A stretch of 64,000 nt of DNA from Aureobasidium sp. EXF-3400 (Eukaryota > Ascomycota > Dothideomycetes > Dothideales > Saccotheciaceae), in the NCBI GenBank assembly GCA_024195585.1, contig SWBL01000068.1, forward strand, positions 1 to 64,000, in the 5' to 3' direction. How positions within the stretch are numbered: the first letter of the stretch is position 1; every line of letters begins with the position of its first letter. A program made the translations under genes and the position numbers. This document shows, piece by piece, positions 1-64,000 of this stretch. The notes under the pieces are model-generated. The model worked only from the letters and a program-made list of their open reading frames with translations, searched no databases and had not been told where the DNA came from.

Positions 1-95
1 CAGCCGAGACCATGGAGGACGATGGCTGGTCCACCGTCTCGGCCAAGACTAAGAACTTCAACCGCAGAGGAGGCAACCGCGCCATGGCCTCGTAA
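1..95 (+). CDS. 3' end of a protein-coding gene (partial)
   Basis: An open frame (codons from base 3) enters from the left edge and stops at TAA 93-95. The last residues contain a DDGWSTV motif, then a Lys/Asn/Arg-rich tail with an RRGG stretch. Such short Trp-containing acidic motifs followed by basic Gly-rich ends occur at the C-termini of some fungal RNA-binding and translation proteins, but 30 residues do not allow an assignment. The gene is cut by the window edge, so length and start are unknown. Confidence 0.55.
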   Translation, partial: AETMEDDGWSTVSAKTKNFNRRGGNRAMAS

Positions 96-1048
96 AGAGA
101 CCCATGAACGAAAGTAACGAGACCGACCTGTTTTCCCGCTACCATCCCGAACCATCCTCGCAATACAAACGATTCGATCACTATCCGGAGTTTTGAGAAG
201 GAAAAGGGAAAAAATGCTTGTTTTGTAATGTCTGCACTGGGTTCTTTCTTTTTTGACATACACACCTTTACCAACGCAAGATGGCCATGAGATCTCTTTC
301 ACGCTGTTCGCAAGTACCCCCATCCACGCTCATCCTGCAATTCTTTCTCAATTCTTTCTTAGTCGTTACAGGAATCGCAAAAAGTCATTTGGTTCAAATC
401 ATGTTCTTACTACTCAGCTCTTGTCATTACATTGACTGTTGTTCACTCGGCTCTTCTCTTTTTCGTCTGTTCATATTCCTCCCATGTAAACCGCTAAGTG
501 AGTCATTCCCATACTACGATAGATGCGTATATTCTATGCCAGAGGTTTCAGTAATCTTCACCCGACAAAAATGCGATGAAAAGGATGTGCAGAAATGTAC
601 GAAGAGCTTTCTCTCTCCCTTCTAGCTTTCGGTGGCTAGAATGGGTTTCTGCTTTGCTAGAACTTGGGACAAGTACATTCGTTGGCGGGCATTTGTCTTG
701 ACGCGGTAGTTGCAGAAGCTAATCCACCACATCGCGCAACCTCGAAGCAGCAAAGCTGATGTTTGCAGATGTACTGCTCTTTGCATCAAGCATTTATAGG
801 GCACGTCGTCAGTCAAAACTCTATCGGCCGCAATCATGCTCATTACACCCACAAATCAAACAACTCGTTTGAGTCACCCGACCAGCCATCCGACGATAAA
901 AGGCGACAGTGTCTCACTATTCTTGTAGCTTTTTTTCTCTATCACAATCAGACTGACTGGAACATAAAGCGGCTTACCATCGTCACTTCCACATTTCGCC
1001 ATTTATCGAATTCGCGATTTCGAGACAGTCCACCAACCATCACCAAAC
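96..1048. other. Intergenic, no gene recognised
   Basis: This stretch holds the 3' flank of the partial gene and the upstream region of the next gene. Its open frames are short, overlap on both strands and resemble no family I know. A pyrimidine-rich stretch near 905-1000 precedes the ATG at 1049 and may be part of that promoter or leader. Confidence 0.5.
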
Positions 1049-1744
1049 ATGGTTCTCGTCAACACCCATTCAGCAACATTCACCGATGTTGTTGTTGAGT
1101 TCTTTTCTGGACGCCGCTCCAACTTGACTGTGCTTCACTCGATCGAAGCTGTTCTCAAGTCTCTGAGACAGCCTCCATCTTTCAGAAATACTATCAGATT
1201 AGGGATCATCGAGAGAGCCACCTGTGAGATGCCTAGTCCCACCGATCTGATCAAGAGCATCAGAGTTGTGAACCCCTTCGTCAACTATCGCATTGCCGAT
1301 CGCCATATCGTGGTTTCAACTGATGGTCTACGCATATCACACTCGTGGTACTTTCCCGATGATTCTCTCCAATCGTGTAGCGAGTCCGGCGATGGATGCT
1401 ACACTCCTGACTCAGAAACTAGCAGTCCGGTAGAAGAACACAATAGCAATGATGAACAGTCTCTTACGGAAGGGGCACCATCACACAGAGGTGCTTCTGT
1501 CCACACTGCGCAAAACACCGTCGAAGAAGCCCTCATACGCTTGGCCTCCATGATCGGAATTGTCAAAGCTCTCTTTGACATTGCTTCATATCTGAGAGCC
1601 AATCCCAACTTCCTCGAATTCGAGCCGTGGATTGAGGTCTTGGATGCTTGTGTCGAGCGTATCTGGATCCAGACTTGTATCTTCGGGTTCCCGATTTACA
1701 TGTTCTTCAGGATCATGCAGGATTTTCGAGGAGGAACAGGCTGA
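1049..1744 (+). CDS. Hypothetical protein, 231 aa
   Basis: A single uninterrupted frame of 231 codons with an ATG in good context (AAAC before ATGG). I do not recognise the family. The N-terminal third is mixed alpha/beta, residues about 110-155 are Ser/Glu/Asp-rich and probably disordered, and the C-terminus has a hydrophobic run (IWIQTCIFGFPIYMFFRI, about 207-224) that could be one membrane-associated helix. It lies just left of the unusual segment and has no palindromic element after its stop, so I do not count it as a member of that set. It could be a lineage-specific orphan or a chance frame. Confidence 0.5.
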   Translation: MVLVNTHSATFTDVVVEFFSGRRSNLTVLHSIEAVLKSLRQPPSFRNTIRLGIIERATCEMPSPTDLIKSIRVVNPFVNYRIADRHIVVSTDGLRISHSWYFPDDSLQSCSESGDGCYTPDSETSSPVEEHNSNDEQSLTEGAPSHRGASVHTAQNTVEEALIRLASMIGIVKALFDIASYLRANPNFLEFEPWIEVLDACVERIWIQTCIFGFPIYMFFRIMQDFRGGTG

Positions 1745-1924
1745 GAACTCGCAGAGAGAGCAATTGCTAGGATGAGGGCGGAGGAAGGAGACATGCACAA
1801 GATAGCATGGGGTAGTGGTTGAGAAGGTTCATGTGGTGAATTCTTGTTTAACATCTCGATGGTTATACAATCTGTTGCCTGCAGATAGAAGCCATAACAT
1901 ACCTGCCTTGGGTAGAAGTAACAA

Positions 1925-2119
1925 CTACTTAAGTGTATGGCCCAGACTCAATATAGTAAGATGTACTTGATCTCGCGCGAAAGAAGAAACACCGTTGCTA
2001 GGTCGTAGGCAAGCCACAGAATAAAACTTCTGCCCACGCAGCTCCGCGTCGCCCAGCATAACAGTCATGAAAGAGGCTCGGCTTTTAGAGGATAGCAATT
2101 CTTTCGTCTTTGGGAGCAA
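1925..2119 (-). pseudogene. Broken fragment of a GIY-YIG-like gene
   Basis: Read on the minus strand, this stretch resembles the intact gene at 3109-4987 around its nuclease-like core. LLPxTKELLSSxSR is shared with residues just before the GVYACL motif, and weaker similarity continues through the region matching GVYACL and KVG. Reading fails on both sides and the rest of the domain is missing. I read it as a decayed paralogous fragment. The similarity was judged by eye over about 45 residues and is clear only in the first 15. Confidence 0.45.
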
Positions 2120-2436
2120 GATGTTTTTCTTGCCTTTAGCCTACCATGTTCTCATCCGGCACCATACGTAGCTCAAAGCCATCGGTTTTGACATATCCGA
2201 GAGCGAGGATATGTAGCGAGGATAACCCTGTGCATCTGCGACCACTACTCTTCAAGCCGATCGTCTTTCTTCTTCTTCTTCCTTCCGTTGGGCTTAAGAC
2301 ATCCCTGTATCGAAGTATGTAAGTCATATAGCTATAAAAATGCACAATAGTATCAGGAAACAGGACAGTGCCCACTGAGAAGCAACAAGTGGTCGACTCT
2401 CTGTGGACAAGCCTCCGCTTCTGAACACCGTCAGAT

Positions 2437-2590
2437 CTATCTATGATGTATGTTTCGCTCTTCTGCTATAGTCGGAGCGCGATGGAAATTATAGACTTCA
2501 GCAAGCGAGGAGGAGTGGGATCCTGCGCAAATCTCACCATCTTCCTTGAAGCCCTTGTGGCTATAAGTGCCATACCATTGCATGACACAG
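2437..2590 (-). pseudogene. Broken C-terminal fragment of a C2H2-like protein
   Basis: On the minus strand this encodes a segment matching the extreme C-terminus of the intact GIY-YIG/zinc-finger protein at 3109-4987. MQWYGTYSHKGF aligns with MQWRGIYAHRGF, followed by the shared pattern (E/D)GxE(I/L)CAGS. The upstream zinc fingers are absent. The fragment is fused on its 5' side to the 75-bp OPT-like inverted repeat (2620-2694). Part of its 3' side (2464-2504) recurs at 24505-24543. Confidence 0.55.
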
Positions 2591-2619
2591 ATATCGGAAA
2601 ACTGTGGATAGTGGCACCG

Positions 2620-2694
2620 GTAGATTGTGGCGCCGGTAGGGTTCTTGTGGCCACTGATGGCATCAATGATATACATACCTAGTGTTACATAGCT
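2620..2694 (-). repeat. Left copy of a 75-bp inverted repeat (OPT-like)
   Basis: The reverse complement of 2620-2694 aligns without gaps to 14946-15020 at roughly 80% identity by eye; the best part is GGCCACAAGAACCCTACCGG. Both copies translate to AI(S/G)GHKNPTGATIY, a segment of OPT-family transporters, and the differences between them look codon-compatible. The two copies face outwards and enclose about 12.3 kb. Similarity ends abruptly at the ATCTAC edge. Confidence 0.75.
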
Positions 2695-2849
2695 CGATTC
2701 GAGAGCTCAAATATGTAGCGGAGATGACCCTGTGCATTTGCGAACGTCACTCTCTAAGCTACATGTGCGGAGAAGACAACTCTGTGCATTTGCGACATTA
2801 CTCATACTCTTCAAGCTATATACTGTACTCGTAATCCTACTCATGTCAA

Positions 2850-3105
2850 TGGCCGGGGTAGGACAGGCCCCAGAAAAGCACTTCGCAAAAGGTCTGACTC
2901 GTGATACCCTCCATGTAGATGACCGGGGTGGATAGGCCCCAGAGAAATACTCCGAGAGTGTTTTGACCCATGATACTCTCGATGTTGATGACCGGGGTGG
3001 ACAGGCCCCAGAAAAGCACTTCGCAAAAGGTCTGACTCGTGATACCCTCCATGTAGATGACCGGGGTGGATAGGCCCCAGAGAAACACTCCGAGAGCGTT
3101 TTGTC
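2850..3105 (-). repeat. Palindromic 3' element block, 4 units
   Basis: Four units lie directly after the stop codon of the GIY-YIG/zinc-finger gene. In the sense of that gene each unit is a palindrome followed by a CTGGGGCC(T)...CCCCGG stem. Units near 2922-2965 and 3061-3103 carry a good palindrome (ACTCCGAGAGTGTTTT type). Units near 2852-2891 and 2991-3028 carry a diverged arm (AAAAGCACTTCG). The good and diverged units alternate, so the block is a 139-bp dimer duplicated once. Confidence 0.8.
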
Positions 3106-3108
3106 GCT

Positions 3109-4987
3109 CTACTCATCCTTCTTCTTCCTCACCGCAGGCTTACGAGTTGAACCTGCACAAAGCTCGTCACCTTCTTCAAACCCCCTGTGGGCATAAATGC
3201 CACGCCATTGCATGCCACAAATACCACAGTTACCGCGGCCGTTCTCGTGCTGGGCCTTGATATGTCTGTCAAGATGAGCTTGGCCGTTATCGGTGTTTTC
3301 TCTCCATTGCCCACATCGTTCTTCAGGGCAGAAGACCTTTAGCGTGGGTGGCACATGGATCTGGGCGGCGTTCTCAACCTTGCACTCGTTGAGAGCGTGC
3401 TTGTTCGCGTAGGCAGCATGGGCGTATCGTAGACCGCAAGCTCCACATTCGAATCTGCCAGTCTTGTGTTGCTTCTCGTGCTCGACCAGAAAGATGGCGT
3501 GCTGCTTGTAATCGCAGCGAGGGTCAATGCATCTTGTACGGCTGTGCTTCTTCAGCGGTTCGGAGACTGCAACACCTCTTTCATGTGAGTCAAGATGGCG
3601 TGTAAGGGAGGTGGAGTTCTTGAACCCTTTGCCGGGTTGTGATCTACCGCAGTCCGGGTAGGTGCAGAGATGGAGGTCGGCGTTCTGGTTGTTGTGAGAC
3701 GCGACGTGTCCTTGCAGTGCATTGCGAGTGGGCATTCTACGTCCAGGTGCGGCTCTCAGGCAACCTTCGACAGTACAAAGGTACAAGTCATTGCGGATGT
3801 TGTCGTCGGAAGCGTGCCATTCCATATGATAGCCGAGGGCTTGAGGACAACCGAAGCCCTGACCCTGGTTCCTGACGCCTCTTGGACATCCCTCGATGGT
3901 GCAAAGGTAGATATCGCCCTCGACACAAGCAGCTTGCTGCCTTCTCTGTCTGGCGGTCTCGCGAGCAGTCTCTGCGGCTTTGCGTTCTGCAATCTCGTCT
4001 TCTGAACGCATCTCCGGACGGTTTGCCCAGCCGTCACGAATGGCGTTGTGAGAGTCTCCACCAGACCACGGCTCTAGAGTGTCTCCGTCGTCGAAAGCCC
4101 ACCATTGCATACCGCGGAACTTGTAGTCAACACTTTTCTCATGGAGAGCGCCCAGAGCGCTTGCCAGCATCGCTTCGATTTGGTAGTATCGTGCGGCGAG
4201 ATACTCATCTTCCTGAGTTTTTCGGACGAACGGCTCACCCATGGCGAGGGTGTACCAGTTGAGTTCGAGGATTTCGGAAGGAGAGGTAGACTGGATGTAC
4301 TGATGGAATGGACTTCCGGTATCGGCACTGTAAACATCGTCAATACTGAGCCTCAGCGGACTATGATTTGTCAAACATCACTTACTACTCTTTGGACAGC
4401 TTATCGTTGAGGTGTTCCCACTTTCTCGCCCTCAGTCCACCATTCACAGACCAAGCACATCCGACCTTCAGGATTGTGGAGAGGATGTTGCCAGCAGAGT
4501 CTTTCTTGACTGCTAGACAAGCGTAGACTCCGGGAGCTTTGGTGTCGATCCATCTGAAGTCTTTGAATGAAGATGGCGAGGGTCGACTACCAGACGAGAG
4601 GAGTTCCTTGGTCCAAGGAAGAAGACTGTCCATGGCAAATGCAACGTCTCGGTCGAAATCCCAGTCACCATTTGTGGTCGACATTGCTGCAGCATACTTG
4701 TTGCTCATCGTGCAATGGTGGAGTTTCTCGAGGTTTGTGTGCCATGCTGTTGTGAGATCGTCCTCAATGGCGGAGGCAGGATCATCCTCCAGAGGGGAGG
4801 CGGCATCATTGCTTGATGCGGATGAGTCATCGTCGTCCAGGATGACAACTTGTTTGGCGGAACTACGAGGCTTCTTTCGAGGCGGTGAGTCTTCGCTCTC
4901 AAGGGCAAGGCTTCCATCATCGTCAGGGACTTCCGGTATGATCTTTACGGCGCGTGAAAGAGGGGCGTCCGTTAATAAAGGAGCCAT
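3109..4987 (-). CDS. GIY-YIG-like domain plus C2H2 zinc fingers, 606 aa
   Basis: Two exons (4987-4386 and 4327-3109) are joined by a 58-nt GTAAGT..CAG intron that keeps frame across ...LSKE/YADTGS. I start at the ATG at 4987; the upstream in-frame sequence is a low-complexity Pro/Ser leader. Residues 1-100 are acidic and Ser-rich with a basic PPRKKPR patch. Residues about 150-260 resemble a GIY-YIG nuclease fold: GVYACL, then KVG, an Arg in GGLRAR, and a Glu in QIEAMLASAL. The C-terminal half has at least five Cys/His clusters with C-x4-C and H-x(3-4)-H spacing, such as CTIEGCPRG and CGICGMQW. GIY-YIG domains cut DNA and zinc fingers give DNA binding, so a nuclear DNA-targeting protein is the simplest inference; activity is unproven. 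The left-edge pseudogenes derive from a paralogue. Confidence 0.75.
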
Positions 4988-5665
4988 GATGGCAATTGAA
5001 ATGGTGGATGGAAAAGGCAATAGGAGATGGGAGATGTCGATGGGAGAGGGACGATGGGAGAGGGACGATGGGAGAGGGACAATGGAAGATGGAAAGTGGA
5101 GAGGCGAACAGGAGAGAAAGCGCAGATGGGCGTTTTCAGCTGCAGCGAATGATTCCATGGTTGGGAAGTGCAGGTGGTTGCTCCTTCCTCAACTCTGGTT
5201 GATTGGCAGCGTCGAATCTTGAAGCCCGTGGTTGGAAAGGGCAATCAGTCATTACTCCACTAGAAAGGATTTGAGACCATTAACTTGTGATAGTAACTGT
5301 GAACATATATTCCAGAGAGACCATAAAACATCAAAGATAGAAGGATTAAACCCGTATAGCTATCACGATGCCATTGCTATCGAGACATCTCTCGAACCTT
5401 GAGGTGAACGGTACCTACCTGTTCAGCGTTCAGACGCCGAGAAGTCGAGTGCCAAGGCACGGTCAAATCCAACACGCAGTCAACCACGAGCATGATGGAA
5501 CTCTGTATAAGAAGAGTTAATACACAAAAGAAACAATAGATATGGAGAATAGCTTGTATTGCTATGGATCGGAACGCATCTGCTTTAACTACTTCGAATG
5601 AAAAGACAAAGCAAAGCCAATTGAACCGGGATAAATCTCAGAGATAGCAAGAGCTGAGTAGATAG
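4988..5665. other. Upstream region with purine-rich tandem repeat
   Basis: This is the leader and promoter side of the GIY-YIG/zinc-finger gene. At 5037-5090 the plus strand repeats GGGAGAGGGACGAT about three times, so the gene's leader is strongly C/T-rich, common near fungal start sites. I see no gene between 5230 and 5665. Confidence 0.55.
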
Positions 5666-5948
5666 CCGGGGCAAGACAAACCCCAGAAAACACCTCGAGA
5701 GTGTTTTTGAACATACAAGTCGATGGATGAGATATAGGTAGACGGCCGGGATAAGATAGACCCCAGAAAACACCTCGAGGGTGTTTTTCAACGTGAAAGT
5801 CGATGAACAAGAGCTAGGTAGATGCCGGGGAAGATAAACCCCAGACAAACACTCTCGGAGTGTTTTTGAACGTACAGGTCGAGGCATGAGAGCTAGGTAG
5901 ATGACCGGGATAAGATAGACCCGAGAAGAACACTCTCGGAGTGTTTTG
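5666..5948 (-). repeat. Palindromic 3' element block, 4 tandem units
   Basis: Four tandem units of about 79 bp begin near 5666, 5744, 5824 and 5904. Each has CCGGG...(A)CCCCAGA on the plus strand followed by an (AA)AACAC(C)TC(T)CG(A/G)GAGTGTTTTT palindrome. In the sense of the gene at 6000-8181 the palindrome comes first and the GGGG/CCCC stem second, starting about 50 nt after its stop. The spacer GAGCTAGGTAGATG is also repeated, so the units arose by tandem duplication. Confidence 0.85.
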
Positions 5949-5999
5949 CGACGGTGGTAGAAGACCCTAGAGGATAATCTGAGGAGTAGGCGACAAACT

Positions 6000-8181
6000 T
6001 CAGCGACGGCGTCTGTGATCAGGGCCAGTGCGCTGAGAATGCCAGGTGTTCTTTGCTTTGTGGCAAGGTTTGCAAAGATATCCTCTGCAGGAGGGACAAT
6101 ACAACCTGTCTTTCTGCTCACATTTCTCGACCCAACCGTCTTCACAGAATCCACGACGCTGCTTGACCGGAAGATAGGTGATATTCCGACTGTGATGATC
6201 ACACTGCATCACAAGAGGATTCATCTTGGCGCTAAAGCTCCCATTTGGCAGCCGGGAACGTGACGGAGGCTGTTTCTGGGCCTCGGAGTTGGTTTGCGGT
6301 GCGGCATCTCCATTGGTGTTTAGCGATGCGATGGCTTTGCTGAGGGCGCCGAAGGCGGACCAGTCAGACTTTTCAACTCGGACGGACTCCTTTACTACAG
6401 TGGAGGGGATCACGGTGCTTGCTGTAGGCGTCATAACAGCGCTACTCAGCTCTTCGGGAGAAGTTTGTTCAGCTGACGACATAGTCGGAAGAATTGCAGC
6501 AGCAGAACAAGTACTTCTTGATCCAGAGAATTCGAAAAGCTCGAACTGCTTGTCTGGCATCATGACTGCTGGTGCTGAAAATACACTCTGCTCTTTACCA
6601 TGACCCTGGTTGACCCTCGCAGATGTTGCAAAAACACCCTCAGAGTGTTTTTCGGGGGTCGCATCCTTGATCGGAAGAGACTCAGGGTCTCTGGGAAGCT
6701 CTGTCGAGACCTTCGATGATTCGTTCTGCCCATCGTTGACCTCATCGACGACTTCCGAGGACGAGATAACACTCTCGAAGTGTTTTTTGGGAGTAGCGGT
6801 AGCAGGGTCTGGACCATTACGAGCATTTTTCGCAGCCGCATAACGACGGCGCTTGCTAAGGAGCAAGAAATCATTGAACTGCTCCTCGAGTTCCCATTCT
6901 GGCGGCTCGAAGTAGCAGCGCTGAGATTTGCGCTGAATAGGCAATGCAGAGTCCTGCTAGAAGATCAGTGGTCTGCATATCATCTTGAGCAAAGGTACTC
7001 ACTGCCAATTTCTGTGACTCGGAAGGTTCAACGCTTTGCAGAAAGGCATATCTGACCTTTTCCATCACCCATTCACCAATGCTTTTGCTGGGTACCAGAT
7101 CTGAATCGTCCGAGAGATTGGTGGTTTGGTTCTTGCCAGGACCATCAATGTGCTCCGTGAATTCCTTGGTGCGGCCGTACGAGAATCTGAACCGAGGCCT
7201 TTGATCAGCGTCAAGATCAAGACGCGCCTCTTCCTCGACTGCCATAGGATAGTGTTCACGACCTTCCACAATGGCGTGGAAAGACTGGACGTGTCTCTTC
7301 CAGCCAGGGGACACGACTCCGAGGAAGACCTTTGGATCCAGCAAGGACAGCCCAATCTCCGTGACGACTTCGACGGGCTGATCGCCCATAGTTTGGAGGC
7401 CTCTTATGCTACAGAGATCAGCTTGGATTCCTCCACACTAAGCCTGGCCGCCTGACTTACATGTCAACAGAGATGATGATAGGCATAGAGGCCCGATCTT
7501 GGAGGAACGCAGCCGGAAGAGAAGCTCCAGAGAAGCGTAGCATCATCTCGAACAGGTTGCAAAGCACAAAATGTGCATGATTCCCCGAGTTGCCGTACTC
7601 GTCGTACTTGAAGATTTGTCCACATGCCCAAGAAAGACGTTCAAGACCTGATAGTCCTCTGGGTCAGTAACATAATGCAGGACAGATGGCCAATACGTAC
7701 TGATAGGATGGAGCGAAGACTCTACGCCTTTATCGTTTTCACTGCGGAATTTCTGAAACTCTGGTTCTGCTTCGGTGCCTCTGCTTCTGAGCCTGCTCAA
7801 ACGCCCTGGTCGAGAGCTACTACCCGGTGGCGGCAAAGGTCGTGGTGCGAAGACTGGGGGAATGCACTTGACACGCGTCTCGTTGACGAAATAGTGTTTC
7901 GCCAGTTCTTGGGCGAGATCGATGGTGCTGAAAGCGTCGCAGAATATACGCGAACTAAGAGACATCAGCGATTGGGTTCTAGGGACTTGACCATGCTAAG
8001 CTTACTCGATTCCTTCATCCATTAAGGAGCCACTGAAGCACTGCTTCTCTGCATCGTGGTGAACGAGAAAGATTGGACGCTTCGTTTCTGGATTAGGCTG
8101 TGTGGACAAGCGCAGTCTCTCATCGGGCAACAGGCCGCATTGCCGGCACAGGAATTCTAGATCACTCTGGTATCGTGACAT
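6000..8181 (-). CDS. Possible Gfd2-type RNase H-like protein, Cys-rich tail, 658 aa
   Basis: Five exons: 8181-8006, 7954-7701, 7647-7461, 7408-7003, 6953-6000. The four introns are 49-53 nt, all GT..AG, and every junction keeps frame. The start is the first ATG before MSRYQSDLEFL; an additional upstream exon is possible. Across exons 3-4, PIIISVDI...VTEIGLSLLDP resembles the core of the Gfd2/YDR514C-like family, an RNase H-type fold, followed by a later FRFSYG stretch. The acidic residue normally two positions after the Asp is replaced (SVDII), so catalysis is doubtful. The last about 70 residues have a cysteine cluster (CPSCRGYLCKPCHKA) suggesting zinc binding. The middle is low complexity and contains two palindromes as coding sequence. 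Family assignment is tentative; gene structure is firmer. Confidence 0.65.
6630..6652 (-). repeat. Palindrome copy inside coding sequence (1)
   Basis: A near-perfect palindrome with AAAAACAC and GTGTTTTT arms lies within exon 5 of the gene at 6000-8181. In the gene's sense it encodes part of TPEKHSEGVF, near residue 442. Unlike most 3' copies it lacks the following GGGG/CCCC stem. Confidence 0.8.
6768..6790 (-). repeat. Palindrome copy inside coding sequence (2)
   Basis: A second palindrome of the same family (AACACTCTCGAAGTGTTTTT) lies in exon 5 and encodes part of TPKKHFESVI, near residue 397. It has the same reading frame and flanking TP(K/E)KH codons as the first internal copy, so the two probably arose by duplication. 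Confidence 0.75.
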
Positions 8182-8607
8182 ATGAGCGACTATCAAGAAC
8201 GGATGGAGATGGGGTGCTTACAGGCATTATGTGTTGTGTGCGCGGTATGCGCGGTGTGCGTGGTGTCGGAGTTTATGATGCGCGTGCGGAAAAGGGAAAG
8301 GCAAACAAAGGAGACAAACATAGAATCGCGTCACATGCTTAGAAAGATGACATGAGAACTTGGGAGCTGGACAGTTTCCGGCACACATTAGAGAAAGATT
8401 AATGTCATTACGAGGGTGAGAAAAACACCCTGAGAGTGTTTTCTCTCTGTCGGTATCGTTTTGTATTTGGTCTCCTAATGTCCTCTTTCCTTCTGTGTCC
8501 CAACTATGAAGGCGGTCAACTGGGGCTCAAAGCCAGTTCTTGTTATCCTGATGAAGCATAAGTGAAGTTCAAACAATAATGCAGCCTGAATGGTTACCAT
8601 GGATTCC
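8182..8607. other. Intergenic with one palindromic element at 8421-8442
   Basis: The region separates the upstream end of the gene at 6000-8181 from the stop of the small gene at 8608. It contains one good palindrome (8421-8442, AAAAACACCCTGAGAGTGTT then TT), 166 nt after that stop and in its 3' flank. A GCGCGGT/TGCGTGG low-complexity stretch at 8241-8275 lies upstream of the left-hand gene. Confidence 0.65.
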
Positions 8608-9018
8608 TCAAGCGTCAGACATGGCGATGTCCAGGAAGTTTTCTGGGGCCGTGATCTTGTGGGATCTTGAAGCACCTGGCTTGACATTTGATGCGATGAG
8701 GGCGTACTGCAGAGGAGTGACACTTTGCTGCTTCTTGCGGTATGCTTCGTCGTAAGTCTGAAGTAGTTGGGTCGATTGAACTGGCTGACCCTTATCGTAG
8801 GTTTTCGCTAGGGCTTGAATTCTTGGTACGTCTTCAGGCGCGATCTCGATATCTTCATCGCCGTCGTCGGAGACGTTGATATATTTCTCTTCCAGTGCCT
8901 CGACGTCCTTTTCTTCGTGGAGTAAAGCATTGTACAGGATGGTGTACAAAGTTTTGGCAGTGTAGAAGATCTTGGGATTTTGAGTTGGACGGGGAGTGCG
9001 ATCATCCGTAGACGCCAT
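8608..9018 (-). CDS. Small orphan protein, 136 aa
   Basis: A single-exon frame. I start at the ATG at 9018 (MASTDDRTPRP). An in-frame extension upstream to about 9129 is possible but looks like leader sequence. The predicted protein is acidic in its middle (SDDGDEDIEIAPEDV, about 52-66), probably helical, without membrane segments or a signal peptide, and matches no family I know. It is flanked by the RNase H-like and Ulp1-like genes, shares a divergent upstream region with the latter, and carries one palindromic element in its 3' flank like its neighbours. That shared feature is the main reason to treat it as a real gene of the set. Confidence 0.55.
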   Translation of the reverse strand: MASTDDRTPRPTQNPKIFYTAKTLYTILYNALLHEEKDVEALEEKYINVSDDGDEDIEIAPEDVPRIQALAKTYDKGQPVQSTQLLQTYDEAYRKKQQSVTPLQYALIASNVKPGASRSHKITAPENFLDIAMSDA

Positions 9019-9365
9019 ATTGGTGAACGTGGAATTGCGATCGGGCTTAGATTGTATACAATCTAGGGAAGAGAGAATAGAACAGAGGGTGTGCTGAAAG
9101 GTCGATGCGGTAGCGCCAAGAACTTTCACTCCATGCAGGGTTGTACTCCGTACATGACAAACGATATTCGTGGCACAAACGCGCTACAACTTTCACACAC
9201 ACCTCTACAAGACAATACATTCGGAATACTGCTGAGCTTCCTTTCAACTCGATACCTAAACCACTTCTCGATCACAAACTGGTGCGCAATCAAAGTGCTA
9301 CTCGTCAGTAACAAGCTGTCTGACCATACGCTTTAACTAGTGTCGGTGATCGCCAATCTTACGTC
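9019..9365. promoter_or_regulatory. Shared divergent upstream region
   Basis: The 347 bp between the start codons of the small orphan (minus) and the Ulp1-like gene (plus) must hold both promoters. I see no clear TATA box or repeated operator and no gene. Confidence 0.45.
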
Positions 9366-10615
9366 ATGCAAATCAAGAAGAAACAGCTCCGAGCCCTTGT
9401 CAACCTGCTTCTCGAAAAGAAGCACCCGCTCGGTGTATCCTTACAGCGCCGTTATGCCGAAGAACTGTCATTTGATGGAGACCCAGAAGCGATCGTCGCG
9501 CTCAAGGAGGTCGCAGATAGTCAAAGGATCTTCGACAGCTGTCACAAGCTGAACCTCACCTCAGAACAGCAAGAGGCTACAGGGCTTGCTGACATGCAAC
9601 TCTACATACCAACTCCTCCAAGCACACAACTACCACCTTCGCGCCCACTCGGCCGTCGCATCAGTAGTCCCAGGCGCTCAGAAGCTGGTGAGCGTATCAT
9701 TGTACACCCAATGATTGCAAACTTGGATCCCCATCAACAGAGCACGAGTATTGCCTACAGATACCGCAAAGTTATCGAGACTGGTTACGCTGGCAGTCTG
9801 ACCCATGATCAATTCGCCTTTGTCGAGTACGATTTCATCCCTATCGAGGTTCAACCTGAGACTCTCATTGACCTCACATTTACGGAAAGCTTGAACCGGC
9901 GCCTTCAGGGATATCTCACCATCGAGCCGACTTGGTATGGCGATGAAACTACCATCAGAAGCCAAAAAAAGAAACGCGCCGCCGCCATAGATATTGCAAG
10001 CAACCGTGGTATCGAGGATTCGCACACCGTAAAGACCTTCTTTCAGTTTGCAAAGGGCAAGCTGTGGCCGGAGCAAACGGCAGGCTCGATCGGCATCGAA
10101 GATGACTTTGTCTACGACAAGCCTCGTTCTTTCCCCCCAGCACAGGAAATGGCAAAAGCTGGTGGCAAGCTCCTTGTTCAGTTCTGGTAAGTCTATGACA
10201 AGCAGCAGTCATGCGTGAAATACTTACACACGTCAGCACAAACACCCATTGGGCCATCGCTTTCATCGACTATGCAAACAAAAACCTGACGTACCTCGAT
10301 TGCATCCCTCGCAGCCCAGATGCTCTGACAAGAATTAGCAGAAGAATCTTGAGAGATTGCACGTCTGAAGTCGAGGCGTTCACTTGCACGCTTGCTGATT
10401 GTCCCGTGTTCAACGCGGATGGTGGCGCCGACAGAGTCTTGTCGCTACTCAACATGATCGCATACATGTTGAAGCTGGAGCCTTCGAAGCTGTACTCTGC
10501 AGATGCTCAGACCTACGGCAAACTCAGGATGTGGCTGGCTTTGTCGCTGCTTGAGGACCAAATTCCACGTTACACCTTCGACGAAAACGTGCGAAGGTAT
10601 GAACGTACTGGCTAG
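9366..10615 (+). CDS. Ulp1/C48-like protein, catalytic Cys not visible, 399 aa
   Basis: Two exons (9366-10186 and 10237-10615) with a 50-nt GTAAGT..CAG intron; splicing joins VQF to CTNTHWAIAFIDY and keeps frame. The second half resembles Ulp1-type cysteine proteases, which process SUMO-like modifiers: an HW pair (THWAIAFIDY), then a strand with Asp (LTYLDCIPRSP). Where the family has a Q-x-N-G-x-D-C-G-type catalytic Cys motif, this protein has PVFNADGGADRV with no Cys, so it may be a pseudoprotease, or the true Cys lies elsewhere. The N-terminal 240 residues begin with a basic helix (MQIKKKQLRALVNLL) and are unassigned. Three palindromic elements follow the stop. Confidence 0.65.
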
Positions 10616-10705
10616 AGGTGTTACTTCTCACTTCTGGGGCGATGCCCCGGCTTCAACAGCAACTATGGACACTCATTTAGCTATGCAATTCAAGTCCAGA
10701 ACGAT

Positions 10706-10863
10706 AAAACACTCTTGGAGTGTTTTGTGGCCGCTCGGGGTAGGGAGAAAAGGGTTTCAAAGGATGGATATGATTTCAGACGTGGATGCAAGGATGGTAA
10801 TGGAATAAACACACCGAGCGTGTTTTTTTCTTGGGCATGGTAAAAACACGCTGAGCGTGTTTT
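10706..10863 (+). repeat. Palindromic 3' elements, 3 copies
   Basis: Three palindromes follow the Ulp1-like gene: 10706-10726 (AAAACACTC / GAGTGTTTT arms), 10806-10828 and 10842-10863 (ACACNC / GNGTGT arms with GAGCGTGTTTT). The first is followed by a G-rich stretch, and the others by TTCTTGGG and TTCCTGGG, which look like decayed forms of the second hairpin seen in other blocks. Confidence 0.8.
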
Positions 10864-10976
10864 CCTGGGAAGGATAGATTCAGATGCGGCATAAGGACAA
10901 TGAAATCCAGCACAAAAAAGTTAGACGTGTTTCACATGAGGTGAGATTGATAGTGAGTGAAAGTGCCATCTCTTAA

Positions 10977-11091
10977 AAGATCTTCCGATCAAGTCATCTT
11001 CCGCTTCTGTCTTTCACCACAACCAAACACCTTGTAAGATCTTCCAATCTAGTAATCTTTTACTTCTTTCTTTCGCCACAACAAAACGCCA
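10977..11091 (+). repeat. Tandem ~59-bp repeat upstream of the large gene
   Basis: Two adjacent copies (10977-11031 and 11037-11091) share AAGATCTTCC(G/A)ATC, a pyrimidine-rich middle and CCACAAC(C/A)AAAC, and end about 60 bp before the ATG at 11151. Position and C/T-richness suggest a duplicated promoter or leader block. Confidence 0.6.
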
Positions 11092-11150
11092 ACCTCGATC
11101 GCATAACCACTTGTCTCCTTCTCTCTCGGCATTCAGCGTCACCACATACC

Positions 11151-14100
11151 ATGAGCTCTAGCTGGGAAGACGACGATGACACCGCCGCTGCCGTGGCTGG
11201 ATGTCTCCGGCAGTTTCGAGACTTGGTCGGTCTGAGCAGCGCACATGTGACTCCTGACCTCGAGCGCGAGATGGCAAGAAGGACCAGAGATCTGATGGCA
11301 AACTTGATCTCGCAGCACCATCCCACTACACCAACCGTCCCGCAAAACGGATTTGGTATACCTACCCCGGGCACAAGCGGCTCGCCCTGGAGCACTTCTG
11401 CGGAGGTGCGCGAAAGACTTCAAGCCGCCCAACGCGAGGGACGTCGCACGATACAAGCCAACAAGCTTAAGAGAATCCAAGAGGAGGAACAAGAAAAGCT
11501 CAGAAGAGCTGAAGAGGAGGAACAGGAAAGGCTCAGAAGAGCTGCAGAGGAGCAACAAGAGAAGGCCGACCGTTGGAGAACGGCTCAAGAGGAGAGACGC
11601 AAGCAGGCTGACCGCCTGAAAGCTCAGAATGAGGCTGCTGCAAGAGCCCGAGCAAATGCAGCTGCAGCTACAGCCAGAGCTCAGAATCGGGTGGCCGATA
11701 GAGTTATGTTGGAAGACTTCAGAACTCAGCAAAATCTCAACATCCAGAACTCCAAGCAGCTGGACCACATTTCCCTCAGGCTGCGTCACACAAGGGCCGG
11801 CCAGGCTACGAGGGAGTTCTTTGCCAGAGCCAAAGCTCAGGCTAAAGCTGAGCTCGACCAGATGAGAGCTCAACAAGATGAACTTGCTCTCGCATCTGCC
11901 CAGCAAGACTTGGATCGCCTTACACTCCAACATGACCCGGCCAATCAAGTCGACGCTGCTCGTCGTGCAGCCTTGCAAGAACAGGCTAGACAAATTGAGG
12001 AGGATCGTTTGAGACTCGAAAGAGAGCAGGCCGCTCAAGCTGAAGCCGACAGACTCGCTGCCGCACAACAAGCTGAAGCCGACAGACTCGCCGCCGCCAG
12101 GCAAGCTGAAGCCGACAGAGTCGCCGCCGCCAGACAGGCCGAACTACAAAGAGCCGCCGCTGCCAGGCAGGCTGACGCTGAAAGAATCGCTGCCGAACAA
12201 CAAGCTGAAACCGAGCGACAGAGGGTCAGGGCTGCTCGTCAAGCCCGAATGGACGACGAGACCGCCCTCTCTGGTTTGGGTCAGCTTACCATCATCATCG
12301 ACCAATGGCGAGCCGATTTCCTGCAGGTCGTGAACTCTCTCGGATATCATACCGAGCTGTATCGTGCTGTTGCACATTTATGGTTGGTGGACGAGCACTC
12401 ACTTGATATTGTGCGAAAGAAGTGTCAAGCACTGTGGGATGCTGTTCTGAGCGGAGATGAAGGTGACATCAACCCTGCCAAACGCCTGCGCCAGACGATG
12501 TATGCTGGCATCAGACAGCGGGATGATGATATCGAGGAAAGACTGAGAGGTTCCGCGACGGGCTCTTTGGATGTCGTGCAAATCATTGCCGATGCGTTTG
12601 ATATTCAGCTTGTTGTCTACAAGCGAAGAAACCGCAGGTGGACAATACACGTTCGCGGCTCAAATGGGCAACATCAACGCCGAATCCACCTGGTCAATTA
12701 CTCCGAGATCCGATTGTGGGCGGCGCTAGAGCCCAGATCACCCATTCCTCCATTCCGCAGCGTGGCCTCAGTAGCATCCGGTGGGGCTTTAGTACCTCGA
12801 GGTCTCCCACGCAACGAGGGCTCTGATGATGTAGTCGGAGTGACAGTCGACGACACTCCTCCTCCCGAGGACTTACCTGTCAACGCCGAGAACAAGCTAC
12901 GCGTGCTCTATTCAGCATCGGAGATCCTGGAGGCGATCCAGGCGAGTGACATTCCCTCAGTTAAGAGGGCAGGGTTTGAGCCTCCTTTGCCCCGCAAGAG
13001 GGTGGGAAAGCAGGGACAAACGGTTAAGTCCGCTCCAGACATGCTGGACTGGATGTCCAACATCATCAAGAACCACTATGCAAAGGAGCTTGATGAGGCG
13101 AAGGCAAAGCGCGATGGTAGCCTTGCAGTCCTCCAGCCCACAGAAGCTCAGGGATTATCAAGCTACGCCAACAAGCCCGCGCTCTTACTCGACGACGCAA
13201 GCAGTATAGACGTCACGGCTTTACTTGGCCACATCAAGCAGATTCGCCAAAATGAGCGGGCTACAAAGCTCCAAAGACTTGGGCTTGACTCGTGGGTTCT
13301 TGATATCATTCGAGCGATTCAAAGACGCAACAAGGCAGAAAACAAGCTTGGAGAAATCATGACCACCGAGTTAGTATTTGCAGCTCTTGGAATCAAATTC
13401 CCACAGGGCTACCCTCAGCTGGTTACTGCTTCGCTTCTTAACAACAACAACGTCGAGTTTTTGTTTGTTTCTGGCGAAGCTGGCGAGAAGATGAAGGCAA
13501 ATGCCGCCCAACAGTGGCGTAATCGGTTGGTTTCTTACTTCAGAAACATGAAACGCCTGCGAGAAGAAGACTGCATGTTCGTTGCGACCGCCGACATGAA
13601 AAACCTCCAGAAAGTGCTCAACGATATCACAAAACCCGACGTCGACCTGCTCCCATGGGCCAAGCTCTTCCGCCCGATAGCTCAGCTCGTCAGTCATCGA
13701 GCCTGGAGCATAGTTCATGGCGACTGGTCTGGCCGTAAAGTACTTGAGCTCGAGGGCCTGCCTACCACTTCGCTGCTTGAAATCCTGACGGAACTTGAAT
13801 TCGAAGTTAGGGATTGGCATGACCTACGGTCTCGTTGGGAAGAACTTGTAGATGCTGTGACCTACAACGAATCGCATCCCTCATATCCGATTGGTACTTT
13901 GGCAAGCCCCCTGATCGCTCTTCAAGAGGGCTTCTTAGGAGACGAGGGCAACAACTTCAGTTGGTCTCTCTGGCCAAGGTTGATGGAGGATGACCTTGAG
14001 ATCTGTGCCTCAGTACCAATTCCGAAGGGAGCATTTCTGGGGTATCTCCCTGGCCTGTGTTGCTACAGTCCTTCCAAGCCTGTGCCAGATGGCTGCATCA

Positions 14101-14336
14101 GAAGCAACGTACCAGGCCTGTACATCAACGACGGCCAACCTGGCCTGCTGACTTACGTTACACGCAATCGGCAGTTTGAAGATTGCAATGTCATTGTCGG
14201 CTGGGAACCCTTCAGCGATGAGAAATGCCCCTCCCTCACATCCTTCCACCTCGTCTTGTTCTCGTACCGCGAGATCCTACCTTTTGAACCCTTGATACTC
14301 TGGAACCATTTGGAGGTTTTTCAGACAATCACCTGA
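11151..14336 (+). CDS. Large coiled-coil protein, possible OTU-like and SET-like parts, 1061 aa
   Basis: A single-exon frame from an ATG in good context. Residues about 95-365 are highly charged coiled coil (EEEQEKLRRAEEEEQERLR) ending in five or more tandem copies of an (A/Q)EADR(L/V/I)AAA(R/Q)QA unit of about 11 residues. Residues about 385-515 loosely follow an OTU-type fold: a helix LYRAVAHL, a basic helical stretch, then (D)VVQIIADAFDIQLVVYKR and a late NYSEIRLWAAL, but the DGNC motif with the catalytic Cys is missing. Residues about 940-1045 resemble a SET domain: VPIPKGAFLGYLPG, then YREILPFEPLILWN, without the usual NH pair. Both assignments are by eye and weak. It could be a structural or chromatin-associated protein. 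Four 3' palindromic units follow. Confidence 0.7.
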   Translation: MSSSWEDDDDTAAAVAGCLRQFRDLVGLSSAHVTPDLEREMARRTRDLMANLISQHHPTTPTVPQNGFGIPTPGTSGSPWSTSAEVRERLQAAQREGRRTIQANKLKRIQEEEQEKLRRAEEEEQERLRRAAEEQQEKADRWRTAQEERRKQADRLKAQNEAAARARANAAAATARAQNRVADRVMLEDFRTQQNLNIQNSKQLDHISLRLRHTRAGQATREFFARAKAQAKAELDQMRAQQDELALASAQQDLDRLTLQHDPANQVDAARRAALQEQARQIEEDRLRLEREQAAQAEADRLAAAQQAEADRLAAARQAEADRVAAARQAELQRAAAARQADAERIAAEQQAETERQRVRAARQARMDDETALSGLGQLTIIIDQWRADFLQVVNSLGYHTELYRAVAHLWLVDEHSLDIVRKKCQALWDAVLSGDEGDINPAKRLRQTMYAGIRQRDDDIEERLRGSATGSLDVVQIIADAFDIQLVVYKRRNRRWTIHVRGSNGQHQRRIHLVNYSEIRLWAALEPRSPIPPFRSVASVASGGALVPRGLPRNEGSDDVVGVTVDDTPPPEDLPVNAENKLRVLYSASEILEAIQASDIPSVKRAGFEPPLPRKRVGKQGQTVKSAPDMLDWMSNIIKNHYAKELDEAKAKRDGSLAVLQPTEAQGLSSYANKPALLLDDASSIDVTALLGHIKQIRQNERATKLQRLGLDSWVLDIIRAIQRRNKAENKLGEIMTTELVFAALGIKFPQGYPQLVTASLLNNNNVEFLFVSGEAGEKMKANAAQQWRNRLVSYFRNMKRLREEDCMFVATADMKNLQKVLNDITKPDVDLLPWAKLFRPIAQLVSHRAWSIVHGDWSGRKVLELEGLPTTSLLEILTELEFEVRDWHDLRSRWEELVDAVTYNESHPSYPIGTLASPLIALQEGFLGDEGNNFSWSLWPRLMEDDLEICASVPIPKGAFLGYLPGLCCYSPSKPVPDGCIRSNVPGLYINDGQPGLLTYVTRNRQFEDCNVIVGWEPFSDEKCPSLTSFHLVLFSYREILPFEPLILWNHLEVFQTIT

Positions 14337-14363
14337 ACTCACTCCGACTTCCATGACTCCTCG

Positions 14364-14726
14364 ACTATGAAACACACCGAGAGTGTTTTTTTCCTCTGGG
14401 GTCTATCCCTGGCTCAGTCACGGTTCTTTTCTCTTGTCTTTTGCCCAATCCTCGACTATGAAACACACTGAGAGTGTTTTTCTCTTCTGGGGCCTGCCCC
14501 CGGCTGAGGGTGGGCTATTTCCTTTCTCTTCTTCTTGTCGGCTTTCAATTTTCTTCCTCCACCCACTGACTATGAAACACACTGAGTGTTTCTCTCTTCT
14601 GGGGCCTGTCCCCGGCTGAGGGTGGGTCTTTTCTTCTTCCTGTTGTTCCGTGGGCTTCTAGCGATTATCCTCCAGCCACTCACACCGAGAGCGTTTCTCC
14701 TCTGGGGCTTGTCCCCAGCTCAGCCG
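14364..14726 (+). repeat. Palindromic 3' element block, 4 tandem units
   Basis: Four units begin near 14364, 14455, 14569 and 14677, starting 28 nt after the stop at 14336. The first three start GACTATGAAACACAC(C/T)GAG. In each unit a palindrome is followed by (T)CTGGGG(C/T)(C/T)T(A/G)(T/C)CCC(C)(T/A/C)GGCT(C/G)AG, which folds as a GGGG/CCCC stem. Unit 3 has a deletion in the palindrome (ACACACTGAGTGTTT). Orientation is again sense with the gene. Confidence 0.85.
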
Positions 14727-14945
14727 CGGCTCCTCTTGTGTTTCTGACCTCGACGTCTTTCTATTGAGGGCAGTGTGGCGATTCAAGGTGGCGGTGTTGG
14801 TCGGGGTGGTAGATACATTCAATACAAGCCCATTTCCAAAAATGATACCTTCTCCGATGAGTGATTGGTGACTAGCACAGCACATAACTAATTGGTGAAT
14901 AGCTGCAGCTCTGGAAGTAGTAGAGACGAAATAGCAAGCGACAAA

Positions 14946-15020
14946 AGCTATGTAGCACCAGGTACGTGATTTGTCAACGCTATCGGGGGCCACAAGAACC
15001 CTACCGGCGCAACAATCTAC
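14946..15020 (+). repeat. Right copy of a 75-bp inverted repeat (OPT-like)
   Basis: This is the partner of 2620-2694 in the opposite orientation and of equal length. It reads on the plus strand as VNAIGGHKNPTGATIY and continues directly into the rest of the OPT coding sequence, so this copy sits in its native gene context while the left copy is detached. Confidence 0.75.
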
Positions 15021-15710
15021 AGTTCTATAGCTGGAGACGCATGGTATAGAGCGCAATACATGCTCCAGGACGCCAAGATCGGTTTCTACAACAAGGTTCC
15101 TCCTAAAGCAACTTTCTTCTCGCAGGTATTCGGGTGTACAATTGGTGTACCCATCAACTACGGCGTTGTGAAGTGGGTTCTGTCTTCAAAACGCGATATT
15201 TTGCTCGGCATTGAGAAAGACCCCACACACCAATGGACAGCACAACACCTCTCCTCTTCTCTGTCAACATCGGTCGAATACGTCCTCATCGGCCCTACAA
15301 AGATGTTCCAACAATCCTCCTTCAAACCCCTTCCTTATGGCTTCATCGTCGGTGCCTTCGCCCCTATCCTCATGTTCACCCTCCACAAGCTGTTTCCCAA
15401 CTCGAAGTTGAAGTTCCGCCTCTGGAATACCACAATCTTCTTCTCATGTGTGTCCAACTTCTACGGCAATGTTTCCACCGGCTACACCAGCGCCTTTATC
15501 GGAGGCTTCATAGTCATGTTCTGGGCATTCAGGTACAGAAACAAGTTGTGGACGAGATATAACTATCTCATGGGTGCAGCATTTGATGCTGGCTATAACT
15601 TGAACTTGTTGTTGGTGTTTTTGTTCTTTGGTTCCGGCAAGATTATCAGTATGCCTTATTGGTGGGGCAATAACGAGCAGAGTAGTGAGAGGTGTTTTGC
15701 TCTCGATTAA
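14946..15710 (+). pseudogene. 5'-truncated OPT-family transporter
   Basis: An open frame from about 14960 to TAA at 15708-15710 encodes about 245 residues typical of the C-terminal third of oligopeptide (OPT) transporters: GGHKNPTGATIY, then MLQDAKIGFYNKVPPKATFF, several membrane segments (GFIVGAFAPILMF, SAFIGGFIVMFWAF, NLLLVFLFF) and a final PYWWGNN...RC. Complete family members run to roughly 700-900 residues, so most of the protein is missing. A TGA lies in frame just upstream, and the preceding 250 bp offer no OPT exon. It probably no longer encodes a working transporter. An ATG at 15060 could start a 216-residue remnant. Confidence 0.7.
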
Positions 15711-16117
15711 TTGACGAAGGAAAAAGAAGCAAGGTGTATATATGATGATGATGAGATGTTCTTAGAGTGAAGTGGTTCTATGATGGGTGAATGGGACTTT
15801 TCATGAGCTGTATTAATAGCATGTATTCTATCTCAAGGCATAGAAACACACTTCACAGTCACGTTCTAATGATGTAGTGCTATAACAACGAGGTCACAAT
15901 TCAATGATCGAGTATCCCTATCTCTATGCATGAACTGAGAAGAGTGTTTAGAAGGTGAAGAGGCTAGTCAGTCACAAATGTGAGTTCTGTGCGTGAACAG
16001 CACACAAAAGAGTGTGTGGATTGTGATATCATATTCATGATGTATACATGCACCACCACATATACTAAAGCTAAATTTGCGGAATTATTCAGAGGTATCG
16101 TCTGCTTTTTGACCCAC
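15711..16117. other. Intergenic between convergent genes
   Basis: AT-rich 3' flanks of the OPT remnant and the oxygenase gene. I see no gene or repeat here. Confidence 0.5.
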
Positions 16118-17333
16118 TCAGTTGTGGATGGTCGCAGTCAAGCCAGGGAGGATTTCCAAATCCTTCGGCTTGTAGAAGTACCTGCCCTCCTTAATCTCGG
16201 GCGTTTCGGTCTTCCTCTGCTGTTGTGTCTGTCGAAGTCTGACCCATTCTTGCATAGTAAGATGTTGACCAATATTAGTGAATGCATTGGAAGTAAGACC
16301 CAAGCGATCAAGAACAGGGCTTTTGATTGGATCCAGGACGACATGGTTGTTGGGACGGGCGAAGTACAAAACACCCAGACGGTCGATGTGAGCTTGATCA
16401 CTCGGAGGTGCGCGAACACGGTGAATGCTGCTCTTCACGTATCCTGCAGTCAATGCAGTCAAGGCATCACAAGTATTGATTGTGATGGTTGCATCTTGAG
16501 GCTTGACCCACTTCCATTGGCCCTCGTTATTCAAGATCTGTAGTGCTGCAACCGGCTGGCGGAACAGGAGGGTCACAGATCCCAGATCAGTGTGACCTGG
16601 AACGTAGAGCTCTCCTATCTTGGCATTTTCTTCGGCGCTACGAGCGGCATAATGCATGTAACGTAGATGGTCTTCGCCAAAGTCATCATAGACGTGATCC
16701 TTGATGAAGAAATCCTCATCGACTTCCAGCAGAAGGGCAAAGAGCTTCAATAACTTGGTAACGACCTCGGAGTGGCACTTGCGACTGAACGTCTCGATCT
16801 CTTCGATGTGGGCTTGGAGTACTTCAGGGTGTTGACGTTGATGACGCCCATCGAACTTGGGGATGTTGTAGACTTGAACGTTGTCTGTGATTCCAGGGGC
16901 CAGCGAGCGAAGGCCAGCAGGTTTGTAACCATTGTATTCACCGGCTTCGAGGTCTTTGATATTGTGGTATCTGAGCTTTTCTTCCAAAGGAAGACTATAA
17001 AACTCGCGACCCAAGGCAAATTGGCGATCTACCTCTTCCTGACTGATGTTGAAGTTCTTGACGTAGAAGAATCCTGTGAAATGTCAGTATGTCAATGGAG
17101 AGATGGGCAGATGTGAAGAATACTTACCGACATGGCGAACAGCGTGTTCCAATTGCTTGACAAGCTCTTCCTTGCCGCCTGGCTTTTCAAACTGGCTCAG
17201 GTCAAGGGCGATGAGCTCAGCCCAGTCCACTATCCAAATGTTAGAAAATAGTTGATGCACTACAAAAGTCAATCTCACAGTCTTCCTTGGTTACGGGAAC
17301 CTGTTCGTAGGGACTCAATGTTTTTCCAGGCAT
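16118..17333 (-). CDS. 2-oxoglutarate/Fe(II)-dependent oxygenase, 370 aa
   Basis: Three exons (17333-17279, 17229-17128, 17073-16118) with 49- and 54-nt introns. The start MPGKTLSPYEQVPVTKED and the junctions before DWAEL and at RHVGFFYV keep frame and match the isopenicillin-N-synthase-like layout: an N-terminal DIOX_N region, then the jelly-roll core. Iron ligands are visible as HTD in VPGHTDLGSVTLL and a distal His in SSIHRVRAPP; the 2-oxoglutarate-binding Arg is probably in that IHRVR stretch. Enzymes of this superfamily hydroxylate, desaturate or cyclise small molecules in the cytosol. The substrate cannot be told from sequence. It is transcribed divergently from an MFS carrier at 18149, suggesting joint use in uptake or modification of one compound. 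Confidence 0.88.
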
Positions 17334-18148
17334 GATCGTTGCTAAAACGTTTCAAGATATGATTGCAAATGTCTTTCGGTATTCCATGAGATTGGGCTGA
17401 AAGTCGTCGTCTTTTATGGTTGCTTCCAGCGACCTCGGGCAACCCCTCAGTCCGCACACCACACCTCGAGTCATGTCTTCCTGACAGTTTGGCTCCACAC
17501 ATGTTGTGAGCTTATCAGATTGTTTCAAGAAACCTTGAGATTATATGGTGAAAGATTGAAAGCAACCAATGAAAGCAGGTGGTTTTGTGAAAGGATCGAG
17601 GGGTCCATCACGCAAAGCGGGGATGAAGTTGCGCAACTTCAGCTTGCATATCATCCCTCAACACAGCACTTTCTCACAACTCACTGATTGTCTCTGAAAC
17701 ATTGATTGGCCTGAATTTGTCTCTCGTAGGCAAGGTGTACCTTCCGGAGCTCTATCGTCTGTGAGACTGAGACTTTGGCTTTAGTCATGTAATTAAGCTT
17801 CATTGTACTGCATCTCGGCTTTTTGCGTGCAGTACGGTCAAGAGTGATCCTTCGAGTGCCATAAGAGCTCAGCTATGCCGCTCTTCCAGCTTGGTTCTCA
17901 AAGGATCGGATGCTACTCACTCAATAGAAACGATTGGTATGGTCTCCGATAGCGCGTCCTTCCACGAACATGCGTCATGAAGTCCTGGCATCTCACTATC
18001 GCAATACCTGCAAGGTATGGTGTGCCCTGCAATACGTGCTTGGTCCAGTTGGCTCTGCTATCCGTTCCTTGTCGACGGGTCAGCTATATATCGCTGGGAA
18101 CGATCAGCATTCATTCCGTTAGCTACTACTTGACTGTCACTTACCACC
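17334..18148. promoter_or_regulatory. Divergent upstream region, oxygenase / MFS carrier
   Basis: The 815 bp between two divergent start codons. An ATG-started frame on the minus strand (17275-17502) overlaps the first oxygenase exon but is out of frame with it and not needed. I see no conserved operator. Confidence 0.45.
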
Positions 18149-19860
18149 ATGGCAGACCACTCGACCATTCAAACACATACGAATACTCAAAATGGAGACG
18201 TTTCTAAGAAGGATATCTCCTCAATTGACGTCGTCAGCGATAGCAGTTATGGGGACAACCATGGCCATCTAGAAAAGCAGTATACACCAACACAACGCTT
18301 CTTTCGCTCAATCCAGAGATATGTCTGGGATGATCCAGACAAACCAAAGCATGAGAAGAAGTTTCTGCTCAAGCTCGACTTCTTCCTGCTGACCTATGCG
18401 TGTCTCGGGTACTTCTGCAAAAATCTGGACCAACAGAACATCTCCAACGCATATGTCAGTGGCATGAAAGAAGCATTGAACATGCATGGCAATCAGCTCA
18501 CATACCTGAGCAATGTCTTTACTGCCGGGTATGTCATCAGTCAACTTCCGGCGGTCATCCTCGTGACGAAGTTTCGGCCATCTTATGTTATCCCCACGCT
18601 GGAATGTCTCTGGGCTGTCTTCACTTTCTGCTCTGCTGCTGTCACATCAGTACCTCAACTGTATGCGATGAGGTTTCTCATCGCCTGTTGTGAAGGTGCC
18701 TTCTTTCCCTGTATCATTTATCTGATAGGTCAGTGACTCGCTGAAAGAGTATTGGATGCTCCAATTTCTAACACAAAAATTGACAGGTTCATGGTACACC
18801 AAGCATGAGCGTGCAAAGAGAACAACACTCTTCTACTGCACTGCATCTTTAGCACATATGTTCTCCGGATACCTACAGGCAGCGGCCTATGACAACCTCG
18901 ACGGCCATCTTGGACATGCCGGTTGGCAATGGTATGTCGCTTTAGCTATTCCGCGCAAAGAAGCCCACAGCTCACCAAGTATGTAGGCTCTTCGTTATCT
19001 GCGGCATCATCAGTCTGCCCGTCGGAGTGATGGGATACTTCTTCAACCCTGACTTCCCGGAAAACACCAGAGCTTTCTACCTGACCAAGGATGAAGCCGC
19101 TTACGCCAGACAGAGACTCATCCTGGATGGCTATACACCTTTGGGTTCTTCCTCATCAAAATGGGACAAGAAAAAGATCTTCCGCATTGTTAAGACATGG
19201 CAGTTCTGGGTCCTGTCCTTCGGCTACTTCTTTGTGCAGTCTAGCCATCCGTCGCAGCAGCCTTTTTACTCGCTCTGGCTCAAAGCTGAAGGTCATAGCG
19301 TATACCAAATCAACGTGTGGCCAACAGGCCAGTCAGCGGTCGGTGCTGTGACCCAGATCATCGCAGGTATGCTTTCAGACTCGCCTCTACTCGGTGGCAA
19401 GAGATGGCAGTCAATAGCAGTACTCCAAGGTGCATCGTTCTTCGGCACGCTTGTTCTGGCCATCTGGAATGTCCCGATCGGCCTCAAGTACTTTGCCATG
19501 TACATAAGTTTCTGTTCTGCTGGCGTGCCCGGTTTGTTCTATTCTTGGTTCCCAGATTTGATGCCACATGATCATGAGATGCGGGGCTTCTTGACAGCCT
19601 TCTCAAACATGTTCTCATACGTCAATCAGATCTGGTTTCAAGACGCCGTTTGGAGGACTGAGGAAGCTCCGACATTCCGACCCGGATTTATTGCTGCAGC
19701 GTCGTTCAGCATCGCCTTGATATTGACGGCTTGTCTGATACGCATTCTGGAGAAGAGAGATGCGAAACATGATCACCGGTCAAAGGAGATCCAGGAAACT
19801 AGTAGAGTCGAAGACGGTGTCGTTCCTGAGATACAGGCCGACCCCGTTCATGTAGCATGA
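18149..19860 (+). CDS. MFS anion:cation symporter, allantoate/pantothenate type, 532 aa
   Basis: Three exons (18149-18728, 18787-18931, 18987-19860) with 58- and 55-nt introns; total length is divisible by three. The protein matches the Dal5/Fen2/Liz1 group of plasma-membrane carriers: a soluble N-terminus of about 75 residues, then the signature CLGYFCKNLDQQNISNAYV with VSGMKEAL, and about 12 membrane segments such as VFTAGYVISQLPAVILVT and FLIACCEGAFFPCIIYLIG. Members take up pantothenate, biotin precursors, nicotinate or allantoate with protons. FCKNLDQQN is closest to the pantothenate (Fen2/Liz1) branch as I remember it; substrate is inferred only. It sits between an oxygenase (divergent) and an oxidoreductase (convergent). 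Confidence 0.88.
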
Positions 19861-20025
19861 TTCATAGCCCAATGGGAATTTGCTCATGCACGTGTACCCG
19901 ATTTCATGAGCATAAAACTTGAAGCAGACTTTGCAAGGAATCAGCATGCAACGACAGCACCAATTCGGCTATTGGGCAATAGACGTTTGATCTCTCTGTG
20001 GCCTCTTGGGATTTCTCTATGAGGA

Positions 20026-21597
20026 TCAACCCTGAACTGCATATTGCTGTCTCTTGCTCTTCCACCATGCGCTCCAGTGAACCACTTTCTCATCCCTCCT
20101 AGCTTCCTCAGCAGCAAAGACTACGGCATGCGCTCTAATGGCATCTTCGAGAGTGCAACCAACAAACTGCCTCTGAGCATCTTCTGTTTTGACTCCATCA
20201 CGCTTAACAGCTTCGATAGCGGATACAAATGCTGTAGCCAGACCTCGATCACCTCCACCATGAGATTTGATTTTTCGCTCAAATTCGGGAGCATCAGGCG
20301 TTGCGACAACGGTTGCCTTCCTGTCGGCGAACCTGAAGTATCTGATGGTTCTACCATCATACGAGAGCTCGCCGTGGGATCCGTATATGATGCCTCTACG
20401 CTCGCATTCTTTCTCAGTGTTAGCGACCATATGGAGAGTTGCGAGTTTTCCAGGACGGCGAAGAGGTGACGAATCATCTTCGTCCCACTTGATTGTAACT
20501 GCTTGGTCATCGCAGACATTGTTATCGCTTTCGTAGACACAGCGTCCGTACCAAGATCGTTCCGCGATTTCTGCATCAGGGGTGACTCCTTTGATATAGT
20601 CTTGTTTTAACCGAGCAAGGAGACTTTCCCTAGCAGCATCGACCCCTAAGATGTGCAAAGTATCCTCGATATCATGCACTACGTGGTTCAGCCAATGAGT
20701 ATGTCCCACAGCCAACCGAGCATCGTCGTAGATCCTGACAGCGCTGTATTGACATTCCCGCTCGTAAGAACAGGAAAGACAACTCGTGGCGTCGCCTGCT
20801 TGCGCTGGCTTTCTAGATTTTCTGAACTGGTTCAGAGCTCCGGTCGACGAAATCGTCTTTGGGAGATGGGCTGGGATGTCGCGAGCTGTACCGTCTGGAG
20901 TTTGTGAGAGGAGCCAGAGCAGAAAATCAATATCATGACAACTCTTGGTAAGCAGAGATCCATCTTTATTCTCGGTTGATCGTCTCCACGGTCCTCTTGT
21001 GTAGCTGTGTGCGAAGTGCCACCATCCCACAGGCTCCGTGTGTTCTACAGACAGAAGATCCCCGATGACACAGTCTGTCAATAGGAGCTTACGGAGCAGT
21101 TGATTATGAGGGCTGTATCTCAGGACATGTCCAACGGAGAAAATGATATCTTGTTGGATAGGAGAGAATGCCTGCAATATCGACATGCAATCTGCTAACG
21201 AAGTGGCCAATGGTTTCTCGCACAAAACATGGAGTTTCAGCGGCGCAATCGCAAGCATGATTTCGACATGCGTTGCGTCCAAAGTGCAGACAAACACCCC
21301 ATCCACACCAGCGGGCACCTTTGCACCAGTTTTCTCAAGTTCGCGACGCTCAGTCTCCCATGCTAGCCACTGCTTCCAGTCGCAGAACTCCTGTCCCTCA
21401 GCAGAAGCATTGCCGCTGCCCCAGATATATGTTTCGCCAAAGTGGCGGCGTCTGAAGTTGACAGGTTCTGCTACAGCATGAAGTGCTGCATTCGACATCT
21501 GGGAGACTGGATTTGCGTAAGATATACCACGTTGGCCTGCGCCTATGACGAGAAACCTGAGTTTCTCGTCCAATTGAGAGGTATCCAGATGCGGCAT
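20026..21597 (-). CDS. Gfo/Idh/MocA-family NAD(P)-dependent oxidoreductase, 523 aa
   Basis: A single-exon gene. I choose the ATG at 21597 (MPHLDTSQL); the frame is open further upstream but without a better start. The N-terminal Rossmann fold shows LRFLVIGAGQRGISYANP (GxGxxG-like), and the family's lysine motif appears as CEKPLATSL. C-terminal to it are the mixed alpha/beta substrate-binding domain and a conserved SCHDIDFLLWLL stretch. Members oxidise or reduce sugars, inositols and related compounds. At 523 residues it is longer than the typical 350-400, with an insertion around residues 260-330 containing CLSCSYERECQY, which could bind a metal. It is divergent from the sugar-type MFS gene at 22388, so a sugar or polyol substrate is plausible. 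Confidence 0.85.
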   Translation of the reverse strand: MPHLDTSQLDEKLRFLVIGAGQRGISYANPVSQMSNAALHAVAEPVNFRRRHFGETYIWGSGNASAEGQEFCDWKQWLAWETERRELEKTGAKVPAGVDGVFVCTLDATHVEIMLAIAPLKLHVLCEKPLATSLADCMSILQAFSPIQQDIIFSVGHVLRYSPHNQLLRKLLLTDCVIGDLLSVEHTEPVGWWHFAHSYTRGPWRRSTENKDGSLLTKSCHDIDFLLWLLSQTPDGTARDIPAHLPKTISSTGALNQFRKSRKPAQAGDATSCLSCSYERECQYSAVRIYDDARLAVGHTHWLNHVVHDIEDTLHILGVDAARESLLARLKQDYIKGVTPDAEIAERSWYGRCVYESDNNVCDDQAVTIKWDEDDSSPLRRPGKLATLHMVANTEKECERRGIIYGSHGELSYDGRTIRYFRFADRKATVVATPDAPEFERKIKSHGGGDRGLATAFVSAIEAVKRDGVKTEDAQRQFVGCTLEDAIRAHAVVFAAEEARRDEKVVHWSAWWKSKRQQYAVQG

Positions 21598-22387
21598 GCT
21601 AGTTGTGAAAAAGGATTGAGCGTGTTGAGGAGCTGCAGAATGGGCAAGCTGGTGCAATGTGATGGAGTGTGAGAGTAGATCGGAAGGTGGAGAAGAAGAG
21701 CAGGGGGCTCAAACGACCATGGATATCTGCTCAACCACACCCTTATCATCTGGAAAGCCGCTTTCGTGAGATTAGAAATTTTGGAATGAACAACATCGGT
21801 TGACCAGGTCAATGTAAAGTTGCAGCGGTTCCCAAACAGCAGTCCAATGCAAGGTTGCTTTCGAATCAGCTGCCAGGTTGATATCGATGTAACAGTGTCC
21901 TCGTAAGTGTTGTACGGCAAGAGTGTAACTGTGGTATCGAGACATATGGATTATGCTCGGCTTATCATTCGAAGGTGACTTGCCGACCAAACAATGGCGT
22001 TTGATAGAGTCTCGGCTTCGCGAAGTGCAACGAGGAGTTGATGAAGCGGGGTCGGGGTGCAAGGTCGCATCAAGCCCCCCAGGTTCCTTCCAAACTCTGA
22101 TAAGAAGGTTCCCCTATCTTAAATATCAACTTAATCTGGGTTGATTATGCGAGCCACACGTCTATCACGAGACCGTTGAGAGCTGCCACCTGAGATACCT
22201 ATCGAAACAAACAGAGCGCCACTTGGCCGTCGGGTTCGTGTTATCTCACCACGGTAGTTGCATGAGCCTCAATTCGTACCCATGCCCATCAGGCAGCTCA
22301 GATCACATATCTATGACCGTGCTCACTTGACCTGTATTCTCGATTTTGTCCGAACAGCACGAAATCAAGTACATTCGCCCGGCAGTC
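21598..22387. promoter_or_regulatory. Divergent upstream region, oxidoreductase / sugar carrier
   Basis: The 790 bp between two divergent starts. I see no gene; the frames present are short and overlapping. An in-frame non-ATG extension of the carrier reaches 22346, but the ATG at 22388 is the better start. Confidence 0.45.
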
Positions 22388-24104
22388 ATGTCTGCCCTCG
22401 ACGTAAAACCCGACATGCAGCCTCACGAGGTTGTCAAGGAGGAGTTGGGTACGGTTCTCGATGCTGTCAATCATGTCACACAGGCCGAACACGAACTCAG
22501 TTTTTGGAGAGGCCTCAAGCTCTATCCCAAGGCTGTCTTCTGGTCGGCCTTCTTCTGCATTGCTGTCATCATGGCTGGCTTTGATCCTCAACTCGTTTCA
22601 TCTTTCTACGCCTTGCCTGCATTCCAAAAGAAGTATGGTCAGCTCTACGAGGGTGAGTACATAATCCCAGCACCTTGGCAGACAGGCCTAGGTATGGGAA
22701 ATGCTGTTGGACAACTGGTTGGTGCACTTGCATGTGGATGGCCTCTTGAGAGGTTCGGTCGCAAACGCACCTTAGCAGCATGCTGCTGCTGGTCTATCGC
22801 ATGGATCTTTATGCAGTTCTTCTCGAGCAATCTGACCGTTCTTTGCATCGGCGAGATCTTTGCTGGCTTGGGTTATGGCTTCTACGTCGTCATCGCCCCC
22901 GTCTATGCCTCTGATGTTTGTCCATTGGCTCTTCGAGGTGTGCTTACCGCATCGGTCAACCTGGCATTTGTTATTGGACAGTTCATCGCTCAAGGCACTG
23001 CTGCCGGTGTCGAAAGCAGATCAGACTCACTTGCGTACAGACTTCCGTTTGGTAAGTTTTACCTCTATGCTTAGAATCTCACATTGAGTCCTCGACTGAC
23101 ACTCCGACCAGCGGTTCAGTGGATCTGGCCTGTAGTCCTGCTTGTTGGTCTTTGTTTCGCGCCCGAGAGTCCTTACTGGTTGGTACGCCAAGGGCGTAGA
23201 GACGATGCAAAGCACGCTCTCGAGAAATTGACCAGCAAAAAAGATCGTCCTGACCTTGAAGCAATGCTCGTCCTGATCGAAGAAACAGACCTGCTCGAAC
23301 GTGAATATGAAGCAAGTACAACTTATCTCGACTGTTTCAAGGGAACAAACTTGAGGAGAACCGAAATCTGTACTATGGTATACCTGATCCAGGTGATCGG
23401 AGGCAACCCTCTTATCGGTTATGCGACATATTTCTTCGAGCAGGCTGGACTCGCTTCTGCCGATGCTTTCAACAGTAGGTCCTTCTAAAGATTCACGGCA
23501 TCCATACCAAAGCTAACTCATATTGACAGTGGGTGTTGGCAATACCGCTCTTGGCTTTGTCGGTACCTGCCTCTCCTGGCCATTGATGCTGAAGTTCGGC
23601 CGTCGAACCATCTACAACTGTGGCATGGTCGTCATGACAGTCATCCTTTTCACTATCGGATTTCTTGATATCCCACGGCACAATACGGGAGCAATCTGGG
23701 CTCAAGCAACTCTTATGGATATCTGGACCTTCGTCTATCAAATGACCGTCGGTCCAATCTGCTTCGTCCTGATTTGCGAAGTTTCATCTACACGACTTCG
23801 TGGTCGCACCATTGCAATCGCCACAGCTGTACAATCCTTGTTTGGTATTGTATTTACCATCGGTATGCCCTATATGCTCAGCAGTGATGAAGGCAACTGG
23901 AAAGGAAAGGCAGGCTACTTGTTTGGCGCTATCAGTGCAGCCTGTCTTGTTTGGTGCTGGTTCAGGCTGCCAGAAACATTTGGAAGAACCTTCCAGGAGC
24001 TGGACATCATCTTCGAGCACAAAGTCAGTGTACGCAAGTTTGCAAGCTACGAAGTTCTGCGGGAAGTGCACGAGTTGCCAGATTTCAAGGCAATATGTGG
24101 GTAG
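22388..24104 (+). CDS. MFS sugar porter, alpha-glucoside-permease-like, 533 aa
   Basis: Three exons (22388-23051, 23112-23474, 23530-24104) with 60- and 55-nt introns. Junctions RLPF/AVQWIWP and AFN/MGVGN keep frame. Sugar-porter signatures are present: GWPLERFGRKRT after the second membrane segment, PESPYWLVRQGR after the sixth, SSTRLRGRTIAIA, and the C-terminal FRLPETFGRTFQELD. YGFYVVIAPVYASDVCPLALRG fits the maltose/alpha-glucoside permease group. Predicted function is proton-coupled uptake of a sugar or glucoside across the plasma membrane; the substrate is not decidable. The divergent oxidoreductase suggests a shared catabolic role. Confidence 0.88.
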
Positions 24105-25002
24105 GCCAAAGGGAATGAAATTTGAATTGGACACTCGATTTTGTTTTTCGAACACGTCGAATTTTGTGTTCAGATCCTGTCCTGGTATTCAGTAAATGTC
24201 AGACCTCATATGCGATGTGTTAGACCATAAGTCATCAGTCCAGAGATGATTTATGAGAAAGATCAGGGTGGCCCTCTCGACATCCAGTTTGTTCAATGCT
24301 AAGAGTTGCTAAATGCATCTGTCATTTTCAGCATTATGCCTTTCGTTACAAATAGCGGAATTCTATGCTTTACCCGATAGCGATTCTTAAATTGATGTCA
24401 TGTAGGCTTGGGAGTTCAGGTCATGAAAGTCTTTGCCAAATTCAGTCGCTCGCCAGGTCCTCCACGCTTGATTGCTCCTGTATGTTTGGACATGCCTCCC
24501 CATATGCCAAAGTCTACAACTTTCATCGTACTCCGACTATAGCAAAGAGCATCTCTACACCATAAAAAGGCACAATTGTTTCTAGTGTCAGAGGCATGGC
24601 CAAAGAGAGCTAATAGTATATCGCCTCTCGATAAGCACTCCTATTCCGTGGCAGTATTGTGCATTGCTATGACCACACGACTTGCATAACTTTGCACACG
24701 AGGTGTGGTGTCGCACCAATTGCGTGGACTTGATATAGGCTTCTCTCCGTGTGAGAAAATGCTACCGAATGATAACCTTTGGACACGTTTCAGCGTGTGT
24801 GGAGGTGAAGGAACTGATGTAACCTTGGAGTCGATCGTGTGGGGTTGGTTGCTCGTGCTACACAAAACACAAACATCGCTATCACGTCTCTCACATAGGA
24901 CAACAGAGCAGTGAACCCTGCCAGAAGAGAGATAGCTATTACCTGAATACTTGCGCCGACGCTACAGGCAAAGCCCGCCAGATCAATTTCTTGACACGAA
25001 CA
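24105..25002. other. Intergenic with a dispersed repeat fragment
   Basis: No gene recognised. At 24505-24543 the plus strand has AAGTCTACAACTTTCATCG followed by (T)ACTCCGACTATAGCA, nearly identical over about 40 bp to the reverse complement of 2464-2504 in the broken zinc-finger fragment. This is the only piece of the accessory segment I found outside it. Confidence 0.5.
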
Positions 25003-25602
25003 ATGGCATCCAACGGCTCATCCGACTACGCCCTCTTTCCCCAATCCCTGATACCTTCTTCCGCATCCTCGTCCGTGCCTGAAGGTTGTACACTACGTCC
25101 CTTACGTCGCTCAGACTACTCACGCGGATTTCTCACCTGTCTCACCGACTTGACATGGATCGGCGAAATCACAGAATCCGCATTTGAGGAACGATTCGAC
25201 TGGATGGCCACAAAAGGCAAAGACTGGTACTACTGCATTGTCATAGACGATGGAAGCCGTATAGTCGCCACAGCTACAATGATTGTGGAGAGAAAATTGT
25301 GAGTCTTCTTGCCTAATGTCTTCAATCTGCTATGCGAAAAGTGTTTAGACTAAATGCTTTTCTCGGGCTGTTGCAGTATCCACGACTTGACGATGGTGGC
25401 ACATGTTGAAGAAGTATGTGTGGCGGCATCAGAGCAAGGAAAGGGTCTAGGCTTGACCGTCATTCAAGCTCTCAATGCGACTGCGAAAGATCTCGGCGTC
25501 GGAAAATTGATCTTGGACTGTAGCAAGGAGAATGTCAAATTCTATGAAAAGTGTGGGTATTCGGTTGCTGGTCAGCAGATGGAGCTCAAGTACACCACCT
25601 AG
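25003..25602 (+). CDS. GNA1: Glucosamine-6-phosphate N-acetyltransferase, 173 aa
   Basis: Two exons (25003-25298, 25377-25602) with a 78-nt intron; splicing creates VERKFIHDLTMVAHVEEV, matching the family. This GNAT enzyme transfers acetyl from acetyl-CoA to glucosamine-6-phosphate, an early step to UDP-GlcNAc for chitin and N-glycans. The acetyl-CoA loop is visible as EQGKGLGLTVIQAL, followed by KLILDCSKENVKFYEKCGYS, a strongly conserved GNA1 stretch. Length agrees with yeast Gna1 (159 aa) plus a short Ser-rich N-terminal extension. I prefer the ATG at 25003. Confidence 0.92.
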
Positions 25603-26200
25603 TCTTCTCAAACCGAATAGAGTTTCAGCAGATCGGTAGCAATAGAAAGAATTCAATATCCGCGGGCACAATGGACTGTCGCGCAAGCAGCGCATCTACG
25701 CAACACTCCGCGCGTCAAGTTAGTGCCATGTATAATGCAGATGGGTGTTGCAGATGTTTATGTTGAGAACTCTGGTTCTCCGGCGATCCGATGTTCCGCC
25801 GCTATCCGCCGTGTCGACTACAACCTAGGGTAGATATATTGAGATACTGATTTAGAGACGACACTTTGCGATTGCAATTAGGAAAGGAACTCGTACCGAT
25901 GCAGCCTGACTGCATTGGCGGTTTCTATTGCAATTAGACGATCGTGGTCTGCCATCAAGTTGATTGTATCTAAATTTTGCGGAAGAACTGCACGGGATAA
26001 AGATGCTATCCTCGATCGGAAGCGGAGAAACTTACAGGTCTAACCTTAAGTGAACAACGGAAGGGAATTGGGAGTAATAGCCATGGTATATCGTGAACGA
26101 TTTAATTTGTATTAGAGTATAGTCGTTATCAACAAAAGACTCAACACAGGAAAGCTTCTACAGAGAGCGTAGCAACTTGTGGTGCTCAATCAGACACCTT
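25603..26200. other. Intergenic, no gene recognised
   Basis: AT-rich sequence between two convergent genes. No coding, repeat or RNA signal that I can support. Confidence 0.45.
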
Positions 26201-27400
26201 TTAGAAGTTGGCAAAGGCGGCACCAATACCACCGAACAGGGCAGCAGCGCCGATAGCACCAGTTGCGAAAGCGTTGGCAGCACCAGTCGACGAACTAAGA
26301 GCTCCAGTGGTGGCACTCTTCTGGGCATCGTTCGTTGTGGTGGGTGTGGCCTGGCCAGAAGTGAAGGGCACGTTGGAAGCTTTGGTGGTGACGCCAGCGA
26401 AAGCTTGGGAAGTACTTGATTTCGAAGAGGCAGTCATGGAAGAGTTATGGGCAACAGTGTTGTTGGGATTGAGCACTTCGTCAATCACCTGAATGACACC
26501 ATTGCCGAACAAGACGTCAGGAGTGACAACCTTGGCGCTGTTAACGTAAAGGCTGCCGTTGATGTTCTGGAGGGTGAGGTTGTGGCCGGTGAGTGTAGAC
26601 ACTGAAGTGGTACCGTTCATGATGTCGGCGCTGTAAAGAACGCTGTTGTTCACAACGTGGTAACTCAGAATGTTGCTGAGTTGAGACATGGACGCGTTAG
26701 CCAGAGCATCGCCAACAGCTTGGAATGCGTCGTTGTTGGGGGCAAAGATTGTGACGTCGTGGAGTCTGCCCAGAGTGGATGTCAAGTTGAGCTGCTGAGC
26801 AGCGCCAGCAAGTGCTGTCAGGTTCGAGTTTGTGAGTGTAGAAGTAAGGTTTCCGGGAATGGTAAATGTGCCGTCTACGATGTGAATGACACCACCAGTG
26901 AAGTTCAGGTTTGTGGTCGTGACTGAGACGTTGTTCTTGAGTCCACTGAAGAAATAGGCTGTCTTGTTGACCATCAGGGCCTCCACGACCTGCCCTCCAG
27001 TGACATTGGAGTAGGCGGGGTTGGTCAAGTGAGTGTGAGGGAAGGCAGATGTGACGTTACTGAGCTCAGAAGAAAGGATAGTACCATTCAAAGTGTGGTA
27101 GTCGACCAATGCCTGAACAAGCTCAGAGGTGATGGCTACGCCGGAAGTGTTCAAACGAGCCAAAGCCTCATTGCTAGGTGCAAGCAGTGTGATGTTTCTC
27201 ATGTTGCTGTAAGTGCCCAACAAGCCGAACTGCTGGAGCAGAGTCCAGAATGAATTGAGCTGCTGGTTGGCTAATGGAACAGTGCCATTGGTCGATGTGG
27301 TAATGTTTCCGCCAGTGGTGAGGTTACCACCTTCTGTAGTGTTCTGTGCTGAGGCAACAGCTGCTGCAAGAGCGAACGGAGCAATCTTTTGGAAACGCAT
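26201..27400 (-). CDS. Fasciclin-domain protein, probably GPI-anchored, 399 aa
   Basis: A single exon from the ATG at 27400. Residues 1-18 form a signal peptide (MRFQKIAPFALAAAVASA). Two FAS1 domains follow at about 35-175 and 180-315, with typical FAS1 stretches such as ITLLAPSNEAL and TIFAPNNDAFQAV and the domain-end pattern GVIQVIDEVLNP. Residues 320-380 are Ser/Thr-rich, and the C-terminus is a hydrophobic tail (IGAAALFGGIGAAF), which together suggest a GPI signal. Many N-x-S/T sites are present. FAS1 proteins act in cell-surface adhesion; in fungi they are wall- or membrane-bound. It has no functional link to its neighbours. Confidence 0.9.
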   Translation of the reverse strand: MRFQKIAPFALAAAVASAQNTTEGGNLTTGGNITTSTNGTVPLANQQLNSFWTLLQQFGLLGTYSNMRNITLLAPSNEALARLNTSGVAITSELVQALVDYHTLNGTILSSELSNVTSAFPHTHLTNPAYSNVTGGQVVEALMVNKTAYFFSGLKNNVSVTTTNLNFTGGVIHIVDGTFTIPGNLTSTLTNSNLTALAGAAQQLNLTSTLGRLHDVTIFAPNNDAFQAVGDALANASMSQLSNILSYHVVNNSVLYSADIMNGTTSVSTLTGHNLTLQNINGSLYVNSAKVVTPDVLFGNGVIQVIDEVLNPNNTVAHNSSMTASSKSSTSQAFAGVTTKASNVPFTSGQATPTTTNDAQKSATTGALSSSTGAANAFATGAIGAAALFGGIGAAFANF

Positions 27401-28460
27401 ATTGATGAGTGGGAAGAAAGAAAAGTTGTGGTGCAGATTAGATCAACGAGGGCTCTGTCAACCCACTTACTCGGAGGCAGAAGAGGGGTTTATATGTATT
27501 TTTTCTTGATCGAGAGCTCGACTTGGCTGAGTTGGCTAGTCCTTGGCTGCCCGCGGATCATGCAGCTCGTAAAGGAACCGTTGCGCGTGACAAACAATGG
27601 CGGCGCCGCGGGAACAGTGGCAAGGTTATAGCCGCGAGGCTCATCGCGCAATATGCCCCTAGAGTTCGATGCTAAAACAGAGGTACAGCGACCCAGCTCT
27701 CTATGGACCCTGATACAATTGGTACTCATAACGTCCAGGCCTCTTGAGCTCGTCCCTTGTGTGGGGTACCTCATGCACGTTCAAGTTCTACCTCACAGAT
27801 TCGGGACCTTTGAAGCAACAGATCAACGAACTGAGAGCCAAGTCCGCTCAATCCGACTTGGAATCTGTCACCAAGAGACAAGACAAGATCCATGTCACTT
27901 TCAAGTTATGGTGCGCTGGAAACTCGAGACGCACCCCGCAAAAGGCTAAATGTTAAGGGTGCCGGGTTGTGCGATTGGTTTGGAACGATGATCTCAAAAG
28001 ATACTTTTGACTTCTGAATCGGATGAATCGCAGCAGAACTCATGTATGAGGCTTGAAGACGCGTAAGCTAGCTTGTCCGTTTTTGGGTGACATAGAGCCT
28101 TGATTTAGTGTGAGATTGGTACCTCTATGAGCCCAACTTGGGTGCCTTGATTTTGGAGCTTGGTGCAGCAGGTGGAAGTTCTGCGATGGAGGGGTAACAG
28201 TGCCAAGCGAGGGCGTTGCATGATGAGGTCATGATTTGATTCCTTCAGAAATCAGGAGTCGTTCCAGAGGTGAACGTGAGAACTTGAGCACTTCGTATTC
28301 GCAGGTCCAGACAATAGGTCGCGTTCTTCTGGAAGAAGCAAGCAACCGAACAGGAGTACGGCGAAATCCTGCCGATGTACTGTGTAGGGTAGCATCGCTC
28401 CATAACATCGCGACTCGTGCCTTTCGCTTCTGCAAGGTCGACGTTTGCTGAATATGACCT
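27401..28460. other. Intergenic, no gene recognised
   Basis: Upstream region of the fasciclin gene followed by about 900 bp of short, mutually overlapping frames on both strands. Nothing I can assign. Confidence 0.45.
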
Positions 28461-29066
28461 TCAGAATTGAACGACAACGTCTAGCGGACTCATGAGCATT
28501 GCTTCGAGTGCTCTGGCGTACTCGGGATCACAGCCACTGCCACCAATGACCTTCGCGCAACCAACGCCTCTGATGCCTTCGAAGAGCTTCAGAGTGCTGT
28601 TGTCGCCGTATCCATATGCTGGCTGAAAGTATTCTATCTCGAGTTCTTCAGCACCGGAGAATGCTTGTTCGAGTTGCTCTGCAGTGAATCTGGCATCTAC
28701 GTCGAGTCTCAAATAAATGTACCACCGCTTAATCTTCCATCTGCCTGGGCCTTCAGTGATTGGCTGGCGTGGGGTCATAAGGTACGGCAATGCAGTAAGC
28801 AGTGATGGATGGGATGCGAATTGATTGGCGCCGTAGAGGATGCTTGCCGCTTCGTTATGAATCTGCCGGCAGGTTCGCAAAAGTGCTGGACATAGATCGA
28901 GTGGTGGTAGGACATAGTCCGAGCATAGTCCTCGTGTCGCAATGCGACGTGATTGCTTCACATGAGCAGGAGCCGTGAGTAGAAGCGTATAGATGGTATT
29001 GCGCAACTCAGCTGGGAGTGCAAGGAAGCCAGAAGCGCGTTGTGACGAATTCGTCTCGGATGTCAT
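28461..29066 (-). CDS. Fungal protein with N-terminal LPxELR motif, 201 aa
   Basis: A single exon. I start at the ATG at 29066 (MTSETNSSQ); in-frame ATGs also exist at 29087 and 29273, but those extensions look non-conserved. Residues about 12-25 read GFLALPAELRNTIYTLLL, a motif common to large, poorly understood fungal families (2EXR or F-box-like), followed by LLRTCRQIHNEAASILYGANQF, also typical. The C-terminal half is a mixed fold without catalytic motifs. Such proteins are multi-copy in Pezizomycotina; function is unknown. The gene at 41115 shares the same N-terminal pattern. Confidence 0.7.
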   Translation of the reverse strand: MTSETNSSQRASGFLALPAELRNTIYTLLLTAPAHVKQSRRIATRGLCSDYVLPPLDLCPALLRTCRQIHNEAASILYGANQFASHPSLLTALPYLMTPRQPITEGPGRWKIKRWYIYLRLDVDARFTAEQLEQAFSGAEELEIEYFQPAYGYGDNSTLKLFEGIRGVGCAKVIGGSGCDPEYARALEAMLMSPLDVVVQF

Positions 29067-29800
29067 TGTATTGACGAGCAGCGACATAAGGGTGTAGGAA
29101 CGACATCGAGACAAATTGACGGCAGCCCGCCCTGATTTAACATGACTTTTGCGGACAGACGGAATGTCAACCTTGTTGGTACGTAGAGATAAGATCAAGA
29201 AGCAATCAGCGTGTCGCGATTGGCTTTCCAACAGCGTGCTGTGTTTAACGCGGTATATTCGATACTGTGTCATCCACCTCTAAACATCTCCATCTCAACG
29301 TCAGCTCGTCTTCGTGCCTTCTTGATACGTGACATGTTGGATTAGATCAGCACGATGCTCAGCAGAGTGAGTATGTCTGCATAGCGATGTGATGAGAGAC
29401 TTGCTGCGCGGCCGTGTGTAAGGGAGGACCCGTCAGGGCGAGGTACGGCACTCGAAGCGATATGGTCAGGTATAGCTTGAGTCGGACTCCAGTCTGAGTT
29501 GGGTGCTTTCTTGTGATGATGGTAGCAGTTATCGTAAAGGTAGGTGAGAACACAAGAGATAATAAAGGTCGCCCTGATCATGAGCCTGAACGAGTCGAGT
29601 GGTTGCGGTTGTCGACGTTCAGTACGAAGCTTGGTGCGTTGTTTGGTTCACTCTTTTCAATTTCGCTCACCTTCCTTCTCGGCTATTTTACGTTTCCTCT
29701 CGCTTTCCTTTCCGCCTTCTCTCTTACCGCGACCACATCAGAAAATTGTACGTGCATTGACAGTTTTACCGCACTCTGTCACATTGACACAATCAACGCA
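29067..29800. other. Divergent upstream region, no gene recognised
   Basis: Between the starts of a minus- and a plus-strand gene. An in-frame extension of the latter reaches 29513 and includes a hydrophobic stretch (about 29640-29740), but I judge it leader sequence because the first well-placed ATG of the acidic protein is at 29801. Confidence 0.4.
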
Positions 29801-30325
29801 ATGGGGGCAATGACTCGCAACCAGAAGGAAGAAGATGAAGCTGCTCTGATTCTTCTACAGATGGCAGAGCCAGACTGGCAGTTGCCTAGCTTTGAAAAGG
29901 AGATCAAGGACAACGACACTGAACAGGAACCCGCCGATCTCACAGAACAATCGATGGTTGACGCGGAATCTCCTGCCTCGAACGGCCGAGCAGCTGTTAT
30001 CGAGTTCACCAGCGCTTCCGAGTCTGCCTCAGCTCCCAGCACTCCCTCTTCTACGTCGACCTTCTCGGTCAAAGGTGCCTCTTTTGCAGAAATCGACGCA
30101 CATCAACAGACGATTCAGCAAACCCGCGCCGCCTTGACAGCCCAACAACGCGCCTCTCTCAAACTCAAGCCCTACTCTCACTACGACCTTGAAGGCAAAG
30201 AGATTGGTATCCTGTGGCAGACCAGAGCCGAACACCGCACATTCCGTCAGACTCAGAGAAGAAGAGGTGCTAAGCTTGTCCGTGCCGGCACCACCACTGG
30301 CATGAAGCTTCCACGCCAGCGCTGA
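29801..30325 (+). CDS. Hypothetical protein, 174 aa
   Basis: A single exon from the ATG at 29801 (MGAMTRNQKEEDEAALILL). The first 60 residues are acidic and helical, the middle is Ser/Ala/Thr-rich and probably disordered (ASESASAPSTPSSTSTF), and the C-terminal 45 residues are basic (TFRQTQRRRGAKLVRAG). No known domain. The charge layout would fit a small nuclear or nucleolar protein, but this is a guess. The frame is open about 290 nt upstream, so a longer product is possible. Confidence 0.55.
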   Translation: MGAMTRNQKEEDEAALILLQMAEPDWQLPSFEKEIKDNDTEQEPADLTEQSMVDAESPASNGRAAVIEFTSASESASAPSTPSSTSTFSVKGASFAEIDAHQQTIQQTRAALTAQQRASLKLKPYSHYDLEGKEIGILWQTRAEHRTFRQTQRRRGAKLVRAGTTTGMKLPRQR

Positions 30326-30767
30326 CCATTGTCTGCACATCTGAAACATCTGACCAACAAAGTCCCTATTTTCCTTTGTTTCTGTACGATAGATCTGTTC
30401 TCCGTTTTCGGAAGCATCGACGAGAGCCATCCCAGTAGTCGAGTAACAAAGCCCTAGAACAAAGAAATTCAACACAAAAAGATGGTTGTTCGAGGTCAAC
30501 AATGGCTTTGTTCAACGCGTATCGAGTTGTGGTCTGCCCTTCGCCGTATTCCATTATCACACACAACACTGTCAGTATGAGCATTGGCACACACGCGTAG
30601 AAGCAACACGGTTTCCAAGCCATGGCTCTGCTCGCGCAGTTTTCATACATAATCACCCTTCATGTTCAGCTCAGTTCTCCTTTTCTACACAACACAACAA
30701 CACAATCATCCAACACAAGACGTTACTAAGCACCACTCGACACCAGGACCTGGACCTGGACAATCCC
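30326..30767. other. Intergenic / leader of the next gene
   Basis: 3' flank of the previous gene and a CA-rich leader (ACACAACAC repeats near 30685-30720). The frame of the zinc-finger gene is open from 30486 but its first convincing ATG is 30768. Confidence 0.45.
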
Positions 30768-32291
30768 ATGCAGGAGTACTTCAGCTCGAACGAGGACGTC
30801 CACATGGACGACTCAGCCCCTGATACTTCCTTGAACACAATCATCTTCAACGACATGGATGAGAGCAACATCCAGCAGTCACCCCTCGAGACGGGCTCTC
30901 AGTCTTGTTCAATCACGAATGATCCCTTCTTCACATCTGACCCCTCTGCCGAAGTCGCTGGTGATGAGCTCATGTACGACCCACCTGATGGCTTCTCCGC
31001 TGAATCTCCTGTACACCGCAACTACAACTATGCTATTCAAACTCCTGGCCCAGGTACATTCAACACCAACTCTAATCTCCCTGACCAAACTTCAACCTCA
31101 TATCCTCTTGAATCCTCCACGCACCGCTTCGAACAATTGCCTCTGAACTACCCGACGCCTGACTCGATCCCACCTGCAGCAGAGCTTGAAGTCCAACCTC
31201 CCAAGACCCCTACCAAGTCCAGCAAGAAAACTCGTAAGACCAAACGCGGCAATCAAAACAAACAGAAGAAAGAATTTGTTTGCCCTTACTGCAGGCGCAT
31301 TTCCGAGTGTCCTTCGAACCTTGAAGAGCACATCCTTACACACACCGGTGTCAGGGACTACTTGTGCACTTACGTCAATGACAAAGGCGAGACCTGCCAC
31401 AAGCGCTTCGCTCGCCCTTGGGGCTTGACACGTCATTGCAATGACGTTCACAAGGTTGAAGTGAAGGTCACGAAAAGGGGCGGCGTGGAAATTCTTGGAC
31501 CTTTGCTAGAGGATGGCAGTCCGAAGAAACCCAAGAACAACAAGAAGAACACCACTCTTCTCCGCAGCCCTCCCCCAGCACCGACAGCCACCGAAGATGC
31601 TAATCCTCTCGTCCCATATGCCCCTCCTTCCACATTTGACCACATTCGCATCATCACTTCTGGTCCTGAGGGACCTTGCCTCTGTGCCACTTGCAATGAG
31701 GCTTTCCCTGAAGGCAACGAGTTGATGAAACACAATCACCTTGAACATGGCTTTTTACCGAGCTCTTACTGCGCCTGTGATCTATGCATCGAGTGCTTCA
31801 CTCGCGAGACCTCATTTGATGATGGCTCAACTTTCTCCAACACCTATGGAAGCAACGATGACGAGATGGAGCTCGAAGTTGGAGAAAAAGACATCAGAAT
31901 CGACCCACAGCTCTTGACTCCTGGCACTGACGGCTGCGACGGTGACATTGGCATGACGGACGCCTGTATGTCTCCAATTGCGAAAACTTTAACCATCTCT
32001 GTTAATGCTGACGTTGACACTTCTAGCCCCTCACCATCCTCCATCGCTTCCAACTCTTCCATAGACGAAGAGTCTGCCATCCTCGCTCCATATCAATCTG
32101 TTCCTGTTGTCGATGAGCGCTCTTCTGCCTGGGCCAAGATTGCCGAGAACGACATTGTCACATACGACTCAGAAGGCTTCGCCATTCACAGCTGCCCTCC
32201 CGTCTCTCCAACAACTTTCTACGGATTGATGGGCCTCGACTACAACAACATGACCGAGGAACAGCGCCGTGCTTACTTTGGTGGTGCTTGA
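30768..32291 (+). CDS. C2H2 zinc-finger protein, probable transcription factor, 507 aa
   Basis: A single exon from the ATG at 30768 (MQEYFSSNEDVHMDD). Residues 1-150 are acidic and Ser/Pro-rich with no fold. A basic stretch of Lys/Arg residues (about 148-165) precedes two C2H2 fingers at about 166-228: FVCPYCRRISECPSNLEEHI and a second with CTYVNDKGETCHKRF and HCNDVH. A third C-x2-C...H-x4-H unit follows near residue 305 (CLCATCNEAF). The remainder is acidic and Ser-rich and could be an activation region. DNA target unknown. A sequence inside the gene (31966-32026) looks like an intron but would shift the frame; see findings. Confidence 0.8.
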   Translation: MQEYFSSNEDVHMDDSAPDTSLNTIIFNDMDESNIQQSPLETGSQSCSITNDPFFTSDPSAEVAGDELMYDPPDGFSAESPVHRNYNYAIQTPGPGTFNTNSNLPDQTSTSYPLESSTHRFEQLPLNYPTPDSIPPAAELEVQPPKTPTKSSKKTRKTKRGNQNKQKKEFVCPYCRRISECPSNLEEHILTHTGVRDYLCTYVNDKGETCHKRFARPWGLTRHCNDVHKVEVKVTKRGGVEILGPLLEDGSPKKPKNNKKNTTLLRSPPPAPTATEDANPLVPYAPPSTFDHIRIITSGPEGPCLCATCNEAFPEGNELMKHNHLEHGFLPSSYCACDLCIECFTRETSFDDGSTFSNTYGSNDDEMELEVGEKDIRIDPQLLTPGTDGCDGDIGMTDACMSPIAKTLTISVNADVDTSSPSPSSIASNSSIDEESAILAPYQSVPVVDERSSAWAKIAENDIVTYDSEGFAIHSCPPVSPTTFYGLMGLDYNNMTEEQRRAYFGGA

Positions 32292-32777
32292 AATTGAACA
32301 TTACTCGCAGTTCTTCTTCTGCCTTCACATGAGATCAGAGAGACGCCGGTTTCTTCCCACGACTGCATACAAGTTTTCCTTTCTTTCCTTTATTGTTTTT
32401 TTTTTTCTGCACACTTTCGGAGTCAGGAGTGGTTTGCTGGGAGTTGAAGAATTCGAACAGTCAGTCCTTTCAGCATTACACGGTCAAAGAGAAATAAAAG
32501 CATACAAAACACTACAGCATGGATTGGAAGTCCAAGAGAACAACGGGGGTATCAGGGCATTGGGAAAGGCACACAAGCATGATTACATGACAAGCATAAA
32601 TTATACGAGAGCATGAGTTATCAGAAGCAAGAAATTAATGGCACACATTACATTACACATCAAGGCATCAAAAAGATGACTTCCATTGAACGTCTCTGAA
32701 TCTGCAATGACATTCCCTTCAATCGTTGATGGGATGCACATCAAGATCACGACAGATCGAAATACATTTGAAGCAAA

Positions 32778-32812
<35 letters not shown>

Positions 32813-33065
32813 GAATCGAAAAAGTCTTGTATGCTATCTCATGTATCAAGAATGTCTTATTGACGCTCCTCTGTAAAAGTTGCAAGAAAACAAAAGAGGA
32901 AAAAAAGAAAACGCCAATCGCTAAATCCATGCCTTGCCCAAAAACCCATACCGAAGCCCCCATATTGTCATTCTTTCATCGTAAAAGCATCAAAACTCTT
33001 CACTTGTCCCTTCCTCACCTCCTTCCTCCCCTTTCTTGTTTGAAAAAAAGCCTCTTCTCAAACCC
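32292..33065. other. Intergenic between convergent genes
   Basis: 3' flanks of the zinc-finger gene and the YML020W-type gene. It contains a T-tract near 32395-32407 and a TG dinucleotide microsatellite at 32780-32811. No gene. Confidence 0.55.
32780..32811. repeat. (TG)n microsatellite
   Basis: About 15 uninterrupted TG units in the gap between two convergent genes. Likely polymorphic between strains. Confidence 0.95.
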
Positions 33066-35928
33066 TCAAAGTTTACTCCTCACCCCCTCAAGTCTAAACC
33101 TCACATCCTTGAGGACTTTACTAGTGGGTCTCCACTCCTCAAACTCAGCCACCAATTCTCTGACCTCCTCTTTCATATCCTCTCCCTTGACAACATCTTC
33201 CTCAAGGATTCCCCGCAAAGCCCAAGGCAAAAAGTACGGATTGGCGTTACTGCCGCTAGCAGGGACTTCAAAGTCTACGAATGAGGGAGAAATGCCAGAC
33301 ACCGAGGAAGCGGAAACACTACCGCGACGCAGAGAATTGGCGGCGCGGAGGGATTCGGGGGGCCCGCCGCGGGAGGAGCGCAGGCTTGAGGCGTCGGGGG
33401 AGATGGAGGTCGAAGAAGGCAAATCGGTGGTTTCGAGACAGAAGCGGAGGGCGAGGGTGTACACTGCTGGGTCGTCGTAGATGCGTGAGTGGCCTTCGCC
33501 ACCGTAGAGTGAGCCGGCTAGAGGGAGGGAGAGTTCGCGGATGAGGCCGTGGTCGGAGACGCCTAGGTTGCGGAGTTTGAGAGAAAAGGCGACGAGATGA
33601 GAGAGGAAGTCGGGGGCGTGCAGTCGGCCGTCGACGAAGACGGCTCGATAGACGTAGGGATGGGTGAGAGTTGTGAAAGTCGAGGACTGTTCCCAACAAG
33701 TCAGCAAGATGATATAGTTGTGGAGGTTTGGAAGAGAGAGTTACTTCGAGAGAAACCAATTGATCGTCGATACTACCACAATAAGTGATCCTCACACCAT
33801 GTCTCAACACACCATCAAGAGCAGCTTTGTACTCTGTGCTAACTCGACTGTCTTGTCTGCTAAACTCAAACAGCTCGGCTGCAGCGCCTGCACCCAACCA
33901 TCTGCTTTTGTAGTCGGCAAAGGGACCCAGGTTCACGCCCGCCATTGCGCATATGCCTATCTTGGCGTGAGGAGAGAGGCAGCCAAGTTGGAGGAGTTTG
34001 TGGACCAGCATGATGGCAACGGGAACGCCTTGTGAATGGCAGGCGACAAGAATGAGATCAGCTTGACGGAGATGAGATAGCCAGTTGAGCATAAGTTTCC
34101 ACAAAGTAGCCACGCGATCGGCGATAAAGCCTTCGCCTTCCAGAGCGACCGTCTCAATTTCACAAGGCGTGTCAGGCTGGTGCATCTGTACCCAGTCGCG
34201 GATGGCAGCTGAGGCGTAGTTGGCAAAACGAATCGAGGTTCCTGTGGGCTGACCGAGGACTTTCTGAATTAGTGGCGCAGGGAAGTAGCCATGCACACCG
34301 ATAGCGATCGCATTCTTGATCTTCGGTGGGGTGGGTGTGATCGAAACGTGCTTTGGAGCGGTTGGTGCGTCGATCAGACGAAGGGTAGAGGCGACATAAG
34401 TGGTGAGGCGTTCTCGGTACGAGGGGATGTATTCAGGAGAATAGCTTTCATCGAAGCTGGGTATCACGAGATTAGGACGGGCTTGGGGTTTTGCAGCTTT
34501 GGCATCGGTGATGGCTTTAGCTGTGTCGGGTGCTTTGACGGCTTCTTTTGGAGTGACCTGAGGCTGGCTGGTGGATGATAGTGATGTCGAGCTATCGTTC
34601 TTGGGTGGGAGACTGGTCTTGGTCGACTTTGCTTTTTGCTGGCGCTGCTCGTTGAACTGGGCAGCTTCGGGATGAGATTGCGAGGGCGTGTCGGCAACAG
34701 CAAGTTCTCCAACCTGCCGCTGCGTACCGTTGGGTGCTTCACTTTCATCTTTCCCTTGAGCTCGCGACCAGAAGGCCCAACCCGATGACTTGTTTTGTGG
34801 TGTCTCTTCTCCCTGCTTGATCTCAGGCGCTGCCGGCTGTTTCGTCGGTGTTCCAGTCGATTTGCTGGCTCCTTCGGCGAGGATGGGTCGATCAGGCGAT
34901 GCATCTTTGGATGGAGTTGTGACCGTCTGCTGTTCGGCCTGCTGCTGATTCTGAGCATTGCTCCACAAGCCAAACCAACTGCGCGACGATGCAGTGGTAC
35001 CCACACTACGGATAGAGCGCATTGTATCGTTGAGGTTGATGGGCTCAACATTCAAGCTCGTGCCTTGATCAGGCTTCTGTTCAGGTGTCGAAGGTAACGG
35101 TGTGCTCGAGGCCTCTTTGCTATCATCCTGGGCTTTCAGCATTCTAGAGTGATCAGTGTAACCATCGGGGCGTGACCACCATCCTCCAAACCAGCCAGAA
35201 GGAGCATCTTGGGTCGGCTCTGGTGGCAATGGGGCTTCTGGTGTGTCTTGTGGCGTCTCTTCAGTAGCAGTCTCAGCTTGAAGAGGCTTGAGATCTGTGG
35301 AGGAAGAAGTGGTAGCAGCAGCAGCACCAACTTGTGCACCATCTGTCTTGATGTTTCCCCCCTGAAGACTGTCGTCTGGCTTCATTTCCGTCTTGGTGGA
35401 GTCATCATCTTCCTGTTCCTTGATGGGAGTCTTCTTGAAATCGACACTTGACTTCCTGATATTGTCGGAGAAAAAGGCAGGCTTGTCGGCTTTGGCGTTG
35501 CTGCCTGTGGCAGTGATAGAGTCTGACGAGATTGTGGGAATCGACTTGGAACTACGCCGCAACGACGGATGGACAAAACGAGGTGCTGCTTTTGAACTGT
35601 GGGCGAGCGACTCGTTGGTAGCACCTCCGGCTACCGAGATGCTTTCATGAGTGGCTTGAGCGACAGGGGTGGCTTTGGAGCGCCATGAAGCGCCCTTGTA
35701 CCAGCTGCCCCGCTTGTCTGGTGTAGAGATAGATGTTGATGGTGAGTTTGAAGCACTAGACGGCTGGGTTGCATCCGAGGCGAGTTTGTCGGTATCGGAC
35801 TGGTGTTGGTTGTTGTTCTGAGTGGTTGATAGTGGTGGGAGCTTGTGCGGGAGAGTGTTATCAGACTGGGTGCTGTCAGGGTCATCGTGGGGGGTGGATT
35901 GCTTGTTCTTTTTCCGCCGTGGACCCAT
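33066..35928 (-). CDS. YML020W-type alpha/beta-hydrolase-like protein, 934 aa
   Basis: Two exons (35928-33745 and 33686-33066) with a 58-nt intron; splicing joins DDQLVSLE to SSTFTTLTHPYVYRAVFVDG and keeps frame. The N-terminal 480 residues are disordered, Ser/Thr/Gln-rich, starting with a basic MGPRRKKNKQ. Two short tryptophan motifs (APSGWFGGWWSRPDGY and SRSWFGLWS) stand out. The C-terminal domain starts near residue 530 (IAIGVHGYFP) and shows a nucleophile-elbow-like LVACHSQGVPVAIML, as in serine hydrolases. This matches the conserved but uncharacterised fungal family of yeast YML020W. Substrate unknown. It is divergent from SPB1. Confidence 0.82.
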
Positions 35929-36264
35929 GGCGGCGGCGACTGTGTGAATGAGCTCAAGTTCGTGCAGCTATGGAAGAGGATTATGTTATGGCGGCTTGAG
36001 GGAATTAACCAAGGTGGATCACACTAACCGCCCAGCCATGTCAACTGACAATCTGACAGTAACGATCGTCATTGGCAGAATTCTGACTCGCGCTCGCGGT
36101 CCAAAGGCGGTGAGTGCACCAAGAACGGAGAACGGAGATTCCAGCCTGCCTCCGCCCGCTAGCGGCGAAAGATTCAAGTTCCCCAATAATTCCATCGAGA
36201 CTTTTTCTCGCACCAAGACGCTCTTTCTCGTCTTGCGCCGACTGCTGATACACAATAAGCAGCC
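35929..36264. promoter_or_regulatory. Divergent promoter, YML020W-type gene / SPB1
   Basis: 336 bp between two start codons on opposite strands, so both promoters must lie here. I see no TATA box. Confidence 0.5.
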
Positions 36265-38912
36265 ATGGCCATCGAGAAGAAGGTACGCTAATCACTCTCC
36301 TGCTGTTTTGCTATCCAGCTAACGCATGCCTCTAGCACGGCAAGGGCCGTTTGGACAAATACTACTACCTCGCCAAAGAGAAGGGTTACCGCTCGCGTGC
36401 CGCCTTCAAGCTCGTCCAACTCAACAAGAAGTACGGTTTCCTGCAAAAGTCAAGATGTCTGATCGATTTGTGCGCTGCCCCTGGTGGTTGGCTCCAGGTC
36501 GCCGCAGAGACCATGCCCATCAAGTCCTTGATCATTGGTGTTGATCTGGCCCCCATCAAACCCGTTCCCAAGACAATCACTTTCCAGGGCGATATCACCA
36601 CCGACAAGACTCGCGCTATCATCCGTGGACATCTTAAGACCTGGAAGGCCGACACTGTTATTCACGATGGTGCCCCCAACGTCGGTACCGCCTGGGTTCA
36701 GGATGCCTTCAGTCAGAACGAGCTCGTCTTGCACTCTCTGCGTCTCGCATGCGACTTCCTCGGTCCTGGTGGAAACTTTGTTACCAAGGTCTTCCGTTCC
36801 AAGGATAGCGCAAAGCTCGAGTGGACTTTTAAGCAACTCTTCGACAAGGTCGAGCAGACAAAGCCCCCATCTTCGCGTAACGTCTCGGCCGAAACTTTCT
36901 ACGTCTGCCGCGGCTTCAAGGCTCCCAAGAACCTCGATCCCCGTTTCCTCGACCCCCAGTACGCTTTTGCAGAAGTCAAGGACGCTGTTCCTAACAATGA
37001 GGCCAAGGTCTTCAACCCTGAAGTCAAGAAGAGAAAGAGAGAGGGTTATGATGAGGGCGATTGGACCCAATACCACGAAGTTCCCGTCAGCGACTTCATC
37101 CAGACAACCGACCCCATCGCTATTCTTGGTGGCATGAACAAGCTTACCTTCAACCAATCTGGAAATGGCGACATTGCTCTGGCCACCATCGACAAGCTCC
37201 CCGAAACCACCGAAGAAGTCCGCATCTGCTGTAACGATCTGAAAGTCCTCGGCAAAAAGGAATTCCGTCTCTTGTTGAAATGGCGTCTTCAAGTCCGCGA
37301 ACGCTTTGGCTTCGCCACAAAGAGCACCGATCACAAGAAAGCCACCGATGCTGAGAAGAAAGATGCCGAAGCTGCAGATGACGAAGAAGCCGCCGAAGTC
37401 GAAAGTATGGACGAGGAGATGAAGCTCCAAGAAGAGTTGCAAAAGATGAAGGATATGCAGAGCAAGGACAAGAGAAAGCTCCGTCGCAAGGAGAACGAAA
37501 AGAAGCAAAAAGAGATTGTTCGTCTACAGATGAACATGACCACACCCATGGAAATCGGTATGGAGCAGGCTGGTCCCAATGGTGAGGATGCCATGTTCCA
37601 GCTCAAGGCTGTCGACAAGGCTGGTCTTACTGGAAAGCTGCAGAAGGGCAAGATGCAAGTTGTTCCCGTCACCGAGAAGAAGAATGACGAGTTCGATGTT
37701 GAGTTCACCGATGACGAGCTCGGTGATGGCCTTGAAGGTGAACTGGATATGATGTACAACCAATACCAGGAAAAGCGCGAAGCAAGAGATGCCAAAATGC
37801 GAGCCAAGAAGGCCAGAAAGGAACGCAATGAAGAGGGCGAGTTTGAAGGCTTCTCCAATGACGAAGAAGCAGACAGCGATGATGACGGTCCTGCCATCGA
37901 GTACGACAGCGACTCTGACGATGATGAGGAACCTGGCCAACTTGTCACTGATCTCGATAACTCTGCCGCTCCTGCAAATGGTCTCACACGACGCGCTGCC
38001 AACTTCTTCGACCAGGATCTGTTCAAAGACATTGACGGACTCGACGGTCTAGAAGACGAAGAGCCGGTCAAGGATCTCGACAGTGGTATTGAAATGGACT
38101 CCAGCTCAGCCTCGCCACCCCTCAAGGCCGAGAAGCCCACAGTCAAACCCACAAAGACCGACAAACCCGTCAAAGAAAAGAAGGAGAAGGCCAACAAGAA
38201 GTCCAAGATTCCCACACCAGCCGAACTCGCCGCCGAAGAAGCAGCCTACGAAACCGACTCCTCAGACGACGGCGGCTTCGAACTCGTCAAAAACACCCAA
38301 TCGCAATGGGACAAAGACGAAGACGCCATCCCGCTCAAAAACGGCCGTCCAAACATCGACATCATCACCGCCGAAGCAATGACCCTCGCGCACCAGCTCG
38401 CTACAGGCCAAAAGACAAAACACGATCTGTTGGATGACAACTTCAACAAGTATTCCTTGCGCGATGTAGACGGCCTGCCAGACTGGTTCCTCGACGACGA
38501 AACCAAAAACTCCAAACCCCACCGTCCAATAACCAAAGAAGCCGCCGCCGCCATCAAAGAAAAAATGCGTGCCTTCAACGCCCGCCCCATCAAAAAGGTC
38601 CGCGAAGCAAAAGCCAGAAAACAGTTGCACGCAGCCCAGAAGCTAGAAAAGCTAAAGAGGAAATCTGCATTGCTTGCGGAATCAGAAGACGTATCTGAAA
38701 AAGACAAAGCCAACAATATTTCCAAAATCATGGCTAGAGCTGGCAAAGCGAAGAAGAGAAAACCCGTGCAGGTTGTTGTTGCTGGAAAGGGTAAGCATCG
38801 TGGTGCGGGTAGACCTGGTGGCGTCAAGGGTAAGTATAAAATGGTGGATGCGAGATTGAAGAAGGATGTCAGAGCTGAGAAGAGGTTGAAGAAGAAGATG
38901 GGCAAGAAGTAG
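36265..38912 (+). CDS. SPB1: Ribosome biogenesis methyltransferase Spb1, 864 aa
   Basis: A tiny first exon (36265-36282, six codons) and a second exon (36336-38912) flank a 53-nt intron; splicing gives [23 protein letters not shown], the family's start. Residues 1-220 form the FtsJ/RrmJ SAM-dependent 2'-O-methyltransferase domain with [13 protein letters not shown] (SAM site), [10 protein letters not shown] and [10 protein letters not shown], giving the K-D-K-E set. A middle DUF3381 region and a long acidic/Lys-rich stretch follow, then the conserved Spb1 C-terminal domain to the basic end. In yeast, Spb1 methylates G2922 in the peptidyl-transferase loop of 25S rRNA in nucleolar pre-60S particles. 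Length fits the family (about 840). Confidence 0.96.
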
Positions 38913-39562
38913 TTTAGTTGGTCTTTTTTAAAACGGAAGAAGAAGGCAACATGGGGAGTTTTTTTTTGGTATTGGGTGGGTGGTTTTTAGAGTTTTGCAT
39001 GTAGCATTGCTTGTGCAGATATATCGGAAACTGGATATTGGAGTTTTTATTGTTTCGCTTGCTCATTACTTGATGTGTGGTCTCATGTTTGTGCTTGCCT
39101 TGGATGATTCTTCCCGTTGCCTTGTACACTAGAAGCAGAAGCTGGGCTTCTTTTTTTCATGGGACTTTCAACATTGGATGGAGGTAGTCATTCATCATAT
39201 TCTTGATCATACGGAAACACGTTGCGTGGGAGAGAGCGATTCTGCATTATTGTCTTTCGTCCACTTCATACTCCGAGTAAAGTATGTGTCTTTAATTTAC
39301 TCTCAAGCTATGGCGATGTCATTGGTGTACTTTTCGCCTCTTGCACATACATCTGTAGCAAAAGATTGTGCCACCAACCAGAGACGTTTCATATCTCCGT
39401 CCTCGTGTAAAAGGGACGATATTACGCCTCTGTCCGTCCGTGTTCCCTCATTAAACATGCTTGGCCCAGGTTCAGATTCAGGTCTTTTGTCTCCAGGACC
39501 ACTCTGTATCGTCATTTGATTGTAGGACCGTAGAAAAGCGGTTGTCTTCCAGTGGAGCGGAA
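38913..39562. other. Intergenic between convergent genes
   Basis: 3' flanks of SPB1 and RPA3, with T-tracts at about 38960 and 39151. No gene recognised. Confidence 0.5.
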
Positions 39563-40353
39563 TCACTCTTTTGTGTAGAAGATCTCGTTGTAGCGGTGTG
39601 TTGCGTCGACCACTGCATCTGCGAGCGAGAAGTCTATTGGTGATATCTTGTTAGCTTGACAATACTGAGATGAATGTGATCGCTCTATCTGCAAGAGGAA
39701 ACAGCAAGAGTATGCTTGATGAAGGGCACGCAAACATGTCTCAAAAGACAACGAAGACATCAGACATCTGGGGTCCATCAAGAGAAGAAAGACACTAAGG
39801 AGACAGAAACATGAAAAGGATTATGTGCGGCAGGGGGATATGTCTGATGAGCGGGATTTTGAGTGCACAATGAGCTTATGAGGGGCATGAGTCTTGACTC
39901 GAGAAAAATTCGAACGAGGAAGGATGAAAGATAAAATGTCAAGACGTACCGATGTTGTCGCCAAAGTCTGTGCTGGTAAGAACGCGAACGCTCAAGTCTG
40001 CTTGCACCTTGCCAATGATCTCAACGGCGTGGTTGACGGTGAGGTGTGATTCCTGTATCTGCAGTCAGCAAAAAAAATCAGATGAACAAGCATGGCTGCA
40101 TGGTGTGGCTCGAAGAGGCAATGATCCCAAATCGGAGGACATTGTCATCAAAAGTACAGTAGGTGCTTGATGTTGCCCAAGAAAAGATAAGAAACTCAGA
40201 ACATACTCTGTTGAGATGCACATTGATCTGACCGCCGGCATCGATGGTAGCCTCTTCGCCTCGGAGTTGTGTGACCTTGCCCAGAATGCGAACTGTGCGG
40301 TGGGTGAACTGCTCCAGGTAAGAGGCGTTAATGCGAGGAGTTTGTTCGGCCAT
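39563..40353 (-). CDS. RPA3: Replication protein A subunit 3, 108 aa
   Basis: Three exons (40353-40207, 40058-39950, 39633-39563), with a 148-nt and an unusually long 316-nt intron. Splicing yields one OB-fold protein: MAEQTPRINASYLEQF, TVRILGKVTQLRGEEATIDAGGQ, then ESHLTVNHAVEIIGKVQADL, and the C-terminal helix ADAVVDATHRYNEIFY. Both junctions keep frame and rebuild the conserved TDFGDNI/DFSLADAV stretch. RPA3 is the small subunit of the trimeric single-strand DNA-binding complex in replication, repair and recombination. The small exons make it easy to miss; the last exon is only 23 codons. Confidence 0.93.
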
Positions 40354-41114
40354 TGTGTGTTATGTGTGTTATATGTGTTCGACTTGATCGGATGAAGAGA
40401 TCTGTGAGCTTCAGACGAGATCTTACTAAAACCAGAGAGTCTTGTGCTCGGCGGCGAAGTGACACGAGGTTTGAGAGAAGACGCGTTGGCCAGGTTGACG
40501 CGTTGAGTGGTGCAGTTGTGAGACCAGACGAAAGATCTCAGCACAGCCGAGGCCAGAGCTCTATTAGACTTCGCATGTCAACACTCTCTTTCCCAACTCA
40601 GAATGTTTTTGTTTTTATTCACTTATGAGTGGTCGACATGATGCTTTTCTCGCTCATCGCTACGTATAGGCATTACACTTTTGCCAAACGCCTCTCTATC
40701 ATTTTCCTCAGCCTGTCATTGGTCGTCAAACAATGATTTCAGATGTTCATTCTCGACTTGCCGTTTTTTTTTATGGTCGTAACGTCCTTTGAGCTCATTG
40801 GATTGGCTAAACGTTTAACATCCTTCGCTCAAAAATGTCAGCCAAGCTGCCTTCTTTGCAGCCGACTTTTCCCCATGTATCGATATCGGACCGTTGGACT
40901 GTCTCTATCTGACAGCCGGTCGATGAATTGCTGTATCCGTCAATGTAAGACAAGTGTTAGAAGGCACCTGACTGATGATAAGGTGATTTGAGTTCCCGGT
41001 ACTAAGGGAAGTCAATTGATGAAGCTGATATATATGATGCTTGCCTCCTGGACGCTGACATTGTGTTTCACTCTCTATCGCAACCTCTGATACGCATCTT
41101 ACCGCACAGCAAGC
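40354..41114. other. Divergent upstream region, no gene recognised
   Basis: Between RPA3 (minus) and the gene at 41115 (plus). Contains a poly-T/pyrimidine stretch near 40762. No gene or repeat seen. Confidence 0.45.
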
Positions 41115-42020
41115 ATGAACAAGTCACTTTTCCTATCCCTGCCGGTAGAGATACGAGACCATATTTACAGCTACGTTCTAATTGGCATCGGTCCATCTCG
41201 TCACAAAGCCACACGCTGTGGTCCAGCATACTACATCCATGACTTCTGTTTGCGACCTTCACCAGCTGCTCGCACAATGAGATATCCGGATATCCAGGCT
41301 ATAACAGCACGCGACCATCCCCTTCTAAACACTTGCCATCAAATCGCCAACGAGGGCTTCGACTTGTTTCTGAGCAATAACGAATTCATTCAGGATATCC
41401 TTGTAACCAGTCTGACCACCTCTGCCTGCAAATTTCTGAGTCTGTTTATCAAAGGCATTGGAGAGAGATTACATCTAGTCCGGCGAATGGGACTCGCCAT
41501 CGAGGAACCCGATGAAGATCTGCTCGCGAAACTCATCGATTGGCTAATCATGGTTGGGATCGCGGAGAGGATAAGGACTGGCGTTATGATCTTGCGGGTC
41601 AAAGTCACACGGCCAACAAAATCGCCCCCACTCTTCTCACCTATGGGAGAGTCTTGGACCATCGCACCAAAAGACGAAAATCTGATGGTGCTGAATATTA
41701 TTGTTGGTGATGAACGAGCTTCGTGGACAGAGTTCGAGAAGAGTAAGGAGCTTGACTGGGAGGGTCGTCAATGTGGGACGGACAGAGTGCTCAGTTCATG
41801 TCGTGCTGCAGGTATGGAAAGTGTGAAAGATCGAGAAAAGGCATGGCGGGAAGAGAGAAGAGTTTGGTGGGAAGAAACCTGGCAGACAATGAGGGACAAG
41901 TATCAGGGCTGGTTGGAAGTGATGGGTGATCTAAAGCACAGGCCGAAAGTCGTCGTAGGTTGTGGCGACGAGGACATGGGTGTGCGAAGATCGAGGATAG
42001 GACACACCCAAACGGGTTGA
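41115..42020 (+). CDS. Fungal protein with N-terminal LPxEIR motif, 301 aa
   Basis: A single exon from the ATG at 41115. The N-terminus LFLSLPVEIRDHIYSYVLIG followed by PLLNTCHQIANEGFDLFLSNNEF is the pattern seen in the gene at 28461-29066 and in expanded fungal families with F-box-like or 2EXR starts. The C-terminal 110 residues are charged and helical, with many Trp and Arg (WREERRVWWEETWQTMRDK). No catalytic motif. Function unknown; possibly protein interaction. Confidence 0.72.
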   Translation: MNKSLFLSLPVEIRDHIYSYVLIGIGPSRHKATRCGPAYYIHDFCLRPSPAARTMRYPDIQAITARDHPLLNTCHQIANEGFDLFLSNNEFIQDILVTSLTTSACKFLSLFIKGIGERLHLVRRMGLAIEEPDEDLLAKLIDWLIMVGIAERIRTGVMILRVKVTRPTKSPPLFSPMGESWTIAPKDENLMVLNIIVGDERASWTEFEKSKELDWEGRQCGTDRVLSSCRAAGMESVKDREKAWREERRVWWEETWQTMRDKYQGWLEVMGDLKHRPKVVVGCGDEDMGVRRSRIGHTQTG

Positions 42021-42583
42021 GGTATTCTTTGCCCTGAGCACCTTGCATCGTCCGCAATGCTGATGCACGTCAACATAGCAGCAGTTTTCTACAAGCGACG
42101 ACAGGGATGCAGCTCGTATCGGTAAGGCCAGTTCGTGATGCCACAAGCAAATTTGGCCCGCTCCCAAATTCAGATGCATGCTGTGGTCCAAATTGCTGAC
42201 AGTCTTCAGGCACGTAGTTTTCCAACCTCGCATGGAAATAAATTAGAGATTTGTATGCATCTTCAGTTCTCTTCCAACCATCACTCCCGAATTCACTCAT
42301 CGCAATTCGCAAACACGTTCATTTTTCGGTTTGCTCAAGCTGGAGCGTTGCATTTTGAGCGTCTGATTATACAATACGAACATTCAATATGGATATCTGC
42401 TGTGCATAATGGTATTGCGGCGAAAAAGAAAAGAGAAAACTGACTCACGGCGTTGAAGGCCAGGAATATCAGGTGACTCACTGCTGCCTAGCAGAAGCCA
42501 GCATATTTGAATCCTTCCATCACCACAATCAATCTTTTCCAAAATATCCATCTTCTTCATATCTCTGGACATCAAACTCCATC
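42021..42583. other. Intergenic, no gene recognised
   Basis: Short overlapping frames only. The metallophosphoesterase frame is open upstream from 42473 but I place its start at 42584. Confidence 0.45.
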
Positions 42584-43549
42584 ATGGATCCACAAGCCAG
42601 AATACGCTTTTTCGTCATCTCCAATACTCATGGAGAAGATCTTGCCCGTCGCCCAACCGAGCCTGTCGACGTCGTCATTCACTGCGGCGATCTCACCCAA
42701 GAATCGAAAATGTCTGAGTACAGGCAAGCGATCAAGCTATTCAAGAGCATTAACGCACCTGTCAAGCTAGTGATAGCTGGAAACCACGACTTTACGCTCG
42801 ACGATGCGTCATACCGTCAAAAACTGACCGAAGCACATTTACCGCTACCACAAGAAGACCGGACCGTACAAACCACCTACGGCGACTTTGGAGAAGCCAG
42901 AGCACTATTCGATGCCGAACGGACCGAAAACTCGGGGATAATTTTCCTAGATGAAGGAATCCACAGTATTAAACTCCATAACGGTGTTTTCTTGAGGATA
43001 TACGCCAGCCCCTTTGTCCCTTCTGAAGAAAATCACTACGGATATCCCTACGATCCACTGCCCGGCCACACCTGGGCCATCCCTTTTGATGTGGATATAG
43101 TAATCACACATTCCCCACCCAAAGGAGTATTAGATTTCAATACAAACATGAGACGAGCAGGTTGCGAGATGTTGTTTTCTGCCGTCACGAAGGCTAGACC
43201 TTTGATGCATTGTTTTGGGCATACTCATGAGGCTTGGGGGGCGAAGAAGGTTACTTGGAGGCAGGAGGAATCTAGTTACATCACTTATATGACGGCGATT
43301 GATGGGGAGAGGTCTGAGGTGATACAGAGTTTGGCCAAGCTGAGAGGTGAGAGGGCTGAAGCAAAAGAAGATGACCACCTCAGACAGAGATTAGCGGAGA
43401 CGGAAGCTAGGGGTTATTGCTATGCTGCTCCTGAGTTGCAGAAAGGCGAACAGACCTTGTTTGTTAATGCTTCTATCGAGGGAGCGGAATCGGAAGCGCA
43501 ACAGCTGCCTTGGTTGGTAGAGCTTGACTTTCCCAAGAGCGCAACATAA
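42584..43549 (+). CDS. Calcineurin-like metallophosphoesterase, 321 aa
   Basis: A single exon from the ATG at 42584 (MDPQARIRFFVIS). The blocks of the two-metal phosphoesterase fold are in order: FVISNTHGED (motif I), VVIHCGDLTQ (GD), VIAGNHDF (GNHD), IVITHSPPKGVLD (H) and HCFGHTHEAWG (GHxH). In motif I the usual Asp of DxH is Asn (SNTH, codon AAT near 42626), which removes a metal ligand. Relatives in fungi and animals (UPF0046/MPPED-like) hydrolyse phosphodiesters or phosphoproteins. The substrate is unknown, and activity may be weak if the Asn is real. It is convergent with the next gene, 131 bp apart. Confidence 0.88.
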   Translation: MDPQARIRFFVISNTHGEDLARRPTEPVDVVIHCGDLTQESKMSEYRQAIKLFKSINAPVKLVIAGNHDFTLDDASYRQKLTEAHLPLPQEDRTVQTTYGDFGEARALFDAERTENSGIIFLDEGIHSIKLHNGVFLRIYASPFVPSEENHYGYPYDPLPGHTWAIPFDVDIVITHSPPKGVLDFNTNMRRAGCEMLFSAVTKARPLMHCFGHTHEAWGAKKVTWRQEESSYITYMTAIDGERSEVIQSLAKLRGERAEAKEDDHLRQRLAETEARGYCYAAPELQKGEQTLFVNASIEGAESEAQQLPWLVELDFPKSAT

Positions 43550-43680
43550 ACGAAGAGACTTCTTGTCAAAATGGCACAAAAACAAATGCATTCTGAAAAA
43601 GGGTCGATGGAGAGACACAAACAAAAAAACGTCCATTGCCTCACTGCAGACCTCGTGCCGCCTTCTTCGCCATACCTTTC

Positions 43681-45051
43681 CTATTCCACCTTTCCAAGCG
43701 CAGCTTCAGCACCAGCACTCTGACTCCTCTTCAACTGCCCTACAACCTTTCCCTCCTCCTCCTCCTCCTCCTCCTCCTCCTCCGTCTTCTCCAAACTTCT
43801 ATTCGCCTTCGCAGACCCTTCAAGACCATCCAATAAAGCCTTATTCGTTCCTGGAATCCTCATTTCAAAAGTATCTCTGACGACCGCGTATTCGTGATAG
43901 CCTAACCTGGCTATGGGTTCTGTTTTCTTGATGTCGATTTTGCCGTCGGTGAGCACGTTGTCGGCGATGTGGACGGCGAGGACGCGGCCGATGACGATAT
44001 CGACCTGTTTTGTGTTATTTGTCGTCAGTACTTTGCTTCTTATTGCCATAAAGATGAAAGAAAAAAGAAGCCAGAAGGTGAGGAAAAGAAAAAGGGGGCC
44101 AAAAAGAAGAAAAATGCAAAACACATACAGTACCCATAGGCGGATTCCCAGGCAACTCGATAACCCTGTCAAAAGCACATTCAAACCTCACCGGACTGTC
44201 CTTGACCAATTTCACCGGTATCTTTCTCGCATCTTCTTTCTCCAACCCGGCGGCAACAAACTCATCTTCGCCGGGATCCAATTGTTGAGCTGTGATATTG
44301 ACCTCTTCTCGCAAAGCATAAGTTGCCAGATTCCAAGCAAAGAAGCCGGTTTCTTGGGCATTGTTGACGGTGTCTTTACGGTGACCGAGGGGGGTGCGAT
44401 TGGATGAGAATAGCACGTAAGGGGGATCGAAGGTGAGGTTAGTGAATTGGGAGTAGGGGGCTAGGTTATCGTGGCCAGAGGAAGAGCGGGTAGAGATCCA
44501 GCCGATGGGTCTAGGGACTACGCAAGCCTTTTTTTCATGAGGCGTCAGTATCTAGGGTTGAGAATTGTAACAGAAGAGATGGTGAAGGGGGTAAGGAGGG
44601 CGTGTATGACATGAGATATTGAGGATCGAGTGACTTTTCTTCTATGCTTTTTTTTTTTTTCAGAACGCAAAAACGATGCGCCCAGTAAAGGTATTGTGAA
44701 AACTCAGAGTGCTGTTTTCTGTTGGCCAGACTGCATGCTTGGAGAGGCAATAGTAAGATGACCTCTCTCTTCCCTGGTTTCATATCTACCAATCTCTCGT
44801 CAACCATCAACATGAAAACATGCAGTCATGAAAATGCGGATTTCATTGGGTTAAGTCGTGCAGATTCATAGAAAGCAGTAATAGCGACCAATCCCGCAGG
44901 ACGACTTCTGAAACCTAAAAGCATTCTTGCATTGATACATGCTGAGATTGGAGAAAGAGAGCAATTGCGGAGACGAATAGATACAAGTGAAGTTGCTTAC
45001 CTTGAAAGGGTCATATGGCAACCCATGATCAGTGCCAGTCTCGTAAAACAT
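43681..45051 (-). CDS. Flavin-reductase-like FMN-binding protein, 257 aa
   Basis: Three exons (45051-45001, 44527-44129, 44004-43681) with a 473-nt first intron and a 124-nt second. The joined product begins MFYETGTDHGLPYDPFK/ACVVPRPIGWIS, then DNLAPYSQFTNLTFDPPYVL and TPLGHRKDTVNNAQETGFF, the N-terminal signature of the flavin reductase-like/FMN-binding split-barrel family. The middle continues to GNPPMGT/VDIVIGRVLAVHIAD. The first intron's acceptor is a run of A ending in AG rather than a pyrimidine tract, so that junction is slightly uncertain, but it restores the conserved sequence. The C-terminus has ten consecutive Glu encoded by a trinucleotide repeat. Probably an NAD(P)H:flavin oxidoreductase or FMN carrier; substrate unknown. 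Confidence 0.85.
43752..43783. repeat. (CTC)n trinucleotide repeat in coding sequence
   Basis: About ten CTC/CCT units on the plus strand encode the Glu run near the C-terminus of the flavin-reductase-like protein. Length changes would stay in frame. Confidence 0.9.
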
Positions 45052-45657
45052 GATAGATTTTGTGGTTAACAGAAGGTTGAAATAATCAGAATGAGAGTGC
45101 CTAGAGTATGTGATTTTTTATTGGGTTTGTCGTAGTTGTTACAGGGTAGGGCAGATCCTCTGCCGAACTGCCGAAGCCTACCCGAGTTATTTGCCGAAAG
45201 TACCTAATTATCAAGTCGTATTTATCCACTTCCTATCAAGCATGCTTTCGGTCTGATGAAGATCGCAAGGAGAGGTGTGAATGAGATGCCGTTGCTGAGG
45301 AAGGATACACGTGTTAATGTTTGGCCTTGATATGATTTGTCATTATGATTCTCTAGGCCCTAAAATCCAGCTGATCGTGATCCGACTCCATAGTACCAAT
45401 GTTGCAGCAGTCCAATTTGATGCGTCGCTAGGTCGGTCCTGAATTTTCCAAGCGCTGGGCAGTCCTTGGGTGTGGGCCACTGTGAGTAGAGGGCATTCTC
45501 AGAGTCAGGCTACTCTGGCGACAGTGCTCTCAACAAGGCCTTTGGTATCGGACTAGAGTTGCGGCCTGGGGCAGTTCCCTCTCCCTTTCAGGAAATCAGC
45601 CATCCCTGTATGCTTCCTTCTCCGTTGTTTGGCAGTTTATTTCCATCCCTCTCGCCC
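45052..45657. other. Intergenic, no gene recognised
   Basis: Upstream region of the flavin-reductase-like gene and 3' flank of CSL4. No gene or repeat seen. Confidence 0.45.
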
Positions 45658-46251
45658 TCAGACAGGCTTAGCAACCTTTCTCAGCTCCGTCTTTCCACCA
45701 TTGACCTCCCTCATCTCCTTCCAACTAACCGGCACCATCTGCTCACCTCCCTCACTAACCGCCAACACAACACCAAACTCATTCTTCGCCGTGCTTGCAA
45801 AATAACTCCTTTCGTCTCCAAGACTGATAACCACACCCCTCACAATATCGCCGACTCTGAAACTTTCGTTTACTTTGACTTTGTCGATTTCAGTGGCGCG
45901 GATGTCTTGCTGGCGGATGATGGCTGAGAAGGGTTCGCGTAGTACGAGTGTGCCTGTGGGACCAAGGGCGAGGATGTCGAGGGTGGCTTGACGGGGGTTT
46001 GTGCGTGTGATGCGGCCGAGGATGATGTCGTTGACAGATGGAAGAGCAGCTGTGTATGAGGTCGATGGGGATGTAGATGAAGATACGCTGACAGCAGGCG
46101 AGGGTGTTTTCTTGGAGGGTGCGGCGCTCGTGACAGGGCCTGCGAGACTGGCGTGGATTGTAGAGGCGAAGACGTGTGAGCCTGTGCTAGGAGTGTGTGT
46201 CGATGTGGCTGCGAGCGAGTCGCCAGGAAGTGCGAATTGAGGGACTGCCAT
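45658..46251 (-). CDS. CSL4: Exosome cap subunit Csl4, 197 aa
   Basis: A single exon. I start at the ATG at 46251 (MAVPQFALPGDSLA) because the Csl4 N-terminal domain begins here; an in-frame ATG at 46359 would add 36 unconserved residues. After a Ser/Thr/Pro-rich linker, the S1/zinc-ribbon part appears as VNDIILGRITRTNPRQATLDI, then REPFSAIIRQQDIRATEIDKVKV, FRVGDIVRGVVISLGDERSYF and AKNEFGVVLAVSE, all typical. Csl4 is one of three S1/KH cap proteins of the RNA exosome and helps recruit RNA and cofactors in nucleus and cytoplasm. Length fits the family. Confidence 0.92.
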   Translation of the reverse strand: MAVPQFALPGDSLAATSTHTPSTGSHVFASTIHASLAGPVTSAAPSKKTPSPAVSVSSSTSPSTSYTAALPSVNDIILGRITRTNPRQATLDILALGPTGTLVLREPFSAIIRQQDIRATEIDKVKVNESFRVGDIVRGVVISLGDERSYFASTAKNEFGVVLAVSEGGEQMVPVSWKEMREVNGGKTELRKVAKPV

Positions 46252-46929
46252 TGCAATCGATGTGACGGTTGTATTTGATGCTGAACGATGTCGTGGTTGC
46301 AGCTTGACAGGTGAACAATTCTGGATGAACGAAAGTTGCGCCGGCGTTTGTTCGGACATGACCTCATCTGCTTCAGACAGGGTGCTACCTCCAACTGACG
46401 ATTGATGACTATATCAAGCTCGATCACGGTTCCTAGCCTTGTATTAAGAGTCAGGGAGGCTTAGGCATATTACTAGCTGGATCTGAGACTATTAGAGCGC
46501 GGTTCAAGTATAGTTGGTCATGGTTGTGTGTATTGAGTGATTAGGCTCGCAGCTTCACCTCGAAGCTGTGACACGCTAGAAAGATACCTCGATATCTTCA
46601 GTACAAGTTATTTGCACACGTCCAATGAGCAGTTTCTTTCTATTCATTTGTGTTCATTGATTCCAATGCCAAAAAAGAGACTACGCTGTTCATTACTAAA
46701 GCTATGTGTAGAAGAAAAAGAGGGGAAAAAAAAAAGAGGAGTCCCATCCGAATGCGTTGCTCCAGGATATCATACTTGTTTGCCGGTTCAAGGTGGCGCG
46801 CGAGTGCGAATTGGTATATCAAAAATGGACAAGGAAAGAGAAGAAAGAAAATAGTGACGCCAATGCATGCATCCGAATCGTGTTGTCATCTCAAGCCTGC
46901 GATCAGAGACGTTGCTTGATTGGTTTGCA
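46252..46929. other. Intergenic, no gene recognised
   Basis: 5' side of CSL4 and 3' flank of VAC8, A-rich around 46700-46740. No gene seen. Confidence 0.45.
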
Positions 46930-48841
46930 TCAGCCTTCAGAAAGGGCCTTCTTGTTGCCGTCGCCACTGGAGATCTCTAAACAGCGACGTGCAAGTCCGA
47001 CAACCTCGGCTTCGCCATCTTCGCTGCCCTCCTCGTTGTCGCTCTCGACTTGTCTCTCTGAAATATCTTGAACCATCTGCATGACATCTTCGGCAGAGTT
47101 GATAGTGCTGACAAGACGAGTATCGTTGCTTTCGAGCAGTTGTAGCAGAGTCCAAATAGCAATGTGCTGGAAGGTCGGATCTCCAGATGCGAGGAAACGA
47201 GACAGGTAGCCATGAATACCGCCAGAAGGAGAGTCCCAATTGGTCATGAAAATTGAGTAGTCACCAACTGAATAGGCGTCAGTAGGCACTTGAGAAGAAT
47301 CATTGAGACTTTTACCTTTGCTTGACAAGTTGCCCAGAGCAGCAGCACTGTTGCCCTGTACTTCAATACTCTCGCTCTCAGTCAAGGGGATCAAAACATC
47401 AAAGACACCGAGGCTCAACAAATGAGGCTTGAGCTCATCACTAAGGGCAAGAACAGCGATGGCAGCTGTCATCTCGCTCTGGACGTTAACCGGAACTTCC
47501 AGGACAAGCTCCTTGCACTTCTGAACGGCTCCAGCTTCTAGGACAAGTTGCTTGTTGCGGTCTGACGATGCGGCAAGATTGCGAAGGGTAGAAATGGCGT
47601 GACATTGAATCTCTTCGTTGTCGGTGCTTCCGAGAAGATGGACCAGAGGCTTGAGGAAGCCGGCATCAATGATAGGTGATTCGTTCATGGGGTGGATGGA
47701 GATGTTGCGGATACAGGCGACGGCTGAGAGGATGAGGGGCAGGAAGGCTGATTGGAGAAGTCGAAGGAGAGGTCCAAGACCACCATTGCGCACAATTTCG
47801 AGCTGGTATTTCTCATCCGAAGCAAGGTTTCGCAGGGCAAGAGCTGCCTGACATTGCACCTTGGGAGCATGACCGTCCATGAGGTTGACTAGTGACTGCA
47901 CGAGGCGGGGCTCGGTCTGGGCGAGGCGCTTGCGGTTTGAAGCATCGACGGCGATGTTACTGAGAGCAGTTGTGCAGTAGTACTGAACGTCAGTATCGGG
48001 CGAAGTAAGCAGGTGGACGAGGACGGGGATAGCGCCAGCGTTGACAAGCTGTTGTCTGTTGTCATCTGCGGAGGGTTAGCTCTAGGTAAGTCCATGTAGA
48101 GCAGCTGAGTAATACCTGAATGAGTCATGTTCAAAAGAGCGCCAGTAGCATTCCGTTGGACGCGCATGTCCTTTGACTTTGCCAGCCTCGTCAACGGAGC
48201 CAGGGCACCAGAGCGAGCAATCTTTGCCTTGTTGTCTTCGTGAGTAGCCAAGTTTGTGATGCAACCAACGGCATTGCATTGTACTTCGACGTTAGTCGAG
48301 TTCATCTGCCTGATTAGCGGTTGGAGACCACCAAGTTGGACGATAAGTATCTTGTTGTGTGCTATGAGGATGTGTCAGTCATTATACCATCTAACGAATA
48401 GTCGTGACGTAAGTACCATCAACAGCGAGGTTGCCCAGAGCGGCACTAGCGGCTCTTTGCACTTCAATATCGCTACTTTCGAGAAGAAACAGTATAGGCT
48501 CGAGGGTGTTCTTGTCAACAGCGCGCACATCTACGACATGATTCATCAGCATGAGGGTTGGCATGACTTATGGTGAGTGTCAACGCACCTCGCTCGGTGA
48601 TTTCGGCAAAGGTCAGGCTGGCACTTCGTTGCAGGTCGATGTTATGTGAGTAGACCAGTGTGCTCAGGGCATTGAGGGGACCACCAGTGAAGAAGTCGGT
48701 CTCTTGTCTGTTTTCGAGGAAGTCCAGCAAGTCGGTGACTGCTTCACGCTCGCTGTCTGCCAGGACGTTCTCATAGTCGACAGTGTTGCGGCTAGTACAA
48801 CAGTAGAAGATGCTGGCGCAAAAGTTCTTGAGAGCTGCCAT
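46930..48841 (-). CDS. VAC8: Vacuolar armadillo-repeat protein Vac8, 566 aa
   Basis: Five exons (48841-48589, 48530-48417, 48361-48116, 48065-47316, 47267-46930) with introns of 58, 55, 50 and 48 nt, all frame-preserving. The product is an array of about a dozen armadillo repeats, e.g. [38 protein letters not shown] and [15 protein letters not shown], ending [15 protein letters not shown] with [19 protein letters not shown]. Vac8 sits on the vacuole membrane and acts in vacuole inheritance, fusion, nucleus-vacuole contacts and selective autophagy. Yeast Vac8 is N-myristoylated at Gly2; here the start is [15 protein letters not shown], with no Gly2 but cysteines that could be palmitoylated. 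The last intron is 48 nt, so its retention would not break the frame. Confidence 0.94.
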
Positions 48842-49892
48842 GGCCCTTGGGCCTGTCGAACAACAGGGCTAGGGAAGAGTGGTTGACGGCGACGAGACTG
48901 CTCGTGGGAAGGGGTCGCGAGGCGCGGAACGCTATAACATGCGGCTGGCTTGAGCTAACAGTCGAGACGTTGGATGTGCGATACGATAACAAGATGAGTC
49001 TATCTCGTGAGGTTGAGGAATGGGCAGCTGCTGAGTGGGAGCTGGTCACCGCGCATCCATCAACGACGTGATGCAGAAGCAGCCCGAGCAAGCCAGAAGA
49101 GCTCGGACGCTGCTCAACCTCCAGACCCTTGACTGCCCAATCTGGCCATGATTGCTTGCACTGGCTGATAGACTGATAACCATTCTAATATTCATTCACT
49201 GCCCACTTCCTCGAGACTCTCCCTGTCCTCTTTCACCCTTGGATGTTGTCTACCTGAGTCGCAATTCCTCCAGTCTCTGTTGTTTACACCACCGTTGTCG
49301 AGCTTCATCTCACTTGTCTCGTATCTTGGCTGCTTACCGACTTCCATCTTGGCTACTGACCGACTCCAACGACTCGGCTGCCCATCGCGTCTGACACATG
49401 ACTTGTTTCTCTTTTGCTGCACCCTCCTGACGTCGCAGATCCTCGAAACAGACCAACGTTCACCATGACCAGCCTTTTCTTCCAACAGTTCCTCTTGGAT
49501 GACGCTCCCTGTCAATCTCGCCCAGACCAATGAGAGCGCCCGCTTTGCTCATAAGGTCTATAGATAAACGTAATACTATTGTAGGTAGGATGCGGGGAGG
49601 ACATGACTCCCGTGTAGCGCAACTTTAATTCCTTCAAACCATGCCACCTTCTAGCCATCTCTATTTACCCTTGCAGGCCGACTTCGCTGCGAAAGCCTCG
49701 TGTAAATATCTTCTGACTTCATAGCCTGATCTGACAGTCCGTGTATCCTGCCATTCACGCGCAAAACCTGTCACAGAACCAGAAGCCGATTCAGGACCAA
49801 GACTTAGTTATAACTCAAGCATCCATTTAGCTGGAGCTTTCCCGAGTCGCGCGCAAAAGGTCCCCTTCCGTTGGCTGCCTGTTTACAGGGCA
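48842..49892. promoter_or_regulatory. Divergent upstream region, VAC8 / kinase
   Basis: 1051 bp between two divergent starts, pyrimidine-rich on the plus strand near 49195-49345. Frames are short and overlapping; no gene recognised. Confidence 0.45.
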
Positions 49893-51632
49893 ATGGCCAC
49901 ACCTGCTCCTTCCCACGAATTTCGAAAGCTACGACTCGACACCAAGCACGCAAACTCGTCTCAGGACCGCTTTCCTTTCGCCGCTTCCTCAGACGCCGAC
50001 CATGTCGCTTCTTCTCAATTTTCAGAGTCCGAGCTGCTCAACAATCCGGCCGCTCCCGATGAGAGCCAACACTCAACTCGTACCAGAGGCTCGTCCGTGA
50101 GTTTCAAAGAATTTGCAACTCTCGATGACGGTCGCCTGCACTCGCTCGACCAGCCTTTGTCCTCGAGGCCACCTCAACCACGCCGCCGAAGCACCCGCGA
50201 CTCGGCCATGTCAGACGAAACTGCCTCTGCTCCGGCTGCGCCCGAAGATCCTGTCAGGATAAATCCTTTCACAGGAGAACCCATACGACGACGAACGAGG
50301 AAGAGTGAGGTCGCACCACGTCTGGAGACCATTGATTCGAACGATGCCACACAATCACCTTCTTTGACGTCGGCCTCGACAGCCTCGCTGCTTAGCGAGC
50401 AGTTGAGAAGTCCCGATACACCCACCGGCTCATATTTCAACAACTCGGCCGTAATGAGCCCCTCTCCTGCTGCCAGTCCTAGTATCGCCAGTGAACCCTG
50501 GCCTATGATGTCGCGTAAGCCCACTCTATCGCGCACCGCGAGTTTGCGTAACACCAGTCGCAGATCTAGCAGGATGTCTGGCTCGTCCATGTCACCAGCC
50601 GCTCAGTTTCTTAGTGGTTGGGGCAGCAATTCTCAATCTGCCGAGCCTAAACCGGACGACGAAGGACAATCGATAGGTATCAACAACGAGTATGTCGTCG
50701 GTCGCCAAATTGGCTCGGGAGGCTTCAGTGTTGTCAAAGAGGTCATTGGTATGGACAATGACGGTCGTAGAACCAAACGCGCTGTCAAGATTGTGCGCAA
50801 GACCGTCCCCAACATCAGTGAGGTCGAGAATGACAAGGCTCAACAAGCTGTCGATTACGAGATCGGAATATGGCGCTATCTGAACCATCCTCATATCTTG
50901 CAACTTCACACGAGCTTCATCACAGACTTTGCGACCTTTTGCATAATGGATCTCGTCGAGAGCGGCTCTCTTTACGACCTCATCAACGAGCTCCGCAACA
51001 ATGGCCAGATGGGCTTGAAACCTGACCTTGCAAAGACTTACTCTCATCAGCTCGCTGCAGCGTTGAGATACATGCACGCAGATGTCAGACTGGTTCATCG
51101 TGATGTCAAGCTCGAGAACTGCCTGATTCAAATAAGACCTGAAGATGATTGCGGCAACTTGAAGCTATGCGACTTTGGTTTGGCAAGTTTTGTCGAAGGT
51201 GATGCATCCGGCATGACTGATAGCATCCGTTCACTCGACTCTGACGATAACAAGGAGCCTGCCGGTACACTCGAGTACCTTGCTCCCGAACTACTGGGTG
51301 GCTCCACTCGCAAGGATTACTCGGCAGATATCTGGGCATTTGGCGTGTGCGTTTACACTATGGTCACAGGCAAACGTCCATTCCAGCACACCATTCAATT
51401 TAAACTGGTCGAACTCATCGAGGCGGGTGATTGGAACAGGGATCTTGTTTTATCATCACCCGCCGGTCAGGTCGATGCCGAGGATATCTGTGATCTGCTT
51501 CACGGTTGCCTGAACACTGATCCGGACTTGAGATGGACCATAGCCAATGTCATGGACTGCAAATGGTTCTCTGGTCTTGTTGATGTTGCAGCCGATCCCG
51601 AATGGGAGCACGTCAACAACACGCAGACATAA
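49893..51632 (+). CDS. Serine/threonine protein kinase, CAMK-like, 579 aa
   Basis: A single exon from the ATG at 49893. Residues 1-260 are Ser/Pro/Arg-rich and disordered with many potential phosphosites. The kinase domain spans about 268-560: glycine loop IGSGGFSVVKEV, the ATP-binding Lys in RAVKIVRK, catalytic loop VHRDVKLENCL, DFG in KLCDFGLASF and APE as YLAPELL, so all key residues are present. HPHILQLHTSF and the ADIWAFGVCVYTMVTGKRPF segment suggest the CAMK/Snf1-related group. I cannot name an orthologue with confidence; its targets are unknown. It is convergent with ELP2. Confidence 0.9.
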   Translation: MATPAPSHEFRKLRLDTKHANSSQDRFPFAASSDADHVASSQFSESELLNNPAAPDESQHSTRTRGSSVSFKEFATLDDGRLHSLDQPLSSRPPQPRRRSTRDSAMSDETASAPAAPEDPVRINPFTGEPIRRRTRKSEVAPRLETIDSNDATQSPSLTSASTASLLSEQLRSPDTPTGSYFNNSAVMSPSPAASPSIASEPWPMMSRKPTLSRTASLRNTSRRSSRMSGSSMSPAAQFLSGWGSNSQSAEPKPDDEGQSIGINNEYVVGRQIGSGGFSVVKEVIGMDNDGRRTKRAVKIVRKTVPNISEVENDKAQQAVDYEIGIWRYLNHPHILQLHTSFITDFATFCIMDLVESGSLYDLINELRNNGQMGLKPDLAKTYSHQLAAALRYMHADVRLVHRDVKLENCLIQIRPEDDCGNLKLCDFGLASFVEGDASGMTDSIRSLDSDDNKEPAGTLEYLAPELLGGSTRKDYSADIWAFGVCVYTMVTGKRPFQHTIQFKLVELIEAGDWNRDLVLSSPAGQVDAEDICDLLHGCLNTDPDLRWTIANVMDCKWFSGLVDVAADPEWEHVNNTQT

Positions 51633-52052
51633 GCTTCTGTGGTGTTATACGCGCCTCTCCCCACTTTAAAAATTGCTATGCAATGTTTACGAATGGATTC
51701 TGCGCATGATTATGAAGACATGACTTGTATGTTCTGGGATGCTCACGGCGGGTTTCTGCTCATTTTTGTCATCACCCCTTTTTCGCTCTTCTCTATTCGT
51801 CTGAGCTTTCACTTCTACTCTTGATACCCCCTTTTTCTTAGATGCATTATACCAAAAACAACATTTCCTGTACTCTTAGCATTCGCTTTGTCCCCATGAC
51901 TCTTCTCAATATACAAGAATATTCATTTTCAGTCTTTGCTCGATGTTTCCCTACAAAGCTGTAAGGTGTGAAAGTCGACGGGAAAAGTTCTCTAGTATTC
52001 TTGATTTCCATTGTGTTCAAGGATTTGTACAAATCGTTTTCCGCACTCTTAT
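51633..52052. other. Intergenic between convergent genes
   Basis: 3' flanks of the kinase and ELP2 genes, T-rich near 51775-51840. No gene. Confidence 0.5.
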
Positions 52053-54464
52053 CTAAACTTCAACTAGGCCATCGAGTTCACACAGTCTGACGGAGAGATC
52101 CTCGCTTGCAACAGCCAACTGCGGCTTTGCAGTTTGCTGTTCCTGAGGCTGAGGTCGCCATCTCAAAGCATTAATGGCACCAGAAGGCTGCATGTGTTTC
52201 TCAATCTTCAACTCTTGCTTGATGGTCCAGTCTTCAGTGCTGATGCAGAAGATGGTAACACTGCCTTCTTCAGTGCCTGCAGCTAGGATTAGTGTGTCTG
52301 CCTTTCCTGCAGCACCAGTGTAGAAAGACACAGAAGTAGCAGGAGCCGAGGTAGGAATACTGAGTTTGAGATGTGCGTTCACGCCTTCAGAGGACGCAGG
52401 ATCAACAGCCCAGATCTTGACATTCTTGTCTCTGCCGCCAGTAGCGAAGACATTGGAACCAGAAACCGGAGCCCACGAACAGGACAAAATCATTCTGGAG
52501 TGGCCTTTGGGGTTGCAAGTTGCGAGGTTGTAGGTTGTGGGGGAGGTGCGTGAGAATAGTGCCCATTGACGGTCACGACCCACACTGAGGAGATACTTGT
52601 CGTCGGCTGAGAAGGCGAGGGAGGTAACGGTCAAGGAGTGAGCAGTCAATGGTGGTTTGACCTCTCTCCACTCTTTGGTCTCGTACAGTCTGATAACAGC
52701 GTGATCGATGGAACTGGCACGACAGGCTGTAGCAATCAAACTGCCATCGTTACTTGCAGCTACACAGGAAATCTCATATCCGTGACCGTACAGTTTCTCG
52801 AGTTCGGGAAAGAGAGTGTGGCGAGCGAGATGATCTTCAAAAGGTGGCTGTGAGAGATCGAGTGTGGCTTTTGTGATTGTGGTTTCTTCTGAGGGTTCGG
52901 CTGCTTCTTCTTCTTCGGGTGTCATGGCGTTGATGGCTTTGTTGCTGAGACCCAGGACGGGGATGTTTGCTGCGTCGGGAAGGTCGGCGTCTTCTGCGTC
53001 CTCGGCTGTACCGCTCAGTTTTGCGAGAAGGTGGGCAACTGCTTTGGGCTTGTTGAATACACGAAGCAGTTTCTCATCTGCTCCCGAGATGAATTGGGTT
53101 GCGCCGATTGCAGACAAACAATTCAAGTCGTAACCATGGATCTGGGGACGCGCCATCTCGTGCCATGTGGTTGCGGCATCCCGTTTCCATTGAGCAAAGA
53201 GTCGTGTCGTCTGGTCTGAGCTTGTGGACATGAGTTGAGTTCCGTCATTCGACCATGCGATATCTTTGACCGCACGCACATGGCCAGAAATACCCAACTC
53301 GCGCAACCAACGATCCTCCGTAGTATTGTACGACCAGGCTCGCCAACTTCCCGTCCTGCCCAGACTGACCACCGTGTTACCAGAAGGAGACCACAGGCCG
53401 ATCCAGAAACCACCTGTGCTTCCCGTTGCAGTGGTTGATCCCTTTTGCGCACTGATCTCACCCAGTCTGGTCGCGCACGTCCAGAAGCCATCAGCGTCAC
53501 GCTCCCACATAGCCAGAGAGTTATCTGCTGATGCAGTAAGAAGCTGTGGCGCTGCATCTTGAGCGGACTTTGTGAACCAGCGAGCTGTGTAGATCCAGTC
53601 CTCATGTCCGATCAGCAAGGCTTCGAAAGTGATTGAGTGTTTTGAGTCTCCCTCTCCAATCCAGTGGGCTTTGTTTGATAGGGAGCGGCCGAAGACGGTC
53701 ATGGCTGGATCGCTTGCCGCAGCTGCCACCTCAGGAAGCTCTTCACCAGCGTGGAAACGCCAGAGACGGATGTACTTGTCTTGACTGGCGGATGCGAGCA
53801 AGTAATCGCTGTCAGGTTTGGAGCTCTCGCGAGTAAAGTCCAGTGCTCGAACCCAGGCTTCGTGTCCGGTGAGCTTTGCTGCGAGCGAGAATGTGTCTTT
53901 GTCTTGCATGTAGACCTGAATGTTCGCCATGGTGCCACCAACAGCAATAACGAGTTGACCGCTTCGAAGCTTTGCCAGTGCGATTGCTAGAGGAAAGTAA
54001 CGAGGAGCAAGCGTTATACTCTGGACGAGATCGACTTCAACCTCTGCTGCTTCGCTAACACGCAACTTCCAGATCTTCAAAGTTGCATCAGCGGCTCCAG
54101 TAGCAAAGACTGCGGACTCAGGCAAAACACCAATGACATTGATAGAAGCAGTATGTTCTGTCAGACTTTTGACCAATTCGAATTTGGCGTCAGACTTCTC
54201 GATCCAGATACAAATGGTCTTGTCAGCTGAACCGCTGATCAAGACTCGGTTTCCTGATGTTGGATCTCTGAACAATTTTACTGCGTTTACGATGTCGGTA
54301 TGGGCTGCAAGTAGTGTATCGACGCCTTGGTGATGATTATTCTCTGGTCTCCAGATAGCAATGTTGTTACCACTTCCGTATGCAAGTAATTCCTCAGTCC
54401 AGTCGGCGGCGCATGGATGTCTGTTGCCTCCTGCGGCGATGTACTCTAGACGTGCGGACGCCAT
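52053..54464 (-). CDS. ELP2: Elongator complex subunit 2, 803 aa
   Basis: A single exon. I choose the ATG at 54464 (MASARLEYIAAGGNRHPCAADW); an in-frame ATG nine codons upstream is less likely. The protein is a double WD40 propeller with about 12-14 repeats. Recognisable blocks include LISGSADKTICIW, YLLASASQDKYIRLWRF, QLLTASADNSLAMWERD, QLMSTSSDQTTRLFAQW and VFATGGRDKNVKIWAVD. Length agrees with yeast Elp2 (788). Elp2 is a scaffold in the six-subunit Elongator complex, which adds the cm5 group to wobble uridine 34 of certain tRNAs. It is head-to-head with URM1 (279 bp apart), whose product drives thiolation of the same uridine. Confidence 0.95.
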   Translation of the reverse strand: MASARLEYIAAGGNRHPCAADWTEELLAYGSGNNIAIWRPENNHHQGVDTLLAAHTDIVNAVKLFRDPTSGNRVLISGSADKTICIWIEKSDAKFELVKSLTEHTASINVIGVLPESAVFATGAADATLKIWKLRVSEAAEVEVDLVQSITLAPRYFPLAIALAKLRSGQLVIAVGGTMANIQVYMQDKDTFSLAAKLTGHEAWVRALDFTRESSKPDSDYLLASASQDKYIRLWRFHAGEELPEVAAAASDPAMTVFGRSLSNKAHWIGEGDSKHSITFEALLIGHEDWIYTARWFTKSAQDAAPQLLTASADNSLAMWERDADGFWTCATRLGEISAQKGSTTATGSTGGFWIGLWSPSGNTVVSLGRTGSWRAWSYNTTEDRWLRELGISGHVRAVKDIAWSNDGTQLMSTSSDQTTRLFAQWKRDAATTWHEMARPQIHGYDLNCLSAIGATQFISGADEKLLRVFNKPKAVAHLLAKLSGTAEDAEDADLPDAANIPVLGLSNKAINAMTPEEEEAAEPSEETTITKATLDLSQPPFEDHLARHTLFPELEKLYGHGYEISCVAASNDGSLIATACRASSIDHAVIRLYETKEWREVKPPLTAHSLTVTSLAFSADDKYLLSVGRDRQWALFSRTSPTTYNLATCNPKGHSRMILSCSWAPVSGSNVFATGGRDKNVKIWAVDPASSEGVNAHLKLSIPTSAPATSVSFYTGAAGKADTLILAAGTEEGSVTIFCISTEDWTIKQELKIEKHMQPSGAINALRWRPQPQEQQTAKPQLAVASEDLSVRLCELDGLVEV

Positions 54465-54743
54465 CTTTCCAGATATGTTGTGTCGCAGCAAAGTGGCTCC
54501 TCACCAGATGTACGAATTATGCAAATATCCTGACGGTAGGAACCCTAGAGGTTCGTATCTTTATAGCGGTTCTATGCTCGAGTGAGTGTGGTTGACGATG
54601 TTTTTGGCGACCACAAGTATTATTTTTTGTTCGAACGGAAGTCGCAAAAAAGTTTCGCTTGCTTCGACGCGCGACTGCCACCTTACTCTTGCAACACTCT
54701 TTCTGTTACTAGACCTCAACCCTCACACATAGAATTTGTCAAC
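54465..54743. promoter_or_regulatory. Bidirectional promoter, ELP2 / URM1
   Basis: Only 279 bp separate the start codons of ELP2 (minus) and URM1 (plus), so the promoters must overlap. No TATA box is obvious. Confidence 0.6.
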
Positions 54744-55163
54744 ATGGCAGACACAATCAAAATCGATGTTGAATTCACGTATGATACACGAATGTCGGCA
54801 CTTGATGCGATGACTGACACAACCATAGCGGTGGCCTGGAACTGCTTTTCTCAAACCAACGAAATCACAAGATCTCGTTGCCAGCCCAAGATCAAGAAGG
54901 CCGACCAGCAAACATCGCCTACCTGATCAAATACCTATGCGAAAACCTTATGACGGATCACAAGAAAGAGCTCTTTCTTCTAGACGAATCTGTGTATGTT
55001 TTGCTCCAGTCAAATTATGTACATTCAGCTAACAACAGTGCAAAGTCGTCCAGGCATTCTTGTTCTAATCAACGATGCGGACTGGGAACTCGAGGGCGAG
55101 GATCAGTATGAGCTTCAATCAAGAGACCAGATTGTCTTTGTCTCTACTTTGCACGGCGGATAG
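54744..55163 (+). CDS. URM1: Ubiquitin-related modifier 1, 105 aa
   Basis: Three small exons (54744-54778, 54829-54993, 55046-55163) separated by 50- and 52-nt introns. The joined frame runs [22 protein letters not shown], then [49 protein letters not shown] and ends FVSTLHGG, the diglycine tail needed for thiocarboxylation. Intron 2 uses an AAG acceptor; a CAG seven bases earlier would break the frame. Urm1 is a beta-grasp sulfur carrier activated by Uba4. It provides sulfur for 2-thiolation of tRNA U34 and also modifies proteins under oxidative stress. No single long reading frame marks this gene, so simple ORF searches miss it. Confidence 0.93.
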
Positions 55164-55593
55164 AGGCAGGTACTTGGTAAAATCCGGGCATGCGGCTCAT
55201 TGCCTCGGTCGGCGTCGGCGTCCAGTCAGCCCGCATGGTTCGTGATAAGCGGATGGGACCCTAGAAATCTATGACCGAACACGCTAGAAAACTTGGTTCG
55301 AAGGTTCGGATGCTCCTCTCCCGGCAAGAGTAGGGTCTGCATAGCGGTCATCAGGAGAAGTTGTTGCACATTGGAGTCTGGACAGCCCAATCTCCCAAGC
55401 AAAACGCAAACGTCTTCGGAGTCCCTTTCATCCGTTCGCGAAAAGAGTCGGCGATTTTACTCCTGCCCTGCCAATAAGCTTCGAGAGCTTGACGACGATG
55501 AGTGCTTGGCGGAGTTTATGATTCTATGTAAAAGCGACAAGTCCTTCGTTTCTGTCATGTCGGCCCTGCGCGCAAAATTCGTCAATTTTTGAT
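55164..55593. other. Intergenic, no gene recognised
   Basis: 3' flank of URM1 and upstream region of the F-box-like gene. A 99-codon frame at 55293-55592 resembles nothing I know and is probably chance. Confidence 0.45.
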
Positions 55594-57361
55594 ATGAGGG
55601 CGCCTGACAACGGGTTCCATATGAGCCGGGAGATCCCTCCTCATGTATTGTATGCCTCGCCCGTGTCGCTGAATGCACCCAATGGTGCCAGCACGAGAGG
55701 GCAGACCCTTCCGCTCAGCTTGGTTGCTCAAATAGTATCTTTTGTAAGCCGTATGTTCGACGCGAGCACATCCAATCCAGGCTAATAACGCTGGTTGGTA
55801 GGTTGAAGATGTCGGCGACATAGCGCGCATGACGCGAACCTGTCGATTGATGTATTATATGACGCTTCCTGTCCTTTACGAACGAGTTACCCTTCGCTCC
55901 TATCCCGAAACGCGCTACGTAGATGGAAGACCAGAAGGATATGGAAGTGGCAGTCCTTTTGTCATGGGCCTCAGCGGTCTTGCTTCAGGCAATTCGGCGC
56001 CATTGGTGAAAGACTTCAAGGTGACAGGAGCTTGGACAGAATCTGGGATTGACGAATACAGCAAGGGAAAGATACCGGACAGCACCATTCTGCTCGGCAT
56101 TGCTCTGCGTGCTGCAATGGACAAAATGATACACCTCAGATCTATCGTCTGGGACCTCGACTCCAAGCCAACAAAGTCCATCTACCAAGGACTAGCTGCT
56201 CGACCCACCCTTACATCGCTCACCCTACGCTTTCCCCAAGTCCGCTCGCCCCGTCCCATAGTCGTCATACCGCCTATGCCGAACCTTCGTCGCCTACGCG
56301 TGAGCGATATCGACCCTCTCTGCTATCCAGATGATATCTCTGGTTTGATCTTCCATGCTAAGCAGCTGGAAGACCTTCGCATCCACTGGAACCCTCGCAT
56401 GCGGAAAGAGGCCGAGCCCAGTATAAATCTAAGGACGATATTTGGTCCATGCCTGGAAGCAAAATACAAGCTGAGAGTAAAACACATTGGCCTCCAGAAC
56501 TTCTATGGCCCCAACACTGGCGATCTGGCAGAGATCTTCGATCCTGGCTGTGTTGAAAGTGCAGACTTCCTCGAAGTCTTCGGAGGAACTTACGGCCGCC
56601 CCACTACTATCTGGGTAGATGAAACATGGAGAAACACTCCAGGTCCTGAATACTTTGAAGGCTACAAAAGGCATCGGGTCAGCGAAACGGCTATGGAACA
56701 TGCCAAAATTCTCTCTCAGTTTTCTGGCTTGGAAGAGTTGTACGTGGTATCGAACAGGTTATGCGACCGCGACACGAAGTCGGAATATCAATCGCCCGAG
56801 ACTGCAGCCGCTACGCCTGCTACATCTGTGACAGCATCTACTCCCACCGCTTTCGAGGAGAAGCAAGCCTCTTCGGTTTGCAAAGCATATCTACGCGCCC
56901 TGACCACAAATCATGGTCAGAGTCTGAAAAACTTGCTATTGCCTGACCAATTTCCTCTTTCGGGGCAACAGATTGGTGAACTTGTCAGCAAATGTCCAAA
57001 CCTGGAACAAGTTGGATTCGCGCTGGACAAAGATGGCGGTGAAGTCATGACTCTGCTCGCACCTTTCTTCCTCAAACTACGCGCGGTCAGAATCTTGGCG
57101 AATGCGAACAGCGCCAAAATACTTACAGATCCTGAACTCACTGGGTTGATTGATGGGACCCGGACCGAGCCGTTGTACTGGAAGTGTTTGAATGACAACG
57201 TCAGATACTGTGGCATCGGTGATGTTGTCATCAAGCTTGACAAGGCAATACAGATGCCAGATGCTGAAGGCAATATTGAATGGCTGAATCGTGTCACCTT
57301 GGCCTCTCTTGAGGACGTTCAACAGTTCGAGATCTGGAGCCTGGACAAGCTCGAATTATGA
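55594..57361 (+). CDS. F-box-like fungal protein, 569 aa
   Basis: Two exons (55594-55743 and 55802-57361) with a 58-nt intron; splicing rebuilds LPLSLVAQIVSF/VEDVGDIARMTRTCRLMYYM, an F-box-like helix set (LP..L...I......L......C). The remainder follows the pattern of fungal F-box proteins with irregular leucine-rich segments (TSLTLRFPQV, MPNLRRLRVSDIDPL, FSGLEELYVVSN, CPNLEQVGFAL). Such proteins usually bring substrates to SCF ubiquitin ligases; no partner can be inferred. The ATG at 55594 is the first in frame; a second lies ten codons further. Confidence 0.78.
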
Positions 57362-58011
57362 TGAGGCCTTTAGATTCTACCAGGAATTGCACGCGCATGA
57401 TGTTTGTTTCGCTTGATCCATGTTCTACACAAGATGACTCTATGTCATTCTCAATGAGCAATCTGGATTCTCTCATGTCATATAAGAGAAGCGTTCTATG
57501 TAAAATCACAAGCCTTCCAGCTGCAAATCGAGAAAGAGCCAAAACTCGTCGAAAAGACCATCGAGGATAATATTTTAGAGGGCTTAGTATACATAATGTA
57601 CAACATCGTGGAAATCAAGCCTCGTTACTTACACTTCTGTGCATGTCGTCGTTGCTTACACTTGGCAACCTTGATAAGCGACTCTTGCTTCTTGTCTTCA
57701 AGAACACTTGAACAAGTGACACCCGAAAGTAATCTCGCAGTAGTTCTGAGACATCTCTCTATTTTCAGAAAGCCTTTGTTCTTTCCCTCAATGGTGCCTT
57801 AGTATAGTACAGACAGAGAAGTGTGTTAGATCTTAGAATAGAAGGATAAGACAGTCTCACCACGCAGATAATGCATCCCCCGAAGTCGTTATAAACCACG
57901 CACCGATCTGCTCCATCTCCCCTTTCTCAAGCAAAAAACCCAGAAGCAAAAAACCTCAAGTAAGTGTTCAATCCACTCCTATTACCTGACAAAATCTTCA
58001 AGTGCAGAAAC
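57362..58011. other. Intergenic, no gene recognised
   Basis: 3' flank of the F-box-like gene and upstream region of a small gene. No supported feature. Confidence 0.45.
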
Positions 58012-58309
58012 ATGTCTCCACCTATCGAGACCCACTGGTACGACGACAAGGCTCACTCGACAAAGCCTGGCTTGAAGCAGGAGATCGAGGCTGCTGTCAG
58101 GGCACAAGCTCCTGCTGATGCCTCTGCTGCCTACATTGCGAGTGTTTTGCTCTGGGTTCATTGTGGAAACTCTAGAGATGATATACAGAGCTAATTCTTC
58201 TCGATACAGGAATGGCTGGCATACAAGTTTGTCCGACAACAGAAACCACGGAACTGTGGATTACAATAGAGGTGAGAGTGTGGAACGTAAACACGTCCAT
58301 CCTCGATAG
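58012..58309 (+). CDS. Small protein, paralogue of the locus at 58850 (exons uncertain)
   Basis: An ATG at 58012 opens MSPPIETHWYDDKAHSTKPG, LKQEIEAAVRAQAPADASAA, about 44 codons. After a probable intron ending CAG at 58209, a downstream block reads WHTSLSDNRNHGTVDYN...KHVHP and stops at 58309. Both blocks have counterparts, in the same order and with similar spacing, at 58850-59215. I could not find a donor giving a clean frame between them, so the exact structure is open. I do not recognise the family: soluble, charged, under 100 residues. Confidence 0.4.
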
Positions 58310-58849
58310 AATCACTGACTTAGCATGTTTGAATTTGGTCTTGAGTTGGAGCAAAGCATGAAGAGGATACACACGGATGGGCATCTTGAACATTGGCATT
58401 TTGTATGGATGATATCCTTCAATATCAGTATCGGGTTTCTTTTTTCAACTACCGTTTGCTTGTGGAGTGACTTGTACGTATGTTTATGCTGTCATTGAAT
58501 GTTCGATCTTCCACTTCATCCCAAACTATAAGTTGTTGATAAATATGCATTCGGAGATCTGCCATGATGTCTCAAATGATAGAGGGAAAATGGATCAATA
58601 AAAGAAATGTCCGAGACGCCACCTCATGATTTCGAGATTTTTTGCCGTGTCATGAATATGAAATCGGCCTCGAAATACACATCAGAGACATCTCAGGATA
58701 CCTCAACAGTGACATGCTATCTATAGATTGTCCACAGAGCAAGGGATAACTTATAACACTCCATATCCTGTTCTTCTCTAATCAGAAGCAGCGCACACGA
58801 AACAGCAAAGTGAGTCCCCATCCACCTTTCTGAAGGCATCTAGAACGCT
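58310..58849. other. Intergenic between two small paralogues
   Basis: No gene or repeat that I can support. Confidence 0.4.
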
Positions 58850-59215
58850 ATGGGAAACCGTGGTGGTGGCAGAAAACAAAAGCAAAAGCCAAAACAAAAG
58901 CAAAAGCAAAAGCAGAACAAGACAACCAATTATACTTCTCTCGTTGTCGTTCGTTGGAAAAAAGACAACTACCTTAGCACCAATCCTGGCTTGAAACGCG
59001 AGATCGAGGATGCTGTACGCGACGAAGCACCTGAGGAGCATATTACGCATTGATCAGGTAAGCGAGACTCTCGAAGATATGTTAAAGCTGATGTGTGTGG
59101 TAGGTGCGGTTGGCATGAGAGTACGTCTGATCGTAGGAATCATGCGCCTGTGGACTACAAGATCAGACTTCCTGATGGAGGAACAGAGCCCAAGACTAAG
59201 CATATCTATCCTTGA
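58850..59215 (+). pseudogene. Second copy of the small paralogous gene, possibly broken
   Basis: From the ATG at 58850 the frame encodes a Lys/Gln repeat (KQKQKPKQKQKQKQ) and then WKKDNYLSTNPGLKREIEDA with VRDEAPEE, clearly related to the first copy. A TGA follows at once. A downstream block WHESTSDRRNHAPVDYK...KHIYP (to the stop at 59215) matches the first copy's second block. A GTAAGC donor exists near 59056 and an acceptor near 59103, but the join does not keep frame. It is either mis-assembled by me or a decayed duplicate. Confidence 0.4.
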
Positions 59216-59473
59216 GGAATCTGCTGACGGTTAATGTCTTATGTTTTAGCTTTTGGATACGAGATTTGGAAAAAGTGATCGTTTGAACAATCTATACAGA
59301 GAGAATGTACGAGATGATGAGATCTAAAAAGAAGAAAAAACTTGAAGACACGCTTCAAATGCCAACTGGTACCGTAAGGCTGACAATCTAATATGTATCG
59401 CTTTCGTGTTCTAATATCCTGTATGTAGCAGGAACTTGGGGCCTGACTCTATTTTAAAAATCTGAGAGTCTCA

Positions 59474-60578
59474 CTAGAGGCGTTCTAGAGACTTCTTGTA
59501 CGCCTTTTCAAACCGATTCTCATCAAGACCTACCCTTATCATGCCTTCCTGCAAACTAGTAGCCACATGCGTACCTCCTGGCCCAATGATGCGACTGTGA
59601 TGCATTCCTCGTCCGCCACCTGCTCGCGTAGTCCACACTTCTTGGGTGAACCAGTGCTTTCCAGATTGACTCTGCATCATGATATGCAAAGCAGGAGTGT
59701 GAAACACCACTGTATGGCTCAGACTTGCCATGTGAGTGAACTTGTCGCTGACCTCAAAGTGTCTGGCTAATATGAAGAGCGAGTTTCGGTCGGATGCGTA
59801 CAGGTGTGCGCAGGCATGGATGTTCGGATCCGGTGGTAGGTCGCCAATGGTGCGGTAGAAGAAGAGCTGCCGGCGGTCGAATGGTGAGAGCGACTTGTTG
59901 TAGAGCGTCATGTCCACCTTGCGACATTCCAGTCCAGGAAATGCGTCATTTTGGCCTGTGACTCTGCGACGATTGTCATACCTGGAAATAATCAGCCAGA
60001 GAAAGATTGGAGGTAATAAACAGCACCTACCAGGGCACATCCATGCCTGCTACTTCCTCCCAGTCTTCTGGCTTCTTTCCAGAAAGTACCACACCATACT
60101 GTCGATCTAGATCGATCTTTTCTTGGACATCAAAATGGCTTTCTTCAGCCAGTTTGAATGAACAGGTGCAGGTAAAGCATATCCCATCGCCCTCAGCTTG
60201 AGTAACGTTCACTAATCGAGTACAGTACGACCGGCCATTTCGGATAGTTTGAACTCGGTAAACAAATGGAATTGAAGCGTTTCCAGCCAGGATGAAGAAG
60301 CCGGTGACATTCTAGGCAATGAAGTCAGAACGATTTGAAATTACTTCGCCTCAATCATGCTTGGTGTTTGGGGTACTGACATGTATCACAAAGCCAGCCT
60401 TGACCGTCTGCGCCGCTGCCCAGACGGCTTGTGCATATACATGGCCACCGTACGCTCTACCGACTTCGTTGGGAGAGAAGGGAGGAGCAGTGCTGCGGAA
60501 GGTGGTATCGTCCACTTTTTCTAGTGCGATCAGGTCCACGAATGATAAATATGAATTACCATGCCGATGGGGTCCCAT
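59474..60578 (-). CDS. Acyl-CoA thioesterase, TesB/Tes1-like, 328 aa
   Basis: Three exons (60578-60381, 60311-60031, 59981-59474) with 69- and 49-nt introns, all in frame. The first hot-dog domain shows TAPPFSPNEVGRAYGGHVYA with QAVWAA; after GFVIH/NVTGFFILAG comes the second with DRRQLFFYRTIGDLPPD, HLYASDRNSLFI, MASLSHTVVFH and GGRGMHHSRI. This is the fungal TesB (acyl-CoA thioesterase II) layout. These enzymes hydrolyse acyl-CoA esters to fatty acid and CoA, often in peroxisomes. The C-terminus ends SLERL, not a clear SKL-type signal. The ATG at 60578 is the first fitting start; a short upstream exon is possible. Confidence 0.87.
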
Positions 60579-60987
60579 GTCAGTGAAAATCGAGCGATAC
60601 ACACGCCGGAGGGGCAGAACACGAGGTCAAGAATCAAGTGCTTGGCAGCTAGGATTGGCGTTTTGGAGAAGCGAGGGAGTGCATGTGATGAAGAACTTCT
60701 GGAGGAAGCGCATTGAGCCGAGGTGAAGTCGGAAGTGGGGGATCATCGTGTGGAGGAAACGTCCACCACCTCGGTCGCATCTCGGTCAATCGTCCCCAGA
60801 TGTTGGATCTAAGAACTAGGGACATCAGAGGTTTGCCAAAACAAACCAGTATTCCGAATAGAGGTCATGTTGCGGAGGATGCGATGTGAAATCATCGAAG
60901 AGAAGCCAAATCATGCATGAGAATGCCACTGCGAACCTAGATAAAACGAGCAGATCGTGATCACAATAAAGACACCACATGGAATAA

Positions 60988-61070
60988 ATGTCGGATCATG
61001 GAAATGTCGGATCATGGAAATGTCGGATCATGGAAATGTCGGATCATGGAATAAATGTCGGATCATGACC
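60988..61070. repeat. 16-bp minisatellite, 5 copies
   Basis: Five copies of ATGTCGGATCATGGAA start at 60988, 61004, 61020, 61036 and 61055. The first four are exact at 16-bp spacing; before the fifth there is a 3-bp insertion (TAA), and its end is diverged. It lies upstream of the thioesterase gene. Confidence 0.9.
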
Positions 61071-63083
61071 TCTCTGGTTGGCAGAAGTTGAGTTTTGTTT
61101 GTATTTCGTCAGAGCCAAACTGCCACGTGCCATGGAAGTCAAAGAAATAACGCCGTTAGACAAAGGCGCTGGTTGATTGCGTCGAGGATGTCTTCTTTGT
61201 AAGACGAAGGTCGTGATCAGAATGTCAACGTAAAAGTCACAAGACTGTTGTTGAATGCAGGTTATTTGAGTTGTCGTTCTCGAAGGCTTGTATGACATGG
61301 GCAGTGCAGTCAGTGGGCAAGAGGATGCATTGGCCGCTTACCTATTCAGGTTTTGCCTGTGTAAATTCCAAGCATCTCCAATCGCGCTGTGTTTATCGCT
61401 TGGTCATAAAGACATGTTACCTTGTCTTCTGCGGAGCTCTACACAATGATGCAGAGTGAGATTCAGGCATATAGGTCGAAGTGCGGCGTCTGTTCTAAGC
61501 CACGATTCGCATGCGCAGGACGGTCAATTACTTGTCGACACTTCACCACCCTGAGCATAGATTCGCGAGACGGCACATTATCGATCAAGCCTGCCGACTC
61601 GGCATACCGAACACTTCTCTCAGGGCCGGATATTGAATCGGTTTCCACGGTTCTGTCAAACAATAAGGCCGACATACCACCGTGACTACCATTCAAGGGA
61701 AGCCCGGGGCCCCAATATCCCCACTCAAGCTATCCACAAGTGGTCTCTTCCTCGTTGTGGGACCTACAAGCGTCTTAGTTGTGGCAAGTTTCTCGCGTGG
61801 GCTCATTTGCTTCAACCTCTTGGCCAAACAAACATACGGCAGGCGGAGCCGTGTTGTTTGCACGGCGCCAAGCAATAAGAAGATGAGGTAGGCCATCCGT
61901 TGGCCGAAGATAAATCAGCAGCTGAATTGTGACACGGCTGCGACACGATGATGGTGATCAGACGAACTTTGCCCCAGCTGATTGACGTGCTGAGGTGACC
62001 GAGGATTTCCAAAACGTTCCCGGAGAAGCCATCAGGTCGTTCTGCAACCTCCAATATAAGGGTTCTTACAGAGGAAGGAATCGTCCGAAGGGGACCACGC
62101 TATGTTGGTTGTTACAGTTTGAAAAAATGGCGAGAGATGCAAACACGGCCTCTCTCGCTACCTACAAAGCGAAATTTTTCGAAATCATGTCTAGCTCTTC
62201 GTGTCAGCCGATGACAGTCAGATTGTGATCCATTATTGCCACAATGTTTTACCGTTTGGCGAAGAAAGCCACAGCCACGGCCATGGCAGCCAAGAGAAAA
62301 CCCATAACCTGCGGCAAATCTGGAATCGATCTCATACCGTGAACCAAGGCGGCGCAGCGTGACGAGTGTTGCAAACCATGTCACGCCGAGATGAAAGTGT
62401 GGTGAAGGTGACAACCGAACGATGTAGTGAGCGAGTACGATAGCCCTGATCGCGCTCACAAAAATATTTCAGAATCCTTCGGATCTTCATTGGCGGCTAA
62501 CGAGCTGCGGATGCGTCGCATGGAGGAGACATTTAGCGAGTAAAGGAAGGGAGGCACGGAATAGCGTAAAATTGGCCCTGTGCCTGAGCTGGGGTTGCGA
62601 AAACTCCAGATTCGCTCGGCCCAGGCCGAGGGTTTCTTCTCAGCTTTTCAACGACACTCGCTGTTGATCGTACTCGAGCTGCTGCGCTGGATACTTCGAT
62701 TTCACGTCGATGCGTCAGATGCAGACATTGCACGGGCCGAAAGTGTACGGCATTGCAAGTATTCGCGCGTCCAAGGTCGCCCGTCTTCAACCCAAATGCC
62801 ACAAATGGTCGCCCAAGAAATACCAAGGAGCGTTTGGCGACTTTGGCGACATCTGGGGCTCTGGGCAAAACGCACGAGGGTTGGCGACAAGCCCTATGCA
62901 CGAGACAATTCACATCGCATCAAAGCAAGGACGACCTAGAGCCGATTTGGGTTCCCGCGTGATCATTGATTCGCCATTCGAACAATGGAGAGCCCGCTAG
63001 TGTGGCCGTCGCAGTGTGGGGATGCTGGAATGAATAGTTCACCTGGACAACTGCCCAGCATCGTTCTTGCCCCCAAGGTTTGT

Positions 63084-63092
63084 TGTATATAG
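63084..63092 (+). promoter_or_regulatory. TATA-like box of the sugar transporter
   Basis: GTATATAGG lies about 130 bp before the ATG at 63221 and is followed by a strongly C/T-rich leader (63105-63180), a normal fungal promoter layout. Confidence 0.5.
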
Positions 63093-63220
63093 GGCTGTGG
63101 TTTCCTCATCTCATGCTCTCTTTCCCTCTCTTCTCATCAGCCAACAAGCGATTGTCTTTCCTTGATCTTCCTCTTTCACTTTCATTGTATCGCTAAGAAA
63201 CATTTTTATCACCCTTCGCA

Positions 63221-64000
63221 ATGGCTCCAGTCACAGTGGAGCGTGTTGAGTCGCCTGTCACCATCAGGGCCTACCTGATGTGTGCCTTTGCCGCCTTTGC
63301 TGGTATGTTAAGCCGAAGGTACAAACACCACGACTAGAGGTGGCGCTTTGTCTCTGTCTGTACGCAAGGTCCGCCTGGCGTATTGAAACACCGTCCAGGA
63401 CGGCGTCTCGCATAGTTGAGCACTCGCCTAGCAAACTCGTGGTGTTCTTGCCTATCTAACTCTGTGAAGTCATGCTAATTGTACCTTCGCTTTAGGAATC
63501 TTGTTCGGTTATGATTCAGGTTACATTAACGGCGTCATGGGTACGGCAGTCTTCAGGCGAGAATTTGGAAAATTTACTGGCGTCACCGAGACCAATGCCA
63601 ATGGCTACAGCATTGCTAGTGGCACTCAATCGCTCATTGTCTCCATTCTCTCTGCCGGTACTTTCTTCGGTGCTCTCTTCTCGGGCGCTCTAGCCGATTG
63701 GATCGGGCGCAGAACCACCATCATTGCCGGATGTGGTGTCTTCGCTGTCGGTGTCATCCTTCAGGTTGCCTCCACCAGCGTACCTCTCATCGTTGTAGGC
63801 CGTTTGATTGCGGGAGTTGGAGTTGGTTTTGTTTCAGCTATCAATATTCTCGTTCGTGTCCTGATGCTTTCAATTGCATAATCTTGAAGAGAAACTAACA
63901 GCCAACGCAGTACATGTCGGAAGTCGCTCCACGCAAGGTCCGCGGTGCCATTGGTGCGTATCTCTATGCTTTCAGCTAATGATCTCGGACGGGAACTAAT
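63221..64000 (+). CDS. MFS sugar transporter (5' part, cut by window end)
   Basis: Exons 63221-63302, 63496-63851 and 63911-63953; introns of 193 and 59 nt, and a donor at 63954 opens another intron that runs past the window. The joined start MAPVTVERVESPVTIRAYLM continues to FAAFAG/ILFGYDSGYINGVMG (segment 1), GALADWIGRRTT (the family's G-R-R motif) and INIL/YMSEVAPRKVRGAIG, all typical of fungal hexose/xylose/quinate carriers. Donor 2 is the less common GTTCGT. Only about 160 of an expected 520-560 residues are visible, so substrate cannot be judged. Confidence 0.88.

Follow-up and report, generated by a model that had tools for sequence, protein, structure and literature searches.

Five adjacent genes in a 64-kb window (the whole stretch of DNA that we analysed; nuclear, apparently fungal, and part of a 53.4 Mb assembly) are each followed by copies of one short palindrome, and the position and orientation of these repeats go with the gene. 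We tentatively prefer to read the repeats as cis-acting 3'-UTR hairpins of a local gene set, most likely bound by a protein in the mRNA. Hairpins on the 3' side of five neighbouring genes suggest a tag on their messages, as far as can be judged from sequence.

A palindrome behind five adjacent genes

Between 2.87 and 14.70 kb lie 15 clear palindromes of the form AAACACTC-nnn-GAGTGTTT, besides three that are degenerate. The degenerate copies (~2875-2894, 3013-3033, and 14677-14696) lie at the correct place in a tandem unit, and their first hairpin (hairpin 1, the palindrome) is poorly palindromic; with them, the total is the 18 counted in a sequence-only reading. The repetition that it described is real: the arm AAAACACTC has 12 matches in the window versus 0.74 expected, and none of 100 shuffles reached 12. 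Ten of these matches are within the island, and the other two are lone arms at 53635 and 58140. A repeat search of the window returned 14 copies (22 nt, at least 71% identity), all between 2943 and 14480. When a covariance model was built from the 15 copies and run on the 64 kb with filters off, the same 15 sites came back, by construction, and nothing further scored above 13.2 bits (E 0.61), in agreement with the earlier claim that there is no other two-armed copy.

Sixteen of the 18 copies follow the stops of genes A, B, C, U, and O (4, 4, 1, 3, and 4 copies, the same counts as given before). The other two are not at a gene end but inside the coding frame of gene B (Table 1). The arrays, on both strands, begin 7 (A), 53 (B), 166 (C), 18 (U), and 33 nt (O) past the stops. 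The chance that all five would lie within 165 nt past a stop is about 0.001, for a cut-off that was picked afterwards and that leaves gene C (166 nt) just outside. Furthermore, a second hairpin is in the sense of the gene in all four of the arrays that contain one. The proposal that the repeats are placed at gene ends and oriented by the gene stands.

Table 1. Genes and hairpin features of the island (positions in the window)
Feature	Position	Strand	Basis
Array A: four 69-nt double-hairpin units in tandem	2856..3102	-	TRF period 69
Gene A, C2H2 zinc-finger protein	3109..4985	-	Pfam C2H2_ASCIZ E 8.3e-10
Gene A exon 2	~3112-4374	-	intron by eye
Gene A exon 1	~4385-4985	-	intron and start by eye
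Array B: four 80-nt double-hairpin units in tandem	5665..5947	-	TRF period 80
Gene B, multi-exon, cysteine-rich C-terminus, function unassigned	6000..8181	-	reading frames
Palindrome b2, within gene B coding frame	6630..6651	-	protein ...ATPEKHSEGVF...
Palindrome b1, within gene B coding frame, same frame as b2	6765..6786	-	protein ...ATPKKHFESVI...
Single palindrome, past gene C stop	8421..8442	-	repeat search and covariance model
Gene C, small protein	8608..9018	-	reading frame; start by eye
Gene U, two exons, weakly Ulp1/C48-like	9366..10615	+	Peptidase_C48 on exon 2
Lone GGGG..CCCC hairpin shortly after gene U stop	10633..10650	+	repeat search family D9
Array U: three palindromes (10705, 10805, 10842), no second hairpin after them	10705..10863	+	
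Gene O, 1061 aa with long charged repeats	11151..14336	+	paralogues on C66 and C61; no Pfam match
Array O: four double-hairpin units, spacings 91, 112, 103	14369..14732	+	

The DNA is nuclear and contains introns. Besides the C2H2 match of gene A and a sub-threshold Peptidase_C48 match in exon 2 of gene U (E 0.054; 13.8 bits versus a cut-off of 20.7), Pfam gave only weak rows of no use for the island proteins, with no match at or below 0.01 for gene C and none for gene O. A PDB sequence search with exon 1 of gene A gave no match, and the AlphaFold model of the C-terminus of gene O was uninformative (mean pLDDT 34.3). OTU-like, SET-like, and GIY-YIG-like resemblances were seen by eye only. The partial conceptual protein of gene B maps to 6003-6959, 6997-7392, and 7687-8181 and nowhere else among seven scored candidates. 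Gene A has a paralogue (C16:27010-27968, 51-53%), the C-terminal part of gene O is common to paralogues on C66 and C61, and no paralogue was found for exon 1 of gene U.

A 75-nt inverted repeat (2620-2694 and 14946-15020) flanks the island. We dropped the idea that its arms are transposon ends (terminal inverted repeats) because, when translated, both arms repeat a single segment of an OPT transporter (OPT Pfam E 1.2e-40 for 15060-15710). Fragments of the tail of gene A and of a transporter exon lie to the left of the island, so pieces of this locus have been duplicated and shuffled.

Structure of the repeated unit

The stem of hairpin 1 is 8-9 bp long, with loops of 3-5 nt such as TCG, CGA, TGA, and CTCGA. 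Over the 15 clear copies, 91.7% of 120 stem cells are paired, and one pair varies among UA, UG, AU, CG, and GC. The covariation score of this stem was matched by one of 500 shuffles; pairs that had changed on both sides were not above shuffles (319 of 500).

According to the sequence-only reading, most palindromes have a second GGGG..CCCC stem. This holds for 12 of the 16 gene-end palindromes, in arrays A, B, and O, which means that three of the five arrays have the full two-hairpin unit. It does not hold for array U, where one such stem lies ahead of the palindromes and none after them, or for the single palindrome of gene C, where no such stem was seen. The loop of the second hairpin reads YYURUCY in the three arrays (YYTRTCY fits 11 of 12 units). 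Hairpin 1 is degenerate in units 2 and 4 of array A and in unit 4 of array O. Cores are more conserved between units than flanks are (identities of 0.78 versus 0.60 in B, 0.79 versus 0.39 in O, and 0.81 versus 0.71 in A). From a poor alignment of 12 double units, RNAalifold recovered three pairs only.

In units 2 and 3 of array O, an outer stem was as strong in 0 and 5 of 300 shuffles. We rejected a three-way junction as a general part of the element because units 1 and 4 of array O and every unit of arrays A and B stay above 0.05, and because the flanks of units 2 and 3 pair nearly as well across units.

Copies elsewhere in the genome

Allowing up to one mismatch, AACACTCnnnGAGTGTT occurs at 16 places in the genome versus 13 for a reversed control, a small total excess. 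The three exact matches are all in the island, as are 10 of the 16 places; the six outside look like chance. The two-hairpin pattern has six matches genome-wide, all in the island (control: 0). Arrays O, B, and U were compared with the genome (array A only as part of a query dominated by a different repeat), and one copy was found outside the island, on contig C5. This copy (91% over 45 nt, E 1.3e-7) takes in roughly the full double hairpin and is solitary, between genes, and antisense to its neighbours. Overall, the hairpin is nearly exclusive to the island.

Among viral contigs, we found no match to the hairpin pattern and no close relatives (only close ones were sought) of proteins O, A (exon 2), and U (exon 1). 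A prokaryote genome collection had four matches to the pattern, which is no excess over chance (roughly estimated at ~15).

The gene O paralogue on C66 (26-36% identical) has an array of four hairpins ~47 nt past its stop, whose sequence is unrelated to the island palindrome. Its stems are poor DNA palindromes, with 5-6 Watson-Crick pairs of 8. Clusters of at least three like hairpins were found only in the island and on C66 among 196,676 scanned bases, and in none of 20 simulated 64-kb sequences, by a rule that was loosened after C66 was known; under stricter rules, C66 is a pair or absent. No array was found at the paralogues of O (C61) or A (C16), nor at two distant O relatives (C226 and C61). 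An unrelated array behind a paralogous gene supports a role at gene ends.

RNA hairpins and the alternatives

Folding z-scores (sense/antisense) were 0.49/-0.75 for array A, -5.05/-4.26 for B, -2.95/-1.46 for C, -1.18/-3.92 for U, -0.31/-1.36 for O, and -1.44/-1.14 for C66, as compared to -2.70 to 1.65 for 16 random pieces, and the sense strand was not consistently more stable. A hand count of wobbles gave 11 G-U versus 5 A-C (p 0.105), which is not significant, nor is the count for hairpin 1 cells alone (5 versus 3, p 0.36). The gene-sense second hairpin has 14 G-U cells and no A-C cells, most of the G-U being one inherited pair. Evidence favouring RNA over DNA is weak, and the earlier argument that the element acts in the RNA is not borne out by either the folding or the wobble counts. 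We think it quite unlikely that the palindromes are instead DNA-level dyads, bound as duplex by a protein dimer (perhaps the set's own C2H2 protein) and serving as terminators, insulators, or recombination sites. Such dyads would fit the symmetry around a 3-nt centre, the similar folding of both strands, the presence of a zinc-finger gene, and the arrays between tandem genes (C-B-A and U-O), where insulation would be useful, but not a second hairpin whose orientation is fixed to the gene, nor the C66 stems, whose pairing improves only when G-U pairs are counted.

The repeats might also be a very small palindromic module, either mobile or copied, whose spread within the island came about through transposition, template switching, or gene conversion, with slippage giving the tandem arrays; it would be kept behind genes because, on this account's own premise, insertion is harmless there. 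The solitary intergenic C5 copy and the two in-frame copies in gene B point this way and lend some support to the earlier suggestion that the element travels with the genes. The tandem periods of 69 and 80 nt, the spacings of 91-112, and the same core behind genes that show no DNA similarity when the first 20 kb is compared with itself fit as well. However, a dispersed palindromic mobile element would have many scattered copies, and the genome comparison of arrays O, B, and U turned up just one outside the island, a very low number for such a family; no target duplication was seen by eye around the two in-frame copies and the C5 copy; and neither the gene-sense orientation nor the unrelated C66 array is predicted. 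We consider this account unlikely. Very improbable, in our view, is ordinary tandem-repeat growth at gene ends, with the shared core as debris of an older duplicated cassette. The shuffled fragments left of the island suit it, but array O flanks fall to 39% identity while the cores keep their sequence, and the remaining tandem repeats of 30-81 nt within the scanned sequence form no hairpin clusters.

If the repeats are 3'-UTR hairpins, as we prefer, then the one to four copies just past a stop would be repeated binding sites for one putative protein in the mRNA, and the bound hairpins would jointly set message stability, 3'-end choice, or localisation for the gene set. By analogy, we propose a parallel with the several iron-responsive hairpins that act in the transferrin receptor 3' UTR. 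Transcription of the arrays, protein binding, and the effect of that binding are inferred. The in-frame copies in gene B, the antisense C5 copy, and the array-less paralogues were counted against this reading. A bolder version, which we regard as improbable, is a private RNA address code: the cassette would label all its transcripts with a single repeated 3'-UTR hairpin that a dedicated protein reads, and the C66 relative of gene O would rely on another private hairpin. Each set would thereby control its own messages but leave those of its relatives alone. If true, a five-gene cassette with a private hairpin and a relative with a different set would make a compact, self-addressed RNA regulon. 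Alternatively, the island would offer a rare view of how such hairpin elements arise and spread.

Comparison with known systems

Iron-responsive elements are a known case of 3'-UTR hairpins shared by scattered genes, and giant viruses are known to have hairpins at gene ends. A limited full-text literature search for such a hairpin cassette or analogues found no report, which does not prove that there is none. Rickettsia palindromic elements are short, thought to be mobile, multi-copy, and also found inside reading frames. Mitochondrial palindromic elements are described, in part of PMC7218506, as short, thought to be mobile, and multi-copy in organelle genomes. Whereas these are multi-copy elements of bacteria or organelles, the island hairpin belongs to a nuclear genome and is almost restricted to 12 kb. 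The inverted repeats near yeast poly(A) sites also lie at gene ends; they are short, A/T-rich, and genome-wide in the portion of PMC6420913 that deals with them, as opposed to one conserved motif at one locus.

Like the hairpins that Rnt1 cuts in yeast, those of the island lie downstream of fungal protein genes. A section of PMC2779338 has Rnt1 recognising an AGNN tetraloop and cutting 14-16 nt from the loop; the island has 8-9 bp stems with 3-5 nt loops (TCG, CGA, TGA, CTCGA). The analogy to mimiviruses that the sequence-only reading drew is apt for palindromes at gene ends and fails on sequence: the mimivirus hairpins, which a viral RNase III cuts, are not conserved in sequence according to part of PMC4402537, whereas the island core is. 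The island also has up to four hairpins per gene, and its genome is nuclear and has introns.

An Rfam search (window 1-16000, E up to 5) returned no iron-responsive element, and its three rows were all below the gathering threshold. One transferrin receptor 3' UTR has five such small hairpins, at least three of which are required for the response, and the bound protein protects the mRNA, as part of PMC4112806 describes. In both systems several small hairpins can go with one gene, those of the island lying after the stops, in a putative 3' UTR. Iron-responsive elements, however, serve scattered genes, whereas the island hairpins, which have no Rfam match and a putative binder, belong to one contiguous gene set.

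Hairpin elements of the island

Between 2.8 and 14.7 kb of the window, in an island that holds genes A, B, and C (minus strand) and U and O (plus strand), we found 15 clear and three degenerate palindromes (hairpin 1; see table for positions). In gene sense, their consensus is AAACACTC-nnn-GAGTGTTT. We name each group of palindromes (array) after the gene that precedes it; array C is a single copy. In arrays A, B, and O, the palindrome is followed by 0-8 bases, mostly pyrimidine, and then by a second hairpin, CTGGGG-loop-CCCCGG, whose loop is YYTRTCY in 11 of 12 units (the exception is the second unit of array O; rows were read by eye). The double hairpins form regular tandem repeats of 69 nt in array A and 80 nt in array B, and the units of array O are spaced by 91, 112, and 103 nt. 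The core is better conserved than the flanks between hairpin units. A palindrome model built from 15 copies, which match it by construction, identified nothing further above 13.2 bits in the 64 kb.

Positions of the elements and neighboring features
Feature	Position	Remark
Palindromes	window 2875-14696	15 clear, 3 degenerate
b1	window 6765-6786	in gene B coding frame
b2	window 6630-6651	in gene B coding frame
Solitary double hairpin	C5:380510-380552	plus strand
C66 hairpin array	C66:51660-51797	after stop of gene O paralogue
Dispersed repeat	window 2292-2533
Inverted OPT-like fragment	window 2515-2694	left island edge
14-nt tandem repeat	window 5038-5093
33-nt coding repeats	window 11463-11564 and 12036-12233	gene O
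OPT transporter gene	window 14946-15707	right island edge

Downstream of the stop codon, the distance to the array is 7 nt for A, 53 for B, 166 for C, 18 for U, and 33 for O, where the start of array U is taken as a lone hairpin of the second type rather than a palindrome. Given our own gene models, which set the limits of the non-coding bases, a fraction of 0.254 of the island's non-coding bases lies at most 165 nt after a stop, so the chance of five of five arrays falling there is about 0.001 (array C is 1 nt outside this cut-off, which was picked after the data were seen). Two copies go against the gene-end rule: b1 and b2 lie within the reading frame of gene B, both in the same frame, and encode part of a repeated peptide, ATP(K/E)KH(F/S)E(S/G)V.

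Genomic setting

The window spans bases 1 to 64,000 of a 172,681-base contig, which belongs to a 53.4-Mb assembly of 717 contigs. Judged from its sequence, it is nuclear, eukaryotic DNA, because seven of 10 frames tested outside the island contain Pfam families (Spb1, protein kinase, WD40, fasciclin, and MFS among them) and short introns, read by eye, interrupt the island's frames. A filamentous fungus is its presumed source. The OPT transporter gene at the island's right edge seems to be truncated at its 5' end; at the left edge, an inverted fragment of a similar OPT stretch adjoins a fragment of the tail of gene A (a C2H2 zinc-finger protein). These fragments point to duplication and rearrangement. 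Elsewhere in the genome, the dispersed repeat has at least 41 matches of about 75-220 nt and 71-88% identity, a lower bound with 40 of 160 candidates scored. The 14-nt tandem repeat immediately precedes the presumed start of gene A, and gene O contains two stretches of 33-nt coding repeats.

Copies elsewhere in the genome

All three exact genome matches to AACACTCnnnGAGTGTT are in the window, as are all six matches to the two-hairpin pattern (control, 0). Searching the genome with array O identified one outside place, on contig C5 (91% over 45 nt, E = 1.3e-7). This is a solitary double hairpin, to which the palindrome model gives 23.3 bits. It lies between two minus-strand frames and is antisense to both; it precedes the presumed start of one by about 395 nt and follows the end of the other by about 550 nt (limits by eye). 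DNA queries with arrays B and U found no outside copy in the genome. Array A was searched only within a 9-kb query; of its 160 candidates 40 were scored, and 41 of 46 reported matches were to the dispersed repeat, so there may be further A-like copies elsewhere.

A second array behind a paralogue of gene O

Gene O (1061 amino acids, with charged repeats) has two paralogues in the genome, on C66 and C61. About 47 nt past its stop, the C66 paralogue is followed by the first of four tandem hairpins, CTAYGGAC-nnnn-GTCTGYAG, with variable loops. The sequence of this motif is unrelated to that of the window motif. Its four exact genome matches are all in the C66 array; with up to two mismatches, genome-wide counts of 40 and 50 gave totals under those of the control (63 and 55). 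In gene sense, the C66 stems have G-U at up to two positions, and one A-C also occurs in three of four copies (by eye). No array was found at the C61 paralogue, at two distant gene O relatives (on C226 and elsewhere on C61), or at the gene A paralogue (on C16).

We also scanned 25 stretches (196,676 bases; a non-random sample, many chosen through matches) for three or more like hairpins spaced by 25-250 nt. Only the island and C66 matched, under a rule that was relaxed to five Watson-Crick pairs of eight once C66 was known; with six of eight, C66 appears as a pair, and with 7-bp arms and six Watson-Crick pairs it is absent. Within the island, arrays B and U were picked up and A and O were missed. 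The scan found no cluster in 20 simulated 64-kb sequences.

Pairing and strand

Among 15 copies, 91.7% of 120 cells are paired, versus 88.3% in shuffles (one of 500 shuffles was as high). The covariation score is 0.120 versus 0.058 (1/500), nearly all from one column pair, and there are six further pair types versus 3.7 (4/500). The number of double-change pairs is no higher than in shuffles (319/500). With arms set by hand and read in gene sense, the non-Watson-Crick cells are five G-U, three A-C, and three other in hairpin 1, and 14 G-U, no A-C, and one other in hairpin 2, where most are a single inherited T-G pair. Independent wobble events, counted by hand and including C66 and C5, are 11 G-U to five A-C (binomial p = 0.105). 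Whole-array folding z-scores depart strongly from shuffles on both strands for array B only, and on one strand for U (antisense) and C (sense); those of 16 random pieces lay between -2.70 and 1.65. From these shuffle, wobble, and folding results, pairing is conserved, and this is compatible with a role at the RNA or the DNA level.

Function or spread

A function at gene ends is the best single reading, which we hold tentatively and at a little under even confidence, because the arrays lie at gene ends, the second hairpin keeps its orientation to the gene, the core is more strongly conserved than the flanks, and an independent array follows the paralogue. The likeliest mechanism, put forward with the same reserve, is that the multiple hairpin copies would be binding sites for a protein. 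Spread of the module without any function is a serious rival, if a less likely one, since the solitary C5 copy and the coding copies b1 and b2 show that the module can be copied elsewhere.

Related elements are already known. Hairpin gene ends have been described for mimiviruses (PMC4402537), Rnt1 sites (PMC2779338), and yeast inverted repeats (PMC6420913), and multi-hairpin 3' UTRs for iron-responsive elements (PMC4112806). As far as a limited literature search shows, what appears to be new is the private, cassette-wide use of hairpins.
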